Part shown: positions 1-64,000 of the stretch, one piece after another
Layout of the letters: the number at the start of each line of letters is the position of its first letter
Numbering within the stretch: position 1 is the first letter of the stretch
DNA from: Arachis hypogaea
Taxonomy: Eukaryota; Streptophyta; Magnoliopsida; Fabales; Fabaceae
Assembly: GCF_003086295.3 (NCBI RefSeq)
Contig: NC_092053.1
Location: forward strand, 82,645,671-82,709,670
Length of the DNA: 64,000 bases
Direction: 5' to 3'
Position numbers and translations under genes: made by a program
Notes under the pieces: model-generated
The model's database searches: none
What the model saw: the letters and a program-made list of their open reading frames with translations, nothing else
Told to the model about the DNA's origin: nothing

Positions 1-860
1 AAGTGAGGAATAGTGGATGGCGTGTCACGCCTTCAACATCAACTGGCATGCCCCATGTATTTGGCCTTCTTCACCCTCTCTAGAAATTTATACCAGCATG
101 CCACGCCTAGAGGCTGGCGTGCCACGCCCATGATCTTGCCTTGGTTCCAGTAGCTGGCGTGCCATGCCTCAGTCTTCAAGTGGGATGCCATAGTGAGATT
201 CTTGGGTTGGCGTGCCACGCCTTCGACATCAAGTGGCACACCAAGCCCTTGCTTTGGTCTCTTTGTGCATTGGCGTGCCACGCCTGGTTGCTCAAGTGGC
301 ACACCTGAGTGAGATTGAGAGGTTGGCGTGCCATGCCTTCGACCTCAAGTGGCACACCCAGTCTTCAATTGCCTTCAGCCGCTTCTCTGGATTATTGTAC
401 CAGTGTGCCATGCCATGCTGCTCAAGTGGCACGCCAATACATTTGTGAACTCTTCAAGCTTGGCGTGCCACGCCTGGATTCTTAAGTGGCACGCCCAAGT
501 GACTTCTTGGAGCTAGCGTGCCACACCTTCGATACCAAGTGGCACGCCATAGTGAAGGTTCTTCCTGGAGTGGTGAGTTGGCATGCCACGCCCCTTTGCT
601 CAAGTGGCACGCCCATAGTAGCTGATGGGTTCGGCGTGCCACGCCCGACCTGGCGTGCCACGCCCCTTTTGTGTCCTCCATTGTTGCTCTCTGGAACTTT
701 GTACTAGCGTGCCACGCCCAGTCCCTGGCGTGCCACGCCCACATGCATGCTTGGACTTCTCCTCTGGAATTTATTACTGGCGTGCCACGCCTATCTCCTG
801 GCATGCCATGCCAGTGCATTTTTTATGGCATTTGCTACCAAGTGGCACGCCAGTTTCACA
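1..860. repeat. Dyad-symmetric array, GGCGTGCCACGCC / AAGTGGCAC
   Basis: About twenty imperfect copies of the near-palindrome GGCGTGCCACGCC alternate with CAAGTGGCAC(A/G)CC at irregular spacing of roughly 30-60 bases. Each copy has two 6-base arms (GGCGTG and CACGCC) around one base. The array forms the U3 body of the family H LTR. Open frames read through it on both strands are by-products of the repeat. Confidence 0.85.
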
Positions 861-1048
861 CACCCAGCTTCTTGTTGCTTTCTACCCATTTTTTATGCCT
901 TTTTCACCTGAAATTCAACACAACTCATTTCAAAGTAGTGTACCATAATATTCATTAAATAATGCATTAATTGTACTGATCAATGAGAATTATCTTCTTT
1001 TATGATCTTCTTTATGCAAGAAAGAAGGGTAGATGATGCAAGTCATCA
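1..1048 (-). repeat. LTR of family H, left end outside window
   Basis: Read on the minus strand it begins TGATGACTTGCATCATC at 1048 and matches the plus-strand LTR that begins at 17189 for its first several hundred bases, then enters the same GGCGTGCCACGCC array. It interrupts a gag reading frame (next entry), so it is an insertion. The five bases on the gag side are TCAAG (1049-1053); the matching duplication would lie outside the window. Whether this is a solo LTR or one end of a full element cannot be decided here. Confidence 0.75.
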
Positions 1049-1053
1049 TCAAG

Positions 1054-2789
1054 GCATTCAGTTCATTGATGAGCAATGGAGGTTCATCCTCCCAAGTCTC
1101 ATTACCAAATAACTTGCCATAGAGCTTCATGATTGCTCCTAGATACTGAGCAACTTGCTCTTCAACAATATCTTCATCCTCTTCAGAGGAAGAATACTCA
1201 TCAGAGCTCATGAATGGCAACAGTAAGTTCGGTGGAATCTCTATGGCCTCTGTATGAGGCTTAGATTCCTTTGGTTCCTCATTAGGGAACTCCTTAATGG
1301 TCAGTGGACGTCCATTGAGGTCTTTCTCACTGGAAATCACTGCCTCTTTCTCCTTTCTAGGTTCGGCCATGTTGGGTATATTTATGGCCTTGCACTCTCT
1401 TTTTGGATTCTCTTCTGTATTGGTTGGGAGAGTACTAGGAGGGATTTCAGTAACTCTTTTACTTAGTTGACCCACTTGTGCCTCCAAATTTTTTATGGAG
1501 GACCTTGTTTCAGTCATGAAACTTAGATTGGTCTTAGATAGATCAGAGACTATGGTTGCTAAGTCAGAGAGGCTCTGCTTAGAGTTCTCTGTCTGTTGCT
1601 CAGAAGATGATAGAAAAGGCTTGCTATTGCAAAACCTATTTCTCCCTCCATTATTATTATTAAAGCCTTGTTGAGGCTTCTGTTGATCCTTCCATGAGAG
1701 ATTTGGATGATTTCTCCATGAAGGATTATAGGTATTTCCATAGGATTCTCCCATGTTATTCACCTCTTCCATTGCAGGATTTTCAGGGTCATAAGCTTCT
1801 TCTTTAGAGGAAGCTTCTTTGGTACTGTCGGATACAGCTTGTATTCCAGTCAGATTATGATAAATCATATTGACTTGTTGAGTCAATATTTTATTCCGAG
1901 CCAATATTGCATTCAAAGTATCAATCTCAAGAACTCCTTCCTTCTAAGTCATCCCATTATTCACAGGATTTATTTCAGAAGTGTACATGAACTGAATATT
2001 TGCAACCATCTCAATGAGTTCCTGGGCTTCTGCAGGCATTTTCTTCAGATGAAGAGATCCACTGGCAGAGTGGTCCAATGACATCTTGGATAGTTCAAAC
2101 AGACCATCATAGAATATACATAAGATGCTCCATTCTAAAAGCATGTCAGAAGGGCACCTTCTGATCAATTGCTTGTATCCTTCCCAAGCTTCATAGAGGG
2201 ATTCACCTTCCTTCTGTCTGAAGGTTTGGACTTCCACTCTAAGCTTGCTCAACTTTTGAAGTGGAAAGAATTTGGCAAAGAAAGCATTGACCAACTTTTT
2301 CCAAGAATTCAGGCTTTCTTTAGGTTGTGAGTCCAACCATATTCTAGCTCTGTCTCTTAAAGTAAAAGGAAAAAGCATAAGTCTGTAGACCTCGGGATTA
2401 ACCCCATTGGTCTTAACAGTTTCACAGATCTGCAAGAATTCAGCTAAGAACTGATGAGGATCTTCCAATGGAAGTCCATGAAACTTGCAATTCTGCTGCA
2501 TTAGAGAAACTAATTGAGGCTTAAGCTCAAAGTTGTTTGCTCCAATTGCAGGAATTGCGATGCTTCTTCCATAGAAGTCAGAAGTTGGTGCAGTAAAGTC
2601 ACCAAGCATCTTCCTTGCATCTCCACCGTTGTTATTATTTTTGGCTGCCATCTCTACTTCTTTTTCAAAAATTTCTGTAAGGTCCTCTCTAGAGTGTTGT
2701 GCTTTAGCTTCTCTTAGCTTCCTCTTCAGAGTCCTTTTAGGTTCAGGATCAGCTTCAACAAGAATGTTCTTATCCTTGTTCCTACTCAT
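1054..2789 (-). pseudogene. Athila-like gag, truncated pseudogene
   Basis: Gag of a Ty3/gypsy (Athila-like) element, the structural protein that packages element RNA. It starts at ATG 2789 with a basic N-terminus. The gag core covers roughly residues 80-245, with FELKPQL, FHGLPLEDPHQF, ICETVKTNG, RARIWLDSQP and ESLYEAWE. Downstream comes the YGNTYNPSWRNHPN motif of this gag type. One in-frame stop lies at 1944-1946; the frame is otherwise open. The frame is cut at about 1053 by the family H LTR, so the protease expected next is missing. The copy at 22759-25068 (+) is a close relative and shows what is lost. Not expressible as a full protein. Confidence 0.85.
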
Positions 2790-4461
2790 ATGAAAAAGAA
2801 GAGAACAGAAAAGAAGATGAATCCTCTATGTCACAGTATATAGATTCCTTTATGTGAGTAAAAGAATGGAAGAATAGAAGAATGAAAATAAAGAGAATTC
2901 GAACACAGAGAGAGGGAGAGGGTTCAAATTTTAAGAAGAAGAGAAGTGTTAGTAATTAAATAAATAAATAAAAAGAGATGAGAGAGAGAGCATTCGAATA
3001 TTAATTTAAAAGAAAAGAAAAATATTTTTGTTTTTATTTTAATTATTAGTTAGAATTCGAATTTATTAAAAGAAATAAAATAAAATTAGAATTTAGAACA
3101 ATTAGTTAATAAAAAAATTTTTGAAAAAGTGGGTAATGGTTTTCGAAAATTAAAGAGAGAGAAAGGTAGTTAGGTGGTTTTGAAAAGGATAAGAAATAGA
3201 AAAATTTTTAAAATCAAACAAAAAGTCAAGTAGTTAATTGAAAAAGATTTGAAAATCAATTTTGAAAAGATAAGAAGTTAGAAAAAGATTTTGAAATTAA
3301 GTTTTGAAAAAGATATGATTGAAAGATATGATTGAAATTTATTTTGAAAAAGATTTGTGAAGGAAATTAAAAAGATTTGATTTTTAAAATTAAAATTGAT
3401 GACTTGACTAACAAGAAACTAAAAGATATGATTCTAGAATTTAAAGGTTGAACCTTAACAAGAAAGTAACGAACTTGAAATTTTTGAATCAAAACATTAA
3501 ATGTTAGCAATAATTTTGAAAATTATGAAATAAAAGTAAGAAAAATATTTTGAAAATTTGTTTAAGAAATTCGAAAATATTAAGAAGAAAAATGAAAAAA
3601 GATTTGATTTTTGAAAAAGATTTGAAAAGATAGAATTTTTAATTTGAAATTTTAACTTGACTAACAAGAAACAATTAAATTTTAAAAATTTTTTACTAAG
3701 TCAACCCAAAATTTTGAAATTTATGAGTAAAATAAGGGAAAGATAATATTTTTAATTTTTTTGAATTAATAAGGAAAGAGAAAAACACCAAAATGACACA
3801 AGACATAAAAATTTAAGATCAAAACAAATAATGCATGCAAGAACACTTTGAATGCCAAGATGAACACCAAGAACACTTTGAAGATCATGATGAACATCAA
3901 GAACATATTTTTGAAGATTTTTTAAGAAAAGAAAGACATGCAAGACACCAAACTAGAAGATTTTTAATATTTAGACACCAATAATTCGAAAATGCATATG
4001 AAAAACAAGAAAAGACACAAAACAAGAATATCACAAGATTAAACAAAGAGAATCATCAAGAACAAGTTGAAGATCAAAGAAGAAAACAATGCATATATTT
4101 TCGAAAATTTAACGAAAATTAAAATATGCAATTGACACCAAACATAAAATTTGACACAAGACTCAAACAAGGAACACAAATTTTTTTTATTTTATGATTT
4201 TATTAAATTTTTTTGTATTTTTCAAAAATATTTTGGAAAAAGAAAAAGAAAATAAATAAATTCAAAATTTTTAATAAGAATTCCAGGATTCGTGCAATGT
4301 TAGTATAAAGCTTCGGTCCAAAAGAATTAGACATGGCCAAATGGCCAGCCAAGCTTTAGCAGAGCATTACATACAACAGCCAAATTGATAGGAATCCAAA
4401 GGCTCTTGCAACGATAAGTGGAAACCTCGGTCCAAAAGATTAGACATGGCTTAACAGCCAG
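2790..4461 (-). other. Long AT-rich 5' leader of the gag element
   Basis: No gene. This is the untranslated leader upstream of the gag above, homologous to 21189-22758 on the plus strand. It is very AT-rich, with many TTTTCGAAAA-type palindromes and a GAACACTTTGAAGATCATGATGAACATC-like repeat around 3840-3910. Near the far end a segment with CGGTCCAAAAG and AGACATGG is repeated (4312-4335 and 4424-4448). It stops at 4461, where the family T element begins, before its own primer-binding site is reached. Confidence 0.7.
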
Positions 4462-5866
4462 TGATGGTGTGCAGAAATTGGCAAATTAAAAATTGTTAAG
4501 ACATTTACGTTGCAAGTATAGTTCTTAACTTGCCAGAAATCTGCTCCTCAATTTAGAAAGGTGTCACAGAAAATTGAAATTTAAAATACTGGGAGTATGA
4601 ATCCCAGGTCGTCTCCCAACGAGTTGCAGAAAAGTGTGCTATTTTATTAATCAGAGGTTTTCAAAAAGGGTTGAATTGAACAAACAAGAAATTAAATTGG
4701 TGAATTTGAATAATGTAAATAAAAGCCTTGACTGGGAATTGATTAGTTAGAATCCCTATTATTGTTGGAATGCTCTCAGGATTTATTGACAATTGAAGGT
4801 TGTCCTGTTTAGTTATCCTTCACTAGGTAAAGGAAAGTCAAAGGTTCCTTTCAATAGCATATAAAAAGGAACTACTCGCTCAAAGGTTCCTTTCAATTCC
4901 CCATAAAGTTAGGGAACTACTCGCTCATTATGAATGTAAAATTCATAGCATATAAAAAGGAATTAAAGAAAGACATTGTAAATAAAAATTAAAATAGTCA
5001 ATTAAAAATAAAAGTGATCCTTGTATTAAATAATCCTAAGAATATTCCAATGGTAAAATTAACAAAGCAAAGAACATGGAAGAGTAAACCAAGTAAAGAA
5101 AACGAACTAGAATGACGAAGTCTTGATGAGGTAATAACTCTTCTCAGTGTTCCAATGCCAAAAAAGTAAGAGAAATTAAAATCCTAAAAACTATGAATGT
5201 CTAGGGAGAAAACCTAGAGGAGGAGTAAAACTGGATCTAAAAACTAAAACTGTGTAGAATGAATGTTTTCTTTGGTTTCTGCTTGTTCTCTGGCTCTAGT
5301 CTGCTGTTCCGGGCCAAAAACTGGGTCAAAATAGTGCCTGAAATTGCCCCCAGCGAATCTGTAAATTATGCAGATCGCGCACGTCACGCGATCGCGTCGC
5401 TCATGCGGACGCGTCATTCGCGTTTCTGCCTTGCCACGCGGACGCGTCGTCCACGCCTCCGCGTCGCTCGTGCTTTTCCATTTCACGCGGTCGCGTCATC
5501 CATGCGGCCGATTCACTGCGATTTGATCTTCTCCGCGCGGTCGCGTCGTCCATGCGGCCGCGTCGCTTCTCGCTGGTCATCTCCTCAATTTCTTGTGTTC
5601 CTTCCATTTTTGCTAGCTTCCTTTCCAATCTCCAACTCATTCTTGCCCTATAAAGCCTGAAACGCTTAACACACAGATCACAGCATTGAATGGAATGAAG
5701 GAGAAGTAAAATGTATAATTAAAAGTCTCTAGGAAGCAGTTTTCACTCATGTAATAATTTCAGGAAGGAAATATAAATGCATGCTATTTTAATGAATAAG
5801 TGGGTCAGCATCATGATAAAACCACACAATTAAACACAATATAAACCATAAAATAGTGGTTTATCA
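4462..5866 (-). repeat. 3' LTR of family T element
   Basis: Complete LTR of 1405 bp, TG...CA on both strands (plus strand tgatggtgtg...gtttatca). The first 300 bp match 15285-15590 closely. It holds a GC-rich array at about 5370-5575 (motif CGCGATCGCGTCGC, GCGGACGCGTC). A box read on the minus strand as AGACGACCTGGGATTCA (about 4590-4612) recurs near the ends of other LTRs here. Confidence 0.88.
5370..5575. repeat. U3 CpG array of family T
   Basis: Imperfect repeats of a bipartite motif, ACGCGNNCGCGTCG then CATGCGGNCGCGTC, dense in CpG within an AT-rich LTR. The same bipartite motif makes up the internal array at 9343-9880. Confidence 0.8.
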
Positions 5867-5903
5867 ACCTCCCCACATTTAAACATTAGCATGTCCTCAT
5901 GCT
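5867..5903 (-). promoter_or_regulatory. Polypurine tract and hairpin before the 3' LTR
   Basis: Minus strand reads TTTAAATGTGGGGAGGT directly against the LTR start, a plus-strand-priming purine tract. Just upstream lies a 6-bp stem AGCATG/CATGCT (5888-5893 with 5898-5903) closing an AGGA loop. The same pair of elements recurs internally at 7322-7359. Confidence 0.75.
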
Positions 5904-7320
5904 TAATTGAAGGAGATGAAGTAAATAAGTATGAACATGCAGAAACTCATGCAATGCAATGCAATCCTATATATATATGAATGCAACTATATGATTCTTG
6001 TCCACTTGATCAAAAGTAAATAAGTTCTTCAAAACAATTATAATTCAAATTCCACTAATTCAATTCTTAAAAAGTAAGAGCAGATAAAAATGCAAGAGGA
6101 TAGCTCACGAAAGCAGGGAACATAGAAATTCAAGTATGGAACCCTCACTGATGGTGTATGTACACTCTAGTCTCTCTAGTGTATAGGGTAATCACTCTAT
6201 CCTTCTCTAATCATGCTTTCTAACTTTTGTTTTTCTCCTAATCAATCAACAACAATTAACATACCAATGCAAACATCATGAGGTCTTTTCAAGGTTGTAA
6301 TGGGGCTAAGGTAAAGGTAGGGATACATATATGGTCAAGTGAGCTTATAAATTGAATCTTTAATTAACCCAAGCTTCAACCCAACCTATATATTTTACAT
6401 AACTTTAGAATTCATGCCTAGCTACCCAGAGTTCCCCTTTTTACATTTCATACTCATGTATCAACTTTTTATTTTAATTTTTATCATATGTGCATTGATC
6501 CTTGAATTCTTAATTCAGCATTGGGGTAATTTTGTCCCCTTATTTATTTATTGCTTTTTTTTTTACATAAAAATAAACATAGCTTATCAATGCACATAGA
6601 TTTTTAATTCTTATAGTTTCACATGAGTAGGTATCCAAATTCCCATTGTATTATCATGACACATTCCCTTAATAACTTTTGTTCCCACAATTTCCCATAC
6701 TTAACTAGCACACACAATTCTATCTTAAGCTAACCAAAGATTCAATTTGGGATATACAATTATTTTTCCGTTTCAGGCTAGTAATGTGGCGAAATATAGA
6801 ACAAATGGGATTTAAAGGCTCAAAGTGGTTAACAAAGGTAATTGAAAAGGGTAGGCCTAATTTGGATGAGTGAGTTTAAACAAATAATGGCCTCAATCAT
6901 ATGCAAGCATACAAATATAATAAATATTGGACATATAAGATAAAACAAAATATAGATTACAATCATAGAGAAGTAAACACACAAGAATAAAATAGTTATG
7001 GTTAAATAATGTAACCATTCATAAAGGCTCAAATCTCACAGGTTGTGTGTTCTCTAGCTCAAAAATCATGTTCCAAATACAACTTCAAGCAAATTTAACA
7101 TAAAAAAATGTTTTTTTTTTTTTAGGAATTAGTAAAATTTTGTTCTAAAGATAGAGTTTTAGAAGAAGCTTATTGTCTTTTCAATCAAGTAGAGCAAGCA
7201 TGCAACTAACCTATTACTATGCAATTTATCCTATTCTATAAAGGAAAGAAAATCTAACTAAATATCCTAATTTATTGGTGCTAGGGAAGAGAAATTACCT
7301 CCGGAAGTCAGGTACTGACC
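5904..7320 (-). other. Noncoding 3' region of family T element
   Basis: No gene seen. AT-rich stretch between the internal and terminal purine tracts. It aligns in patches with 26725-28430 of the N element (for example around GGTTGTAATGGGGCTA at 6293-6308 and 27122-27137) and with 49790-50722 in the opposite direction. It is therefore a conserved noncoding part of these families. Confidence 0.7.
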
Positions 7321-7321
7321 G

Positions 7322-7359
7322 ACCTCCCCACACTTAAGGCTTTGCACCGTCCTCGGTGC
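7322..7359 (-). promoter_or_regulatory. Internal purine tract with hairpin
   Basis: Minus strand: perfect 6-bp stem GCACCG/CGGTGC (7344-7349 with 7354-7359) around an AGGA loop, followed 8 bases later by TAAGTGTGGGGAGGT (7322-7336). It is a near copy of the module at the 3' LTR (5867-5903), about 1.45 kb upstream of that LTR in element sense. A role like a central polypurine tract is an inference. Confidence 0.65.
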
Positions 7360-7501
7360 CATCTGTCAGGAACAGGGGTAGGCTGGTAGCATTATCTCCA
7401 CATGTGGGACCATCATGGCTCCCTGGGGTGTCTGAGTCCTTGAAGTGTCCCTTGAGTAGCTCCTTGAGGTGTTTGAATCGGTGCTCGTTACGGCGCTCTC
7501 T

Positions 7502-8563
7502 TCACTTTGCTTTCTGTTCTTGCCGATCCAATCTTTTGATTATCTGCTGGAGCAGTTCATCAGTTGTAGGTGCTTGTGGTGTTGAAGAAGGAATATCTTC
7601 AACCAGAGCAGTGGGAAGGCTTGTAGTGGCTGCTGAAAGTCTGAGGTATTTCTCATTAGGGACATACTGATCATCCCGTGGGAGCATGGCTTTGGTGTCT
7701 CCAGCTCTGTAGGAAACTCCGGCTGCTGAGACAAGATCTGAGACCAAGGCAGGAAAAGGTAAGTTGCCCGTGATTTGTATGTGTCCCATGGCATTCCGGA
7801 TATGTCTTGGTAGATTCAGAGGCTGGTCTGTAAGGATGCACCATAGTAGAACGGCCATGTTCACAGTGAAGGAGTACTCGTGAGTGCTCGGAAAGACGTA
7901 ATGGGACATGATTTGTGCCCATACACGAGCCTCCAAGGTAAGTGCTGAAGCCGATATTCCCTTAGGGCGGGTACGATGGTATCCGTAGATCCAACGGCTG
8001 CCAGGTAATGCGATAACTCTGAGAACATCTTCCCAGTCAAATTGGTACTGTTGGCGCTTGAGTGCGGCTTCTTGAAAGGTGTCCATTCCTTCTGGAATAG
8101 GGAAAATACTTAGAGCTTGTCGAATGGCCTCTTCTGTAATGGGTATTTGCTTCTGACGAACAAAGACAGACTGCAGAGTAGGCAGGTAGAAGTTAGAGTA
8201 GAACTCGATTACCCAAGAAAGATTGGCCTGCCGTGGTTATCTCTGTAGGAAACCCCATTGTCTTCGTTCAATTTGCGGCTCTACAAAAGTAGCAATATTG
8301 GGCGGGAGGATAAGAAGGTGTTCGTTGTTGTAACTCCTTTAAGCTAGAATAGGGAACATCTGCTCACAGTAGCGATTTGGAAATCGCGCAGTGTCCTTTG
8401 CTGGAAAGGCTTTCTCCTTTTCATCAACCTTGATAATCCTCTTAACTCGTTTTGTTGAGGGCTTGACTGCAGTTGAAGAAGGCTCTGCCACTAATGCTCT
8501 TTTTGTTCCTCTTCTTGCTGGTTGTTTGGGGGTAGCTTTCTCTTTTCCTTTCTTGGTGGCCAT
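7502..8563 (-). pseudogene. ORF2 in env position (plant transposon protein domain), broken
   Basis: Second ORF of the family T element. ATG at 8561-8563 follows a TTTTCAG|G acceptor-like site. The N-terminus is lysine/arginine-rich (MATKKGKEKATPK, STKRVKRIIK) and looks like a nuclear-localisation or nucleic-acid-binding tail. The body has LEARVWAQIMSHYVFPSTH and IRNAMGHIQITGNLPFP, shared with the N element ORF2 at 28639-29835. I assign both to the 'putative plant transposon protein' family (I believe Pfam PF20167). It ends in a short basic helix (IKRLDRQEQKAK). Two in-frame TAA stops, at 8339-8341 and about 8237, break it; the frame is otherwise continuous. No signal peptide or membrane segment follows this ATG, so a true envelope function is unlikely. 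Biochemical role unknown. Confidence 0.75.
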
Positions 8564-8564
8564 C

Positions 8565-9206
8565 CTGAAAAGGGAAGAGAGAGAGTAAATTAAATTCAAA
8601 GAGATATATAGCAATGAAGAGAACGAAAAATAATGGTTATATATGCACATTAAAAGGTAAATGACGGTAACACATGCTCATGAGTACATGTGAAAGATCA
8701 TTAATGGAAAATAGTTAGTGCATATGATGACAAGTGAATGAAAGGTGTTTATTGGCATGCCGGCAAAGGGCACGAGTAGCATAGACCAAGCATTACTTTG
8801 TAACAAACCATCACATTTGTATTGACAATTAAATTCAACTAATAGAATAGTAAAGGGAATTTGTGAAGAGCAAGCATTGAATATTTAGAATAACATAGAG
8901 AAGTGCATAATGCCATATGGGCTTTTTCACAAATACATAGCATGCAAGGTAAATAAAGTATAGAAATTATTAAAGTGAACATGCAAGCAACCCTTTAAAG
9001 AAAATAATATATAATTGTCAAACAATTTGCAACAATCCACAAGCATATAATGAAGAATAATGACTTAAATAAAATTCTAACACCATGTGAAAAGGAAAAA
9101 AGAAGAAAGAAAGCATGGATAATGAAAAGAAAAAGAAAAGAAAAGAAAATAACATATAAAATAACAAGAATGATAGAAAAGAAAAGAGGGAGGAAGAAAA
9201 TAGAAC
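8565..9206 (-). other. Probable intron upstream of ORF2
   Basis: On the minus strand a donor-like CCAAG|GTTCTA at 9207/9206 and an acceptor-like TTTTCAG at 8565-8567 bracket 642 AT-rich bases. Splicing would leave the ORF2 ATG one base into the second exon. Two N-type elements show the same layout (29837-30859, 54372-55674). Not proven by transcripts. Confidence 0.5.
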
Positions 9207-9342
9207 CTTGGTAATGGAGGTGAGAGAGATAGAGTGAAAAGTGGGATAAAAGGAAGAAGGGGGAAGGAAGAAATAAGGCGGGAAAGGAAAAATTAGGATT
9301 TGGAGAAGAGGAAGATAAGATATTTTGGCAATTTAGGTTGAG

Positions 9343-9880
9343 CTGTGCGGCGCATGCGACGCGGCCGCGTGGGCACGCGTTCGCGTGAATGCGCTTTAAG
9401 TAAGGTGACGCGGTCGCATCGGTCACGTGATCGCGTGACCCATGTTATGCTTCTGGCGCGAGTGCAACCTCGCACCTGCACAACTCTCTGTTCAAATTAA
9501 TTTATTTGCCAAAATTGGGGTGACGCGATCGCGTCGGTCATGCGATCGCGTGAGTGGGCTTCAGAAAAGGAATGACGCAGACGCGTCGGCGACGCGGTCG
9601 CGTGATAAGGATTGTGCGTCCAACACCAATCCAGCACCACTCTCGCACAATATTTTGTTGTGCACCCTTTTTACGTCGAAAATCAGGGCACGCGGCCACG
9701 TGGGTCACGCGGTCGCGTGGGAGGTTATTATTTCCAGGTGACGCGGACGCGTGGGGCATGCGTCCGCGTGGGTAAAATTGTGCCGTTGGCACGCCTCCAG
9801 CCACGCTCCAGCGTGACTCTCTGTTCGTTTTTATTTTTCTCCCCTCTCCATGCGACGTGGACGCGTCGCTGATGCGGTCG
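9343..9880. repeat. Internal CpG array between pol and ORF2 (family T)
   Basis: Repeated ACGCG(G/A)(T/A)CGCGT units with CATGCGATCGCGTG partners, dense in CpG, in otherwise AT-rich DNA. The motif equals that of the family's U3 array (5370-5575). In element sense it lies after the pol hairpin and before the CT-rich leader of ORF2. A poly-T run and an (ATGCAG)n tract follow at about 9894-9935. Confidence 0.8.
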
Positions 9881-10005
9881 CATCGTGTGGCACTTTTTTT
9901 TTTTTTTAAAATGCAGATGCAGATGCAGATGCACGAAAGTACTGATAAAGAGAAGTGTTATTGAATATGAAAAACTAAAAATAAAGAAAAGAACGATCAT
10001 ACCAT

Positions 10006-10023
10006 GGTGGGTTGTCTCCCACC
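10006..10023 (-). promoter_or_regulatory. Conserved hairpin 44 nt after pol stop
   Basis: Minus strand GGTGGG-AGACAA-CCCACC, a perfect 6-bp stem with a hexaloop. The same hairpin follows the first long ORF in four other elements of the window (32007-32024, 35785-35802, 48560-48577, 56757-56774). Function unknown. Confidence 0.65.
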
Positions 10024-10066
10024 TAGCACTTTGCTTTAACGTCCGTAAGTTGGACGCTCCACTAGC

Positions 10067-12364
10067 TCAATCTTCTGCTATGTGGGGGTCTTCCAAGAGG
10101 AAGATCTCAAGCTCCTTATTCTTCTGTATCTTCTCGTCATGGTATAGCTTCAAACGGTGTCCATTAACTTTGATAAGTTCAGAGTGTGAAGGATGACTTA
10201 GGTGATAAACTCTGTACGATCCGGCCTTCTCTACTCTGTATGGACCTTCCCATCTTGATCTCAATTTGCTTGGCATGAGCCTCAGTCGAGATTTGTAAAG
10301 GAGGACTAAATCCCCAGGCTGGAACTCCTTTTTTTTGATGTTCTGATCATGTATAGCCTTCATCTTCTCCTTGTATAGTTTTGAGTTCTCATAAGCTTTT
10401 AGGTGAAGGCTTTCCAGTTCTTGCAGTTGCAACTTCCTTTCAGCTCCGGCTTTCCCAATTTCCATGTTGCACTCCTTGACTGCCCAAAAGGCTTTGTGCT
10501 CTACTTCAACTGGAAGATGACAAGCTTTTCCATAAACTAAGCAGAAAGGACTCGTCCCAATGGGTGTTTTATATGCTGTTCTATATGCCCAGAGTGCATC
10601 TTGTAGCCTGGTGCTCTAGTCTTTTCTATGAGGTTTGACTATCTTCTGCAAGATACGCTTTATTTCTCTGTTTGACACCTCGGCTTGCCCATTGGTCTGA
10701 GGATGGTATGCTGTTGCAACCTTATGAATTATCCCATGCTTCTTCATTAATCTTGTTAGTCTCCTGTTACAAAAATGGGTGTCTTGATCGCTCACGATTG
10801 CTCGTGGTGATCCAAAGCGACAAATAATATGGTTTCTCACAAAGGAAACAACAGTGTTAGCATCATTAGTGCGGGTAGGAATTGCTTCCACCCACTTGGA
10901 AACGTAATCCACAGCTAACAATATATAAAAATATCCATTAGAATTTGGAAATGGACCCATGAAGTCAATGCCCCAAACATCAAAAATTTCAGAGAAAAGC
11001 ATAGTTTGTTGAGGCATCTCATCCCTCTTGGATATATTACCAAATTTTTGGCATGGGGGGCAAGATTTACAAAATTCAGCAGCGTCTCTAAAAAGAGTAG
11101 GCCACCAGAATCCATAGTCCAAGATTTTTCTAGCAGTTCTTTGAGGGCCAAAATGCCCTCCACTCTCAGATGAGTGACAGGCCTCTAAAATAGACTGGAA
11201 TTCTGATTGAGACACACAACGTCTAATTACCTGATCAGCGCCACATCTCCATAAATATGGGTCATCCCATATATAATATTTAGACTCGCTTTTCAGCTTG
11301 TCTCTGTGATGCATAGAAAAGTTTGGAGGAAATGTGTGGCTAACTAGATAATTAGCTACAGGTGCATACCAAGGGGATACTTTAGATACTGCTTGCAAGT
11401 TATCAAAAGGAAAATTATCATCTATAGGAGTAGAATCATCCTTAATGTGCTCGAGGCAACTCAAATGGTCTGCTACTAAATCCTGGTTACCACTCCTATC
11501 CTTTATTTCTAAATCAAATTCTTGTAATAGCAGTATCCAACGTATAAGTCTTGGTTTGGACTCATTTTTAGCTAATAGATACTTTAAAGCTGCATGGTCC
11601 GAATACACTACTACTCTAGTACCAAGTAAATAAGCTCAGAATTTATCCAGAGCAAAAACAATAGCGAGAAGCTCTTTCTCAGTAGTAGTATAATTGGACT
11701 GGGCAGTGTCTAAAGTCTTAGACGCATAAACAATAACAAAAGGATCCTTACCTTCGCATTGAGCCAGCGCTGCTCCTACTGCAAGGTTGGAAGCATCGCA
11801 CATGATTTCAAATGGCTGGCTCCAGTCTGGTCCTCTCACAATTGGAGCTCGAGTCAGGGCAGTTTTCAGCTTATCAAACGCTTCTTTACAATTCTCACTG
11901 AACTTGAACTCGATATCCTTCTGCAGTAATCTGGATAAGGGAAGTGCTACCTTACTAAAGTCCTTAATAAATCTCCTGTAAAAACCTGCATGGCCAAGGA
12001 ACGAACGGACTTCCCTCACAGAAGAGGGGTAAGGTAAACTAGAAATAACATTCACCTTTGCTGGGTCTACAGAAATGCCATCATTAGATACCACATGACC
12101 TAATACAATCCCTTATTTTACCATAAAATGACATTTTTCAAAATTCAATACAAGGTTTGTATTAACACATCTATCTAATACTCTAGATAATCCATCTAAG
12201 CAAAGGCTAAAAGAATCACCATAAATGCTAAAATCATCCATAAAAACCTCCATACAGTCCTCAATAAGATCAGGGAAAGACTCATCATATACTTTTGGAA
12301 AGTAGCTGGTGCATTGCACAAGCCAAAAGGCATTCTCTTGTAAGCATAAGTCCCAAAAGGACAT
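10067..12364 (-). pseudogene. pol, part 2: RT C-terminus, RNase H, integrase (broken)
   Basis: One continuous minus-strand frame with three in-frame stops (12113-12115, 11636-11638, 10616-10618). The RT catalytic box is FMDD at 12233-12244. RNase H shows the catalytic aspartate in EIMCDAS (codon near 11797), glutamate in TTEKELLA (near 11680) and aspartate in YSDHAAL (near 11599). Integrase shows the zinc-binding region ([11 protein letters not shown] ... CPPC) and the DDE residues in GIDF, VSDQ and GQAEV, with 35 residues between the second D and E. The C-terminus has the GDLVLL...WEGPYRV module. Stops are consistent with C-to-T or G-to-A changes. The upstream part lies in another frame (next entry), so polyprotein synthesis is impossible. 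No chromodomain was seen, as expected for Athila. Confidence 0.9.
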
Positions 12365-13761
12365 GTAAAAGTGGTTTTTTCCTGATCCTCAGGAGCTGTA
12401 TGAATCTGGAAATAACCTGTGTAACCATCTAAAAAGTAATAATGTGATTTACCTGACAGGCGATCCAGCGTTTGATCAATAAATGGGAGTGGGTAGTGAT
12501 CCTTACGGGTAGCTTGGTTGAGACGCCTGTAATCAATGCAGACTCTCCAAGTATTCTGAACTCTAGTTGCTATGAGCTCTCCATGCTCATTCTTCACTGT
12601 AGTGACTCCAGACTTCTTGGGCACCACTTGTACTGGGCTAACCCATTCACTCTCTGAAATGGGATAGATGATATCTGCTTCTAGTAGTCTAGTCACTTCC
12701 TTTTTTACAACTTCCAAGATAGTGGGATTCAATCTCCTTTGGGGTTGATGGACAGGTCTTGCTCCCTTTTCTAAAAATATTCTATGCTCACATACTTGAG
12801 GGTTGATGCCTACTATATCTGCCAAACTCCACCCAATTGCCTTCTTGTGCCTCCTCAGTACATCAAGTAACTGCTCTTCCTGTTGAGAAGTGAGTTCCCT
12901 TGCAATGATAACGGGGAACTTCTGTTCATCTTCAAGATAAGCATATTTGAGATGTGGAGGAAGAGGTTTCAGTTCCAACTTCTGATCATGGGTCGGCTCT
13001 GGATTGTCTGGAGCTTGTGAAAATGCTGAGGTACCCTCATTGTCAGTCATGAGGGTCCCCACACTTGGACCTTGTCCAGTGTGCCTCTCTTCGAACACTT
13101 CCTTGTGAACTTCAGCTACAGTTTCATCTATGACATCACACTGGAAGATAGAATGATCTTCTGGAGGGTTGTTTATGACTCCATTCAGATTGAAGATTAC
13201 TATGCGGCCATCTATTTCAAAAGAGTATGTTCCTGAAAAAGCATCCAATTTGAATTTTGATGTCTTCAGGAATGGTCTTCCAAGTAGGATTGATGATGGC
13301 TTATCTGAGTCATTATGGGGCATCTCCAAGATATAAAAATCAGTGGGAAATGTAAGCCCTTTAATGTTCACCAAAACATCTTCAGCAACTCCAGCCACTG
13401 TAATAATGCGTTTATCTGCTAACGCAAAACAAGCTGCCGACCTTTTTAAGGGAGGGAGCCTCAAAATATCATATATGGACAAAGGCATTATACTTACACA
13501 TGCTCCTAAATCACATATTCAATCATAAATTACTACTCCACCAATGGTACAACTAACTATACAAGGACCTGGGTCACTACACTTTTCAGGTAATCCTCCC
13601 ATTAAAGCAGATATGGAACTACCTAAAAGAATAGTTTCTAATTCATGAATTTTGTCTTTATGTATACATAACTCTTTTAGAAACTTTGCATATTTAGGTA
13701 CTTGTTGAATAACATCAAAAAGAGGAACGGTTACCTCAACCTTTTTGAATATTTCTACCAT
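12196..13761 (-). pseudogene. pol, part 1: aspartic protease and RT N-terminus (broken)
   Basis: Minus-strand frame with the protease active-site motif CDLGACVS just upstream of the MPLSIYDILRL segment (about 13488) and the ILLGRPFL motif. The RT fingers and palm follow: SEWVSPVQVVPKK, WRVCIDYRRLNQ, YYFLDGYTGYFQI (catalytic D near 12428) and YKRMPFGLCNAPATFQ. One in-frame stop (13519-13521) precedes the protease site. At about 12290 the frame shifts before the FMDD box, which lies in the next frame. Upstream the frame stays open into an acidic linker (about 13760-13955) joining gag to protease. The order protease, RT, RNase H, integrase is that of Ty3/gypsy elements. Confidence 0.88.
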
Positions 13762-13934
13762 TTTGGGATCGGGTTCCAGTTGCTTCCTGGGCTTCCTTGC
13801 AAGTTGGGGAAATGGAATAGGAGTATTGTTTTCTGCAGTGTCTGCGGCTCTTGGTGCTTCCTCCTGTGGTTGGACTTCTTCTTTTTCAGCTATGTCCTGT
13901 GTGTCCTCTTCCTCTTCAACATCTTCTATTTCTA

Positions 13935-15169
13935 CTACCTCTTCAGCTGAGGCGTGTTCTGGTGAGAGGGGATTCCAGTGGAGCTTGAAGGTTGGTTACT
14001 GGAATTTTGCATTGAGCCAATCTGTGAAACAAGAGCTTGCAAAGTAGAGGTCAGACCATTCAGACTGGCATTAATGTTATTCATAATGTTATTTTCCATG
14101 GTCTGTTGTCTCCGCTCAAAAGATTGTAGCAACTCTTCATTAGGAGATAAAGAAGAATGAGTAACTTGAGAGGTCTACTGTTGGGTATTCTGTGGTCCTT
14201 GGGATTACCTCAGGTGAGGTGCTCTGTAAGGTTGGTTCTACTGTCTGTTGTTATTATTATTCCACCTCTGATTTTCCTGATTATCTCTGCCTCCTCTGTT
14301 ACTGTTGTCCCTCCAATTCTGGTTAGAATTGTCCTGCCATCCATGGTTATGATTTCCACCTTGATTGTACCCTTGGTTGGGGCGGTCATAGAAGTTATAA
14401 GTGGATGCCACCATGTTGTCTTCCTATTGGAGCTACGGGCATTCATCAGTATAATGGCTATAATCAGCACAAATTCCGCAAACTCTCTGTGGGACTAACT
14501 GTTGGCCTTGCTGTGGTGAAGGAGGTTAAGCTTGCTGAACTTGTTGTTGATTCAATTGCATCTGCTTCAGCAAGTTGGTCATTTCATAGATACTCTGAGT
14601 TAGAGGAGCAGTCTCTCTGCTAGAGGATACTTCTGCAACGGCTTTTGAATGGCCTTGCTTCTAAGCGTATCCCAGTTGGATACATTTGCTAGGGGTTGAG
14701 TGTAGTACCACTCTCTTGCTTTTCCCTCAAGAGAAAATGGGAAAGCTTTCAGCAGGATTGAAGTTTCATCTGTACCATCTCACCTGACAGTAGAATAGGC
14801 TTCCTGGAAATCTCTCAGGTGCTTGATAGGCTCTTGAGCAGGTAAGCCATGAAACCTGGGCATCAAATTGAGCACTGCGGTCTTTATTTCAAAATCTATA
14901 GCCACTGCTGGGTGATGCGCTTGAAACGGTTGCATTGTAAAATTAGGGGCTCCTTCCTCCTGGATGGTAACTCTGCTAGGTTCTGCCATGTCTTCTGCAC
15001 GTGAATCAACCGAATCAGTAGAACGGGAGCTGGTCTCTTCCCCAAGTTCACTTTCAGATCTGCCCTCAGAGTGGACTAACCGACACCGAGCTCGCCTTAT
15101 TCGTGAGATGGTTCTTTCAATCTCAGGATCGAATACTAGCAAGCGCGGATCAGGAAGTGAACGCGTCAT
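13935..15169 (-). pseudogene. gag of family T element, frameshifted and internally shortened
   Basis: The N-terminal part (ATG 15169) contains FHGLPAQEPIKHLRDFQEAY and ends at an in-frame TGA (14780-14782). The core continues in frame with KAFPFSLEGKAREWYYTQ and then appears shortened. In another frame a CCHC zinc knuckle, CGICADYSHYTDEC (CX2CX4HX4C), lies at 14439-14480. A glutamine/asparagine-rich tail ends at 13935. At least one stop and two frame changes are needed to read the gag. The knuckle marks the RNA-binding nucleocapsid part. The gag is clearly different from the B-type gag at 22759, so two distinct gag lineages share this window. Confidence 0.8.
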
Positions 15170-15261
15170 TTGACGAAAGAAACAGGAAGCTCATAGTAGC
15201 AAAATAAAATAAAATGTAAATAAATAAATTCTAATTAATAACTTTAGCACTCTATTGCAAC

Positions 15262-15279
15262 TCCCCGGCAACGGCGCCA
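15262..15279 (-). promoter_or_regulatory. Primer-binding site, tRNA-Asp
   Basis: Plus strand TCCCCGGCAACGGCGCCA, identical to the 3' end I know for plant tRNA-Asp including CCA. It lies five bases from the LTR start at 15285, as expected for minus-strand priming. Confidence 0.9.
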
Positions 15280-15284
15280 AAAAT

Positions 15285-15600
15285 TGATGGTGTGCAGAAA
15301 TTGGCAAATTAAAAATTGTTAAGACATTTACGTTGCAAGTATAGTTCTTAACATGCCATAAATCTGCTCCTCAATTTAGAAAGGTGTCACAGAAAATTGA
15401 AATTTAAAATACTGGGAGTATGAATCCCAGGTCGCCTCCCAACGAGTTACAGAAAAGTGTGCTATATTATTAATCAGAGGTTTTCAAAAACGGTTGAATT
15501 AAGCAAACAGGAAATTAAATTGGTGAATTTGAATAATGTAAATAAAAGCCTTGACTGGGAATTGATTAGTTGGAATCCCTATTAAATTGGTGTGCTCTGC
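15285..15600 (-). repeat. 5' LTR of family T element, truncated
   Basis: About 300 bp nearly identical to the start of the 3' LTR at 4462. Similarity stops near 15585-15600, replaced by unrelated GC-rich repeat DNA. More than 1 kb of this LTR is missing, so the element's right target duplication cannot be read. Confidence 0.8.
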
Positions 15601-17188
15601 ATACAATTCGACCCACGTGTACACGTCTCAGACGCGTGCGCGTCATTTTGCAACTTAGGAAATCCACGTGTATGCATCAAGCACGCACACGCGTGGATAA
15701 GACAATCGGCGTAAATGGGTTTTGACCCGAGAGTTGTGCTGTCCTCACACTGGAACTGTGCTAGAAGCACAAAATCATCCCTCGCATACGCGTCCCTAAC
15801 GCGTGTGCGTCATTTCGATTTCATACCACCCACACTTACGCGTGGGCGATACTTACGCGTCGGACGGCCAACTCAGTTTTCACACGTACGCGAGATGCAC
15901 GCGTACGCGTCGCGTCCCATTTTTAAATTCTTACTTCATACTTCCCTCTTTTCATCTTCCTCATCAGTTTTTTTTCTTCTCTCTCCTTTACTCTCTCATC
16001 CTTCATTTAATTATTGCATTTAATTATTGTAAGTATAGTACTAACAGAATGAGTTGGCCATCAATCAAATTAGAAACTCACAAGATGTGTCACAATTAAA
16101 AACTAATTCAAAACCGAGAGTATTTGACTGCCGAGTCATCTCCCAATGAGTACTTTAGAATAATGAGTGTGCAAATCCAGTTGTAGTGATCAAGGGGTTG
16201 TCAATGAGGAAATGAACATATAAAACAATAAAAGAACATGCAAAATTGTAATGATTGAACTAAGGAAGAAATTAAAGAACCGACTATGTAATATAAACAA
16301 GTAAAGTATAAAAGAGATTAACATAGAAGTGTATGAAAGATTAAAAGCATCAAAAAGAGTCTTGGCTTGGAGTGGGCTAGGGGTCCTTTCCTTGTTGGAA
16401 CCACAACTATGACAACTATGATGGATTAATCTCACTTGATCAACCCTCACATCGGAAAGTAAGTTAAATGAGCATAAGTGTTCTCAACTCACAAATTCTA
16501 AATTGCTTGCTAATTGCTTTAGCAACAAATTAGCGTTAGTGTGAACAAGAACAATTACCAATCCAAGAATTGAAACTAAATGTTGGACATTCCAACTCTA
16601 GAAACCCAATTGCTCACTTTACCCAAGCCAAGAACAAAAAATTTAGCCTAAAACCATGTTTGACATTTTGTCAAACACTTGGTGGGCAAAAAATCTTAAA
16701 CATGGAGAAAATGAAAAAAAGCTTGAAACTAAAAGCAACAATTGATCTCAATCAATAAGAATAACACAAGAAAGCATGAAACAAACATCAAGCATCAAAT
16801 TCAAGAACGAGAAATTAAAATTGCAAAAGAGAAGTAAAATTGAACTATAACTTGAATTACAAGAAAGAGCAATGACAATGTAACTATAAAGAGTAATAAC
16901 AAGAGAATACTTACAATAAAAGCTAGCAAAATCCAAGATCGAAAATGGAAATGGCACTTGAATGTAAAACCATAATTGAAACCCTAATAGAGATGATGAA
17001 AAACTTAGAGAAAAACTAACTAAAAGCTTCCTACCATTACTCCTAAACTATACTAATGATATGCTATGTTATGTCCCTCATTTCCCCTCCAATATGAGCT
17101 AGAAGACTTCAGAAATGAGCCTCCAAAGCCCCCAAATCGCGAGTCACGTGATCTTTTAATGAAGCCATGTGTGGACACTTGTGCAGAC
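15601..17188. other. Diverged retroelement fragments, no gene
   Basis: 15601-15920 is a GC-rich array (ACGCGTGNGCGTC, TACGCGT motifs) followed by a pyrimidine-rich stretch to about 16020, like the array plus leader at 48720-49330 (+). From about 16020 to 17188 the sequence resembles the minus-strand end of an N-like LTR. It has the box GAGTATTTGACTGCCGAGTC near 16118 and ATTTTGTCAAACACTTGGTGGG near 16665, which is also present at 25751 and 34781. No intact coding region seen. Confidence 0.6.
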
Positions 17189-17384
17189 TGATGACTTGCA
17201 TCATCTACTCTTTTTTCTTGCATAAAAAGGACCATAAAATAGCATAATCTCATTTGATCATTGCAATTTATGCATTCATTGATGAACATTATAGTACATT
17301 GCTTTGAAATGAGTTTGTGCTGTGTTTCAAGTGAAAAAGACATCAAAAAAGGGAAGAAAACAAAAAGACAATCTGGGCGTGTGG

Positions 17385-17579
17385 AATGGGCTTGCCACTT
17401 GAAGCAAATGCCACAAAATTGCATTGGCGTGGCACGCCAGAAGCTAGGCGTCGCACACCAGTACTAAAGTCCAGAAGGATCCTACAAGCATTTACATGGG
17501 CGTGGCATGCCAGGAGCTGGGCATGGCATGCCAGTACAACTTTTCAGAGAGCAACAATGAAGGCCACCAACGGGGCGTG
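17385..17579. repeat. Family H U3 array, first part
   Basis: GGCGTGGCACGCC-type dyads (for example 17424-17436 and 17499-17511) interrupted at 17580 by the solo LTR. The array resumes at 19188. Confidence 0.8.
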
Positions 17580-19187
17580 TGATGAGCGGATAATTTATAC
17601 CCTTTTTGGCATTGTTTTTACATAGTTTTAGTATGTTTTGGTTACTTTTTATTATATTTTTATTAGTTTTTATGCAAAAATCACATTTCTGGACTTTACT
17701 ATGAGTTTGTGTGTTTTTCTGTAATTTCAGGTATTTTCTGGCTGAAATTGAGGGACCTGAGCAAAAATCTAATTCAGAGGCTGAAAAAGGACTGCTGATG
17801 CTGTTGGAGTCTGACTGTCCTGCACTCGAAGTGGATTTTCTGGAGCTATAGAAGCCCAATTGGCTCGCTCTCAATTGCGTTGGAAAGTAGATATCTTGAG
17901 CTTTCCAGTAATATATAATAGTTTATACTTTGCACAAGATTTGATGGCCCAAACTGGTGTCCAAAGTCAGCCTAAAATTTTCTGGCGTAAAACGCCCAAA
18001 CTGGCACCCAAGCTGGCGTTTAACTCCAAGAACAGCCTATGCACGTGAAAGCTTCAATGCTCAGCCCAAGCACACACATGAAAGCTTCAAAGCTTCAATT
18101 CTCAATTCCTGTAAACCTAAGTAACTAGTTTAGTATAAATAGCACTTTTACTATTGTATTCGTATCTCTGGACGTTTAGTCCTTAGACCTTTGAGGCTGG
18201 CCTCACGGCCATGCTAAGACCTTTCACTGTTATGTATTTTCTATGGTGCAGTTTCTACACCTCATTGATTAAGGTGTGGAGCTGTACTGTTCTTCTTGAA
18301 TTAATGCAAGTACTATTGTTTTTCCTTCAATTCACGCCTACTTCTTCTCTAAGATACTCATTGTACTTCAATCTGGAGAATGATATGATCCGTGACACTC
18401 ATCATTATTCTCAATTCTATGAACACATGCCTGACAACCACTTCTATTCTATCTAAGCTCAACGTAGTCATTGGACAACAGCTTGAGTGCGTATCTCTTG
18501 GGTATCTAATACACGGACCGAGTCCGTGAGATTAGTATCTTCGTGGTATAGGCTAGAACCAATTGGTAGCATTCTTGGGATCCGGAGAGTCTAAACCTTG
18601 TCTGTCATATTCTGAGTAGGATCTGGGAAGGCATGACTATGACGAGCTTCAAACCTGCGAATGTTGGGCGCAGTGACAGTGTGCAAAAGGATCAATGGAT
18701 TCTATTCCGACGCTAGCAGAAACTGACAGATGATTAGCCATGCGGTAGCTGTGCCTGGTATTTTTCATCCGAGACGAGAAATCCAACAGTTGATTAGCCG
18801 TGCAGAAACTGTAGAGGACCATTTTCACTGAGAGGATCCTACAGCTTGCCATGGAAGGGAGCACGCATGGTTGGAAGAAGGCAATAGAAAAGCAGAGGTT
18901 CAAAAGCAACAAAGCATCTTCAGACGCTTATCTGAAATTCCCACCAATGGATTACTTAAGTAACTTTATTTTATTTTATGTTTTATTTATCTTTTACTTA
19001 TCAAAACCCCATAACTATTTGAATCCGCCTGACCGAAATTTACAAGATGACCATAGCTTGCTTCCAGCTGACAATCTCTGTGGGATCGACCCTTACTCAC
19101 GTAAGGTTTATTACTTGGACAACCCGGTGCACTTGCTGGTTAGTTGTGTGGAGTTGTGAAAAGTGTGAATCACGATTTTCCACACCA
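17580..19187 (+). mobile_element. Solo LTR, B type
   Basis: TGATGAGCGG...CACACCA, 1608 bp, with no internal region on either side. Flanks are GCGTG (17575-17579) and ACGTG (19188-19192), a five-base target duplication with one mismatch, inside the family H array. The TATA box is tataaat at 18134-18140. A few TGGCGTT-type motifs lie near 17975-18030. Solo LTRs arise by recombination between the two LTRs of one element. Confidence 0.85.
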
Positions 19188-19520
19188 ACGTGGCACGCCA
19201 AACCCACCACTTGAGCCATGGGTGTGCCACTTAGCATCGAAGGCGTGGCACGCCAGCTTTAAAATCACTCGGGCGTGCCACTTGAGGACCCAAGCGTGGC
19301 ACGCCAAGCTAAGAAGAACACAAATTAATGGGTGCGCCACTTGAGCAATATGGCGTGGCATGCTGGTACAAAATTCCAGAGAAGAAGTTGAAGGCTAGAA
19401 AGGCTAGACGTGCCACTTGAGCAGTAAGGCGTGGCATGCCAAGCTTCCACCCTTACTTGGGCGTGCCATTTGAGCATCTGGGCATGGCATGCCAAGGTAC
19501 AAAGAAGTCCAAAGCAAAGG
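19188..19520. repeat. Family H U3 array, second part
   Basis: GGCGTGGCACGCC and GGCGTGCCACTTGAG repeats between the two insertions, ending at the CTGGG target site of the B element. Confidence 0.85.
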
Positions 19521-19525
19521 CTGGG

Positions 19526-21163
19526 TGATGAGTGGATAATTTATTCGCTTTTTGGCATTGTTTTTACATAGTTTTCAGTATGATTTAGTTAGTTTTTAGT
19601 ATATTTTTATAAGTTTTTAATTAAAAATCACATTTTTGGACTTTACTATGAATTTTTGTGTTTTTCTATAAATTCAGGTATTTTCTGGCTGAAATTGAGG
19701 GACCTGAGCAAAAATCAGATTCAGGGGTTGAAGAAGGACTGCAGATGCTGTTGGATTTTGACCTCCCTGCACTCAAAGTGTATTTTCTAGAGCTACAGAA
19801 CTCCAAATAGCGCGCTTTTAATTGCGTTGGAAAGTGGACATCTAGGGCTTTCCAGCAATATATAATTGTCCATACTTTGCCCGAGTATAGACGATGCAAA
19901 CGGGCATTGAACGCCAGTTCCATGTTGTAGTCTGGCGTTCAGCGCCAGAAACAAGTTGCAAAGTGCAGTTCAACGCCAAAAACACGTTACAAACTGGCGT
20001 TCAACTCCAAGAAAGACCTCTCCACATGTAAACTTCAAGCTCAGCCCAAGCACACACCAAGTGGGCCCCGGAAGTGGATTTCTGCATCATTTACTCATTT
20101 CTGTAAACCCTAGTAACTAGTTTAGTATAAATAGGACTTTTTACTATCTTTGTAGGAGATCTTTGATTAGTTTTATGATATCTTAGACCTTTAGGGGGGG
20201 CTGGCCATTCGGCCATGCCTGAACCTTCATCACTTATGTATTTTCAACGGTAGAGTTTCTACACACCATAGATTAAGGTGTGGAGCTCTGCTGTTCCTCA
20301 TGAATTAATACAAAGTACTACTATTTTTCTATTCAATTCAACTTATTCTGCTTCTAAGATATTCATTCACACTTCAACATGAACGTGATGATCATCACAC
20401 TCATCATCATTCCCTATGAACGTGTGCCTGACAACCACTTTCGTTCTACCTTCGATTGAATAAGTATCTCTTGGATTTCTTAATCAGAATCTTCGTGGTA
20501 TAAGTCAGAATCCATGGACGGCCATTCTTGAGATCGGGAAAGTCTAAACCTTGTCTGTGGTATTCTGAGTAGGATCCGAGAAGGGATGGTTGTGACGAAT
20601 TTCAAACTCGCGAGTGCTGGGTGTAGTGACAGACGCAAAAGGAGGGTGAATCCTATTCCAGTATGATCGAGAACCTCCAGATGATTAGCCATGCAGTGAC
20701 AGCGCATCGGACCATTTTCACAGAGAGGATGGGAAGTAGCCATTGACAACGGTGATGCCCTACACAAAGCTTGCCATAGAAAGGAGTAAGATTGATTGGA
20801 TGAAGACAGCAGGAAAGTAGAGGTTCAGAGGAACGAAAGCATCTCTATACGCTTATCTGAAATTCTCACCAATGAATTACATAAGTACCACTATCCTATT
20901 TTATATTTTATTTATCTTTTACTTGTCAATTCATAAAATCAGATGAATCCGCCTGACTGAGATTTACAAGGTGACCATAGCTTGCTTCAAGCCGACAATC
21001 TCCGTGGGATCGACCCTTACTCACGTAAGGTTTATTACTTGGACGACCCAGTGCACTTGCTGGTTAGTTGTACGAAGTTGTGAAACAAAATTAAGAATAT
21101 GAACGTGCGTATGAAGTTTTTAGCGCCGTTACCAAGGAAGTAAAGATCACGATTTCACACACA
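19526..21163 (+). repeat. 5' LTR of family B element
   Basis: 1638 bp, TGATGAGTGG...CACACA, aligned end to end with 38703-40332. U3 array of TGGCGTTNAACGCCAG motifs at about 19896-20005, TATA box (tataaata) at 20126-20133. A GTGGGATCGACCCTTACTCACGTAAGG box lies near 21003-21029. Confidence 0.92.
20126..20133 (+). promoter_or_regulatory. TATA box of family B 5' LTR
   Basis: TATAAATA, about 120 bp downstream of the U3 dyad array; the same octamer is at 39303-39310 in the 3' LTR. Assigned from sequence and position only. Confidence 0.6.
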
Positions 21164-21170
21164 ATGTTTT

Positions 21171-21289
21171 TGGTGCCGTTGCCGGGGATTGTTCGAGTTT
21201 GAACAATTGACGGTTCATCTTGTTCGTTTTTCATTTGAGTCTTCTTGTTTTCGTTTTTCGTTTTTCGTTTTTGGTGCCGTTGCCGGGGA
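21171..21289 (+). promoter_or_regulatory. Primer-binding site, duplicated
   Basis: TGGTGCCGTTGCCGGGGA at 21171-21188, complementary to the tRNA-Asp 3' end with one mismatch. About 45 bp around it recur 101 bp downstream with a second identical site at 21272-21289. The first is closest to the LTR and is the likely functional one. Confidence 0.85.
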
Positions 21290-22758
21290 TTGTTCGAGTT
21301 TGAACAACTGATTGTTTGATTTCTTCTTTTTCGTTTTTCCTAATTAAATTTCGAAAATCCAAAAAAAATTATTATAAAATCACAAAAATAAAAAATATTT
21401 TGTGTTTCTTGTTTGAGTCTTGAGTCAATTTTTAAGTTTGGTGTCAATGGCATTTTTCTAAAGATTTATGCATTTTTCGAAAATTCATGCATTCATAGTG
21501 TTCTTCATGATCTTCAAGTTGTTCTTGGTAAGTCTTCTTGTTTGATCTTGATGTTTTCTTATTCTGTCTTTTGTTGTTTTTCATGTGCATCTTTGCATTC
21601 ATAGTTTCTAAGCATTAAAGATTTCTAAGTTTGGTGTCTTGCATGTTTTCTTTGCATCAAAAAATTTTTCAAACACATGTTCTTGATGTTCATCATGATC
21701 TTCAAAGTGTTCTTGGTGTTCATCTTGACATTCATAGTGTTCTTGCATGCATCATGTGTTTTGATTCATAATTTTCATGCATTGAGTCTTTTTGACGTTT
21801 TTCTCTTTCATCATTAAAAATTCAAAAATCAAAAAAATATCTTTCCCTTTATCACTCATAAATTTTCGAAAATTTGAGTTGACTTTTTCAAAACTTTTTA
21901 AAATTTAGTTGTTTCTTATGAGTCAAATCAAATTTTCAATTTAAAAATCTTATCTTTTCAAAATCTTTTTCAAAAAAATCAAATCTTTTTCATTTTTCTT
22001 ATTTATTTTCGAAAATTTTAAAAATATTTTTCAAAAATCTTTTTCTTAATCTTATCTCATAATTTTCGAAAATATTATCAACAATTAATGTTTTGATTCA
22101 AAAATTTCAAGTTTGTTACTTTCTTGTTAAGAAAGATTCAAACTTTAAGTTCTAGAATCATATCTTGTGATTACTTGTGAGTCAAGTCATTAATTTTGAT
22201 TTTAAAATTCAAATCTTTTTCAAAACTAATTTTAATCATATCTTTCTATCATATCTTTTTAAATCATATCTTTTTCAAAAATTTGATTTTAAAATATCTT
22301 TTCTAACTTCTTATCTTCTTATCTTTTCAAAATTGATTTTCAAATCTTTTTTAACTAACTAATTGACTTTTTGTTTGTTTCTTATCTTTTTCAAAACCAC
22401 CTAACTACTCTTCCCTCTCTAATTTTTGAAAATACCTCCCTCTTTTTCAAAAATTCTTATTAATTAATTAATTGTTTTAAATTTTAATTTTAATTTTATT
22501 TCTCCGTTAATTTTCGAAAGTCATCAACCCCTTTTCAAAAATTATTTTCGAAAATTCCTCCCTCTCATCTTCTTCTATTTATTTAATTACTTACTAACAC
22601 TTCTCCTCATCTCATGTCTCTGCTCCTATCCTCACCCTTGTGTTTGGACTATCCATTCTTCTTCACCCTCATTCCCTTTCTTCTTCTACTAACAATAAGG
22701 AACCTCTTTACTGTAACATAGAGGATTCCTCTTCTTTTCTTGTTCTCTTCTCTTTTAT
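21290..22758 (+). other. Long AT-rich leader of family B element
   Basis: No gene. It is homologous to 2790-4461 in reverse. Many TTTTCGAAAA palindromes, TTTTTCAAA runs, and repeated GTTCTTGATGTTCATCATG-like segments around 21680-21760. A CT-rich stretch just precedes the gag ATG. Confidence 0.7.
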
Positions 22759-25068
22759 ATGAGCAGGAACAAGGAAAAGGGCATTCTTGTTGAAGCTGAT
22801 CCAGAACCTGGAAGGACTCTAAAGAGAAAACTAAGAGAAGCTAAATTACAACAATCCAGAGACAACCTTACTGAAATTTTCGAACAAGAAAAGGAGATGG
22901 CAGACGCACCTAACAACAATAATGCAAGGAGGATGTTTGGTGATTATACTACACCTACTTCCAAGTTTGATGGAAGAAGCATCTCAATCCCCACCATTGG
23001 AGCAAACAATTTTGAGCTGAAACCTCAATTAGTTGCTCTAATGCAACAGAACTGCAAATTCTATGGACTTCCATCAGAAGATCCCTACTAGTTTTTAACT
23101 GAGTTCTTACAGATCTGTGAGACTGTTAAGACTAATGGAGTAGATCCTGAAGTCTACAGGCTCATGCTTTACCCTTTTGCTGTAAGAGACAGAGCTAGAA
23201 CATGGTTGGACTCACAACCTAAAGATAGCCTGAACTCTTGGGATAAGCTGGTCACGGCCTTCTTGGCTAAGTTTTTTCCTCCTCAAAAGCTGAGCAAGCT
23301 TAGAGTGGATGTTCAAACCTTCAGACAAAAAGAAGGAGAATCCCTCTATGAAGCTTGGGAGAGATACAAGGAACTGACCAAAAAGTGTCCTTCTGACATG
23401 CTTTGAGAATGGACCATCCTGGATATATTCTATGATAGTCTGTCTAAGTTATCAAAGATGTCACCGGACCATTCTGCAGGTGGATCCATCCACCTAAATA
23501 AAATGCCTGCAGAAGCTCAAGAACTCATTGACATGGTTGCAAATAACCAGTTCATGTACACTTCTGAAAGGAATCCTGTGAATAATGGGACGCCTATGAG
23601 GAAGGGAGTTCTTAAAATTGATACTCTGAATGCCATATTGGCTCAGAATAAAATATTGACTCAGCAAGTCAATATGATCTCTCAGAGTCTGAATGGATTG
23701 AAGGAATCATCCAACAGTACTAAAGAGGCATCTTCTGAAGAAGAAGCTTATGATCCTGAGAACCCTGCAATAGCAGAGGTGAATTACATGGGTGATTCCT
23801 ATGGAAACACCTATAATCCCTCATGTAGAAATCATCCAAATTTCTCATGGAAGGATCAACAAAAGCCTCAACAAGGCTTTAATAATAGTGGAAGAAACAG
23901 GTTTAACAATAGTAAACCTTTTCCATCATCCACTCAGCAACAGACAGAGAATTCTGAGCAGAATCCATCTAGCTTAGCAAATTTAGTCTCTGATCTATCT
24001 AAGGCCACTGTGAGTTTCATGAAGGAAACAAGGTCTTCCATTAGAAATTTGGAAGCACAAGTGGGCCAGCTGAGTAAAAGGGTCACTGAAACTCCTCCTA
24101 GTACTCTCCCAAGAAATACAGAAGAAAACCCAAAAGGAGAGTGCAAGGCCATTGAATTGACCATCATGGCCGAACCTACAAGGGAGGGAGAGGACGTGAA
24201 TCCCAGTGAGGAAAACCTCCTAGGACGTCCAGTGATCAACAAGGAGTTTCCCTCTGAGGAACCAAAGGACTCTAAGGCTCATCTAGAGACCATAGAGATT
24301 CCAATGAACCTCCTTATGCCCTTCATGAGCTCTGATGAGTATTCTTCTTCTGAAGAGAATGAGGATGTTACTGAAGAGCAAGTTGCCAAATACCTTGGTG
24401 CAATCATGAAGCTAAATGCCAAATTATGTGGTAATGAGACTTGAGAAGATGAACCTCCCTTGCTCATCAATGAACTGAGTGATCTAGATCAACTGACATT
24501 ACCTCAGAAGAAACAAGATCCTGGAAAGTTCTTAATACCTTGTACCATAGGCACCATGACCTTTGAGAAGGCTCTATGTGACCTTGGGTCAGGGATAAAC
24601 CTCATACCACTCTCTGTAACGGAGAAATTGGGAATCCTTGAGGTATAGCCTGCCAATTTCTCATTAGAGATGGCAGACAAATCTATGAAAATGGCTTATG
24701 GACTAGTAGAGGACGTGTTAGTAAAGGTTGAAGGCCTTTACATCCCTGCTGATTTCATAATCCTGGACACTGGGAAGGAAGAGGATGAATCCATCATCCT
24801 TGGAAGACCCTTCCTAGCCACAGCAAGAGCTGTGATTGATGTAGACAGAGGAGAATTGATCCTTCAACTAAATGAGGAAAACCTTGTGTTTAAAACTCAA
24901 GAATCTCCTTCTGTAACAATGGAGAGGAAGCATAGAAAGCTTCTCTCAGTACAGAGTCAAATAAAGCCCCCAGAGTCAAACTCTAAGTTTGGCGTTGGGA
25001 GGCCTCAGCCAAACTCTAAGTTTGGTGTTGAACTCCCATATCCAAACTCTAAGTTTGGTGTTGGGAGT
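22759..25068 (+). pseudogene. gag-protease of family B element
   Basis: A single reading frame from ATG 22759, with no frameshift but four in-frame stops (23089, 23404, 24442, 24646). The gag core has FELKPQL, FYGLPSEDPY, RARTWLDSQP and ESLYEAWE, then YGNTYNPSCRNHPNFSW. Next comes a glutamate-rich linker and an aspartic protease with active site [15 protein letters not shown] (about 24570-24615) and ILGRPFLATARAVID. The C-terminus is three or four tandem NSKFGVG repeats. RT would normally follow but is absent. The N element inserted after the AGT codon at 25066; before that the frame ended two codons later (CTA, TAA at 35710-35715). At least two stops fit single C-to-T or G-to-A changes. Confidence 0.88.
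24976..25066 (+). repeat. Tandem hairpin repeats coding NSKFGVG
   Basis: Three copies of CAAACTCTAAGTTTGG(C/T)GTTG. In two of them CCAAACT and AGTTTGG form a perfect 7-bp stem around CTA (25010-25026, 25042-25058). They encode the repeated NSKFGVG tail of gag-protease. The AAGTTTGGTGTTG part closely matches the bases just before the 3' LTR (38690-38702). Confidence 0.75.
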
Positions 25069-26687
25069 TGATGATCGGCCTTTTGATGGTCTAGAATTTC
25101 ACAAATAGAAACTCATTGCAAGGTATAGTTTCTAAACCAACAATAGTCCTCTCATGCAAAAATTTGTGGTGTTGTCACGATTAACAATCCCCAATAAAAA
25201 GTTACCGAAGTATTTGGACTCCGGGTCGTCTCCCTAGGAATCAATGGAGTGCATGTGTATTGGCTATGGAGGGGAAAAAGGGGTTTTGATTGGTTGGTGA
25301 TCGGACAAGGAATTTAAACGTGCAAGAAAAGTAAATCAAGCAAACAATTTAAAGAAACAATTAAAGAAAAGAGACATTCATGGCATTGAATTGAGGTCAT
25401 AGGCTCTCTATCCTAGTCATGCAATGATTAATTCGCCTTGTTTAGTTAACTCACACATCGGGAGAATGTCAAACGAAACCAATTAATCATGTTACCATTA
25501 CAAACAAGAATTTATCTCATTACGTCATCTCTAACAATTAGGGAGAAAGTCTAACGAGACTAGCTAATCCCAATCCAAAAGTCCTAACCAACTTACTAAT
25601 CAAATTAGTAAAAGATTAGCGTTAATGGAAATAGTACTAGCTAACAACTCTAGATTACCAACATAGGTTGGGTTTGCATGACTCAAGATTGCCTAATTAG
25701 TCTCTCCAAGCCAAGAATGCTCAAAATCTACTCTAAAGCCCAACCAAGCATTTTGTCAAACACTTGGTGGGTGGTAAAGAAGAGCTTAGTAAAAGTGCAA
25801 TAAAAGTAATTCTACCAACTATCAATTGCAAGAAATATAAAAACTCACCACTCAATCATCAATGAAAAGAAACATTAACATCAAATTGCATTAAAAGAAA
25901 TTCAAAGTCAACATGAGTGCATGAATGTAAAAGAGAGCATGAAAGTAAAATTGACATTACAAACTGAGAGCATGAAAGTGTAGAAGTAAGAGATCATAGA
26001 AGAATTAAGATAAAAGCAAGGAATTAAACATGGAATTGAAATAACCTAACCTAATCCTAACCTAATCTAGAGAGAAGAGGGAGCTTCTCTCTCTAGAAAC
26101 TAACCTACATGATGCTATACCTACAACTAATTGCTTCTCCCTTGCTTGGACTTCAATTCTACATGAAATACACTCAGAAACAACTTGAAATTGGGCCTGG
26201 GCAGCTTAGAAATCACCCCCAACATTTTGCCATTAAGTGGGCCAAGTAAGAGTATCGGCGCGCGCGCGCCATGCGCGCGTGCGCGTCGCTGGCAAATTCC
26301 TAATCTGCGTGGAAGCGGTATGTGCGTGTGCGCGTCCTCTGAGAAACCACTTTTGCGCTTGCGCGCCTTGTACGCGTGCGCGTCCATTGGTGCATTTCAA
26401 CTCTTTGTTTCTTCATGCATTCTCCTCTTTGCATGCTTTTCTCCTTATTCCTTCCATCCAATACTTGCCTTATGATCCTGAAATTACTTAACAAACACAT
26501 CAAGGCATCGAATGGAATTAAGGTGGATCTAAAATCACCAAATTAGGGCCTAAAAGCATGTTTTTACATTTAAGCACAATTCAAAGGAGAATTACGAAAC
26601 CATGCTATTTCATTGAATAAATGTGGGAAAAGGTGAATAAATCCCCCAAAATAAGCACAAAATAATCCACGAAATCGGGGATTATCA
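25069..26687 (-). repeat. 3' LTR of family N element
   Basis: 1619 bp. U3 CG array at about 26255-26385 (GCGCGTGCGCG class). The box TTTGGACTCCGGGTCGTCTCCC (25214-25235 on the plus strand) is the conserved LTR-end box seen in other families. No convincing TATA box found. Confidence 0.92.
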
Positions 26688-26724
26688 AATCTCCCCACAC
26701 TTAAACTAAGCATGTCCTCATGCT
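26688..26724 (-). promoter_or_regulatory. Polypurine tract and hairpin of N element
   Basis: Minus strand TTAAGTGTGGGGAGATT abuts the 3' LTR (26688-26704). Just upstream AGCATG/CATGCT (26709-26714 with 26719-26724) forms a 6-bp stem with an AGGA loop. Confidence 0.78.
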
Positions 26725-28176
26725 AAAAATTGAAAAAGAAGCAAAGGGTATCACATTTATTCAATGCAAACTACTAACTAAATGCAATTTATCTATATGA
26801 ATGCAATAGCTTAATCAAAACAAGTCAATTTCCAAGAGTACACATGTGAGCACAAGGGTTAAGGCATTAGCAATTAAGCAAACCACAATTGGATTGAATT
26901 ATTGAAAGATTTAACAAACTTGCAAGAAAAGATGATCATGGGTGGAAACATGTAATTGAGCAATCGAACCCTCACCGGATGTGTATCCGCTCTAGTCACT
27001 AAAGTGTATAGGGTTGATTCACTCAATTCTCCCCTAATCATGCTCTCCAAAATTTGTTCTTCATCTAACAATCAACAATTACTTTATGCATGCATACAAA
27101 TATCATGAGGGCTTTCCCATAGGTTGTAATGGGGCTAGGGTCAAGGTAGGATGCATATGGTCAAGTGGGCTAGAAATTTGAATCTTTGATTAACTTAAAC
27201 TTCCCACCTAACCTACGACAACCTATACGATTCTAAACAAACCTAACTACCCATTTTTTCACTTTTTTCACACACTCATGCATTTTCTTTTGATTACTAC
27301 ACATATGCATTGATTATTATTGAACTTGAGTTTTGGGGCATTTTGTCCCCTTTTTATTGCAATTTTTTTTCTTTCTTTTTCTATATTTTTCTTCTTTCAA
27401 TTTTTTTTTTAACTAAAATATGTACAAGAAAATCAATGCATATGGTTTACATATGATTAATACATGAGTATGTTCCCAATTCCCAAGAATTTTCAACAAA
27501 AATACAAACACACTTTTATCTCTACCCAATGTTCCCAACTCTCCCAAAATCAAATGATGAACACTCTCACTAGCCTAAGCTAATCAAAGATCCAAACAAG
27601 GGACATTTATTATTTTTCACTTAGGGTTGTATTGTGCTATAATTAAGAATAAGTGGGTTAAGCATAGGCTCAATATTGGCTATCAATGGAAGATAAAAGG
27701 TTGGCTATTTGGATAGGTGAGCTATTTGAACAACGGCCTCAATCATATAAATGCATGTATACACAAAGTAATGGACATATAGAATTAAGCAAATCAAAGA
27801 TTACAATCATCGGAAGAGAATAATGCACACAAGAATGAAAATAAGTGGTTATGTATCATGTAACCACACAATTAAGGCTCAAAACTTACATGCTTGTGTT
27901 CTTAGCTCAAAAGATGATCCACAAAGTATAACTCAAGCAAGTTCTAAAAAAATTTCAACCAATTGGGGCGGTGCCCTAAAAATGAGTTTCTTGGAAATTT
28001 CATCATATTGATTAAGCTTATTACAATGCAAAATTGTGATTTAGAAAAAATTTTTTTTTTTAAATTCTCCTAGTTTACCCCTTTTTCATTCAAAACACAT
28101 TTCTTATATAAAAAGGGTCAACTAGATTTTCAACAATCCATAAATTTTCTAACCACAATCGATAACTAAGATGCAA

Positions 28177-28259
<83 letters not shown>

Positions 28260-28430
28260 ACTAAAAGTGTGCAACAACCAAAATAAGAGTATCTAGAAAA
28301 GCATAAATATGTACAGTAATCCAAAATGATCTAGAACATAAAGTGCGGAATAAAACAAGATAGAGTAGCAGCGAATAGAAATAAAAGTCTGAAGGTTCAC
28401 CACATAAGTGAAAACACCGGTCACGAACGG
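26725..28430 (-). other. Noncoding 3' region of N element with (TA)n microsatellite
   Basis: No gene seen. It is AT-rich and aligns in patches with 5904-7320. An interrupted (TA)n tract of about 80 bp lies at 28178-28256, and poly-T/poly-A runs at 27362-27415 and 28046-28060. Confidence 0.7.
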
Positions 28431-28432
28431 TG

Positions 28433-28472
28433 ACCTCCCCACACTTTATAATTAAGCATCATCCTCGATGCT
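28433..28472 (-). promoter_or_regulatory. Internal purine tract with hairpin, N element
   Basis: Stem AGCATC/GATGCT (28455-28460 with 28467-28472) around a GAGGAT loop, then TAAAGTGTGGGGAGGTC (about 28432-28448) on the minus strand. Relative to the 3' copy (AGCATG/CATGCT) the stem has changed on both sides so that pairing is kept. Confidence 0.65.
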
Positions 28473-28638
28473 ACTACTGAAGTTCGGGATAGGGGTCAAC
28501 AATCGCACCAGGCTGTGGCTCCTGCTCAGGCTAGGGCTGTGGGACTGGAGGTGGCACTGGCTGTGGCTCAGGTACTGGCTGTGGCTCCGGAATGTCATGC
28601 TGGACCTCAGGAGTGGTCTGCGTCTCTGGTGGTGCCTC

Positions 28639-29835
28639 CTACTGTATCGGCCCCTCATTATGCTCCTCCTCCGGATCCTGCTCGTCGGAGGCGGAAGACT
28701 CTGGGAGTGGAGGAAGCTCGATACCCTGTGATGTAAACACCTGATCTATGCGGTCAAGACGTCGCATGACACGACGCTCGAAGCGCTCCATGAAGCGAAG
28801 AAGGTGCTGCACTAACAGATAGGTCGGCTCAGGTGCCGGTGGCGGTGCAGGTGCTGCTGTGGAAGAAGAGGGTATAGCTGCCTCGACTGCCACCCTAGCT
28901 CGAGAACGGCGGCTAGTCGGGGGCTTCTCGTGCACCCATACACCCCAGGAAATAGTAACTTCCTTGTCATCGTCATCTGGAGGTGGTGGTGTCACGTCAT
29001 TGTCCTCCCACGGGACATCAGCTAGCTCAGCTAAGCTAGTAACCAGTGTCGGGAACGGTAACAAGCCGCGAATATGAGCTCTCCACATGCTATGCCTAAT
29101 CAGTCGGGGAAAATATACCTCCTTCCCCTCCATGACACACCCAATCAAGACTAGCATATCCATCGGAATCTCTGAAAAGTGAGTGGTAGGGAAGACATAG
29201 TGGGCAAATATTTGTTGCCAAGTCCTAGCCTCCCTAGTCAGATATGCAAATAGCATGCCCTTGGGCTTTGTGTTGCTCGAATCTATCACCCAGGAAGCAT
29301 CTGGTGTAGCGATCACGCGCCTAAGTGCCTCATAGTCAAAAGTCATGGAGAGGAGAGCTACCTCTGCCTGTTGGTAGGCACAAGTCTCAGGAGTACCAAC
29401 TCTGCAGAGCAGTGCATCCTGTAAGGCATCCTCAGTGATCATAATCTCTCTACCCCTCAAGTATACTGAATCCAAGTTTTGTCGGAAGAAGTTACAGTAA
29501 AATTTCTTGACCCACGAGATGTTAATCCGTCCCAAGTCCCTATCGACGAAATCCAAGCCCAGCTCAGAAATACGGGCGTTTATGGCATGCCTCACATCAT
29601 TGGGAAGATTCAGCTTCTTCTCAATGTTCAGCTTTGTTTTTGCATAACGAGAAAGGCGTAGTTCGCAGTAGAGGTTCGAAAACTTGGTTGGATCAGTGGA
29701 TGGAAGTAACTGATTTTCTTTCTCCTCATCATTCAGCGGATTCTTAGCATAGTTAGCATATGGTGAGGGTGTAGAGGTCTTGGAGCGCTTCCTCTTTTTG
29801 GAAGCAGTGGCTATAGCCTTTCCTTTATCCGACAT
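28639..29835 (-). CDS. ORF2, intact 398-residue plant transposon protein domain
   Basis: The only long intact ORF in the window. ATG 29833-29835 directly follows a TTTTCAG|G acceptor-like site; the same frame is open 18 codons further upstream, but that stretch looks like the pyrimidine-rich intron end. The N-terminus carries a KKRKRSK nuclear-localisation-like motif. The body (about residues 50-275) has FSNLYCELRLSRYAK, WVKKFYCNFFRQNL and REARTWQQIFAHYVFP. I assign it to the putative plant transposon protein family (I believe PF20167). A Pro/Asp/Ala-rich linker follows, then a basic amphipathic helix (FMERFERRVMRRLDRI) and an acidic tail. No signal peptide or membrane segment follows the ATG. 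Relatives lie at 7502-8563, 36427-37546 and 54122-54370. Function unknown; a nuclear, oligomeric DNA-associated protein is my inference. Confidence 0.82.
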   Translation of the reverse strand: MSDKGKAIATASKKRKRSKTSTPSPYANYAKNPLNDEEKENQLLPSTDPTKFSNLYCELRLSRYAKTKLNIEKKLNLPNDVRHAINARISELGLDFVDRDLGRINISWVKKFYCNFFRQNLDSVYLRGREIMITEDALQDALLCRVGTPETCAYQQAEVALLSMTFDYEALRRVIATPDASWVIDSSNTKPKGMLFAYLTREARTWQQIFAHYVFPTTHFSEIPMDMLVLIGCVMEGKEVYFPRLIRHSMWRAHIRGLLPFPTLVTSLAELADVPWEDNDVTPPPPDDDDKEVTISWGVWVHEKPPTSRRSRARVAVEAAIPSSSTAAPAPPPAPEPTYLLVQHLLRFMERFERRVMRRLDRIDQVFTSQGIELPPLPESSASDEQDPEEEHNEGPIQ

Positions 29836-29836
29836 C

Positions 29837-30859
29837 CTGAAAACATAGATAATATAACATAAGCCTATAGCCAAGTAGATACAAAGCACTCAAAGCAAAG
29901 CATATTCATGAAGTGAATAAAGGAAGAAGGTTTCTTGGAATGCAAGCAACAGAATACAGAATTCAAATCGAACTTCAAACCAAGAATGCAAACCATGTCT
30001 TGCACATTATTCGTTAATTGAGTTCAGAAAGCACCATATCCAAAAGAATGAGATAAAGAGTTAGGTTGAAAACCAAAAGAAGTTGGTTGGTTAAAGGAGT
30101 TAGAGTTAGAAATCAGTTTGAAAATTAGTGATATGGTAATTACTATCTCAATTTGAAAAGAATGAACAAAACAATGCTGTAAGCACGTTCACAATCATGA
30201 ATTGCAACAAGTCATTGATGATGAAATATGATATTGCTAGAAAGCAACTAATATGAAATAAACCATCAATCAATGTGAAGGATCACTAGTAATGTATAAC
30301 TTCCAGAGAACTACAAGCAATGGTCAATCGAAAAGCTTATTCAACTATGCAATGCATAGAAGCAAATCAACATGAATAACAAGCAGGAATATGGAAACAT
30401 GACCAAAGAACTTGTTCTTGAGGAGTTTTCAAAAACCATATAGGCAATAGAACACTAATTGAACAGAATTCATCAACTAGGGTTGTTACATTCATCAAAC
30501 AAGATCAATATAAAAACTGTGGTTAATGAAAATCTGGCAGCATTTCAGCAGCAAATTGGCTAATCCCCAAAATTAAACAGTCGCAACAAATTCCATATGG
30601 ATTCATTAAGGAATCAGAAACACAGAAATCAGATTTGAATTCATATGAATGGGCGAACAAGCCAGTAATGCAGCACAAACAGCAATGAAACAGAGCAATT
30701 CTACAGCAACAGAAAATCAAACAATGCCAAAATCCACTACTCAGCCCAGATTCGCTAACCACCTAAATCAAACTAAACTAACTAACTAATCTAATTTTAA
30801 CTACATTAACATAAACAACAATAAGCAGCAAAGGGAAACAGAACAGGGGGGTATGGAAC
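29837..30859 (-). other. Probable intron upstream of ORF2, N element
   Basis: Minus strand CCCAG|GTTCC at 30860/30859 and TTTTCAG at 29837-29839 bracket 1023 AT-rich bases. The upstream side is CT-rich and more GC-rich, like a plant 5' UTR exon. The same signals and layout occur in 8565-9206 and 54372-55674. Confidence 0.5.
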
Positions 30860-31196
30860 CTGGGTGCTGGAAACTGAACGGAGCAAAGGGAAAGAAGGTG
30901 AAGCAGAGTGGTGAGAAGGAACTGGACAAGACAGCGCGGTTGAACTTGCGCCGGCAGCAATGACGGTCGCAGTGAGTGGCGCTGGGCGGCACTGAGACGC
31001 TGAGAAACAGATGGGTAGAGACAGAGAGGAAGGGTGAGTGGAAGAGAGGGGGTGATGAAGAGAGAAGGGCGAGGCAATGATGGCGGCGGCGGCGACGATG
31101 ACGGAGCGCTCGCCGGAAGTGAGGCGGTTGCTGGGAGAAGTTTGAAGGTTGAGTGGTGGGAGAAGGGAAATGGAACGTTAGAGGGAGAGAAGTGTA
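30860..31196 (-). other. CT-rich leader exon candidate of ORF2
   Basis: Pyrimidine-rich on the minus strand, with GCCGCCGCC and CTTCCGGCGAGC, unlike the AT-rich surroundings. It resembles a plant gene's 5' UTR. A diverged homologue lies at about 55675-56030. Long frames through it are low-complexity Ser/Pro/His reading and not supported as proteins. Confidence 0.45.
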
Positions 31197-31700
31197 GTGC
31201 GCGAATGCGCTAGGGCTCGCGTCTCTGGGGTAAGTGAAAATTCGAATCCACGCGCGTGCGCACTGTGCGCGTTCGCGTGGGTGGAGGGAATGGAAGAACG
31301 GCGCGGAAGCGCCATGCGCGCATGCGCATATATGAACGAATCGGGATGGGCTCGGACGCGCAAGGTGCGCGTCGGCACGGATGTGCTGGGCTGAAGGCAT
31401 AAAAGGGGCCCAGAGTTGGCACAACTCTCGGGTCCTTTGGCTTAGAGGATGCTAAGACGCATCGATGCGCGAGCGCACTGTGCGCGTTCGCGTGGGTGGC
31501 TTGAGCTTATTAAATGGGCGCGGAGGCGTGAAGTATGCCAACGCGTGGACAGCGAAACAGAGAGGGGTGCGGACGCGTACAGTGTGCGTTCGCATGAGTT
31601 GAGGCACAGAGTTGGCCCAAAAGTGGCACAACTCTCTGGTTTTTGGCCCAGGAAACTAAAATACGCAGCCGACGCGCGCGCGCACTTTGCGCTTGCGGGT
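31197..31700. repeat. Internal CG array of N element
   Basis: Repeated GCGCGTGCGCACTGTGCGCGTTCGCG-class motifs in five or six blocks, separated by short segments such as ACAGAGTTGGCCCAAAAGTGG. It is the same motif class as the N LTR array (26255-26385, 35285-35402). A poly-T run follows at 31716-31727. Confidence 0.8.
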
Positions 31701-32006
31701 GGCTTGCTCTCCTTTTTTTTTTTTAATGAGCATCCTAAGACCTCATAACTTTCCGTCCTTCTCTAAAACTCTAGCTAAGGTGTAAAATTAAGCACATTTT
31801 GAAACATAGGGGCATTTTCAAACACTTGAGAAAACTTGCAATTCAAGCAAAAACTCAATCCAAAAATTCATCCCTTATTAAAGCATAGAGTGCATAAACA
31901 CCTTAGTAAACAAAGAAAAATATGCCAAGAAGTAAAGAAACTATACACAATGGAACCCAATTCATTCATTCATTATATCTACAAGAGAATGGAAAGAGTT
32001 TACCAT

Positions 32007-32024
32007 GGTGGGGTGTCTCCCACC
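32007..32024 (-). promoter_or_regulatory. Conserved hairpin after ORF1 stop
   Basis: Minus strand GGTGGG-AGACAC-CCCACC, 6-bp stem, 48 bases after the ORF1 stop. Same hairpin as at 10006-10023, 48560-48577 and 56757-56774. Confidence 0.65.
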
Positions 32025-32072
32025 AAGCACTTTTAGTTTAAGTCCTTAAGTTGGACCTTGGGAGGCTCCTTG

Positions 32073-33941
32073 TCAAGGTGGCTTATGCTTGTATCCATCC
32101 TTGAACCTCCAAAAGTGCATGTCCTTCAATCGGTTGTCAAGAGTTCCAACCTTCTTCATTAAGCTTTGGTGAGGTTCTTTCCAAGACGTGAGCTCCCAAG
32201 AAAGATTATCATAGGATACTCCAGGATCCCATATCTTGTCCTCGCACCCATCTTCTAGTTGATTATCTTGACTCTGTCCGGGCAACGAGAAAACAGAATT
32301 CTCATGGAAGCACCAAACAACTCTCCTAGACCCATTTAGTTTAGCATTACACCAATCCACGCTCTCTAGTTTTGAGCTTCCCACCATAATAAGCCTAGAT
32401 TTAGAACGCCAACCACTAAACATCCTCCTTTTCCTCTTGATTCCACAAAGCACCCTAAGTTGGCCATCCGTTTCAAGCAAACCGTACTCAAGTGGGATAA
32501 CACAGCTACGAGTTAGAAGTTTTACCCACGAAAATGGAGGATTGGATGACGAACTAGGTAGAGGAATTCCCAAAGATCGTGATAAAGCATGCTCTACTCC
32601 CGTCCATCCTCTTCTAGAGGCTTCCACCACTTGGTGAGGTTCTTCAAGTTCTTCCTCATGCCAAGCTTCCTCAAGTTCACATTCTTTTTCACCAATTTCT
32701 TCTATTTCTTCCCCATCACTCTCATCGTAGATAGGAGGTCTAGTGAAGTCTACCTCATCATCAAGTCTAAGCAATTTGGGGAAGGACTCTTCAAACTCAA
32801 AAGGATCATATGTTGATTCGGAATCATCATAGGTAGGAGAGTCTGTTGCTTGGAATACTTCTTCCAGTTCTTCATTCGCACTAGGCCTTGGAGGTTGCAC
32901 GTCCTCCTCAACCTTGCTTTCCAATGTACTGGAGGAGGGTTCAACAGGGTCGTCAAGGGAATTGATCAAGGTGGGCAAAAAATCACTAGTGATGGAATCT
33001 ACTTCTCGATCAATTTCTTTTAACTCATTGTCTACTCCCGCAACATTGCTCTTCTCTTTGACATTCCCTCTACACTCCTTGGAAGAGGGTTCCTCAACTT
33101 GAGATTCCTCTATGTACTCAACATATCCTAAACATCCATCCACTACTTCCTTTTGTTCGCTAGTCTCTATCTTCTCCTTTTATTGCACTTCTTGACTCAA
33201 TTCCTCTTCCTCACCATGGAGTTCCATGTTTATATCCTCACTAAGCTCCTTGGTCATTTCTCCACATCCAACGATGGAAGTATTTATGGTGCATGAGCTT
33301 AGGTGAGATGTTAGGTGACTCACAGCTTCTACGATGCCGGCCACCCTTACTCGTAACTCCTTGAACTTGGTTTCATCTTCCTTTTGGCATCTTAGAATAC
33401 GAGATTCAAGGTCTCTCAGTTCTAACATGAAGGCTTCGTCAGGAGGCGGTGTTGGAAGAAAAAGTTCATCGGTTAAGGAAAGGTTGTTGAAATCGGAAGG
33501 TGGTTCATATTGGTGGAGTTCTTGAGGTGGTGTATGCGGAATTTGTGGTTCTTGAGAGTATTGGTATTGGGATGGTGGTTGTTCTACATGTGATTCTAAT
33601 GGTGGTTGGTATGGTGCGTATGAGTCATGGTCATGTGGAGGTGAATGATGGTATGATGCTTGTGAGTATGAGGTGTGGTTATGTTGAGGATATGGCTCAT
33701 AGGCATATGGTGGTGGTTCTTGGAAATCACAAAGAAATTCACCATAGCTAGTGGATTGATATGCATCATAGAATGGCTCCTCTTCATAGTGCATTGGTGG
33801 AGGTTGTTGCCATGGAGGTTGATCAAGTGTCTGAGGCTCCTCCCACTTTTGTTCTCCAATTCCTTGGTGCACATCCTCATTGAAGCTTTCATCTCCTACA
33901 ACATAGTTTGAACTACACTCATAGCCAAAGTGAGAATTCAT
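32073..33941 (-). pseudogene. ORF1 of N element (unrecognised protein in gag position), one stop
   Basis: A frame of about 620 codons starting MNSHFGYECSSNYVVG at ATG 33939-33941, broken only by TAA 33180-33182; the relative at 57890 has CAA-type glutamine there. Layout: a Pro/Tyr/Gln-rich low-complexity N-terminus (residues about 30-160), a coiled-coil-like stretch (LRDLESRILRCQKEDETKF), a long glutamate-rich region, then a conserved C-terminal part with WVKLL...PLEYGLLETDGQLR, GWRSKSR and KIWDPG, ending YKHKPP. It sits where gag should be, right after the primer site, but shows no gag core, zinc knuckle or enzyme motif. Relatives are at 43948-45254, 46997-48510 and 56823-58658. I do not recognise the family. 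A role in packaging or hijacking a partner's gag would be a guess. Confidence 0.7.
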
Positions 33942-34077
33942 AGTGAAGTGGAAAGTAAAAACAAAGAGCAGTAAGAAATGAAGAAGACTAAATCCTAATA
34001 CTAGCAATAATCAACAAGTAAACCCAAGATAAAGCTATTCACAATATTTACAATAGCCAATAACATAGCACCATTGT

Positions 34078-34095
34078 TCCCCGGCAACGGCGCCA
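34078..34095 (-). promoter_or_regulatory. Primer-binding site, tRNA-Asp, N element
   Basis: Plus strand TCCCCGGCAACGGCGCCA three bases before the LTR start at 34099; exact match to the tRNA-Asp 3' end. Confidence 0.92.
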
Positions 34096-34098
34096 TTT

Positions 34099-35704
34099 TG
34101 ATGATCGGCCTTTTGATGGTCTAGAATTTCACAAATAGAAACTCGTTGCAAGGTATAGTTTCTAAACCAACAATAGTCCTCTCATGCAAAAATTTGTGGT
34201 GTTGTCACGATTAACAATCCCCAATAAAAAGTTACCGAAGTATTTGGACTCCGGGTCGTCTCCCTAGGAATCAATGGAGTGCATGTGTATTGGCTTTGGA
34301 GGGGAAAAAGGGGTTTTGATTGGTTGGTGATCGGACAAGGAATTTAAACGTGCAAGAAAAGTAAATCAAGCAAACAATTTAAAGAAACAATTAAAGAAAA
34401 GAGACATTCATGGCATTGAATTAAGGTCATAGGCTCTCTATCCTAGTCATGCAATGATTAATTCGCCTTGTTTAGTTAACTCACACATCGGGAGAATGTC
34501 AAACGAAACCAATTAATCATGTTACCATTACAAACAAGAATTTATCTCATTACGTCATCTCCAACAATTAGGGAGAAAGTCTAACGAGACTAGCTAATCC
34601 CAATCCAAAAGTCCTAACCAACTTACAAATCAAATTAGTAAAAGATTAGCGTTAATGGAAACGGTACTAGCTAACAACTCTAGATTACCAACATAGGTTG
34701 GGTTTCCATGACTCAAGATTGCCTAATTACTCTCTCCAAGCCAAGAATACTCAAAATCTACTCTAAAGCCCAACCAAGCATTTTGTCAAACACTTGGTGG
34801 GTGGTAAAGAAGAGCTTAGTAAAAGTGCAATAAAAGTAATTCTACCAACTATCAATTGCAAGAAATATAAAAACTCACCATTCAATCATCAATGAAAAGA
34901 AACATTAACATCAAATTGCATTAAAAGAAATTCAAAGTCAACATGAGTGCATGAATGTAAAAGAGAGCATGAAAGTAAAATTGACATTACAAACTGAGAG
35001 CATGAAAGTGTAGAAGCAAGAGATCATAGAAGAATTAAGATAAAAGCAAGGAATTAAACATGGAATTGAAATAACCTAACCTAATCCTAACCTAATCTAG
35101 AGAGAAGAGGGAGCTTCTCTCTCTAGAAACTAACCTACATGATGCTATACCTACAACTAATTGCTTCTCCCTTACTTGGATTTCAATTCTGCATGAAATA
35201 CACTCAGAAACAACTTGAAATTGGGCCTGGGCAGCACAGAAATTGCCCCCAACATTTTGCCATTAAGTGGGCCAAGTAAGAGTATCGGTGCGCGCGTGCG
35301 CGTCGCTGGCAAATTCCCAATCTGCGCGGAAGCGGTATGTGCGCGTGCGCGTCCTCTGAGAAACCACTTTTGCGCTTGCGCGCCTTGTACGCGTGCGCGT
35401 CCATTGGTGCATTTCAACTCTTTGTTTCTTCATGCATTCTCCTCTTTGCATGCTTTTCTCCTTATTCCTTCCATCTAATACTTGCCTTATGATCCTGAAA
35501 TTACTTAACAAACACATCAAGGCATCGAATGGAATTAAGGTGGATCTAAAATCACCAAATTAGGGCCTAAAAGCATGTTTTTACATTTAAGCACAATTCA
35601 AAGGAGAATTACGAAACCATGCTATTTCATTGAATAAATGTGGGAAAAGGTGAATAAATCCCCCAAAATAAGCACAAAATAAACCACGGAATCGGGGTTT
35701 ATCA
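34099..35704 (-). repeat. 5' LTR of family N element
   Basis: 1606 bp, nearly identical to 25069-26687. CG array at 35285-35402, shorter by 13 bases than in the partner LTR. Followed by the target duplication GGAGT. Confidence 0.93.
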
Positions 35705-35784
35705 GGAGTCTATAAAATTGACCTGATGACCTGTGTGGCTCCATGAGAGCCCACTGTCAAGCTATTGACATAAAAGAAGCGCTT

Positions 35785-35802
35785 GTTGGGAGGCAACCCA
35801 AT
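35785..35802 (+). promoter_or_regulatory. Conserved hairpin after gag-protease, family B
   Basis: GTTGGG-AGGCAA-CCCAAT (five pairs plus one G-T), 70 bases after the original TAA stop of gag-protease. Compared with the T and N copies (GGTGGG/CCCACC) one stem position changed on both sides (G-C to T-A) with pairing kept. The left flank AAGCGCTTG matches AAGTGCTTG of the others. Confidence 0.65.
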
Positions 35803-35940
35803 TTTTATTTATCTAATTTTATTTTTATTGTTCTTTCATGTTTTATTAGGTTCATGATCATGTGGAGTCACAAAATAAATACAAAAATTAAAAATAGAAT
35901 CAAAAACAGCAAAAGAAAAATCACACCCTGGAGGAAGGAC

Positions 35941-36195
35941 TTACTGGCATTTAAACGCCAGTAAGGAGCATTTGGCTGGCGTTCAATGCCAGAACAGAGC
36001 ATGGATCTGGTGTTGAACGCCAGAAACAAGCAACATCCTGGTGTTCAAACGCCAGGAATGCACCCTGAGAAGAGCTGGCGTTCAACGCTAGAAACAAGCA
36101 TAGAACTGGCGTTCAACGCCAGAAACATGCTGCATCTGGGCGTTGAACGCCCAGAACAAGCATCAATTCAGCGTTTAAACGCCAGAATTGCATGC
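35941..36195. repeat. Internal array TGGCGTTNAACGCCAG, family B
   Basis: About ten copies of the dyad CTGGCGTTNAACGCCAG at spacing of about 20-30 bases, upstream of ORF2. Same motif as the U3 arrays of the B LTRs (19896-20005, 39075-39185). Confidence 0.88.
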
Positions 36196-36426
36196 AAAGG
36201 CGTTTTACATGCCTAATTGGTGCAAGGATGCAAATCCTTGACACCTCAGGATCTGTGGACCCTACAAGATCATCTCAGCATCTGTGGACCCCACAGGATC
36301 CCCACTTACCTCCACTCATTTTCTCCCTCTTCTCAACACTCACTATTCCCAATAAACACCCTTCCCCAAAACCCTTCACGATTGGTGTGGTAAAAGCATA
36401 AGCTTTTTATTTTTCCATTACCATTG

Positions 36427-37546
36427 ATGGCACCTAAGACCGGAGAAACCTCTAGAAAAGGGAAAGGGAAGACAAAAGCTTCCACCTCTGAGTCATGGGA
36501 GATGGAAAGATTCATCTCCAAAGCCCATCAAGACCACTTCTATGATATTGTGGCCAAGAAGAAGGTGATCCCCGAGGTCCCTTTCAAACTCAAGAAAAAT
36601 GAGTATCCGGAGATCCGACATGAGATCCAAAGAAGAGGTTGGGAAGTCCAAACCAACCCCATTCAACAAGTCGGAATCCTAATGGTTCAAGATTTCTATG
36701 CCAATGCATGGATCACTAGGAACCATGATCAAAGTAAGAACCCGAACCCAAAGAATTATCTTACCATGGTTCAGGGGAATTACCTAGATTTTAGTCCAGA
36801 AAATGTAAGGCTGGCGTTCAATTTGCCAATGATGGAAGAGAACGCACGCCTCTACACAAGAAGAGTCAACTTTGATCAAAGGTTGGACCAAGTCCTCATG
36901 GACATATGTGTGGAAGGAGCTCAATGGAAGATTGACTCAAAAGGCAAACCGGTTCAACTGAGAATGGTTGGAGTTCATTCAACGCTCAATCATTCCCACT
37001 AGCAACCGGTCTGAAGTTACTGTAGACCGGGCCATCATGATTCATAGTATCATGATTGGGGAGGAAGTAGAAGTTCATGAGATTATACCTCAAGAACTCT
37101 ACAAGGTGGTTGACAAGTCCTCCACTGTGGCAAGGTTAGGCTTTCCTCACCTCATTTGCCATCTATGCAATTCGGCTGGGATTGACATAGAGGGAGATAT
37201 CCTCATTGATGAGGACAAGCCCATCACTAAGAAAAGGATGGAGCAAACAAGAGATCATGGACCTCAACATGAGCATGAGGAGATTCTTCACCATGAAATC
37301 CCTGAGATGCCTCAAGGGATGCACTTTCCTCCACAGAATTTTTGGGAGCAAATCAACACCTCCCTAAGAGAACTAAGTTCCAACATGGGACAACTAAGGG
37401 TGGAACATCAAGAGCACTCCATCATCCTCCATGAAATTAGAGAAGATCAAAGAGCAATGAGGGAGGAGCAACAAAGACAAGGAAGAGACATAGAAGAGCT
37501 CAAGGACATCATTGGTTCCTCAAGGAGAAAACGCCACCATCACTAA
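36427..37546 (+). pseudogene. ORF2 of family B element, one frameshift
   Basis: Starts MAPKTGETSRKGKGKTKAS, again a lysine-rich N-terminus. The body has EVPFKLKKNEYPEIRHEI, FYANAW and NYLDFSPENVRLAFNLP, typical of the plant transposon protein family. A frameshift near 36965-36990 moves the reading to the frame with FIQRSIIPTSNRSEVTVDRA. The C-terminus is a long coiled-coil (QINTSLRELSSNM ... EEQQRQGRDIEELKDI) with a basic end (SRRKRHHH). The C-terminal helix recurs in the N and T copies, suggesting oligomerisation. No acceptor-like CAG directly precedes this ATG, unlike the T and N copies. No membrane segment seen. Confidence 0.75.
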
Positions 37547-38664
37547 GGTGGACTCATTCCTTGTTCTTAAATTTTCTATTTTTTGTTTTTTTATGTTAAA
37601 TGTTTATGTATGTTTGTGTCTTATTACATGATCATTAGTATCAAAGTGTCTATGCCTTAAAGCAGTGAATATGAATCCATCACCTCTCTTAAATGAAAAA
37701 TGTTTTAATTACAAAAGAACAAGAAGTACATGGTTTCGAATTCATCCTTGAAACTAGTTTATTTATTTTGATGTGGTGACAATACTTTTTATTTTCTGAA
37801 TGAATGCTTGAACAGTGCATATGTCTTTTGAAGTTGTTGTTTATGAATGTTAAATATGTTGGCTCTTGAAAGAATGATGAAAAGGAGAAATGTTATTTGA
37901 TAATCTAAAAAATCATAAAAATGATTCTTGAAGCAAGAAAAAGCAGTGAGTACAAAAAGCTTGCAGAAAAAAAAAGAAAAAAAATGGCAAAAAAAAAAAG
38001 AGAAAGAAAAAGAAAAAGAAAAAGCAAGCAGAAAAAGCCAAAAGCTCTTAAAACCAAAAGGCAAGAGCAAAAAGCTAATAGCCCTTAAAACCAAAAGGCA
38101 AGGGTAATAAAAAGGATCCAAGGCTTTGAGCAACAGTGGATAGGAGGGCTTAAAGGAATAAAATCCTGGCCTAAACGGCTAAACCAAGCTGTCCCTAACC
38201 ATGTGCTTGTGGCGTGAAGGTGTCAAGTGAAAACTTGAGACTGAGCGGTTAAAGTCAAGGTCCAAAGCAAAAAAAAAGAGTGTGCTTAAGAACCCTGGAC
38301 ACCTCTAATTGGGGACTTTAGCAAAGCTAAGTCACTATCTGAAAAGGTTCACCCAGTTATGTGTCTGTGGCATTTATGTATCCGGTGGTAATACTGCAAA
38401 ACAAAGTGCTTAGGGCCACGGCCAAGACTCATAAAGTAGATGTGTTCAAGAATCAACATACTGAACTAGGAGAATCAATAACACTATCTGAACTCTAAGT
38501 TCCTATAGATGCCAATCATTCTGAACTTCAATGGATAAAGTGAGATGGCAAAACTATTCAAGAGGCCAAAAGCTACAAGTCCCGCTCATCTGATTAGAGC
38601 TATGTTTCATTGATATTTTGGAATTTATAGTATATTCTCTTCTTTTTATCCTATTTGATTTTTA
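37547..38664 (+). other. Noncoding 3' region of family B element
   Basis: No gene. It contains an A-rich purine run (37966-38035) and two copies of a CTTAAAACCAAAAGGCAAG segment (about 38046 and 38083). Then comes mixed unique DNA up to the pre-LTR hairpin. Minus-strand reading frames here come from the A-rich run. Confidence 0.7.
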
Positions 38665-38702
38665 GTTGCTTGGGGACAAGCAACAATTTAAGTTTGATGT
38701 TG
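38665..38702 (+). promoter_or_regulatory. Pre-LTR hairpin of family B
   Basis: GTTGCTTG-GGGA-CAAGCAAC (38665-38684) is a perfect 8-bp stem with a tetraloop. It is followed by AATTTAAGTTTGATGTTG, which abuts the LTR. Its position matches the hairpin plus purine tract of families T and N, though this tract is not strictly purine. Confidence 0.65.
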
Positions 38703-40332
38703 TGATGAGCGGATAATTTATACGCTTTTTGGCATTATTTTTACATAATTTTCAGTATAATTTAGTTAGTTTTTAGTATATTTTTATTAGTTTTTAATTA
38801 AAAATCACATTTCTGGACTTTACTATGAGTTTCTGTGTTTTTTTGTGAATTCAGGTATTTTTTGGCTGAAATTGAGGGACCTGAGCAAAAAACAGATTCA
38901 GAGGTTGAAGAAGGACTGCAGATGTTGTTGGATTCTGACCTCCCTGCACTCAAAGTTGCTTTTCTGGAGCTACAGAACTCCAAATAGTGCGCTTCTATTT
39001 GCGTTGGAAAGCAAAAATTCAGGGCTTTCCAGCAATATATAATAGTCCATACTTTGCCCGATTTTAGATGACGCAAATTGGCGTTGAACGCCAGTTCCAT
39101 GTTGCAGTCTGGCGTTCAGCGCCAGAAACAAGTTGCAAAGTGGAGTTCAATGCCAGAAACACGTTACAAACTGGCGTTCAACTCCAAGAAAGACCTCTCC
39201 ACGTGTAAACTTCAAGCTCATCCCAAGCACACACCAAGTGGGCCCCGTAAGTGGATTTCTGCATCATTTACTCATTTCTGTAAACCCTAGTAACTAGTTT
39301 AGTATAAATAGGACTTTTTACTATCTTTGTAGGAGATCTTGGATTAGTTTTATGCTATCTTAGACCTTTAGGGGGGGCTGGCCATTCGGCCATGGCTGAA
39401 CCTTCATCACTTATGTATTTTCAACAGTAGAGTTTCTACACACCATAGATTAAGGTGTGGAGCTCTGCTGTTCCTCATGGATTAATACAAAGTACTACTG
39501 TTTTTCTATTCAATTCAACTTATTCTGCTTCTAAGATATTCATTTGCACTTCAACATTAATGTGATGATTGTGACACTCATCATCATTCCCTATGAACGT
39601 GTCCTGACAACCACTTTCGTTCTACCTTCGATTGAATGAGTATCTCTTGGATTTCTTAATCAGAATCTTCGTGGTATAAGTCAGAATCCATGGACAGCCA
39701 TTCTTGAGATCCGAAAAGTCTAAACCTTGTCTGTGGGATTTCGAGTAGGATCCGGGAAGGGATGGTTGTGACAAACTTTAAACTTGCGAGTGCTGGGCAT
39801 AGTGACAGATGCTAAAGGAGGGTAAATCCTAATCCAATATGATCGAGAACCTCCCGATGATTAGCCATGCAGTGACAGTGACCATTTTCACAGAGAGGAT
39901 GGGAAGTATCCATTGACAACGGTGATGCTACACAAAGCTTGCCATAGAAAGGAGTAAGATTGATTGGATGAAGACAGCAGGAAAGCAGAGGTTCAGAGGA
40001 ACGAAAGCATCTCTATACGCTTATCTGAAATTCTCACCAATGAATTACATAAGTACCACTATCCTATTTTATATTTTATTTATCTTTTACTTATCAATTC
40101 ATAAAATCAGTTGAATCCGCCTGACTGAGATTTACAAGGTGACCATAGCTTGCTTCAAGCCGACAATCTCTGTGGGATCGACCCTTACTCACGTAAGGTT
40201 TATTACTTGGACGACCTAATGCACTTGCTGGTTAGTTGTACGAAGTTGTGAAACAAAATTAAGAATATGAACGTGCGTATGAAGTTTTTAGCACCGTTAC
40301 CAAGGAAGTAAAGATCACGATTTCGAACACCA
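38703..40332 (+). repeat. 3' LTR of family B element
   Basis: 1630 bp, TGATGAGCGG...GAACACCA, followed by CTGGG (40333-40337), which equals the left target duplication. U3 array at 39075-39185, TATA box at 39303-39310. Confidence 0.92.
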
Positions 40333-40660
40333 CTGGGCGTGCCACTTGGACTCGAAGGCGTGGCACGCCAGTCTATCCAAGGCTTTAAAAAAGGCCTGGC
40401 CGTGCCACTTGGGCTCGAAGGCGTGGCACGCTAGGCTATCCAAGGCTTTAAAAAAGGCCTGGACATGCCACTTGGGCTCGAAGGCGTGGCACACCAGGCT
40501 ATCCAAGGCTTTAAAGAACCCTGGGCGTGACACTTGGGCTCAAAGGCGTGGCACGCCAGGGTGGCCAATAAAGTGACGCATGCCACTTGAGGATTGGGCG
40601 TGGCACACCAAGTCAAATTCAGAGTGAGGCGTGGCACGCTACTGAAGCGCCAACCACACG
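40333..40660. repeat. Family H U3 array, third part
   Basis: GGCGTGCCACTTGG(A/G)CTCGAAGGCGTGGCACGCCAG repeats in about 68-bp units (40336, 40402, 40470, 40525), each with a TATCCAAGGCTTTAAA spacer, then less regular copies. It ends about 100 bp before the TATA box. Confidence 0.85.
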
Positions 40661-40758
40661 CCAGCTATGAGATCACGTTTATTGAGTTTCTTTTTCATCT
40701 AAAATGTAATTTTACTTTCACTTTTGTATTTTTCTTTATTTGATAGTGCTAGGAGTAG

Positions 40759-40765
40759 TATAAAG
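40759..40765 (+). promoter_or_regulatory. TATA box of family H LTR
   Basis: AGTATAAAGACC about 100 bp downstream of the U3 array. Assigned by sequence and position. Confidence 0.55.
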
Positions 40766-41712
40766 ACCCCTTGAAAGTACTGAAGAAGGGGTTGAGCAGT
40801 TGAGCTATTAGTTGAAGCATAGTTAGATTCATTTTTTCCATCTTTTACTTTTCTTGATCTATGAGTAGCTAAATTCCCTCTCATTGAGAGAGGGAGCTCT
40901 GTTGTACATGATGGATTAATGATAGTGAATTTCTTCTTCTCTTCATCTTCTCTTTGATTTACTAGAAGGAATTTCGTTCTTCATGCTAGTGTTTAATCAC
41001 CTTGGAAAAGGGGTTGAATACAAAATGGGTTTCATGGGAACCTTGGAAAAGGAAACATGAAACCTTGCTAAAAATCCCTTCTCACACTTGAGTAGGATAT
41101 GGGTTTAGGTGTTTGGTTATGGTGACATAAAATCCTCCCTCTACTTGGACCTATGATGATGTGTGGTATAATCAGGGACCAAGCATATCTCTCTTCATGA
41201 GCAATTAGACCAAGGAATTGGCTATTGATCAAGATCTGAGAGATTGAGTCACCAAGGGATTGGGGCTCAATCAATCATGATTGCCAAGAGGTCAATGAAT
41301 TGCATGATTGAATAAGATATGAGCTAGAATTAATCCAAAGAGACAACATCTCCTGATCTCAATGAATCCCCTTACTCTTATCTTCCACTTTCTTTATAGC
41401 TTTCTTTACATTCTGCAATTCCCCATTCCCATTTACAATTAAGTCATTTAAGTTTCTGCTCTTTATTTTCTTGCCATTTTTAATTCTGCGATTTATTGCT
41501 TTCCTTTACTTTGAGTCATTTATATTTCTACACATTTACAATTCTGTAATCACAATCTATCAATTAATTAAAATTACTCAAATCTATCAATCTCTGTGGA
41601 TACGATCCCACTCCACTGTGGGTTATTACTTGACGATAATTTTGGTGCGTTTGCCAAAAGAACGGATTCACAAATTTTATAATGGGGAGTGAATTCGGCT
41701 CATCAAGTTTTA

Positions 41713-41730
41713 TGGCGCCGTTGTCAGAGA
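41713..41730 (+). promoter_or_regulatory. Primer-binding site, family H
   Basis: TGGCGCCGTTGTCAGAGA, seven bases after the LTR end CATCA; matches the tRNA-Asp complement except at three positions near its 3' end. Confidence 0.75.
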
Positions 41731-41931
41731 TTAATTGTGATTAACAAACTACCGGTTGGTTGATTACCTAGATTAAATATTTTTTATTTTTGTCATTTAA
41801 TTTCATTTAATTTTCTCTTGCTACTAAGGTGTTTGTGTTATTGCCTCACTAAGAATCCTTCATCGGTGACAATGGGGATTCCAATTTCTTTTGGTGATTA
41901 ATGTTTGAGACAGAGCATTTTGCAAGTAAAA

Positions 41932-42195
41932 ATGGAGTTTACCTCATCTTTTAATCAATCATGTCATATGGGAAATTGTCCACCACCACAAAATAATTTT
42001 AGTCATTATTCTAATGGTGGCTGGGAATATCACCAAGGAATGATAGAGTATGAGCAATCAAATAAAATGGAAAATACCTCCCAAAGCCACAAAATAGTTC
42101 AATTTGTTATGATAGCTACCGAAATTTTGGCTGGGATTTTAATGCTGCATACCCCATTCATCAAGGACTGTCATCCCGTAATTCTCCAACCTATG
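41932..42195 (+). pseudogene. ORF1-like start of family H element, truncated
   Basis: ATG 41932 opens MEFTSSFNQSCHMGNCPPPQNN with YSNGGWEYHQGMIEYEQ, a Pro/Asn/Gln-rich start in the position of ORF1 of the other non-autonomous elements. It is cut at 42195 by the next LTR. Too short to assign; similarity to the other ORF1 N-termini is compositional only. Confidence 0.45.
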
Positions 42196-43798
42196 TGATG
42201 AAACCCAATTTTGTGGTTTATCTTGATCTTAATTTGGGGGATTTTATCACCTTTTCCCACATTTATTCAATGAAATAGCATGGTTTTGCAATTCTCCCTT
42301 GATTTGTGCTTAAATGTGAAAACATGTCTTTTAGGCCCTAAAATTGGTGATTTTAATTCACTTAAATTCCATTCGATGCCTTGATATATTTGTTGAGTAA
42401 TTTCAGATTCATAAGGCAAGTATTGAATGGAAGAAGTGAGGAGAAAAGCATGCAAAGTGGGAGAACTCATGAAGAAATGAAGGAACCGTAAAGCAGTCAA
42501 GCCTGACCTCTTCGCACTCAATCAACCATAGCTTGAGCTACAGAGGTCCAAATGAGGCGGTTCCAGTTGCGTTGGAAAGCTAACATCCGGAGCTTCAAAA
42601 TGATATAAAATTTGCCATATGTTGTTTCGCGTATAGGGGCGCGCACGTGCCATGTACACGTGCGCGCTGATGCTGCTCGTGGCCAACTAAAGTGAAATCG
42701 CCCCCAGCGATTTCTGAAGCACTTTGGGCCCAACCCAACTCATTTCTAATGCTATTTCATGCATAATTCAAGCTTGGGCAAGGGGGGAGCAATTTTTTGG
42801 TAGTATAGCATCATGTAGGTTAGTTTCTAGAGAGAGAAGCTCCCTCTTCTCTCTAGAATTAGGTTAGGTTAATCCATCTTAGATCTAGGCTTAATTCCAT
42901 GATCTCATCTTATTTCCTTTACAAATTCTTGTTCTACTACTCTATTATTCTTAGTTCTCTTGTTAATTTTACTTTTATGTCTCTTTTATGTTTATGAATG
43001 CTCATGTTGGATTTTTTTCACTTTTAATGAAATTGAATGTTTGATGTCCTTTTGTTGATGATTTGAATTGTTGATTTACTTTTGTTGCAATTGGTAGTTG
43101 GTAGATTTATTATTGTTGCACATTTATTATGCTTTCCATTTGTACCCACCAAATGTTTGAAGAAATTCTTGGTTGGGATTTAGAGTAGACTTTGAGCATT
43201 CTTAGTTTGGAAAGAGTAATTGGGCAATCTTGAGTCATTAATACCCAATTTACATTGGTGATCTAGAGTTGTTAGTTAATATCATTTTCAATGACGCTAA
43301 TCTTTCGCTAATTCAATTAGTGAGTTGATTAGGACTTTTGATTTGAGATTAACTAGTCTTGTTTGACTTTCTCTCATGGAAGATAACCTATATCTTCTTC
43401 CAATGTTGGAGATGACGAAATAAGATAAATTCTTGTTAATTATTGTTATTAATGACTAGGATAGAAAGCCTATATTCTCAATTCCTTGCCATGAATGTCT
43501 CTCCTTATTAATTGCTTTCTTTAATTGCCCTTTTTACTTTTCTTGTCATTTATTATTTCTTGCCAAAATACAAAATCAAAACCCCTTACCCCTTCATAGC
43601 CAATAATTAAACACTTCATTACAATTCCTTATGAGACGACCCAGAGTTCAAATACTTCGGTTAATTCTTATTTGGGATTTATTCTGTGACAACCAAAATT
43701 TTTTATTCGGAGGATTGTTTGTTGGTATAGAACTATACTTGCAACGAGAATCCATTCATTTGAGGAAATTCTATACAACGACAAATTTGCTTAAATCA
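42196..43798 (+). repeat. 5' LTR of N-like element
   Basis: 1603 bp, TGATGAAACCC...TTAAATCA, a diverged relative of the N LTR read in the opposite direction. A single dyad GCGCGCACGTGCCATGTACACGTGCGCGC-type unit lies at about 42638-42667. The conserved end box GAGACGACCC...AATACTTCGG is at 43632-43661. Confidence 0.82.
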
Positions 43799-43801
43799 AA
43801 A

Positions 43802-43819
43802 TGTCGCCGTTGTCGGGGA
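43802..43819 (+). promoter_or_regulatory. Primer-binding site, N-like element
   Basis: TGTCGCCGTTGTCGGGGA, two mismatches to the tRNA-Asp complement, three bases after the LTR. Confidence 0.82.
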
Positions 43820-43947
43820 GTTACAATGGTATTACATTATTGGCTATTGTGAATATGTGAATATGTTTGTCTTTTGCTTATTTGTTAGTTTTTGTTAGAC
43901 TTAGGACTTGTTATCTATTTTTGTAGCTTTTATTTTTATTTGCTATT

Positions 43948-45254
43948 ATGAATTCTCAACCTCACTTTGGCTATGAGTTTGGCTCAAATTATGTTGTAGG
44001 AAATGGGAGCTACAATGAGGATGTGCATCAAGGATGGAACAATCAAGGATGGTAAGAGCCTCAAGGGATTGATCAACCTTATTGGCAACAACAACCTCCG
44101 AATTCTTATGGGTATAAATGCAATCCTAATGCATACAAATCTAATAGATGTGGTGATCCTTATTGTGATTGTCAACAACCACCACCACATGCCTATGAAC
44201 CACCCCCTCAACATGACTTTGGACCACCTTACTCACAAGCCCCCTACCACCAAACACCTCATTATGACCCTAATTCTTATCCACCATACCAACCACCTTA
44301 TGAACCATATGAACCACACATGGAACCACCACAATTCCAACACAACTACTCTCAAGAACCACCTCAATATACACCAACTCTATACCCTTACCAAAATGAA
44401 CCACTTTACAACTATGAGGGAGTGAGTTTAGAGCTTCAAGGTGAGGAAAAGGAGTTGAAGCAAGGAGTGCAACAAGAGGAGGAAGTTAAGATAATTGAGC
44501 CGGAAGAAGTGGTTGAAGCCTTTGAAGAGGTTGACCAAGAGATGGATTCAATCATTGAAGAATTCTTATGTACAATTGAATCCTCTCCAATTGGGTTTGA
44601 CATGGAGATCAAAGAAGAAGATGCACAACCTCTCATGCCTTTGGTGAGCAATGAAGAAGAAATTAAAGTGGAGGCAAGCCACCAAGAGGAAGAGGTTGAA
44701 GTTGAGGAAAGTTATAAGGAGGTGGAAGATGCAAAGGAAGAGCACAAGGGCGTAGATCTCGCATTGGCTAAGTGTGGGGAGGTCTCCCTTCCTAAGTCAC
44801 CATCCTACACAACATTCAAGTGGGTAAAATTCTTATGTCTAATCTTTACTTCCCCACTTGAATATGGTTTGATTGAAAATGATGGCCAACCTAGAGCTCT
44901 TTGTGGAGTTAAGAGTAATAGTGAGTTGTGTAGTGGTTGGAAACATCACTCTAAGTTCATAATGGCTGTATGCTCGAAGTTAAATGGCAATGGTTGGTGT
45001 AGAACCAAATTGTATGGGTCTAGGAGAATATTTGGAGGTCTAATTGAGAATTCACAAGCCTTGCAGCCCAATTGAAATCATGATGATCAATATGAAGATG
45101 GGTGTCAAAACAAAGGGTGGGATCCCGGATCGCACAAGGAGAATCAAATTTGGGAGCTCATGGTTTGTGAAGGACTCCATCAAAGCTTGAAGATATTAAA
45201 ATTGAAGAATGGAGCTTATTGGAGACTCAAGCATTGGTGGATGTTCAAGGATAG
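43948..45254 (+). pseudogene. ORF1 of N-like element, two stops and truncated
   Basis: ATG 43948 starts MNSQPHFGYEFGSNYVVGN, matching the N element ORF1. In-frame stops at 44053-44055 and 45073-45075. Pro/Tyr-rich N-terminus, glutamate-rich middle, then TTFKWVKFL, PLEYGLIENDGQPRALCG and WWMFKD, where the next LTR cuts it a few codons before the usual end. Same unrecognised family as 32073-33941. Confidence 0.72.
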
Positions 45255-46684
45255 TGATAAACCACTATTTTATGGTTTATCTTGTTCTCAATTGAGTGGT
45301 TTTTATCTACTCTTTACCCACTTATTCATACTATTTGCATGGTTTTACATTTGCCTTCCTAATTATGTGCTTTGATTGAAAACATGCTTCTTTGATCTTA
45401 TATTTGCTTATTATTAATCCTCTCTTATCACCATTAGATGCCTTGATATGTGTGTTAAGTGATTTCAGAGATTACAGGGCAGGAATGGTTTAGAGGATGG
45501 AAAGGAAGCATGCAAAAGTGGAAGGAATAGAAGAAGTTGGAGAAATTGCTAAGCTGTCCAGCCTGACCTCTTCGCACTCAAATGGCTATAACTTTAGCTA
45601 CAGAGGTCCAAACGACGCAGTTTCAATTGCGTTGGAAAGCTAACGTCTGGGGCTTCGATTTGATATATAATATGCTATAGTTCCCCTGACGCTAGGCGAC
45701 GCGACCGCGTGATCCATGCGGCCGCATCGCAGTGACGGAAATCAGCGTGTTTGAATTCTTCTCCAGCGATTTCTGGGCTGTTTTCGACCCAGTTCTCGGC
45801 CCAGAAAACACAGATTAGAGGCTATAAAGTTGGGGAATGCACTCATTCATAAGGAGGCTCTCATATTTACAATTTTAGGGGTAGATGTAGTTTTTAGAGA
45901 GAGAGGTTCTCTCCTCTCTCTTAGGATTAGGATTTAGGATTTCTCTTAGTTTTAGGAGTGACTCTCAATCCCAGGTTCTTTATTGTTATTTATTTTCTCA
46001 ATTTAATTTTTGAACATCTATGCCAGATTTAATTTCTTTTGATTAATGCAATTCAAGGTATTTTCAGATTTAAGATTGCTTTGCTTATATTGATGCTTTT
46101 AATTTAATTTAGATATTTTTCTCCCTTTTGGCTTTGGTCAAGTGATTGGTAGTACTTGAGTTATCTAGTACTTGAGTTATCAAACTCAGCAAGTGATTGA
46201 AATTGGCAGATTTTGCTTTAGCTAGGATTGCTCTAACACTAGTCTCTCCACAGGAGTTGACTAGGACTTGAGAATCAAGCTAATCAGTCCACTTAACCTA
46301 CCTTTGTTTAATAAAGGCTGACCAACTGGGATTAAAACCCATTCTCTTCACACTTGATAAGGATAACTAGGATAGGAATTCCAATTCTTATACCTTGCCA
46401 AGATATTTTATTATTATTATTTTATTTTACTTGTCATATAACATATTCCCTCCTTACTTCCAAAACCCCAATTTACAAACTTATAACCAATAATAAGAAC
46501 ATACCTCCCTGCAATTCCTTGAGAAGACGACCCGAGGTTTGAATACTCGGTTATCAATTTCAAAGGGGTTTGTTACTTGTGACAACCAAAACGTTTGTAC
46601 GAAGGGATTTTTGTCGGTTTAGAGACTATATCTACGACGTGACTGTTTTTATGACATTCTTTACTGGCAAAAATTCCAACGTCA
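45255..46684 (+). repeat. 5' LTR of T-like element
   Basis: 1430 bp. Array at 45685-45745 (GACGCGACCGCGTGATCCATGCGGCCGC-class), TATA box tataaag at 45823-45829. End box AGACGACCCGAGGTTTGAATACTCGG at about 46532-46557. Confidence 0.85.
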
Positions 46685-46687
46685 AAA

Positions 46688-46705
46688 TGGCGTCGTTGCC
46701 GGGGA
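46688..46705 (+). promoter_or_regulatory. Primer-binding site, T-like element
   Basis: TGGCGTCGTTGCCGGGGA, one mismatch to the tRNA-Asp complement, three bases after the LTR. Confidence 0.88.
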
Positions 46706-46996
46706 ATTACAAACGTGTGCCTTATTATTGGTTATTGTAAATATTTTATTTTTGCTTGTTTTTATTTTTGTTTCTATTTTTGCTTTTTTCTTAAGTTAAG
46801 AGGTTATTGGGTTTTATTTTAAAATTTTTATTTTATCTTATCTTATTTCAAAAATCAAATTTCAATTTTCAAAAAAATTCAAATTTCGAAAATTTAAAAT
46901 TCAAAATTTCAAAATTTAATTTTCAAATTCAAAATTTAAATAACCTTTTAATTTAAATTTATTTTTATTCTTATTTTTATTTTTTTATTAGCTACT

Positions 46997-48510
46997 ATAA
47001 ATTCTCAACCCTCTCGCTTCAAGTTTGATTCCAATGTTGTTGTTAGGAATGGAAACTATAATGAGAACAGGCATCAAGGTTGGAAGAATCAAAGATGGGA
47101 GGAGCCACAAGGATTTAATCAACCCTCATGGCAACAACCACCTCCAATGGACTATCAACAACCATTCTGTGATGCATATCAAGGCAATGGCTTTGGTGAG
47201 CACTCTTTTGATTATCAACAACCACCACCATATGCCTACGAACCCTCTCCTCAACATAACTTTGGACCACCAAACTCACAAGCCCCTTTCCGCCATTCAC
47301 CTCCATATGACCCTAACCCTCAACCACCATACCAACCACCTTATGAGCCATATGAACCATATAAAGAACCACCCCAATTCCAATCCACTAACTCCCAACC
47401 ACCACTACTTCTCTATGTGTCCTGTCCAAATCCGGCAACCCGAGAAGCAGAGGTTCGCCTAAAAGAAACAGTGGGTAGATTTCAAGCAACCATTCATCAA
47501 TTGGGGCAAGCAATAATGAGTCAATTAGCTTCCGACGTTTGGACACTCAAGGAACCCCCATGGCTTCATGTGGGCAATCTAATGAAGAACGTAGTATGAA
47601 GGAGATACTAGAAACTCCAGTGAAAAATACGGAGCATGACTTTGTACTGGAACAAGTAGAGGAAGCCGGAATTATGGAAGAAGAAGAAGTGGTTGAAGAC
47701 TTAGGAGATGCAGAACCTCCATGGGAAAGTCCAGTCATAGAACCCCCTTCCAAGACGTTTGAAATTGATGCTAAGGAGGGTGTACAACCTCCAAGGCATA
47801 TCACGGTTAAAGACTTGGAAGAGGTTGTTCAAGAGATGGAGATTCAAGAAGAAGAAGCACAACCTCCCATGCCCTTGGAAAGCAATGAAGAGAAGATTGA
47901 ATTAGAAGAAAGCTACCAAGAGGAAGAGGTTGAAATTGAAGAAGCTTGCAAAGAGGTGGTAATTATCAGAAAAGAGCACAAGGGAGTGGAGCTTGCAATT
48001 TCATTAAAAATGCCTCCCCCTAAGTTTCCATCATCCTTCACAACATTCAAGTGGGTAAAATTCATATCCCTTAGCTTTCTAATTCCACTTGAATATGAGC
48101 TACTGGAGACGGATGGTCAACTTAGGGCTCTTTGTGACATTAAGAGTAAGAGAAAGATGGCCAGTGGTAAGAATTGTCCTGCAAGGTTCATCATGGTTGG
48201 AAGCTTTAAGTTTAAACGCAAAGGTTGGTATAAAGCTCAACTGAATAGATCTAGGAAGCTGTTTGGTCGCTACAGTGAGAATTCAGATCACCTTTCACCC
48301 GGCTGGAAAAATGCAGATCGAGACAAGAACGGGTGTAAAAGTAAAGTTTGGGATCCTGGAATCTGTTCTGGCATTTGTCACTGCGGGAGCCTAAGAATCT
48401 ATTTGAAGCTTTTTAAGGACTTTACATGCTTAGTTTGGGATCCCGGAGGACACTGGAATCACAAACATTGGTGGAGATTCCTGGATGAATACAAGCATAA
48501 GCCACCATAA
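46997..48510 (+). pseudogene. ORF1 of T-like element, start codon lost and one frameshift
   Basis: The expected start codon reads ATA (46997-46999) followed by NSQPSRFKFDSNVV, homologous to MNSQPHFGYEF at 43948. The N-terminal half is Pro/Tyr/Gln-rich (YQPPYEPYEPYKEPPQFQ). A frameshift occurs near the C5 run at about 47554. The C-terminal half (47539-48510 frame) is glutamate-rich, then TTFKWVKFI, PLEYELLETDGQLRALCD, KVWDPG and the end EYKHKPP. Same unrecognised family as the other ORF1 copies. Confidence 0.75.
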
Positions 48511-48559
48511 CAGGGAGCTCACCAAATGTCCAACTTAAGGACTCTAACTAAAAGTGCTT

Positions 48560-48577
48560 GGTGGGAGACAACCCACC
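48560..48577 (+). promoter_or_regulatory. Conserved hairpin after ORF1 stop
   Basis: GGTGGG-AGACAA-CCCACC, 6-bp stem, 49 bases after the ORF1 stop, with the AAGTGCTT flank shared with the other copies. Confidence 0.65.
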
Positions 48578-48719
48578 ATGGTATGATCATTCTTTTTTAT
48601 TTTTATTTAGTTTTATTTGTTTTTGAGTTTTATTTTATTTTATTATATTGAACCTGGAGTTTTGCATCACATTCATATTAACCCTGCATTCTCCATCTTT
48701 TCAGATTAAAAAAAAAAAA

Positions 48720-49110
48720 AAGCGAGCACGCGATGCGACCGCATCAGCGACGTGCCCGCGTTGCCAGGAGATGGCAGACAATATTAATATGAACAGAGAG
48801 TTTCGCAGGAGCAGCGCTGGAGGCGTGCCAATGGCACAAATCACCCCACGCGACCGCGTCATATGGGAATAATGGCCTCCTACGCGACCGCGTCACCCAC
48901 GCGATCGCATGCCCCACGCGACCGCGTCACCCTGGATTTTGGCAATACTAAGTTTTGAACAGAGAGTTGTGCGACCGCGAGGCTACACTCGCGCCACTAG
49001 CACAAATCGAGTGACGGGATCGCATGCCCCACACGTCCGGGTCACCCAACCTTATCGCGCACCACGCGACCGCGTCACCCACGCGACCACGTCGCCAGCG
49101 TCGCACAACC
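48720..49110. repeat. Internal CpG array of T-like element
   Basis: Repeats of CACGCGACCGCGTCACCC and ACGCGATCGCATG, the same motif class as its LTR array (45685-45745) and as the family T arrays (5370-5575, 9343-9880). Followed by a CT-rich leader-like stretch to about 49330. Confidence 0.8.
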
Positions 49111-49633
49111 TATCCAGATTAGTGCCAATTTTCTTCTCTTTTCTTCTCCGAATCCTTATTCGTCTTATCTTTTCTTATTTCTTTCTTCTTCCTTTCCTAT
49201 TTTCTCTCACTTCTATTCTATTTTATTTAAATTATTTGCATACTTTCATTCATTGCATATTTTTATTTTTCTAAAATTATTATTGGTGTTCAAATATTCT
49301 TATTCAACTGTTACATCTTTTCTGGTATTTTCTTGATGCTTAGTGACTTGTTTAATTCTGATTGAGTAATATTATTTAAATCAATGCCAATCTTTTATAT
49401 TTGTATTACTTTTGCATTGACATGAATTTATATTATCTCTCCTTCTCCATTCTCTTCTCCATTGTTGCAAATTTTTGCACCACTGGTATGCCATGTGCTT
49501 CTATTGTTTTCTCACTTGCATGTTGTAGCTACCATGTAATTGAGACCCTTATTATTTGGCATCAACCAACCCATGTTTTATTTATTTTCCTATCTTTATT
49601 TCTGGGTTACTCTTCTTCTTTTTTTCTTTTAGG
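49111..49633 (+). other. Pyrimidine-rich leader and possible intron before ORF2 remnant
   Basis: No gene. CT-rich, then AT-rich, ending in TTTTTTTCTTTTAG|G before ATG 49634, an acceptor-like site like those of the other ORF2 copies. The donor seen elsewhere (AG|GTTC) is not preserved here. Confidence 0.5.
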
Positions 49634-49705
49634 ATGGCCACCCGGAAGGGAAGCGGAAGACATTTTACATGGGGAGACAGACAAATCCATCTGCACAATC
49701 CTTAG
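49634..49705 (+). pseudogene. ORF2 remnant of T-like element
   Basis: Starts MATRKGSGRHF, like the MATKKGK start of the family T ORF2, and meets a TAG after 23 codons. Within about 150 bases the sequence reaches the hairpin and purine tract that normally follow ORF2. The whole conserved body has therefore been deleted. Confidence 0.6.
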
Positions 49706-49753
49706 AGAAAAGCAACAGTTGAAACAACCCATCCACCTGCAAATCTCAGCATG

Positions 49754-49790
49754 CACCGAGGATGGTGAAATCTTTAAGTGTGGGGAGGTC
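49754..49790 (+). promoter_or_regulatory. Internal purine tract with hairpin, T-like element
   Basis: CACCG-AGGA-TGGTG (49754-49767; the loop-closing pair is G-T) followed by AAGTGTGGGGAGGTC (49776-49790). Homologous to 7322-7359. Confidence 0.62.
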
Positions 49791-50722
49791 GATACCGATC
49801 TCCATGGGTTAGTTATTTCCTATTTCAACACCAATGTTAATTTGTTCATTGTTGCATCTGCATATTTGATTGCATGTTTATTTGATTTTGTGCATTTACT
49901 TACTACTTGGTTAAAGTAATAAAATTCTTTTTAGGACCCTATTTTTGAAAAATTTTACTAATTTAAAATGAAAATTTTTGTGTTAAACTTGTTTGAAGTT
50001 GTATTTGGAACATGGTTTTTGAGCCAAAGAACACACAACCTGTGAGACTTTGAGCTTATTTACATGGTTACATTATTTAACCATAAATTTTTATTCTTGT
50101 GTGTTTCCTTCCCTATGATTGTAATCTATATTTTGTTCCAATCTATATGTCCATTATTTAGTGTATTTACATGCTTGCATATGATTGAGGCCATTGTTTG
50201 ATTCTACCTCACTTATCCCAAAAAATTAGCCTACCTTTTAAATCACCCTTGTCAGCCACTTTGAACCTTTTAATCCCTATTTATTCTATATTTTACCACA
50301 TAACTGGCCTTAAGCGGAAAATAAATTAATCATCCCAATTGAATCTTTGGTTAGCTTAAGATAGTGTGTTAATTAAGTATGGAGAAACTGTGGGAACATC
50401 GGTTAATAAAGGAAAAGTATAATGTTTCTAATTTATTTGAATATCAGGAATTTGGGAACCTACTCATGAAAAACCAAAATAGAAAAATAATAGAAAATCC
50501 ATGTGCATTAATAAGTTATGTTTGTTTCTCTACAAAAAAAAAAGAGAAAAAAGAGAAAAATCCAAAAATACTCAATAAATAAGTAAATAAGGGGACAAAA
50601 TTACCCCAATATTAAGTTTAATAAAAGATCAATGCACATGTGATAAAAATTAAAGAAAAATTTGGTACATGAGTATGGGAATTATACAAAAGTGAGAATT
50701 ATGGGTAGCTAGGTATGAATTT
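49791..50722 (+). other. Noncoding 3' region of T-like element, broken off
   Basis: No gene. Reverse-complement homologue of about 6410-7320. It stops at about 50722 before the terminal purine tract and 3' LTR. Confidence 0.7.
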
Positions 50723-50732
50723 TGTCAGTTGG

Positions 50733-51468
50733 TTAGGATGTCTCCTCTTCTGCTGTTTTCATCAGTTGCAATGATCCTCCAGCTGAGTGGTCAAGTGATT
50801 CTTGAGCCTTTAGAGTGAGTCCTTCATAGAAGTTCTGTAGCTTGTCCCACTCAGTGAACATTTCTGGTGGACATTTCCTCAGCAGAGCCTTGTATCTTTC
50901 CCATGCTTCATACAGATTTTCAGCATCCAATTGCGTGAATGTTTGCACCTCAGTCTTCAGCCTGATGACTCTTTGAGGTGGATAGAATTTGGCTAGAAAT
51001 TTAGTTATCAAGTTATCCCAACTAGTGATGCTTCCTTGGGGAAAAGTTTCAAGCCATTGTGCGGCCTTGTCCCTTAATGAGAACGGGAACAGCAGAAGCT
51101 TGTAAGTTTCAAGATTCACACCATTGGACTTGACAGTGTCACAAATCCTTAAGAAGGTAGATAGATGTTGATTTGGATCCTCCAATGGTCCTCCCCCAAA
51201 CGAGCAGTTGTTTTGGACCAATGTAATGAGTTGTGGCTTCAATTCAAAGTTATTTGCATTGACATTAGGGGTGAGAATGCTGCTTCCACAATGTCTAGCA
51301 TTTGCAAAGGTGTATGAAGCCAATACTCTCCTTTGGGGTTGACCATTGTCGTTGGCCACTCCCACTTGTGGATTTGTTGGATTTTCTTCCATTTCTTGGT
51401 TTTCTTCTCAACCTCCAAAATGTTTCAGGATCAAAAGGTGTAGATTCATTGCTTTTTCCTCCTGACAT
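50733..51468 (-). pseudogene. gag of family S element, truncated
   Basis: Probable start MSGGKSNESTPFDPETFW at ATG 51466-51468. A one-base frame change near 51390 leads into the long frame from 51392 with ILTPNVNANNFELKPQL, FGGGPLEDPNQHLSTFLRIC, RDKAAQWLETFPQGSI and ENLYEAWERYKALLRKCPPEM. This is an Athila-like gag core, distinct from both the B and T gags. It breaks off after GGSLQLMKTAEE at the junction with the plus-strand element, so zinc knuckle and pol are absent. Confidence 0.82.
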
Positions 51469-51636
51469 AAACACAGAACCAGGAACTAAAATTAAGCACT
51501 CTATTGCTAGAGTGAAGTTAGTGTTAACTTAAGCAAAAATTCAAACAGTTAGTGGGTAAGTCAAAATTAGAGAAAAATAAAGAAAAAGTGCTTGATCTAG
51601 ATCACCACCTCACTTAATCATTGTCGATCTAATCAA

Positions 51637-51654
51637 TCCTCGGCAACAGCGCCA
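51637..51654 (-). promoter_or_regulatory. Primer-binding site, family S
   Basis: Plus strand TCCTCGGCAACAGCGCCA, two mismatches to the tRNA-Asp 3' end, six bases from the LTR. Confidence 0.82.
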
Positions 51655-51660
51655 AAAACT

Positions 51661-54121
51661 TGATGAGTATTTTGGTGAAAAATAAATTTCCCCCAAAACA
51701 TACAAATCTAACCGGCAAGTGTACCGGGTCGTATCAAGTAATAAAAACTCACGGGAGTGAGGTCGATCCCACAGGGATTGAAGGATTGAGCAATTTTAGC
51801 TTAGTGGTTAATTTAGTCAAGCGAATCAAGATTTAGTTGAGTATTTTGTGGTTTGCAGAAATTAAATTGCATGGAATTAAAGAGAGCAGGGAATTAAATT
51901 GCTGAATCTTAAAGAACAAGAAATTAAATGGCAGAAACTTAAAGTGCAAGAAATGTAAATTGCGGAAACTTAAAGTGCAAGAAATGTAAATGGCTCGAAA
52001 TGTAAAGGGGATTAGGAGTTGGATTTGCAGAAATTAAACAAAGGAAAGTAACTTGCATCAATCAAAAGAGTAAAAGAAGGTTTGGATTGAATCGGATCTT
52101 GAAGCAGTAAAGTAAATGAACATTAAAAGCAAGAAACAAAATGTAAATTAGGAATTCAGATCTCAGGGCCCAGAGACTAGAAAACCAAGTCTAGATCTCA
52201 ATGCCTTCCTAGATCCAACAAGAACAAGTGCAAGGGAATTGTAAATTGCAAGGAAAGTAGATGAGAAGCAAGTAACAGAAACGGAAATTCAATTGCAGTA
52301 AATAAACAGAGAGATCCAAGGATGAGATTGAAACAGAATTTCTTCAATTCTCTAACCCAAGATCCAAGACAATGGTAATTGAAATTGAAAGCAATAAAAC
52401 TGAGAGGAAGAGAAGTGAATTCTCCTTCCCCAAGACAAAGAAATTAAAGATCACTCAATGTCCAAAGCTCTCCGGAAACTATTATGAAAATTCAAAGGGA
52501 AAGCTCTCCCGAAGAACTTGAATTCTATCCTATTTATACACTTTCTTCCAATGATCTTCAAGCCTTGAGTTGGGCCTTTGCTCTTGGTGGAATTGGGTTG
52601 AAAGAGGCCTTGGTTGATTGCTCTTGGATTTTGAAGAGGAACCAAAACGAACCAATTGAACCGGGTTTGAGTTTTGCAAAAGTTGGACCAAAAGTTTGAG
52701 CAAAAGTTAGGGGTCTAACTTTTGCTCCAACTTTTCATATCAGCCACCATAACTTGCTGCTATCCACGTTGGAACAAAAGTTAGGGGTCTAACTTTTGCT
52801 CCAACGTTGGCCTCCCTTATGCACATTTATGGCGCCAACTTTGTCCTCTTGTCATGTTGGCAATTTTATGCCCAATATAGACTATCATATATGGTTGGAA
52901 AGCTCTAAATTTCAGCTTTCAAAACCACTTAGAATCACCTCAATTGGACATCTACAACTCAAGTTATGATCATTTGAAGAAGGCATGGTCGCTGGCTTTG
53001 GTGTGCAGCGTTTGAGGTAACGTTTGCCTCAAACGTTGGCGAAAACGCCAGTTCTGGAGGCTCAAACGTATTGTCCACCCCATACTATTATACGTTGTTG
53101 GAAAGCCCTGGATGTCTACTTTCCATTGCCATTGGAAGCGCATCAATTGGAGCTCTACAGCTCGAGTTATACTCCGTTGAAGGTGCAGAGGTCAGTTGGC
53201 CTCACTGCAGGTTGCCACCATGTTCGTTTATGCACATTGCGGGGCAGTTTTCTCCCTCAATTTTAGTGTCCACCATGCAGTGCCATATATGCTTGGAAAG
53301 CTCTTGATTCCTATTTTCCAATGCTTCTTGAATCACCTCATTTGGAGCTCTGTAGCTCAAGTTATTCTTGTTGGAAGTATACCCCTTGCACACTCATGGC
53401 GCCAATGTTAGCCCAAAAGTTAGGGGCTAACGTTGGCGCAAACTTTTGCTCTCCCTTTGTGATTTTCATGTGCCAACGTTAGCCACCAAGTTAGGGGGCT
53501 AACGTTGGCGCAAACTTTTGGTGCCCAGGGAGGTTTTCTTCATGCCAACGTTAGCCTCAAAGTTAGGGGGCTAACGTTGGCGCAAACTTTTGGTGCCCAG
53601 GGAGGTTTTCTTCATGCCAACGTTAGCCTCAAAGTTAGGGGGCTAACGTTGGCGCAAACTTTTGGTGCCCAGGGAAGTTTTCTTCATGCCAACGTTAGCC
53701 TCAAAGTTAGGGGGCTAACGTTGGGGCTAACTTTTCAACCAAAAGTTTGTGCAAAAGTTTGATGCTAACTTTAAGTCCAGCTTTTTGCTTTCGGGTTCAA
53801 TTTCACTTATTCCATTGTCTTCTCTTTACTCCTAGCTATTCCTTCTTGCTTCAACCTTTCTCCAAGCTTTCTTCACCTATCATTAATCAACCAAACACAT
53901 CAAAGATGTGCTTGAAATCATGAGATATTCATTCTTTCATAATATGTGACAATTATAGTATAAAACCTCATGAAATAGCATGAATTCATACATGGTTGAT
54001 TAAATCAAAGGAAACATGACAATCTAGCTAATTGGCTTTCTTGTAGCTCAAGAAAGTGCATAATTCTAATGAAAACAAAAGAAAAAGACTAGTTAAAATA
54101 GGCTAAGATGACTTGTCATCA
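51661..54121 (-). repeat. 5' LTR of family S element
   Basis: 2461 bp, minus strand TGATGACAAGTCATCTTAGCC...AATACTCATCA. It shares its start and the GTGGGATCGACCTCACT box with the solo LTR at 59887. The TATA box reads TATAAATA on the minus strand (52531-52538). Dyad-rich U3 spans 52700-53740. Confidence 0.85.
53472..53740. repeat. 72-bp tandem repeats with 13-bp inverted arms
   Basis: Four copies begin at 53472, 53544, 53616 and 53688, exactly 72 bp apart. In the later copies GCCAACGTTAGCC and GGCTAACGTTGGC are perfect inverted arms around about 12 bases; the arms are partly changed in the first and last. The open frame through them (24-residue repeat) exists only because 72 is a multiple of three. 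Confidence 0.9.
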
Positions 54122-54370
54122 ACGCCTCACGTCATTGGGAAGATTCAGCTTCTTCTCAATGTTCAAGTTTTTTTTTGTATAACAGGAGAAGCGTATCTCG
54201 CAGTAGAAGTTGGGGAATTTGATTCAATCAGTGGATGGAAGTGACTGATTTTCTATGTCTTCATCATTCAGCGGATTCTTGGCATAATTAGCATATAGTG
54301 AGGGGGTAAAGGTCTTGGAGCGTTTCCTCTTTTTGGAAGTGGTGGCTATAACTTTTCCTTTATCCGACAT
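54122..54370 (-). pseudogene. ORF2 N-terminal remnant
   Basis: MSDKGKVIATTSKKRKRSK from ATG 54368-54370, nearly identical to the N element ORF2 start, with an in-frame TGA at 54224-54226. The frame continues with NIEKKLNLPNDV up to the family S insertion at 54121. Confidence 0.75.
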
Positions 54371-54371
54371 C

Positions 54372-55674
54372 CTGAAAAACAGAGATAATACAATATAAGC
54401 AGATAGCCAATGAAACATAAAGCACTCAAAGCAAAGCAAAATCATGAAGCAAAAGAAGAAATGAAATTTCTTAGAATGCAAGCAAACAGAATTCAGAATT
54501 TAAACCAAACTTCAAACCAAGAATTCAAACCATATTTTGCACATTGCTTGTTTACTGAGCTTAGAAAGCACCATATCTAAAAGAATGATATAAAGAGTTA
54601 AGTTGAAAACCAAAAGAAGTCAGCTGGTTAAGTAGGTTAAAGTTAGAAATCAGTTTGAAAATTAGTGATATGGCAATTACAGGGATGTAAGCATGTTCAT
54701 AATCATGAATTGCAACAAGTCATTGATGATGAAATATGATGTAGCTAGAAAGCAGTTAATGTGAAACAAACCATCAATCAATGCAAGGATCAGTAGCAAT
54801 GTTAGTGAAATTAAAATCTTGAGAGACAAGTAAATCAAGCACATTTAACACCAATTCTAACAATGCACACAAGTCACAAGCTCAAATGTTAATTGGAAAT
54901 CTCATGGTCTATGTAACTCACTGAGACAACATATGAACACAATGAACTAATTGGTCACATAGATGGGAACGTTCGAACTTGTGTGTCCATGCAAAAGAGG
55001 CAAAAATTTTTAAGGAAATCACAAGTGATGGTCGATTAGAGAGTTTATTCAAACCATTTAATGCCTATATGCAAGCCATCATGCATAACAAGCAAAGAGT
55101 TTAAGCAAGACCAAAACTTGTTCCTAAGGATTTTCCAAAACCATTTAAGCAACAAAACTCTAATTGAACAGAATTCATCAACTAGGGGTTGCTACATTCA
55201 TCAAACAAGATCAACACAAAAACTATGGTTAAGAAAAATCCAGCAGCATTTCAGCAGCAAATTGGCCACTTTCCAAATTCAAACAGTCAAATCAGATTTC
55301 ATATGAATTCATTAACAATTAGAAGCACAAAATCACACATATACAAGTTCATATGAATATAACAGATAGCCAATAGTTCAGCACAAGGCAATGCAGGTAA
55401 CACAGAGAACAAGGGTAGTTGCTTCAATCAACACTCCCTTCACCAATCCATCTCAAGCAAGCAGCATTAACTCATTACATGAACACAAAATAATGCAGCA
55501 AAACAGAGCAATTTCACACAGCAACAGAAATTCAAACAATGCCTAAATCCACTATTCAGCCCAGATTCGCTAACCACCTAAATCAAACTAAACTAACTAA
55601 CTAAGCTAATTCTAACTAAATTAATGGAATTACAGTAAGCAGTAAAAAGAATGCAGAACAGGGGAAGCAAGAAC
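54372..55674 (-). other. Probable intron upstream of ORF2 remnant
   Basis: Minus strand GCCCAG|GTTCTT at 55675/55674 and TTTTTCAG at 54372-54374; 1303 AT-rich bases with no gene. Homologous to 29837-30859. Confidence 0.5.
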
Positions 55675-56029
55675 CTGGGCTACAGAGACTGAATGGGGGA
55701 ATTGGATGGAAGGCGAAGTAGAGGGGTGGGTTGATGTGGCTGTGGAGCTCGCGCCGGCGACAATGGCGGTCGCGGTGGTGCTTGGGGTGGCGCGAAGGCT
55801 TGCTGTGGAAGAGAGAGCATAAACAGGGGGGGTAGAGTGGAGTGAGAGAGCGAGAAAGCGAGGAAGATGGGTGAGGGTGCGCACGGTGATGGCAACGGCG
55901 GTGTTCCAGAGGGCTCGCTGGAGTGCTGGTGGTTGCAGGGGTAACGGTTAGCAATGGAGGGAAATGGAACGTTGGGGGTGAAAGGGACGAAGGGGTAGTG
56001 CGCAAATGCGCTAGGGCTTCGCGTCTCTG
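55675..56029 (-). other. CT-rich leader exon candidate
   Basis: Pyrimidine-rich, GC-richer stretch homologous to 30860-31196, with CGCCGGCGCGAGCTCC. No supported protein. Confidence 0.42.
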
Positions 56030-56450
56030 GTTAAATGGGGTTTTTGAATCCGCGCGAGCATCGTCAGCGTGGGTGATCGGAAATAGGGAGGTGACGCGTC
56101 TCTGGTACAGTGCGCGTCCGCGCGGGTATGCTGGGCCAGAGGCACAAAGGAGGCCCAAAGTTGGCACAACTCTCGGGTCCTTTGGCCTGGGTGATGTGAA
56201 AAGGCATCAACGCGCGCGCACCTTGCGCGTTTGCGTGGATGGTATGAGCCTATGGAATAAGCGCGGAGGCGCGAAGTACGCTAACGCATATATAAAGAAA
56301 TAGGGAGTGGCGCGGACGCGTACAGCGTGCGTCCGCGTGGGTTGAGATACAGAGTTGGCCCAAAAGTGGCACAACTCTCTGGTCTTTGGCCCAGATAGCC
56401 GAAATGGGCAGCCTGCGCGCACGCGCGCCTTGCGCTTGCGCGTAGGTTGG
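56030..56450. repeat. Internal CG array, N-like element
   Basis: GCGCGCGCACCTTGCGCGTTTGCG-class motifs in several blocks, homologous to 31197-31700, followed by a poly-T run at 56454-56468. Confidence 0.78.
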
Positions 56451-56756
56451 CTTCTTTTTTTTTTTTTTAAAGAGCATCAAAGGACTTCCAAAATTTCCAT
56501 TCTTCTTCAAGACTCTAAACTAGCTAAGATGTAATATTCAGTACATTTTGAAACATATGGGATCTTTCAAACAACTTGAGAAAACTTGCAGTTCAAGCAA
56601 AAACTCAATTCAAAGATTCATCCCCTATCCGAGCATAGAATGCATAGACAACTTAGCAAGCAAAGAAAAATATGCCCAGAAATAGAGAAACTCTGTACAA
56701 TGGAACTCAATTCATTCATTCATTATATTTACAAGAGAATGGAAAGAGTTTACCAT

Positions 56757-56774
56757 GGTGGGGTGTCTCCCACC
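56757..56774 (-). promoter_or_regulatory. Conserved hairpin after ORF1 stop
   Basis: Minus strand GGTGGG-AGACAC-CCCACC, 48 bases after the ORF1 stop. Confidence 0.65.
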
Positions 56775-56822
56775 AAGCACTTTTAGTTTAAGTCCTTAAG
56801 TTGGACTTTGGTAGGCTTCTTG

Positions 56823-58658
56823 TCAAGGCGGCTTATGCTTGTATCCATCCTTGAACCTCCAAAATTGCTTGTCCTTCAATCGGTTGTCAGACGTTCCAAC
56901 CTTCTTCATTAAGCTTTGGTGAGGTTCTTTCCAAGACGTGAGCTCCCAAAATTGACTATCATAGGATAATCCAGGATCCCATATCTTGTCCTCGCATCCA
57001 TCTTCCAGTTGATTGCCTTGACTTTGTCCGGGCGACGAGAAAATAGAATTCTCATGGAAGCACCAATCCATGCTCTCCATTTTCGAGCTTCCCACCATAA
57101 TGAACCTAGATTTAGATCGCCAACCACTAAACATCCTCCTTTTTCGCTTAATTCCACAAAGTGCCCTGAGTTGGCCATCCGTTTCAAGCAAACCGTACTC
57201 GATTGGGGTAATAAAGATGAGAGTTAGAAGTTTTACCCACTCAAGTGGAGGATTGGATGACGAACTAGGTGGAGGAGTTCCCAAAGATCTTGATAAAGCA
57301 TGTTCTACTCCCGTCCATCCTTTTCTAGAGGTTTTCACCACTTGGCAAGGTTCTTCAAGTTCCTCCTCATGCCAAGCTTTCTTAAGTTCACATCCTTCTT
57401 CACCGATTTCTTCTATTTCTTTCCCATCACTCTCATCATAGATAGGAGGCAAAGTAAAATCTACCTAATCATCAAATCTAGACATTTTGGAGAAGGACTC
57501 TTCAAACTCAGATGGATCGTATGTTGATTCCGAATCATCATAAATAGGAGCGCTTGTTGCTTGGAGTACTTCTCCCAGTTCTTCATCTTCAGTAGGCCTT
57601 GGAGGGTTCAAGTCTTCCTCATCCTTGCTTTCTAATCCACTGGGGAAGGGTTCAACAAGATCGTCAAGGGGGTTGATCAACATGGGCAAAAAATCACAAG
57701 TGATGGAACCCACTTCTTGATCAATTTCCTTCAACTCTCTGTTTACTTCTGCAACATTACTCTTTTCTTCAACATTCCTTCCAAACTCCTTGGAAGAGGG
57801 TTCTTCAATTCGGTATTCCTTTATGTGATCAACGTATCCTAAACATCCATCCACTACTTCCTTCTGTGCACTAATATCTATCTTCTCCTCTTGTTGTCCT
57901 TCTTGCCTCGATTCTCCTTCCTCACCATGGAGGTTCAAGTTCACATCCTCACAGATCTCCTTGATTGTCTCTCCACATTCAACAATGGGGGTACTCAAGG
58001 TGCATGAACTTAGGTGAGATGTTAAGTTATTCACGGTCTCTACCATGCTAGCTATCTTTACTCTTAGCTCCTTAAACTTAGTTTTATCCTCCTCTTGTCG
58101 CCTTAGGATGCGAGATTCAAGGTCTCTCAGTTCTGATATGAAGGCTTCATCGGGAGGCGGTGGTGTTAGAAGAGAGAGTTCATCAGTTAAGGAAAGATTA
58201 TTGTAATCGGAAGGTGGTTCATGTTGGTGGAGTTCTTGAGGTGGTGTATGTGGAATTTGTGGTTCTTGGGAATATTGGTATTGGGATGGTGGTTATTCTA
58301 TATATGATTCGAACGGTGGTTGATATGGTATGTATGAATTATGGTCATGTAGAGTGGAATATTGGTGTGAGGCTTGTGAGTATGATGTGTAGCTATATTG
58401 AGGAATGGAGTCACATGCATATGATGATTGTGGTTGACAACCACAATAAAGGTCATCACACACATTGGACTGGTATACATTAAGATCAGAATTATACCCA
58501 TTGGAGTTCGTAGGAGGTTGTTGCCATGAAGGTTGTTCATAAGCTTGAAGTTCCTCCCATCCTTGATTTCCAAATCCTTGATGCATATCCTCATTGGAAC
58601 TTCCATTTCCTACAACATATTTTGAACTACGCTCATAGCCAAAAGGATGAGAATCCAT
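56823..58658 (-). pseudogene. ORF1 of N-like element, two or more stops
   Basis: Starts MDSHPFGYERSSKYVVGN at 58658, homologous to the N ORF1. In-frame stops at 58293-58295 and 57465-57467; otherwise one frame throughout. Pro/Tyr/Gln-rich start, acidic middle, conserved end with WVKLLTLIF, PIEYGLLETDGQLRALCG, KIWDPG and YKHKPP. It lacks a short segment present in the N copy near the KMESMDW region. Unrecognised family. Confidence 0.75.
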
Positions 58659-58793
58659 AATGAAATAGAAAATAAAGACAAAAGGTAATAAGAAATAAAG
58701 AAGATAAAACCCTAACTAATAAAAACTGGCAAACAAACCAAAGTTCAAGCTATTCACAATATGTACAATAACGAATAACATAGCACCATTGGT

Positions 58794-58811
58794 TCCCCGG
58801 CAACGGCGCCA
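58794..58811 (-). promoter_or_regulatory. Primer-binding site, N-like element
   Basis: Plus strand TCCCCGGCAACGGCGCCA, exact tRNA-Asp 3' end, three bases before the LTR at 58815. Confidence 0.92.
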
Positions 58812-59886
58812 TTTTGATGGACGGGCTTTTCTTTGGTGGTATAGAATTTCCTCAATTGAATGAATTCTTGTTGTAAAGTATAGTTCTACACCATCAAACA
58901 ATTCCCGCATCAAAAATTTAGGATGTCACATGTAACAAACCCCAAATCAAAATTAACCGGAGTATTTAGACTCCGGTCGTCTCCCTAGGACACAATGGAG
59001 TGCATGCGTATTGGTTATGATGGGGTAAAAAGGGGGTTTTTGTTTATGAGATGGCAAAAAAGTAAATTTAGCGAGTAAATAAAGAAAACAAAATAAAGAA
59101 CTCTTGGCTAAGGCTTGGGTACTCGAAATCACCATCCTAGTTAACAAACCTATTATTGACAATTATGAGAGGCCAACCCATTAAGTCTACTTCTCGAAGT
59201 CTTAAGTACGTAATATTTACTCCTAGACCAGAAGTATGTCAAATAGGCCTAATCACATCCACCCATAAGTCCTAAACTACCTACTAATTAGCTTAGTAGT
59301 GGGTTCGCGTCAATGAGCTTCAAATTGATCACACAGGATTCTCAAATTACCAAATCCATTATGTCCAAAAATTCAGGATCACTCAAGTCCCTTGGCTTAG
59401 GCCAAGAGTTGATAAAACTACTCAAGAACCAAAGAGAACATTTCATCGAACACTTGGAGTGCAATAAAAATCAACATCATAAATTGCAAGGATATCAAAA
59501 TCTATCACTATTAATCGCAAGAAAAGTGAGGTCACAACTCAATTCATCAAGTAAAGAAACATCAACATTAAATTGCATTAAATGTAAACAAATCCAACAT
59601 GAGTCATCATTACAAAAGAGAGCAAAATAAGGAATTGACATAAAAACTAAGAGGGTCAAGATGTAGAAATGAGAAATTATCAAAGAAACAAGATGAGATC
59701 AAGTAATTAAACATGAAATTAAAATAATCTAACCTAATCCTAACCTAATTCTAGAGAGAATAGGGAGCTTCTCTCTCTAGAAAACTAACTAAAGGCTCAT
59801 GTTGGCTAAAACTAATTGCTCCCCCCCTACTTGGACTTCAATTCTGCATGAAATACACTCAGAAATAAGTTGGATTTAGGCCTGGG

Positions 59887-61969
59887 TGATGACAAGTCAT
59901 CTTAGCCTAGTTTCACTAGCCTTTTTCTTTGTTTTTATTAGGTTTTATACACTTTCTTGCATTCTAAGTAAGTAATTTGGAATGGAAATGCATGACTTCT
60001 TTGAATCAAACAACCACCATTTAATTGATGCTAAATCATGAGGTTTAGGCTAAATTTCATTGATTTTTTATGATTTATAAACCTTGTGAATTTGGTGATA
60101 CTTTGATTGGTTGTTTTGATTAATTGTAGGTGAAGAAAAGAAGAAAAGAAGAAAGCGTGGCCTAAGAAGCGTGGCCCAAGGAAGAAAAAGTGTGGCCAAG
60201 GAAGGAAGAAATGTGGTGCAACAATGAAGGAAAACCATGAAGCTCACTCCAAGAGCACCATGCTCACCAAGGGAGCGCTACATTTTCTCTCAAGGAACCA
60301 AGGCACAATGCTCTGCTCACTTTATGAGCTGAGCACAATATGAGGCCAAGAAACAAGGAACGGAAAGACCAAGCTCAGCTCACCATGTGAGCATTATCGG
60401 GCATGCATCCAAATAAATTCAAGGAAATTGTTTGACAAGTGCATTCTCCAAGATTTGAACCCATGACCAAAGGGGGTTGGGGGAGTGCTAATCACAAGAG
60501 GAAATAAGCCAAAAATGGCCAAATGCATCATCCAGGATTCGAACTCAGCACCTAGAGGAAGCAAGGAGCAAGGCACCACAAGAAAACCAAGGAAAAGCTC
60601 CAGCGCATGCACTCATCAAGTTTCGAACCAAGGACCCCTCCTTGTGAGCACCAAGGCTCAGCTCACTTGGAGAGCTGAGCGCTACCCTTGGTGCATCTCA
60701 CAAGCACTTTGACACGGGCCATGGGGAGTGGAGCGCGCATCTTGACACGGTCCAGGGAGGGCAGCGCGCAACAATATTTCACCAAGGCACCAATGCTCAG
60801 CTCACTTTGTGAGCTGAGCATTCCCCTGATGCTTCCCCCAACAATTGCACGCTACAAAGGGTCCTCACACTAAGCATCAATGCTCAGCTCCCCACTTGAG
60901 ATGAGCATCCCCCTGGAAGCAAATTCTCCATGGGCTGAAAATTCAATTAAAACTCCAACTTAATTTATTTCTTCACCAAATTAAAAGCCCATCCAAATTC
61001 CAAAATCCAAAAATAGAAAGTGTATAAATAAGAGCTAGTTTGATGTAATTAGGACCCTTTTCGACCTCTAGACTTTACTTTGAATTTTCCTTTTAATTTT
61101 CATTTTCATTTTGAGCTTTTACTTTTTGAATTTAGATCTTAGAGAATTGGAAAGGAGAATTTTGTCTCTCTTCTTCCTTGTTCTTGCTTGAGCACTCTTT
61201 ACTTTTCTTGCTTTGGATCTTGGGTGAAGAATTGAAGAACTTCTGTTTCAATCTCACCTTGAGATCTCTTGTTTACTTTCTCTGCATAATTGAATTTCCA
61301 TTTCTGTTTACTTTACTGCTTCATCTTCTCTTTAATTCTGCAATTTACTTTTTTTTACTTCTTTTGCAATTGTTCTTGTTGGATCAAGGACGGATTTGAG
61401 ATCTAGACTTGTTATCTAGTCTCTTCCACTCCTGAGATCTTCAACCTCTTTTACATTGCTGGAAATTAAGCACAAGTCATTTTCTGTTTACTTTTCAAAG
61501 TATTTTACTCTTCTGTTTGAGATCAACTTTAATCCAAATCATCTTCTACTCTTTTGTTTAATGCAATTTATTTGTTCTTGTTTAAATTCTGCAATCCCAA
61601 TTCCCAATTCCTTTTATGATTCAAGCAAATTTACATTTCTTGCACTTTAGTTTCAGCCATTTACATTTCTTGCAATCTAAGTTTCTGTAATTTACTTTAC
61701 TTATTCTTTAAGATTCAGCACTTTTACTTTCCTGTTCTTTAAAATTCTGCAATTCTCCCTTCTCCATTTACATTTAAGCAATTTAGTTTCTGCAAATTAC
61801 AACTAACTCAACCAATACTTGATTCGCTTGACTAAATCAACCACTAAACTAAAATTGCTCAATCCTTCAATCCCTGTGGGATCGACCTCACTCATGTGAG
61901 TTATTATTACTTGATGCGACCCGGTATACTTGCCGGTGAGTTTTGTGTTGGATCGGTTTCCACACATCA
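59887..61969 (+). mobile_element. Solo LTR, S type
   Basis: TGATGACAAGTCATC...CCACACATCA, 2083 bp, flanked by identical CTGGG (59882-59886 and 61970-61974). No internal sequence. U3 has GCTCAGCTCAC/GTGAGCTGAGC dyads at 60315-60905 and a TATA box (tataaata) at 61023-61030. Confidence 0.93.
60315..60905. repeat. U3 dyads GCTCAGCTCAC / GTGAGCTGAGC
   Basis: Five imperfect copies (near 60320, 60375, 60655, 60807, 60885). The best, 60793-60821, has 13-bp perfect arms around TTT. It ends about 118 bp upstream of the TATA box. Confidence 0.8.
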
Positions 61970-62462
61970 CTGGGCAACTCAGAAATTGCCCCCAGCGTTT
62001 TGCCTTCAAGTGGGCCACGTGAGGGTATCGGCGCGTGCGCGCCATGTGCGCGTGCACGTCGATGGCAAATTCTCAATCCGCGCGGACGCGACATGTACGC
62101 GTGCGCGTCCATAGGTGAAATCACTTCCGCGTGTGCCCGCCTGGTGCGCGTGCACGTCCTTTGTGTATTCCCAACCTTTGTTTCTCCATGCATTCTCCCT
62201 TTTTGGTATGTTTTTCTCCTCATTTCTTCCATCCAATATTTGCCTTATGGACCTGGAATCACTCATCAAACGCATCAAGGTATCGAATGGAATTAAAGTG
62301 AATTAAAATCACCAATTTAGGGCCTAAAAAGCATGTTTTTACACATAAGCAAAATTCAAGGGAGAATTACAAAACCATGCTATTTCATTGAATAAATGTG
62401 AGAAAAAGTGACAAAATCCCCCAAAATAAGCACAAGATAAATCACAAAATCGGAGTTTATCA

Positions 62463-62582
62463 GCATTCCAGCCGTGTATGAAATCATATCCTCTGTAAGC
62501 AATCCTTGCCTTACAGGTGCGGCATTCTAGCCGTGTATGAATTAATTTCTTCTGCAAGTGATCCCAGGTTATCAGTTGCAGG
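62463..62582. repeat. Tandem duplication of about 60 bp
   Basis: GCATTC(C/T)AGCCGTGTATGAA begins both copies (62463 and 62522), each followed by a diverged tail with TCTG(T/C)AAG(C/T)(A/G)ATCC. It lies directly beside the N-like LTR end. Confidence 0.75.
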
Positions 62583-64000
62583 TACAACTCTCAATAGCTG
62601 TGTAACACTAGAAAACGTTCTGTGTTCGTACCACTATCTATCTGACTGCCTTCACGCAGCAGATCATTACATAATCATTCTCATTATCATCATTCATTAC
62701 TATTCTCATTATTCATCATCACTTTCACATTCTTATGCAGTACCTCTTTCTTTCACTATTCAATCATACTGTATAAACTTTACATCTTTCACTCTTGCAA
62801 TATCTTGGCTCAAGCCATTTTTCTTTGCCATTCGTTCATAAAAATCTCAATCATCAATTCAGTTCATAATCTCTGCTATGGCAATCTTGAGTCAAGCCAA
62901 CTTTAAAACTATCTTTCATTTTAGTTCTCTATCAAAGACTCAAGAAAATCATTTATTTTTAAATTCATTAAACACTTTTCAAAACATAACCTTTCATTAG
63001 AAGTAATCAAATAAAACTCTTTCTTAAGTTTACTAACTTCACAAAGATTAAAAAAAAGTCATCTCTCTTACTATTCAAATTCAAATATTATTATTTCACC
63101 AAATTTCTAAAAAGATAATCCCTTATTTCAAACCCAAAACACAACTCTCTTATATTAAATCAAACTCAAAACATAAACATTTCCTTGATAAATCTATTTC
63201 ATAATAATATAATTCTTTTTTTTCTCAATAAATAAAACTCCAAACATAGTTTATTTCTTTACTTAGTAAATTAAAATCAAACAATATAATTTTCCAAATC
63301 TTACTCTTTTAAAAGAACCTCAGATTTAATAAAATTTCGGCAGCACCTCCCCTAAAACTCAGACTTAGCCACCCTTACGGGTTCCCTCTTTCTCAACAAA
63401 TCACCAGCCCTTTTCTCAATAATTTTCAAACAGACAATTTTCAATGAATTAGATATTCGCATTTCATAATAATTAGAAAATCAATCATACTCCACAATTT
63501 CTGCTAATCCATCAATCCAATCTCACCATTTCATATTTACTTTTCACTTATCATAAAATCCTTTCAAAATTAAACACAATCAACTAGTAATCCCAAAAAA
63601 AAATCAGCCTTTCATAATTCAAAGTCATTTACTTGTTAACAAAGTCACTGTTTTGGTTTAGAAGTCATATTTCAAGAGAATAATTCGGTAATCAAACTTC
63701 AATCTTTTAACAGTTCTCAAGTATAACTCTAATTAATCACGAATCAACATTAACAAGCATCAAAACCAATTCCAACCAGTCACAAGTCAATTTTACAGCC
63801 ATTCCAACATATCATATTACTAAAATCAACAACAAACGCTTATTCTCAATAATCAAAATACAGCCACAACTCAAACCATCATCACAATAATCCCAAACCA
63901 AACACAAATTCAACTCAGTTCATCAATTATCAATACAACAACTTTTCAATAGTTAGCTAATCAAATTTCAATTTAACAAGTATTATCAAATGAATCACCA
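62583..64000. other. AT-rich DNA without recognisable gene
   Basis: I see no coding region. Long A/T runs, many CAAATTTC/TCAAAAC-type words, and one less AT-rich patch (63340-63390) with GGCAGCACCTCCCC and CACCCTTACGGG. It may be an old retroelement noncoding region, but I cannot assign it. Confidence 0.4.

Follow-up and report, generated by a model that had tools for sequence, protein, structure and literature searches.

Paired, family-matched dyad arrays and an ORF2 with a predicted VANC21-like core in Athila-type retrotransposons of peanut

Self-comparison of the window, that is, the whole 64-kb stretch of peanut DNA analysed here, showed LTR elements inserted into one another, named T, B, N, T-like and N2, in which N is nested inside B and N2 is a second N-type element with both arrays. 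The features, found by motif search in the case of the dyad arrays, are the following.

4462–5866 (ends approximate), minus strand: T 3' LTR; 4462–4776 has 95% identity with 15285–15598
5370–5575, minus strand: T U3 dyad array, ACGCGNNCGCGT, 17 bp pairs every ~50 bp
7505–8564, minus strand: T ORF2, frame-broken, open piece 7505–8236, PF20167 (Pfam E 2e-30)
9343–9890, minus strand: T internal dyad array between pol and ORF2 (also by alignment)
10619–13518, minus strand: T pol remnants, RT, RNase H and integrase in Ty3 order (Pfam)
15600–15912, plus strand: orphan internal-type dyad array adjoining the truncated T 5' LTR
19525–21162, plus strand: B 5' LTR, 94% identity with 38702–40330
19896–20010, plus strand: B U3 dyad array, 5' LTR
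25068–26687, minus strand: N 3' LTR, 97.6% identity with 34098–35704
26255–26390, minus strand: N U3 dyad array, 3' LTR
28642–29835, minus strand: N ORF2, intact, 398 aa, PF20167 (Pfam, structure model)
31197–31700, minus strand: N internal dyad array
32076–34010, minus strand: two N ORFs of unassigned function at the gag-pol position (no Pfam match at 0.01)
34098–35704, minus strand: N 5' LTR, paired with 25068–26687
35285–35405, minus strand: N U3 dyad array, 5' LTR
35941–36195, plus strand: B internal dyad array, TGGCGTTNAACGCCA, 31 bp period
36427–37546, plus strand: B ORF2 with a single frame break, the PF20167 match being split in two (Pfam)
38702–40330, plus strand: B 3' LTR, paired with 19525–21162
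39073–39191, plus strand: B U3 dyad array, 3' LTR
45685–45745, plus strand: U3 dyad pair of the T-like element
48720–49110, plus strand: internal dyad array of the T-like element; ORF2 not found
56000–56450, minus strand: N2 internal dyad array
62020–62165, minus strand: N2 U3 dyad array, 49 bp steps

On the minus strand of T, RVT_1 lies within 12199–13518 and integrase within 10619–11635, in such a way that RT comes before integrase, and a sense PF20167-type ORF follows downstream of pol, both as in Athila (Ty3/gypsy) elements. The copia order that marks Sireviruses, with integrase before RT, was not found in T, and a VANDAL DNA transposon as the carrier disagrees with the LTR pairs of N and B and with the RT and integrase of T. 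Because the T 5' LTR is cut off at ~15598, the T U3 is known only from the 3' LTR; beside the 5' LTR, at ~15262–15282, there is a sequence that we take to be PBS-like. No pol was found in N or B, yet ORF2 and the arrays persist there. An array between pol and ORF2, as originally noted, was seen only in T, whereas in N the two ORFs lacking a Pfam match occupy the place of pol, and in the B copy less than 1 kb separates the gag-like ORF (23407–24441) from the internal array, once the nested N insertion is excluded.

An ORF2 belonging to PF20167 ("Transposase_32") was identified in T, N and B, and it is intact only in N, where it is contained with 100% identity in an Arachis hypogaea protein. In the T-like element, which had been expected to repeat the pattern, both arrays are present but no ORF2 could be recognised: its ORFs of at least 150 aa gave no Pfam match, and alignments between T and T-like leave ~0.7 kb at the place of 2 kb of T. 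In Athila-type elements the extra ORF has been compared to env. An envelope role of ORF2 was considered and set aside, as no match of any kind supported it.

The intervals proposed for the arrays of T, B, N and T-like all hold their listed motifs, far above shuffled sequence. Counting both strands, ACGCGNNCGCGT with at most one mismatch gave 42 matches against 0.06 expected from shuffles, TGGCGTTNAACGCCAG with at most two mismatches 25 against 0.03, and GCGCGTGCGCG with at most one mismatch 24 against 0.02, several hundred-fold above shuffled sequence, which rules out a chance origin of the arrays. Many units are perfect dyads. The arrays of T, T-like, N and N2 contain 106–199 CpG per kb and those of B 47–61, compared with 19.9 in the window. 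In the seven T copies the dyads are mostly 17 bp apart in pairs, with 32–35 bp from pair to pair and additional gaps of 96–98 bp in the internal array, while missing or extra sites in some copies produce other steps (50, 115, 52/45, 11/41). The N and N2 U3 arrays also show 17-bp pairs with 49-bp steps, and the B dyads keep a 31-bp period at both the U3 and the internal site. It had been claimed that the motifs differ between families and match within each; the match between U3 and internal arrays of a family was confirmed, but the T pattern also matches the N arrays, so that the T and N motifs overlap and B alone is unrelated. The internal arrays do lie upstream of ORF2, "just upstream" standing for a distance of ~0.2 kb in B, 0.8 kb in T and 1.4 kb in N.

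The correspondence between both sites was quantified by 7-mer cosine similarity, which between U3 and internal arrays was 40 for T, 33 and 30 for N, 23 for N2, and 51 and 54 for B, against values of at most 14 across families; the U3 array of T-like scored 18 with its own internal array and 21 with that of T. When copies from elsewhere in the genome were added, the best internal match came from the own family for 15 of 15 U3 arrays, often from the array of another copy, in a set of U3 arrays that are not independent of each other and that leaves out L062 and other U3 regions for which the sequence of an internal array was not at hand. With the dyads masked, 5-mer comparison of the spacers revealed no own-family excess in N, a modest one in T (23 and 21 versus 13–14) and a clear one in B (26 and 31 versus at most 14), supporting that the dyad is the shared part in N and mainly so in T, and that copying contributed in B. 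For N, the view that the internal array arose solely as a copy of the entire U3 is rejected, since the spacers are unmatched between sites. The arrays could also have spread with no function, through slippage in replication and through switches of template between both sites at the reverse transcription step. Such a spread would agree with the variable number of units between array copies and with the shared spacers, which make copying probable in B and conceivable in T; the matching of N dyads but not of N spacers, and the 17-bp pair geometry common to all seven T copies, speak against it.

To study sequence constraint on the dyads, seven internal arrays of T, with 76–87% identity to the window copy, were aligned. 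Columns defined as dyad from one copy diverge by 0.107–0.131 among the other six copies versus 0.161–0.202 elsewhere. With four of the references, 0 to 4 of ~620 circular shifts of the dyad mask reached the observed value; with two others this occurred in 19 of 619 and 21 of 599 shifts, and with the window copy in 78 of 549. CpG was kept in 83–87% of the comparisons inside T dyads versus 51–76% outside, these being comparisons among related copies and not independent trials. Methylated CpG decays fast, and therefore the better retention within dyads speaks for selection on them or for their protection from methylation, as judged from these alignments. As dyad CpGs are retained better than other CpGs of the same arrays, the functionless spread by slippage and copying appears improbable to us.

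Several signals suggest what kind of position the arrays occupy. In the B 3' LTR, a TATA box lies 115 bp downstream of the U3 array, and in another B copy (L014) a TATA box is found between the internal array and ORF2; none was found at this place in the window B copy, and no match was obtained in the U3 of T or N. Directly before the ORF2 ATG, a splice-acceptor-like AG is present in seven of seven T copies and also in N, in the form of CAG in six T copies and TAG in L059, the window T having TTTTCAG adjoining the ATG. A donor-like site is located 643–665 bp upstream in 6/7 T copies, and the public protein P0001 reads as if a leader had been joined to the N ATG at this point. These acceptor and donor signals, together with the TATA box of L014, put the internal array at a promoter-type position, in T and N where the promoter of a spliced ORF2 mRNA would lie. 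It is hardly probable that the palindromes act instead as RNA or DNA structure, for example as small-RNA hairpins or in RNA packaging: perfect dyads are frequent, as such a role would ask for, but they are short, with tiny loops and upstream of promoter-type signals, and a U3 segment upstream of the TATA box would precede the point at which the genomic RNA begins.

The presence of this arrangement in other peanut loci was investigated. A first look at the genome gave 71,409 PF20167 candidates, of which 150 were scored. Six T elements, selected as six of seven U3 pairs ~11.3–11.4 kb apart and so complete by choice, all carry an ORF2 with 84–87% identity to P0104, which is preceded by an internal array and followed by a U3 array (that of L020 being located in L062); in two of the six, ORF2 was matched in two frames. 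Among 20 regions around T U3 matches, some of which may be solo or 5' LTRs, T ORF2 was found in one (L020), and a second array with no ORF2 match is present in L024 and L027, which counts against the reading favoured below. For N, 104 of 59,415 ORF2 candidates were scored, and 97 of them were full or near-full length with 85–100% identity, around 59 of these having no stop and 93 lying on contigs C11–C20. A 25-mer of the N array has 17 exact matches in the genome and its reversed control none; 12 of the 17 are 1.2–1.8 kb upstream, in the correct orientation, of ten scored N ORF2s, or 10 of 15 when the two matches of the window itself, present by construction, are set aside, and the five remaining matches have no listed ORF2 nearby among the 104 of 59,415 candidates scored. 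A second B element has apparently both arrays with ORF2 as remnants only, and at a third B locus ORF2 is open over 377 codons and accompanied by its internal array. In the B-related L031, degenerate B-like dyads occur downstream, in the presumed U3, and the B-type dyad is absent from the available sequence upstream of ORF2. At the 30 ORF2 loci with the best Pfam scores, only distantly related to the ORF2s of T, N and B, no recurrent dyad array was detected within 1.4 kb of the domain, except for a satellite at L058 and, at three loci, a weak repeat of TGCATGCATGCA. This counts, weakly, against a family-wide generality of the arrays, because among five known internal arrays the dyad detector failed to find those of T-like and N2, and the 1.4 kb flank is short of an N-type array.

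In order to know what kind of protein ORF2 could be, predicted structures were compared with solved ones. VANC21 with its DNA was by far the top solved match for models of two distantly related ORF2s, those of N and B, so that the core fold of ORF2 is predicted to be VANC21-like; in N the resemblance covers modelled residues 72–287. With Foldseek, VANC21 ranked first for the B model, of which four of five versions were poor; for the N model Foldseek alone gave nothing below E 0.96, with VANC21 not among the matches, and a Foldseek comparison with viral models gave nothing at E 0.001. At the sequence level, PF20167 was matched by 37 of 37 A2 members and a VANC domain (DUF1985/DUF287) by none of the 37 at E 1. 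Profile searches of PDB sequences with ORF2 did not list VANC21 among their matches, and PDB sequence searches gave weak matches only, including Max coiled coils for the C-terminal helix of B (E 0.06).

VANC anti-silencing proteins, with domains DUF1985/DUF287 (PMC5735166), are encoded by VANDAL (Mutator-like) transposons of Arabidopsis and bind family-specific tandem short motifs in noncoding regions, according to the available parts of PMC5735166 and PMC10398659; the VANC21–DNA structure is deposited as PDB 9lnj. As with VANC, here the protein is element-encoded, the motif arrays are noncoding, motifs and proteins differ between families, and the predicted ORF2 core superposes on the VANC21–DNA structure. 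Unlike VANC, the peanut carrier is a Ty3/Athila LTR retrotransposon and not a DNA transposon, its motifs are palindromic (CpG-rich in T and N) and not YAGTATTAY-like as in the VANC texts available, and ORF2 falls in one Pfam family, PF20167, instead of DUF1985/DUF287, with no sequence-level homology listed in the PDB profile searches.

A similar layout, which the original note did not mention, is described for Sireviruses (Ty1/copia) in the accessible text of Bousios et al. 2010 (PMC2829016): palindromic, CpG-rich, element-specific boxes precede the TATA box in the U3 and also lie upstream of an env-like gene, with 77 of 79 linker box copies upstream of that gene, and four box-bearing Sireviruses with no env-like gene also have no linker copies. 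The likeness to the peanut elements is of layout only, as the superfamily differs, RT here precedes integrase, and the internal array is kept in some elements lacking ORF2; moreover, that text proposes host factors for the boxes and does not link the ORF to a DNA-binding protein. Its authors suggested stress-related host factors, and a host transcription factor acting at both promoters is the main rival here, with the arrays as enhancer boxes duplicated beside an internal promoter to co-express an ORF2 that has another role. The promoter-type position of the arrays agrees with this explanation. Symmetric sites fit dimeric plant transcription factors, and one candidate could be a CGCG-box binder such as CAMTA. 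However, the motifs differ among families within one genome, that of B having no relation to those of T and N, as would hardly be expected of one factor, and the best solved match of the ORF2 models is a transposon protein that binds DNA in a sequence-specific way; we therefore regard the host factor as unlikely, though less so than the spread by slippage.

The reading that we favour, with moderate confidence, is that ORF2 of these Athila-type Ty3 elements is a VANC-like binder of the dyad arrays of its own family, by which both promoters would be kept unmethylated and active. Its established base is formed by the paired, family-matched arrays, their promoter-type position, the constraint on the dyads and the VANC21-like predicted fold, and to this extent the prediction of a VANC-like, family-specific factor is partly supported, the correlation between ORF2 clade and motif covering only three ORF2 clades. 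From there we infer that ORF2 would dimerise, probably through its C-terminal helix, and would bind the arrays of its family, the U3 array being placed ahead of the LTR promoter, from which the genomic RNA is transcribed, and the internal array upstream of a putative internal promoter and leader that would drive ORF2. Binding would relieve silencing at both promoters, in such a way that a self-reinforcing loop could be established. Our confidence is slightly reduced because four of the five B models were poor and the T spacers show an own-family excess. A comparable two-promoter circuit, by analogy, is that of foamy virus Tas, in the available descriptions of which one virus-encoded factor acts at the LTR promoter and at an internal promoter; unlike Tas, activation by ORF2 is a proposal, and protein and host are unrelated. 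A more tentative reading is that in such elements the "env-like" ORF would encode a factor for anti-silencing or activation.

Among other extra ORFs, those of Retand TRP28 differ in being antisense and of PF04195, with no matched U3 arrays described in the available text (PMC11963269). An active Athila element of sunflower has an ORF(+) of PF20167, the Pfam family of ORF2, with no arrays or DNA-binding role described in the part of PMC11728184 available. A literature search covering few subscription journals recognised no report of matched dyad arrays in Athila elements, nor of a VANC-like fold for PF20167. The paired-array layout itself was already known from another superfamily, the Sireviruses; what appears new, as not found in print, is the dyad layout in Athila-type elements and the model-based structural tie between the PF20167 ORF and VANC.

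A 2026 paper (PMC12844716) names as a subject for future work the possible influence of proteins encoded by Athila on their own methylation. With arrays beside both likely promoters and a protein predicted to resemble VANC21, these elements may possess an anti-silencing switch of their own. If ORF2 is indeed VANC-like, self-encoded anti-silencing would extend beyond Mutator-like transposons, and the abundance of Athila-type elements could be explained in part by it.

The internal dyad arrays of T-type and N-type elements have in common a signature, about ACAACTCTC / GAGAGTTGTG, which was detected between the dyad groups at four places:

9343-9890, shared signature between dyad groups
31197-31700, shared signature between dyad groups
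48720-49110, shared signature between dyad groups
56000-56450, shared signature between dyad groups

Among the U3 arrays printed, this signature was not seen. An internal-type dyad array carrying the GAGAGTTGTGC signature (15600-15912) is joined to the truncated T 5' LTR, and this is a junction between two elements.

Dyads were also found in tandem arrays next to two of the elements. Immediately after the end of the B 3' LTR there is an array of 3.6 copies of a 63-bp unit with GGCGTGGCACGCC dyads (40333-40560). The array adjoining N2 (53401-53735) has 4.7 copies of a 72-bp unit, whose core dyad, GCCAACGTTAGC...GCTAACGTTGGC, is a further motif resembling the other dyads in look. The likeness of N2 to the ORF2 region of N ends at about 54124.

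In N, proline-rich and acidic ORFs occupy the gag-pol place (32076-34010). Translations of the ORFs at this place are similar among N, N2 and T-like elements, and a Pfam scan of the N and T-like ORFs gave no match to them.

Outside the window, a PF20167 locus (L058, C16:6214-6780) lies close to a contig end and adjoins a 20-bp satellite of AACCCTAGAAAATCCTAGAA type, which may be subtelomeric. Relatives of the B-type ORF2 (proteins P0141, P0143, P0145, P0147, P0150 and P0158, three of which represent 43-44 sequences) were found on ENA records of 0.8-1.6 kb. These records may be transcripts, in which case expression would be shown.
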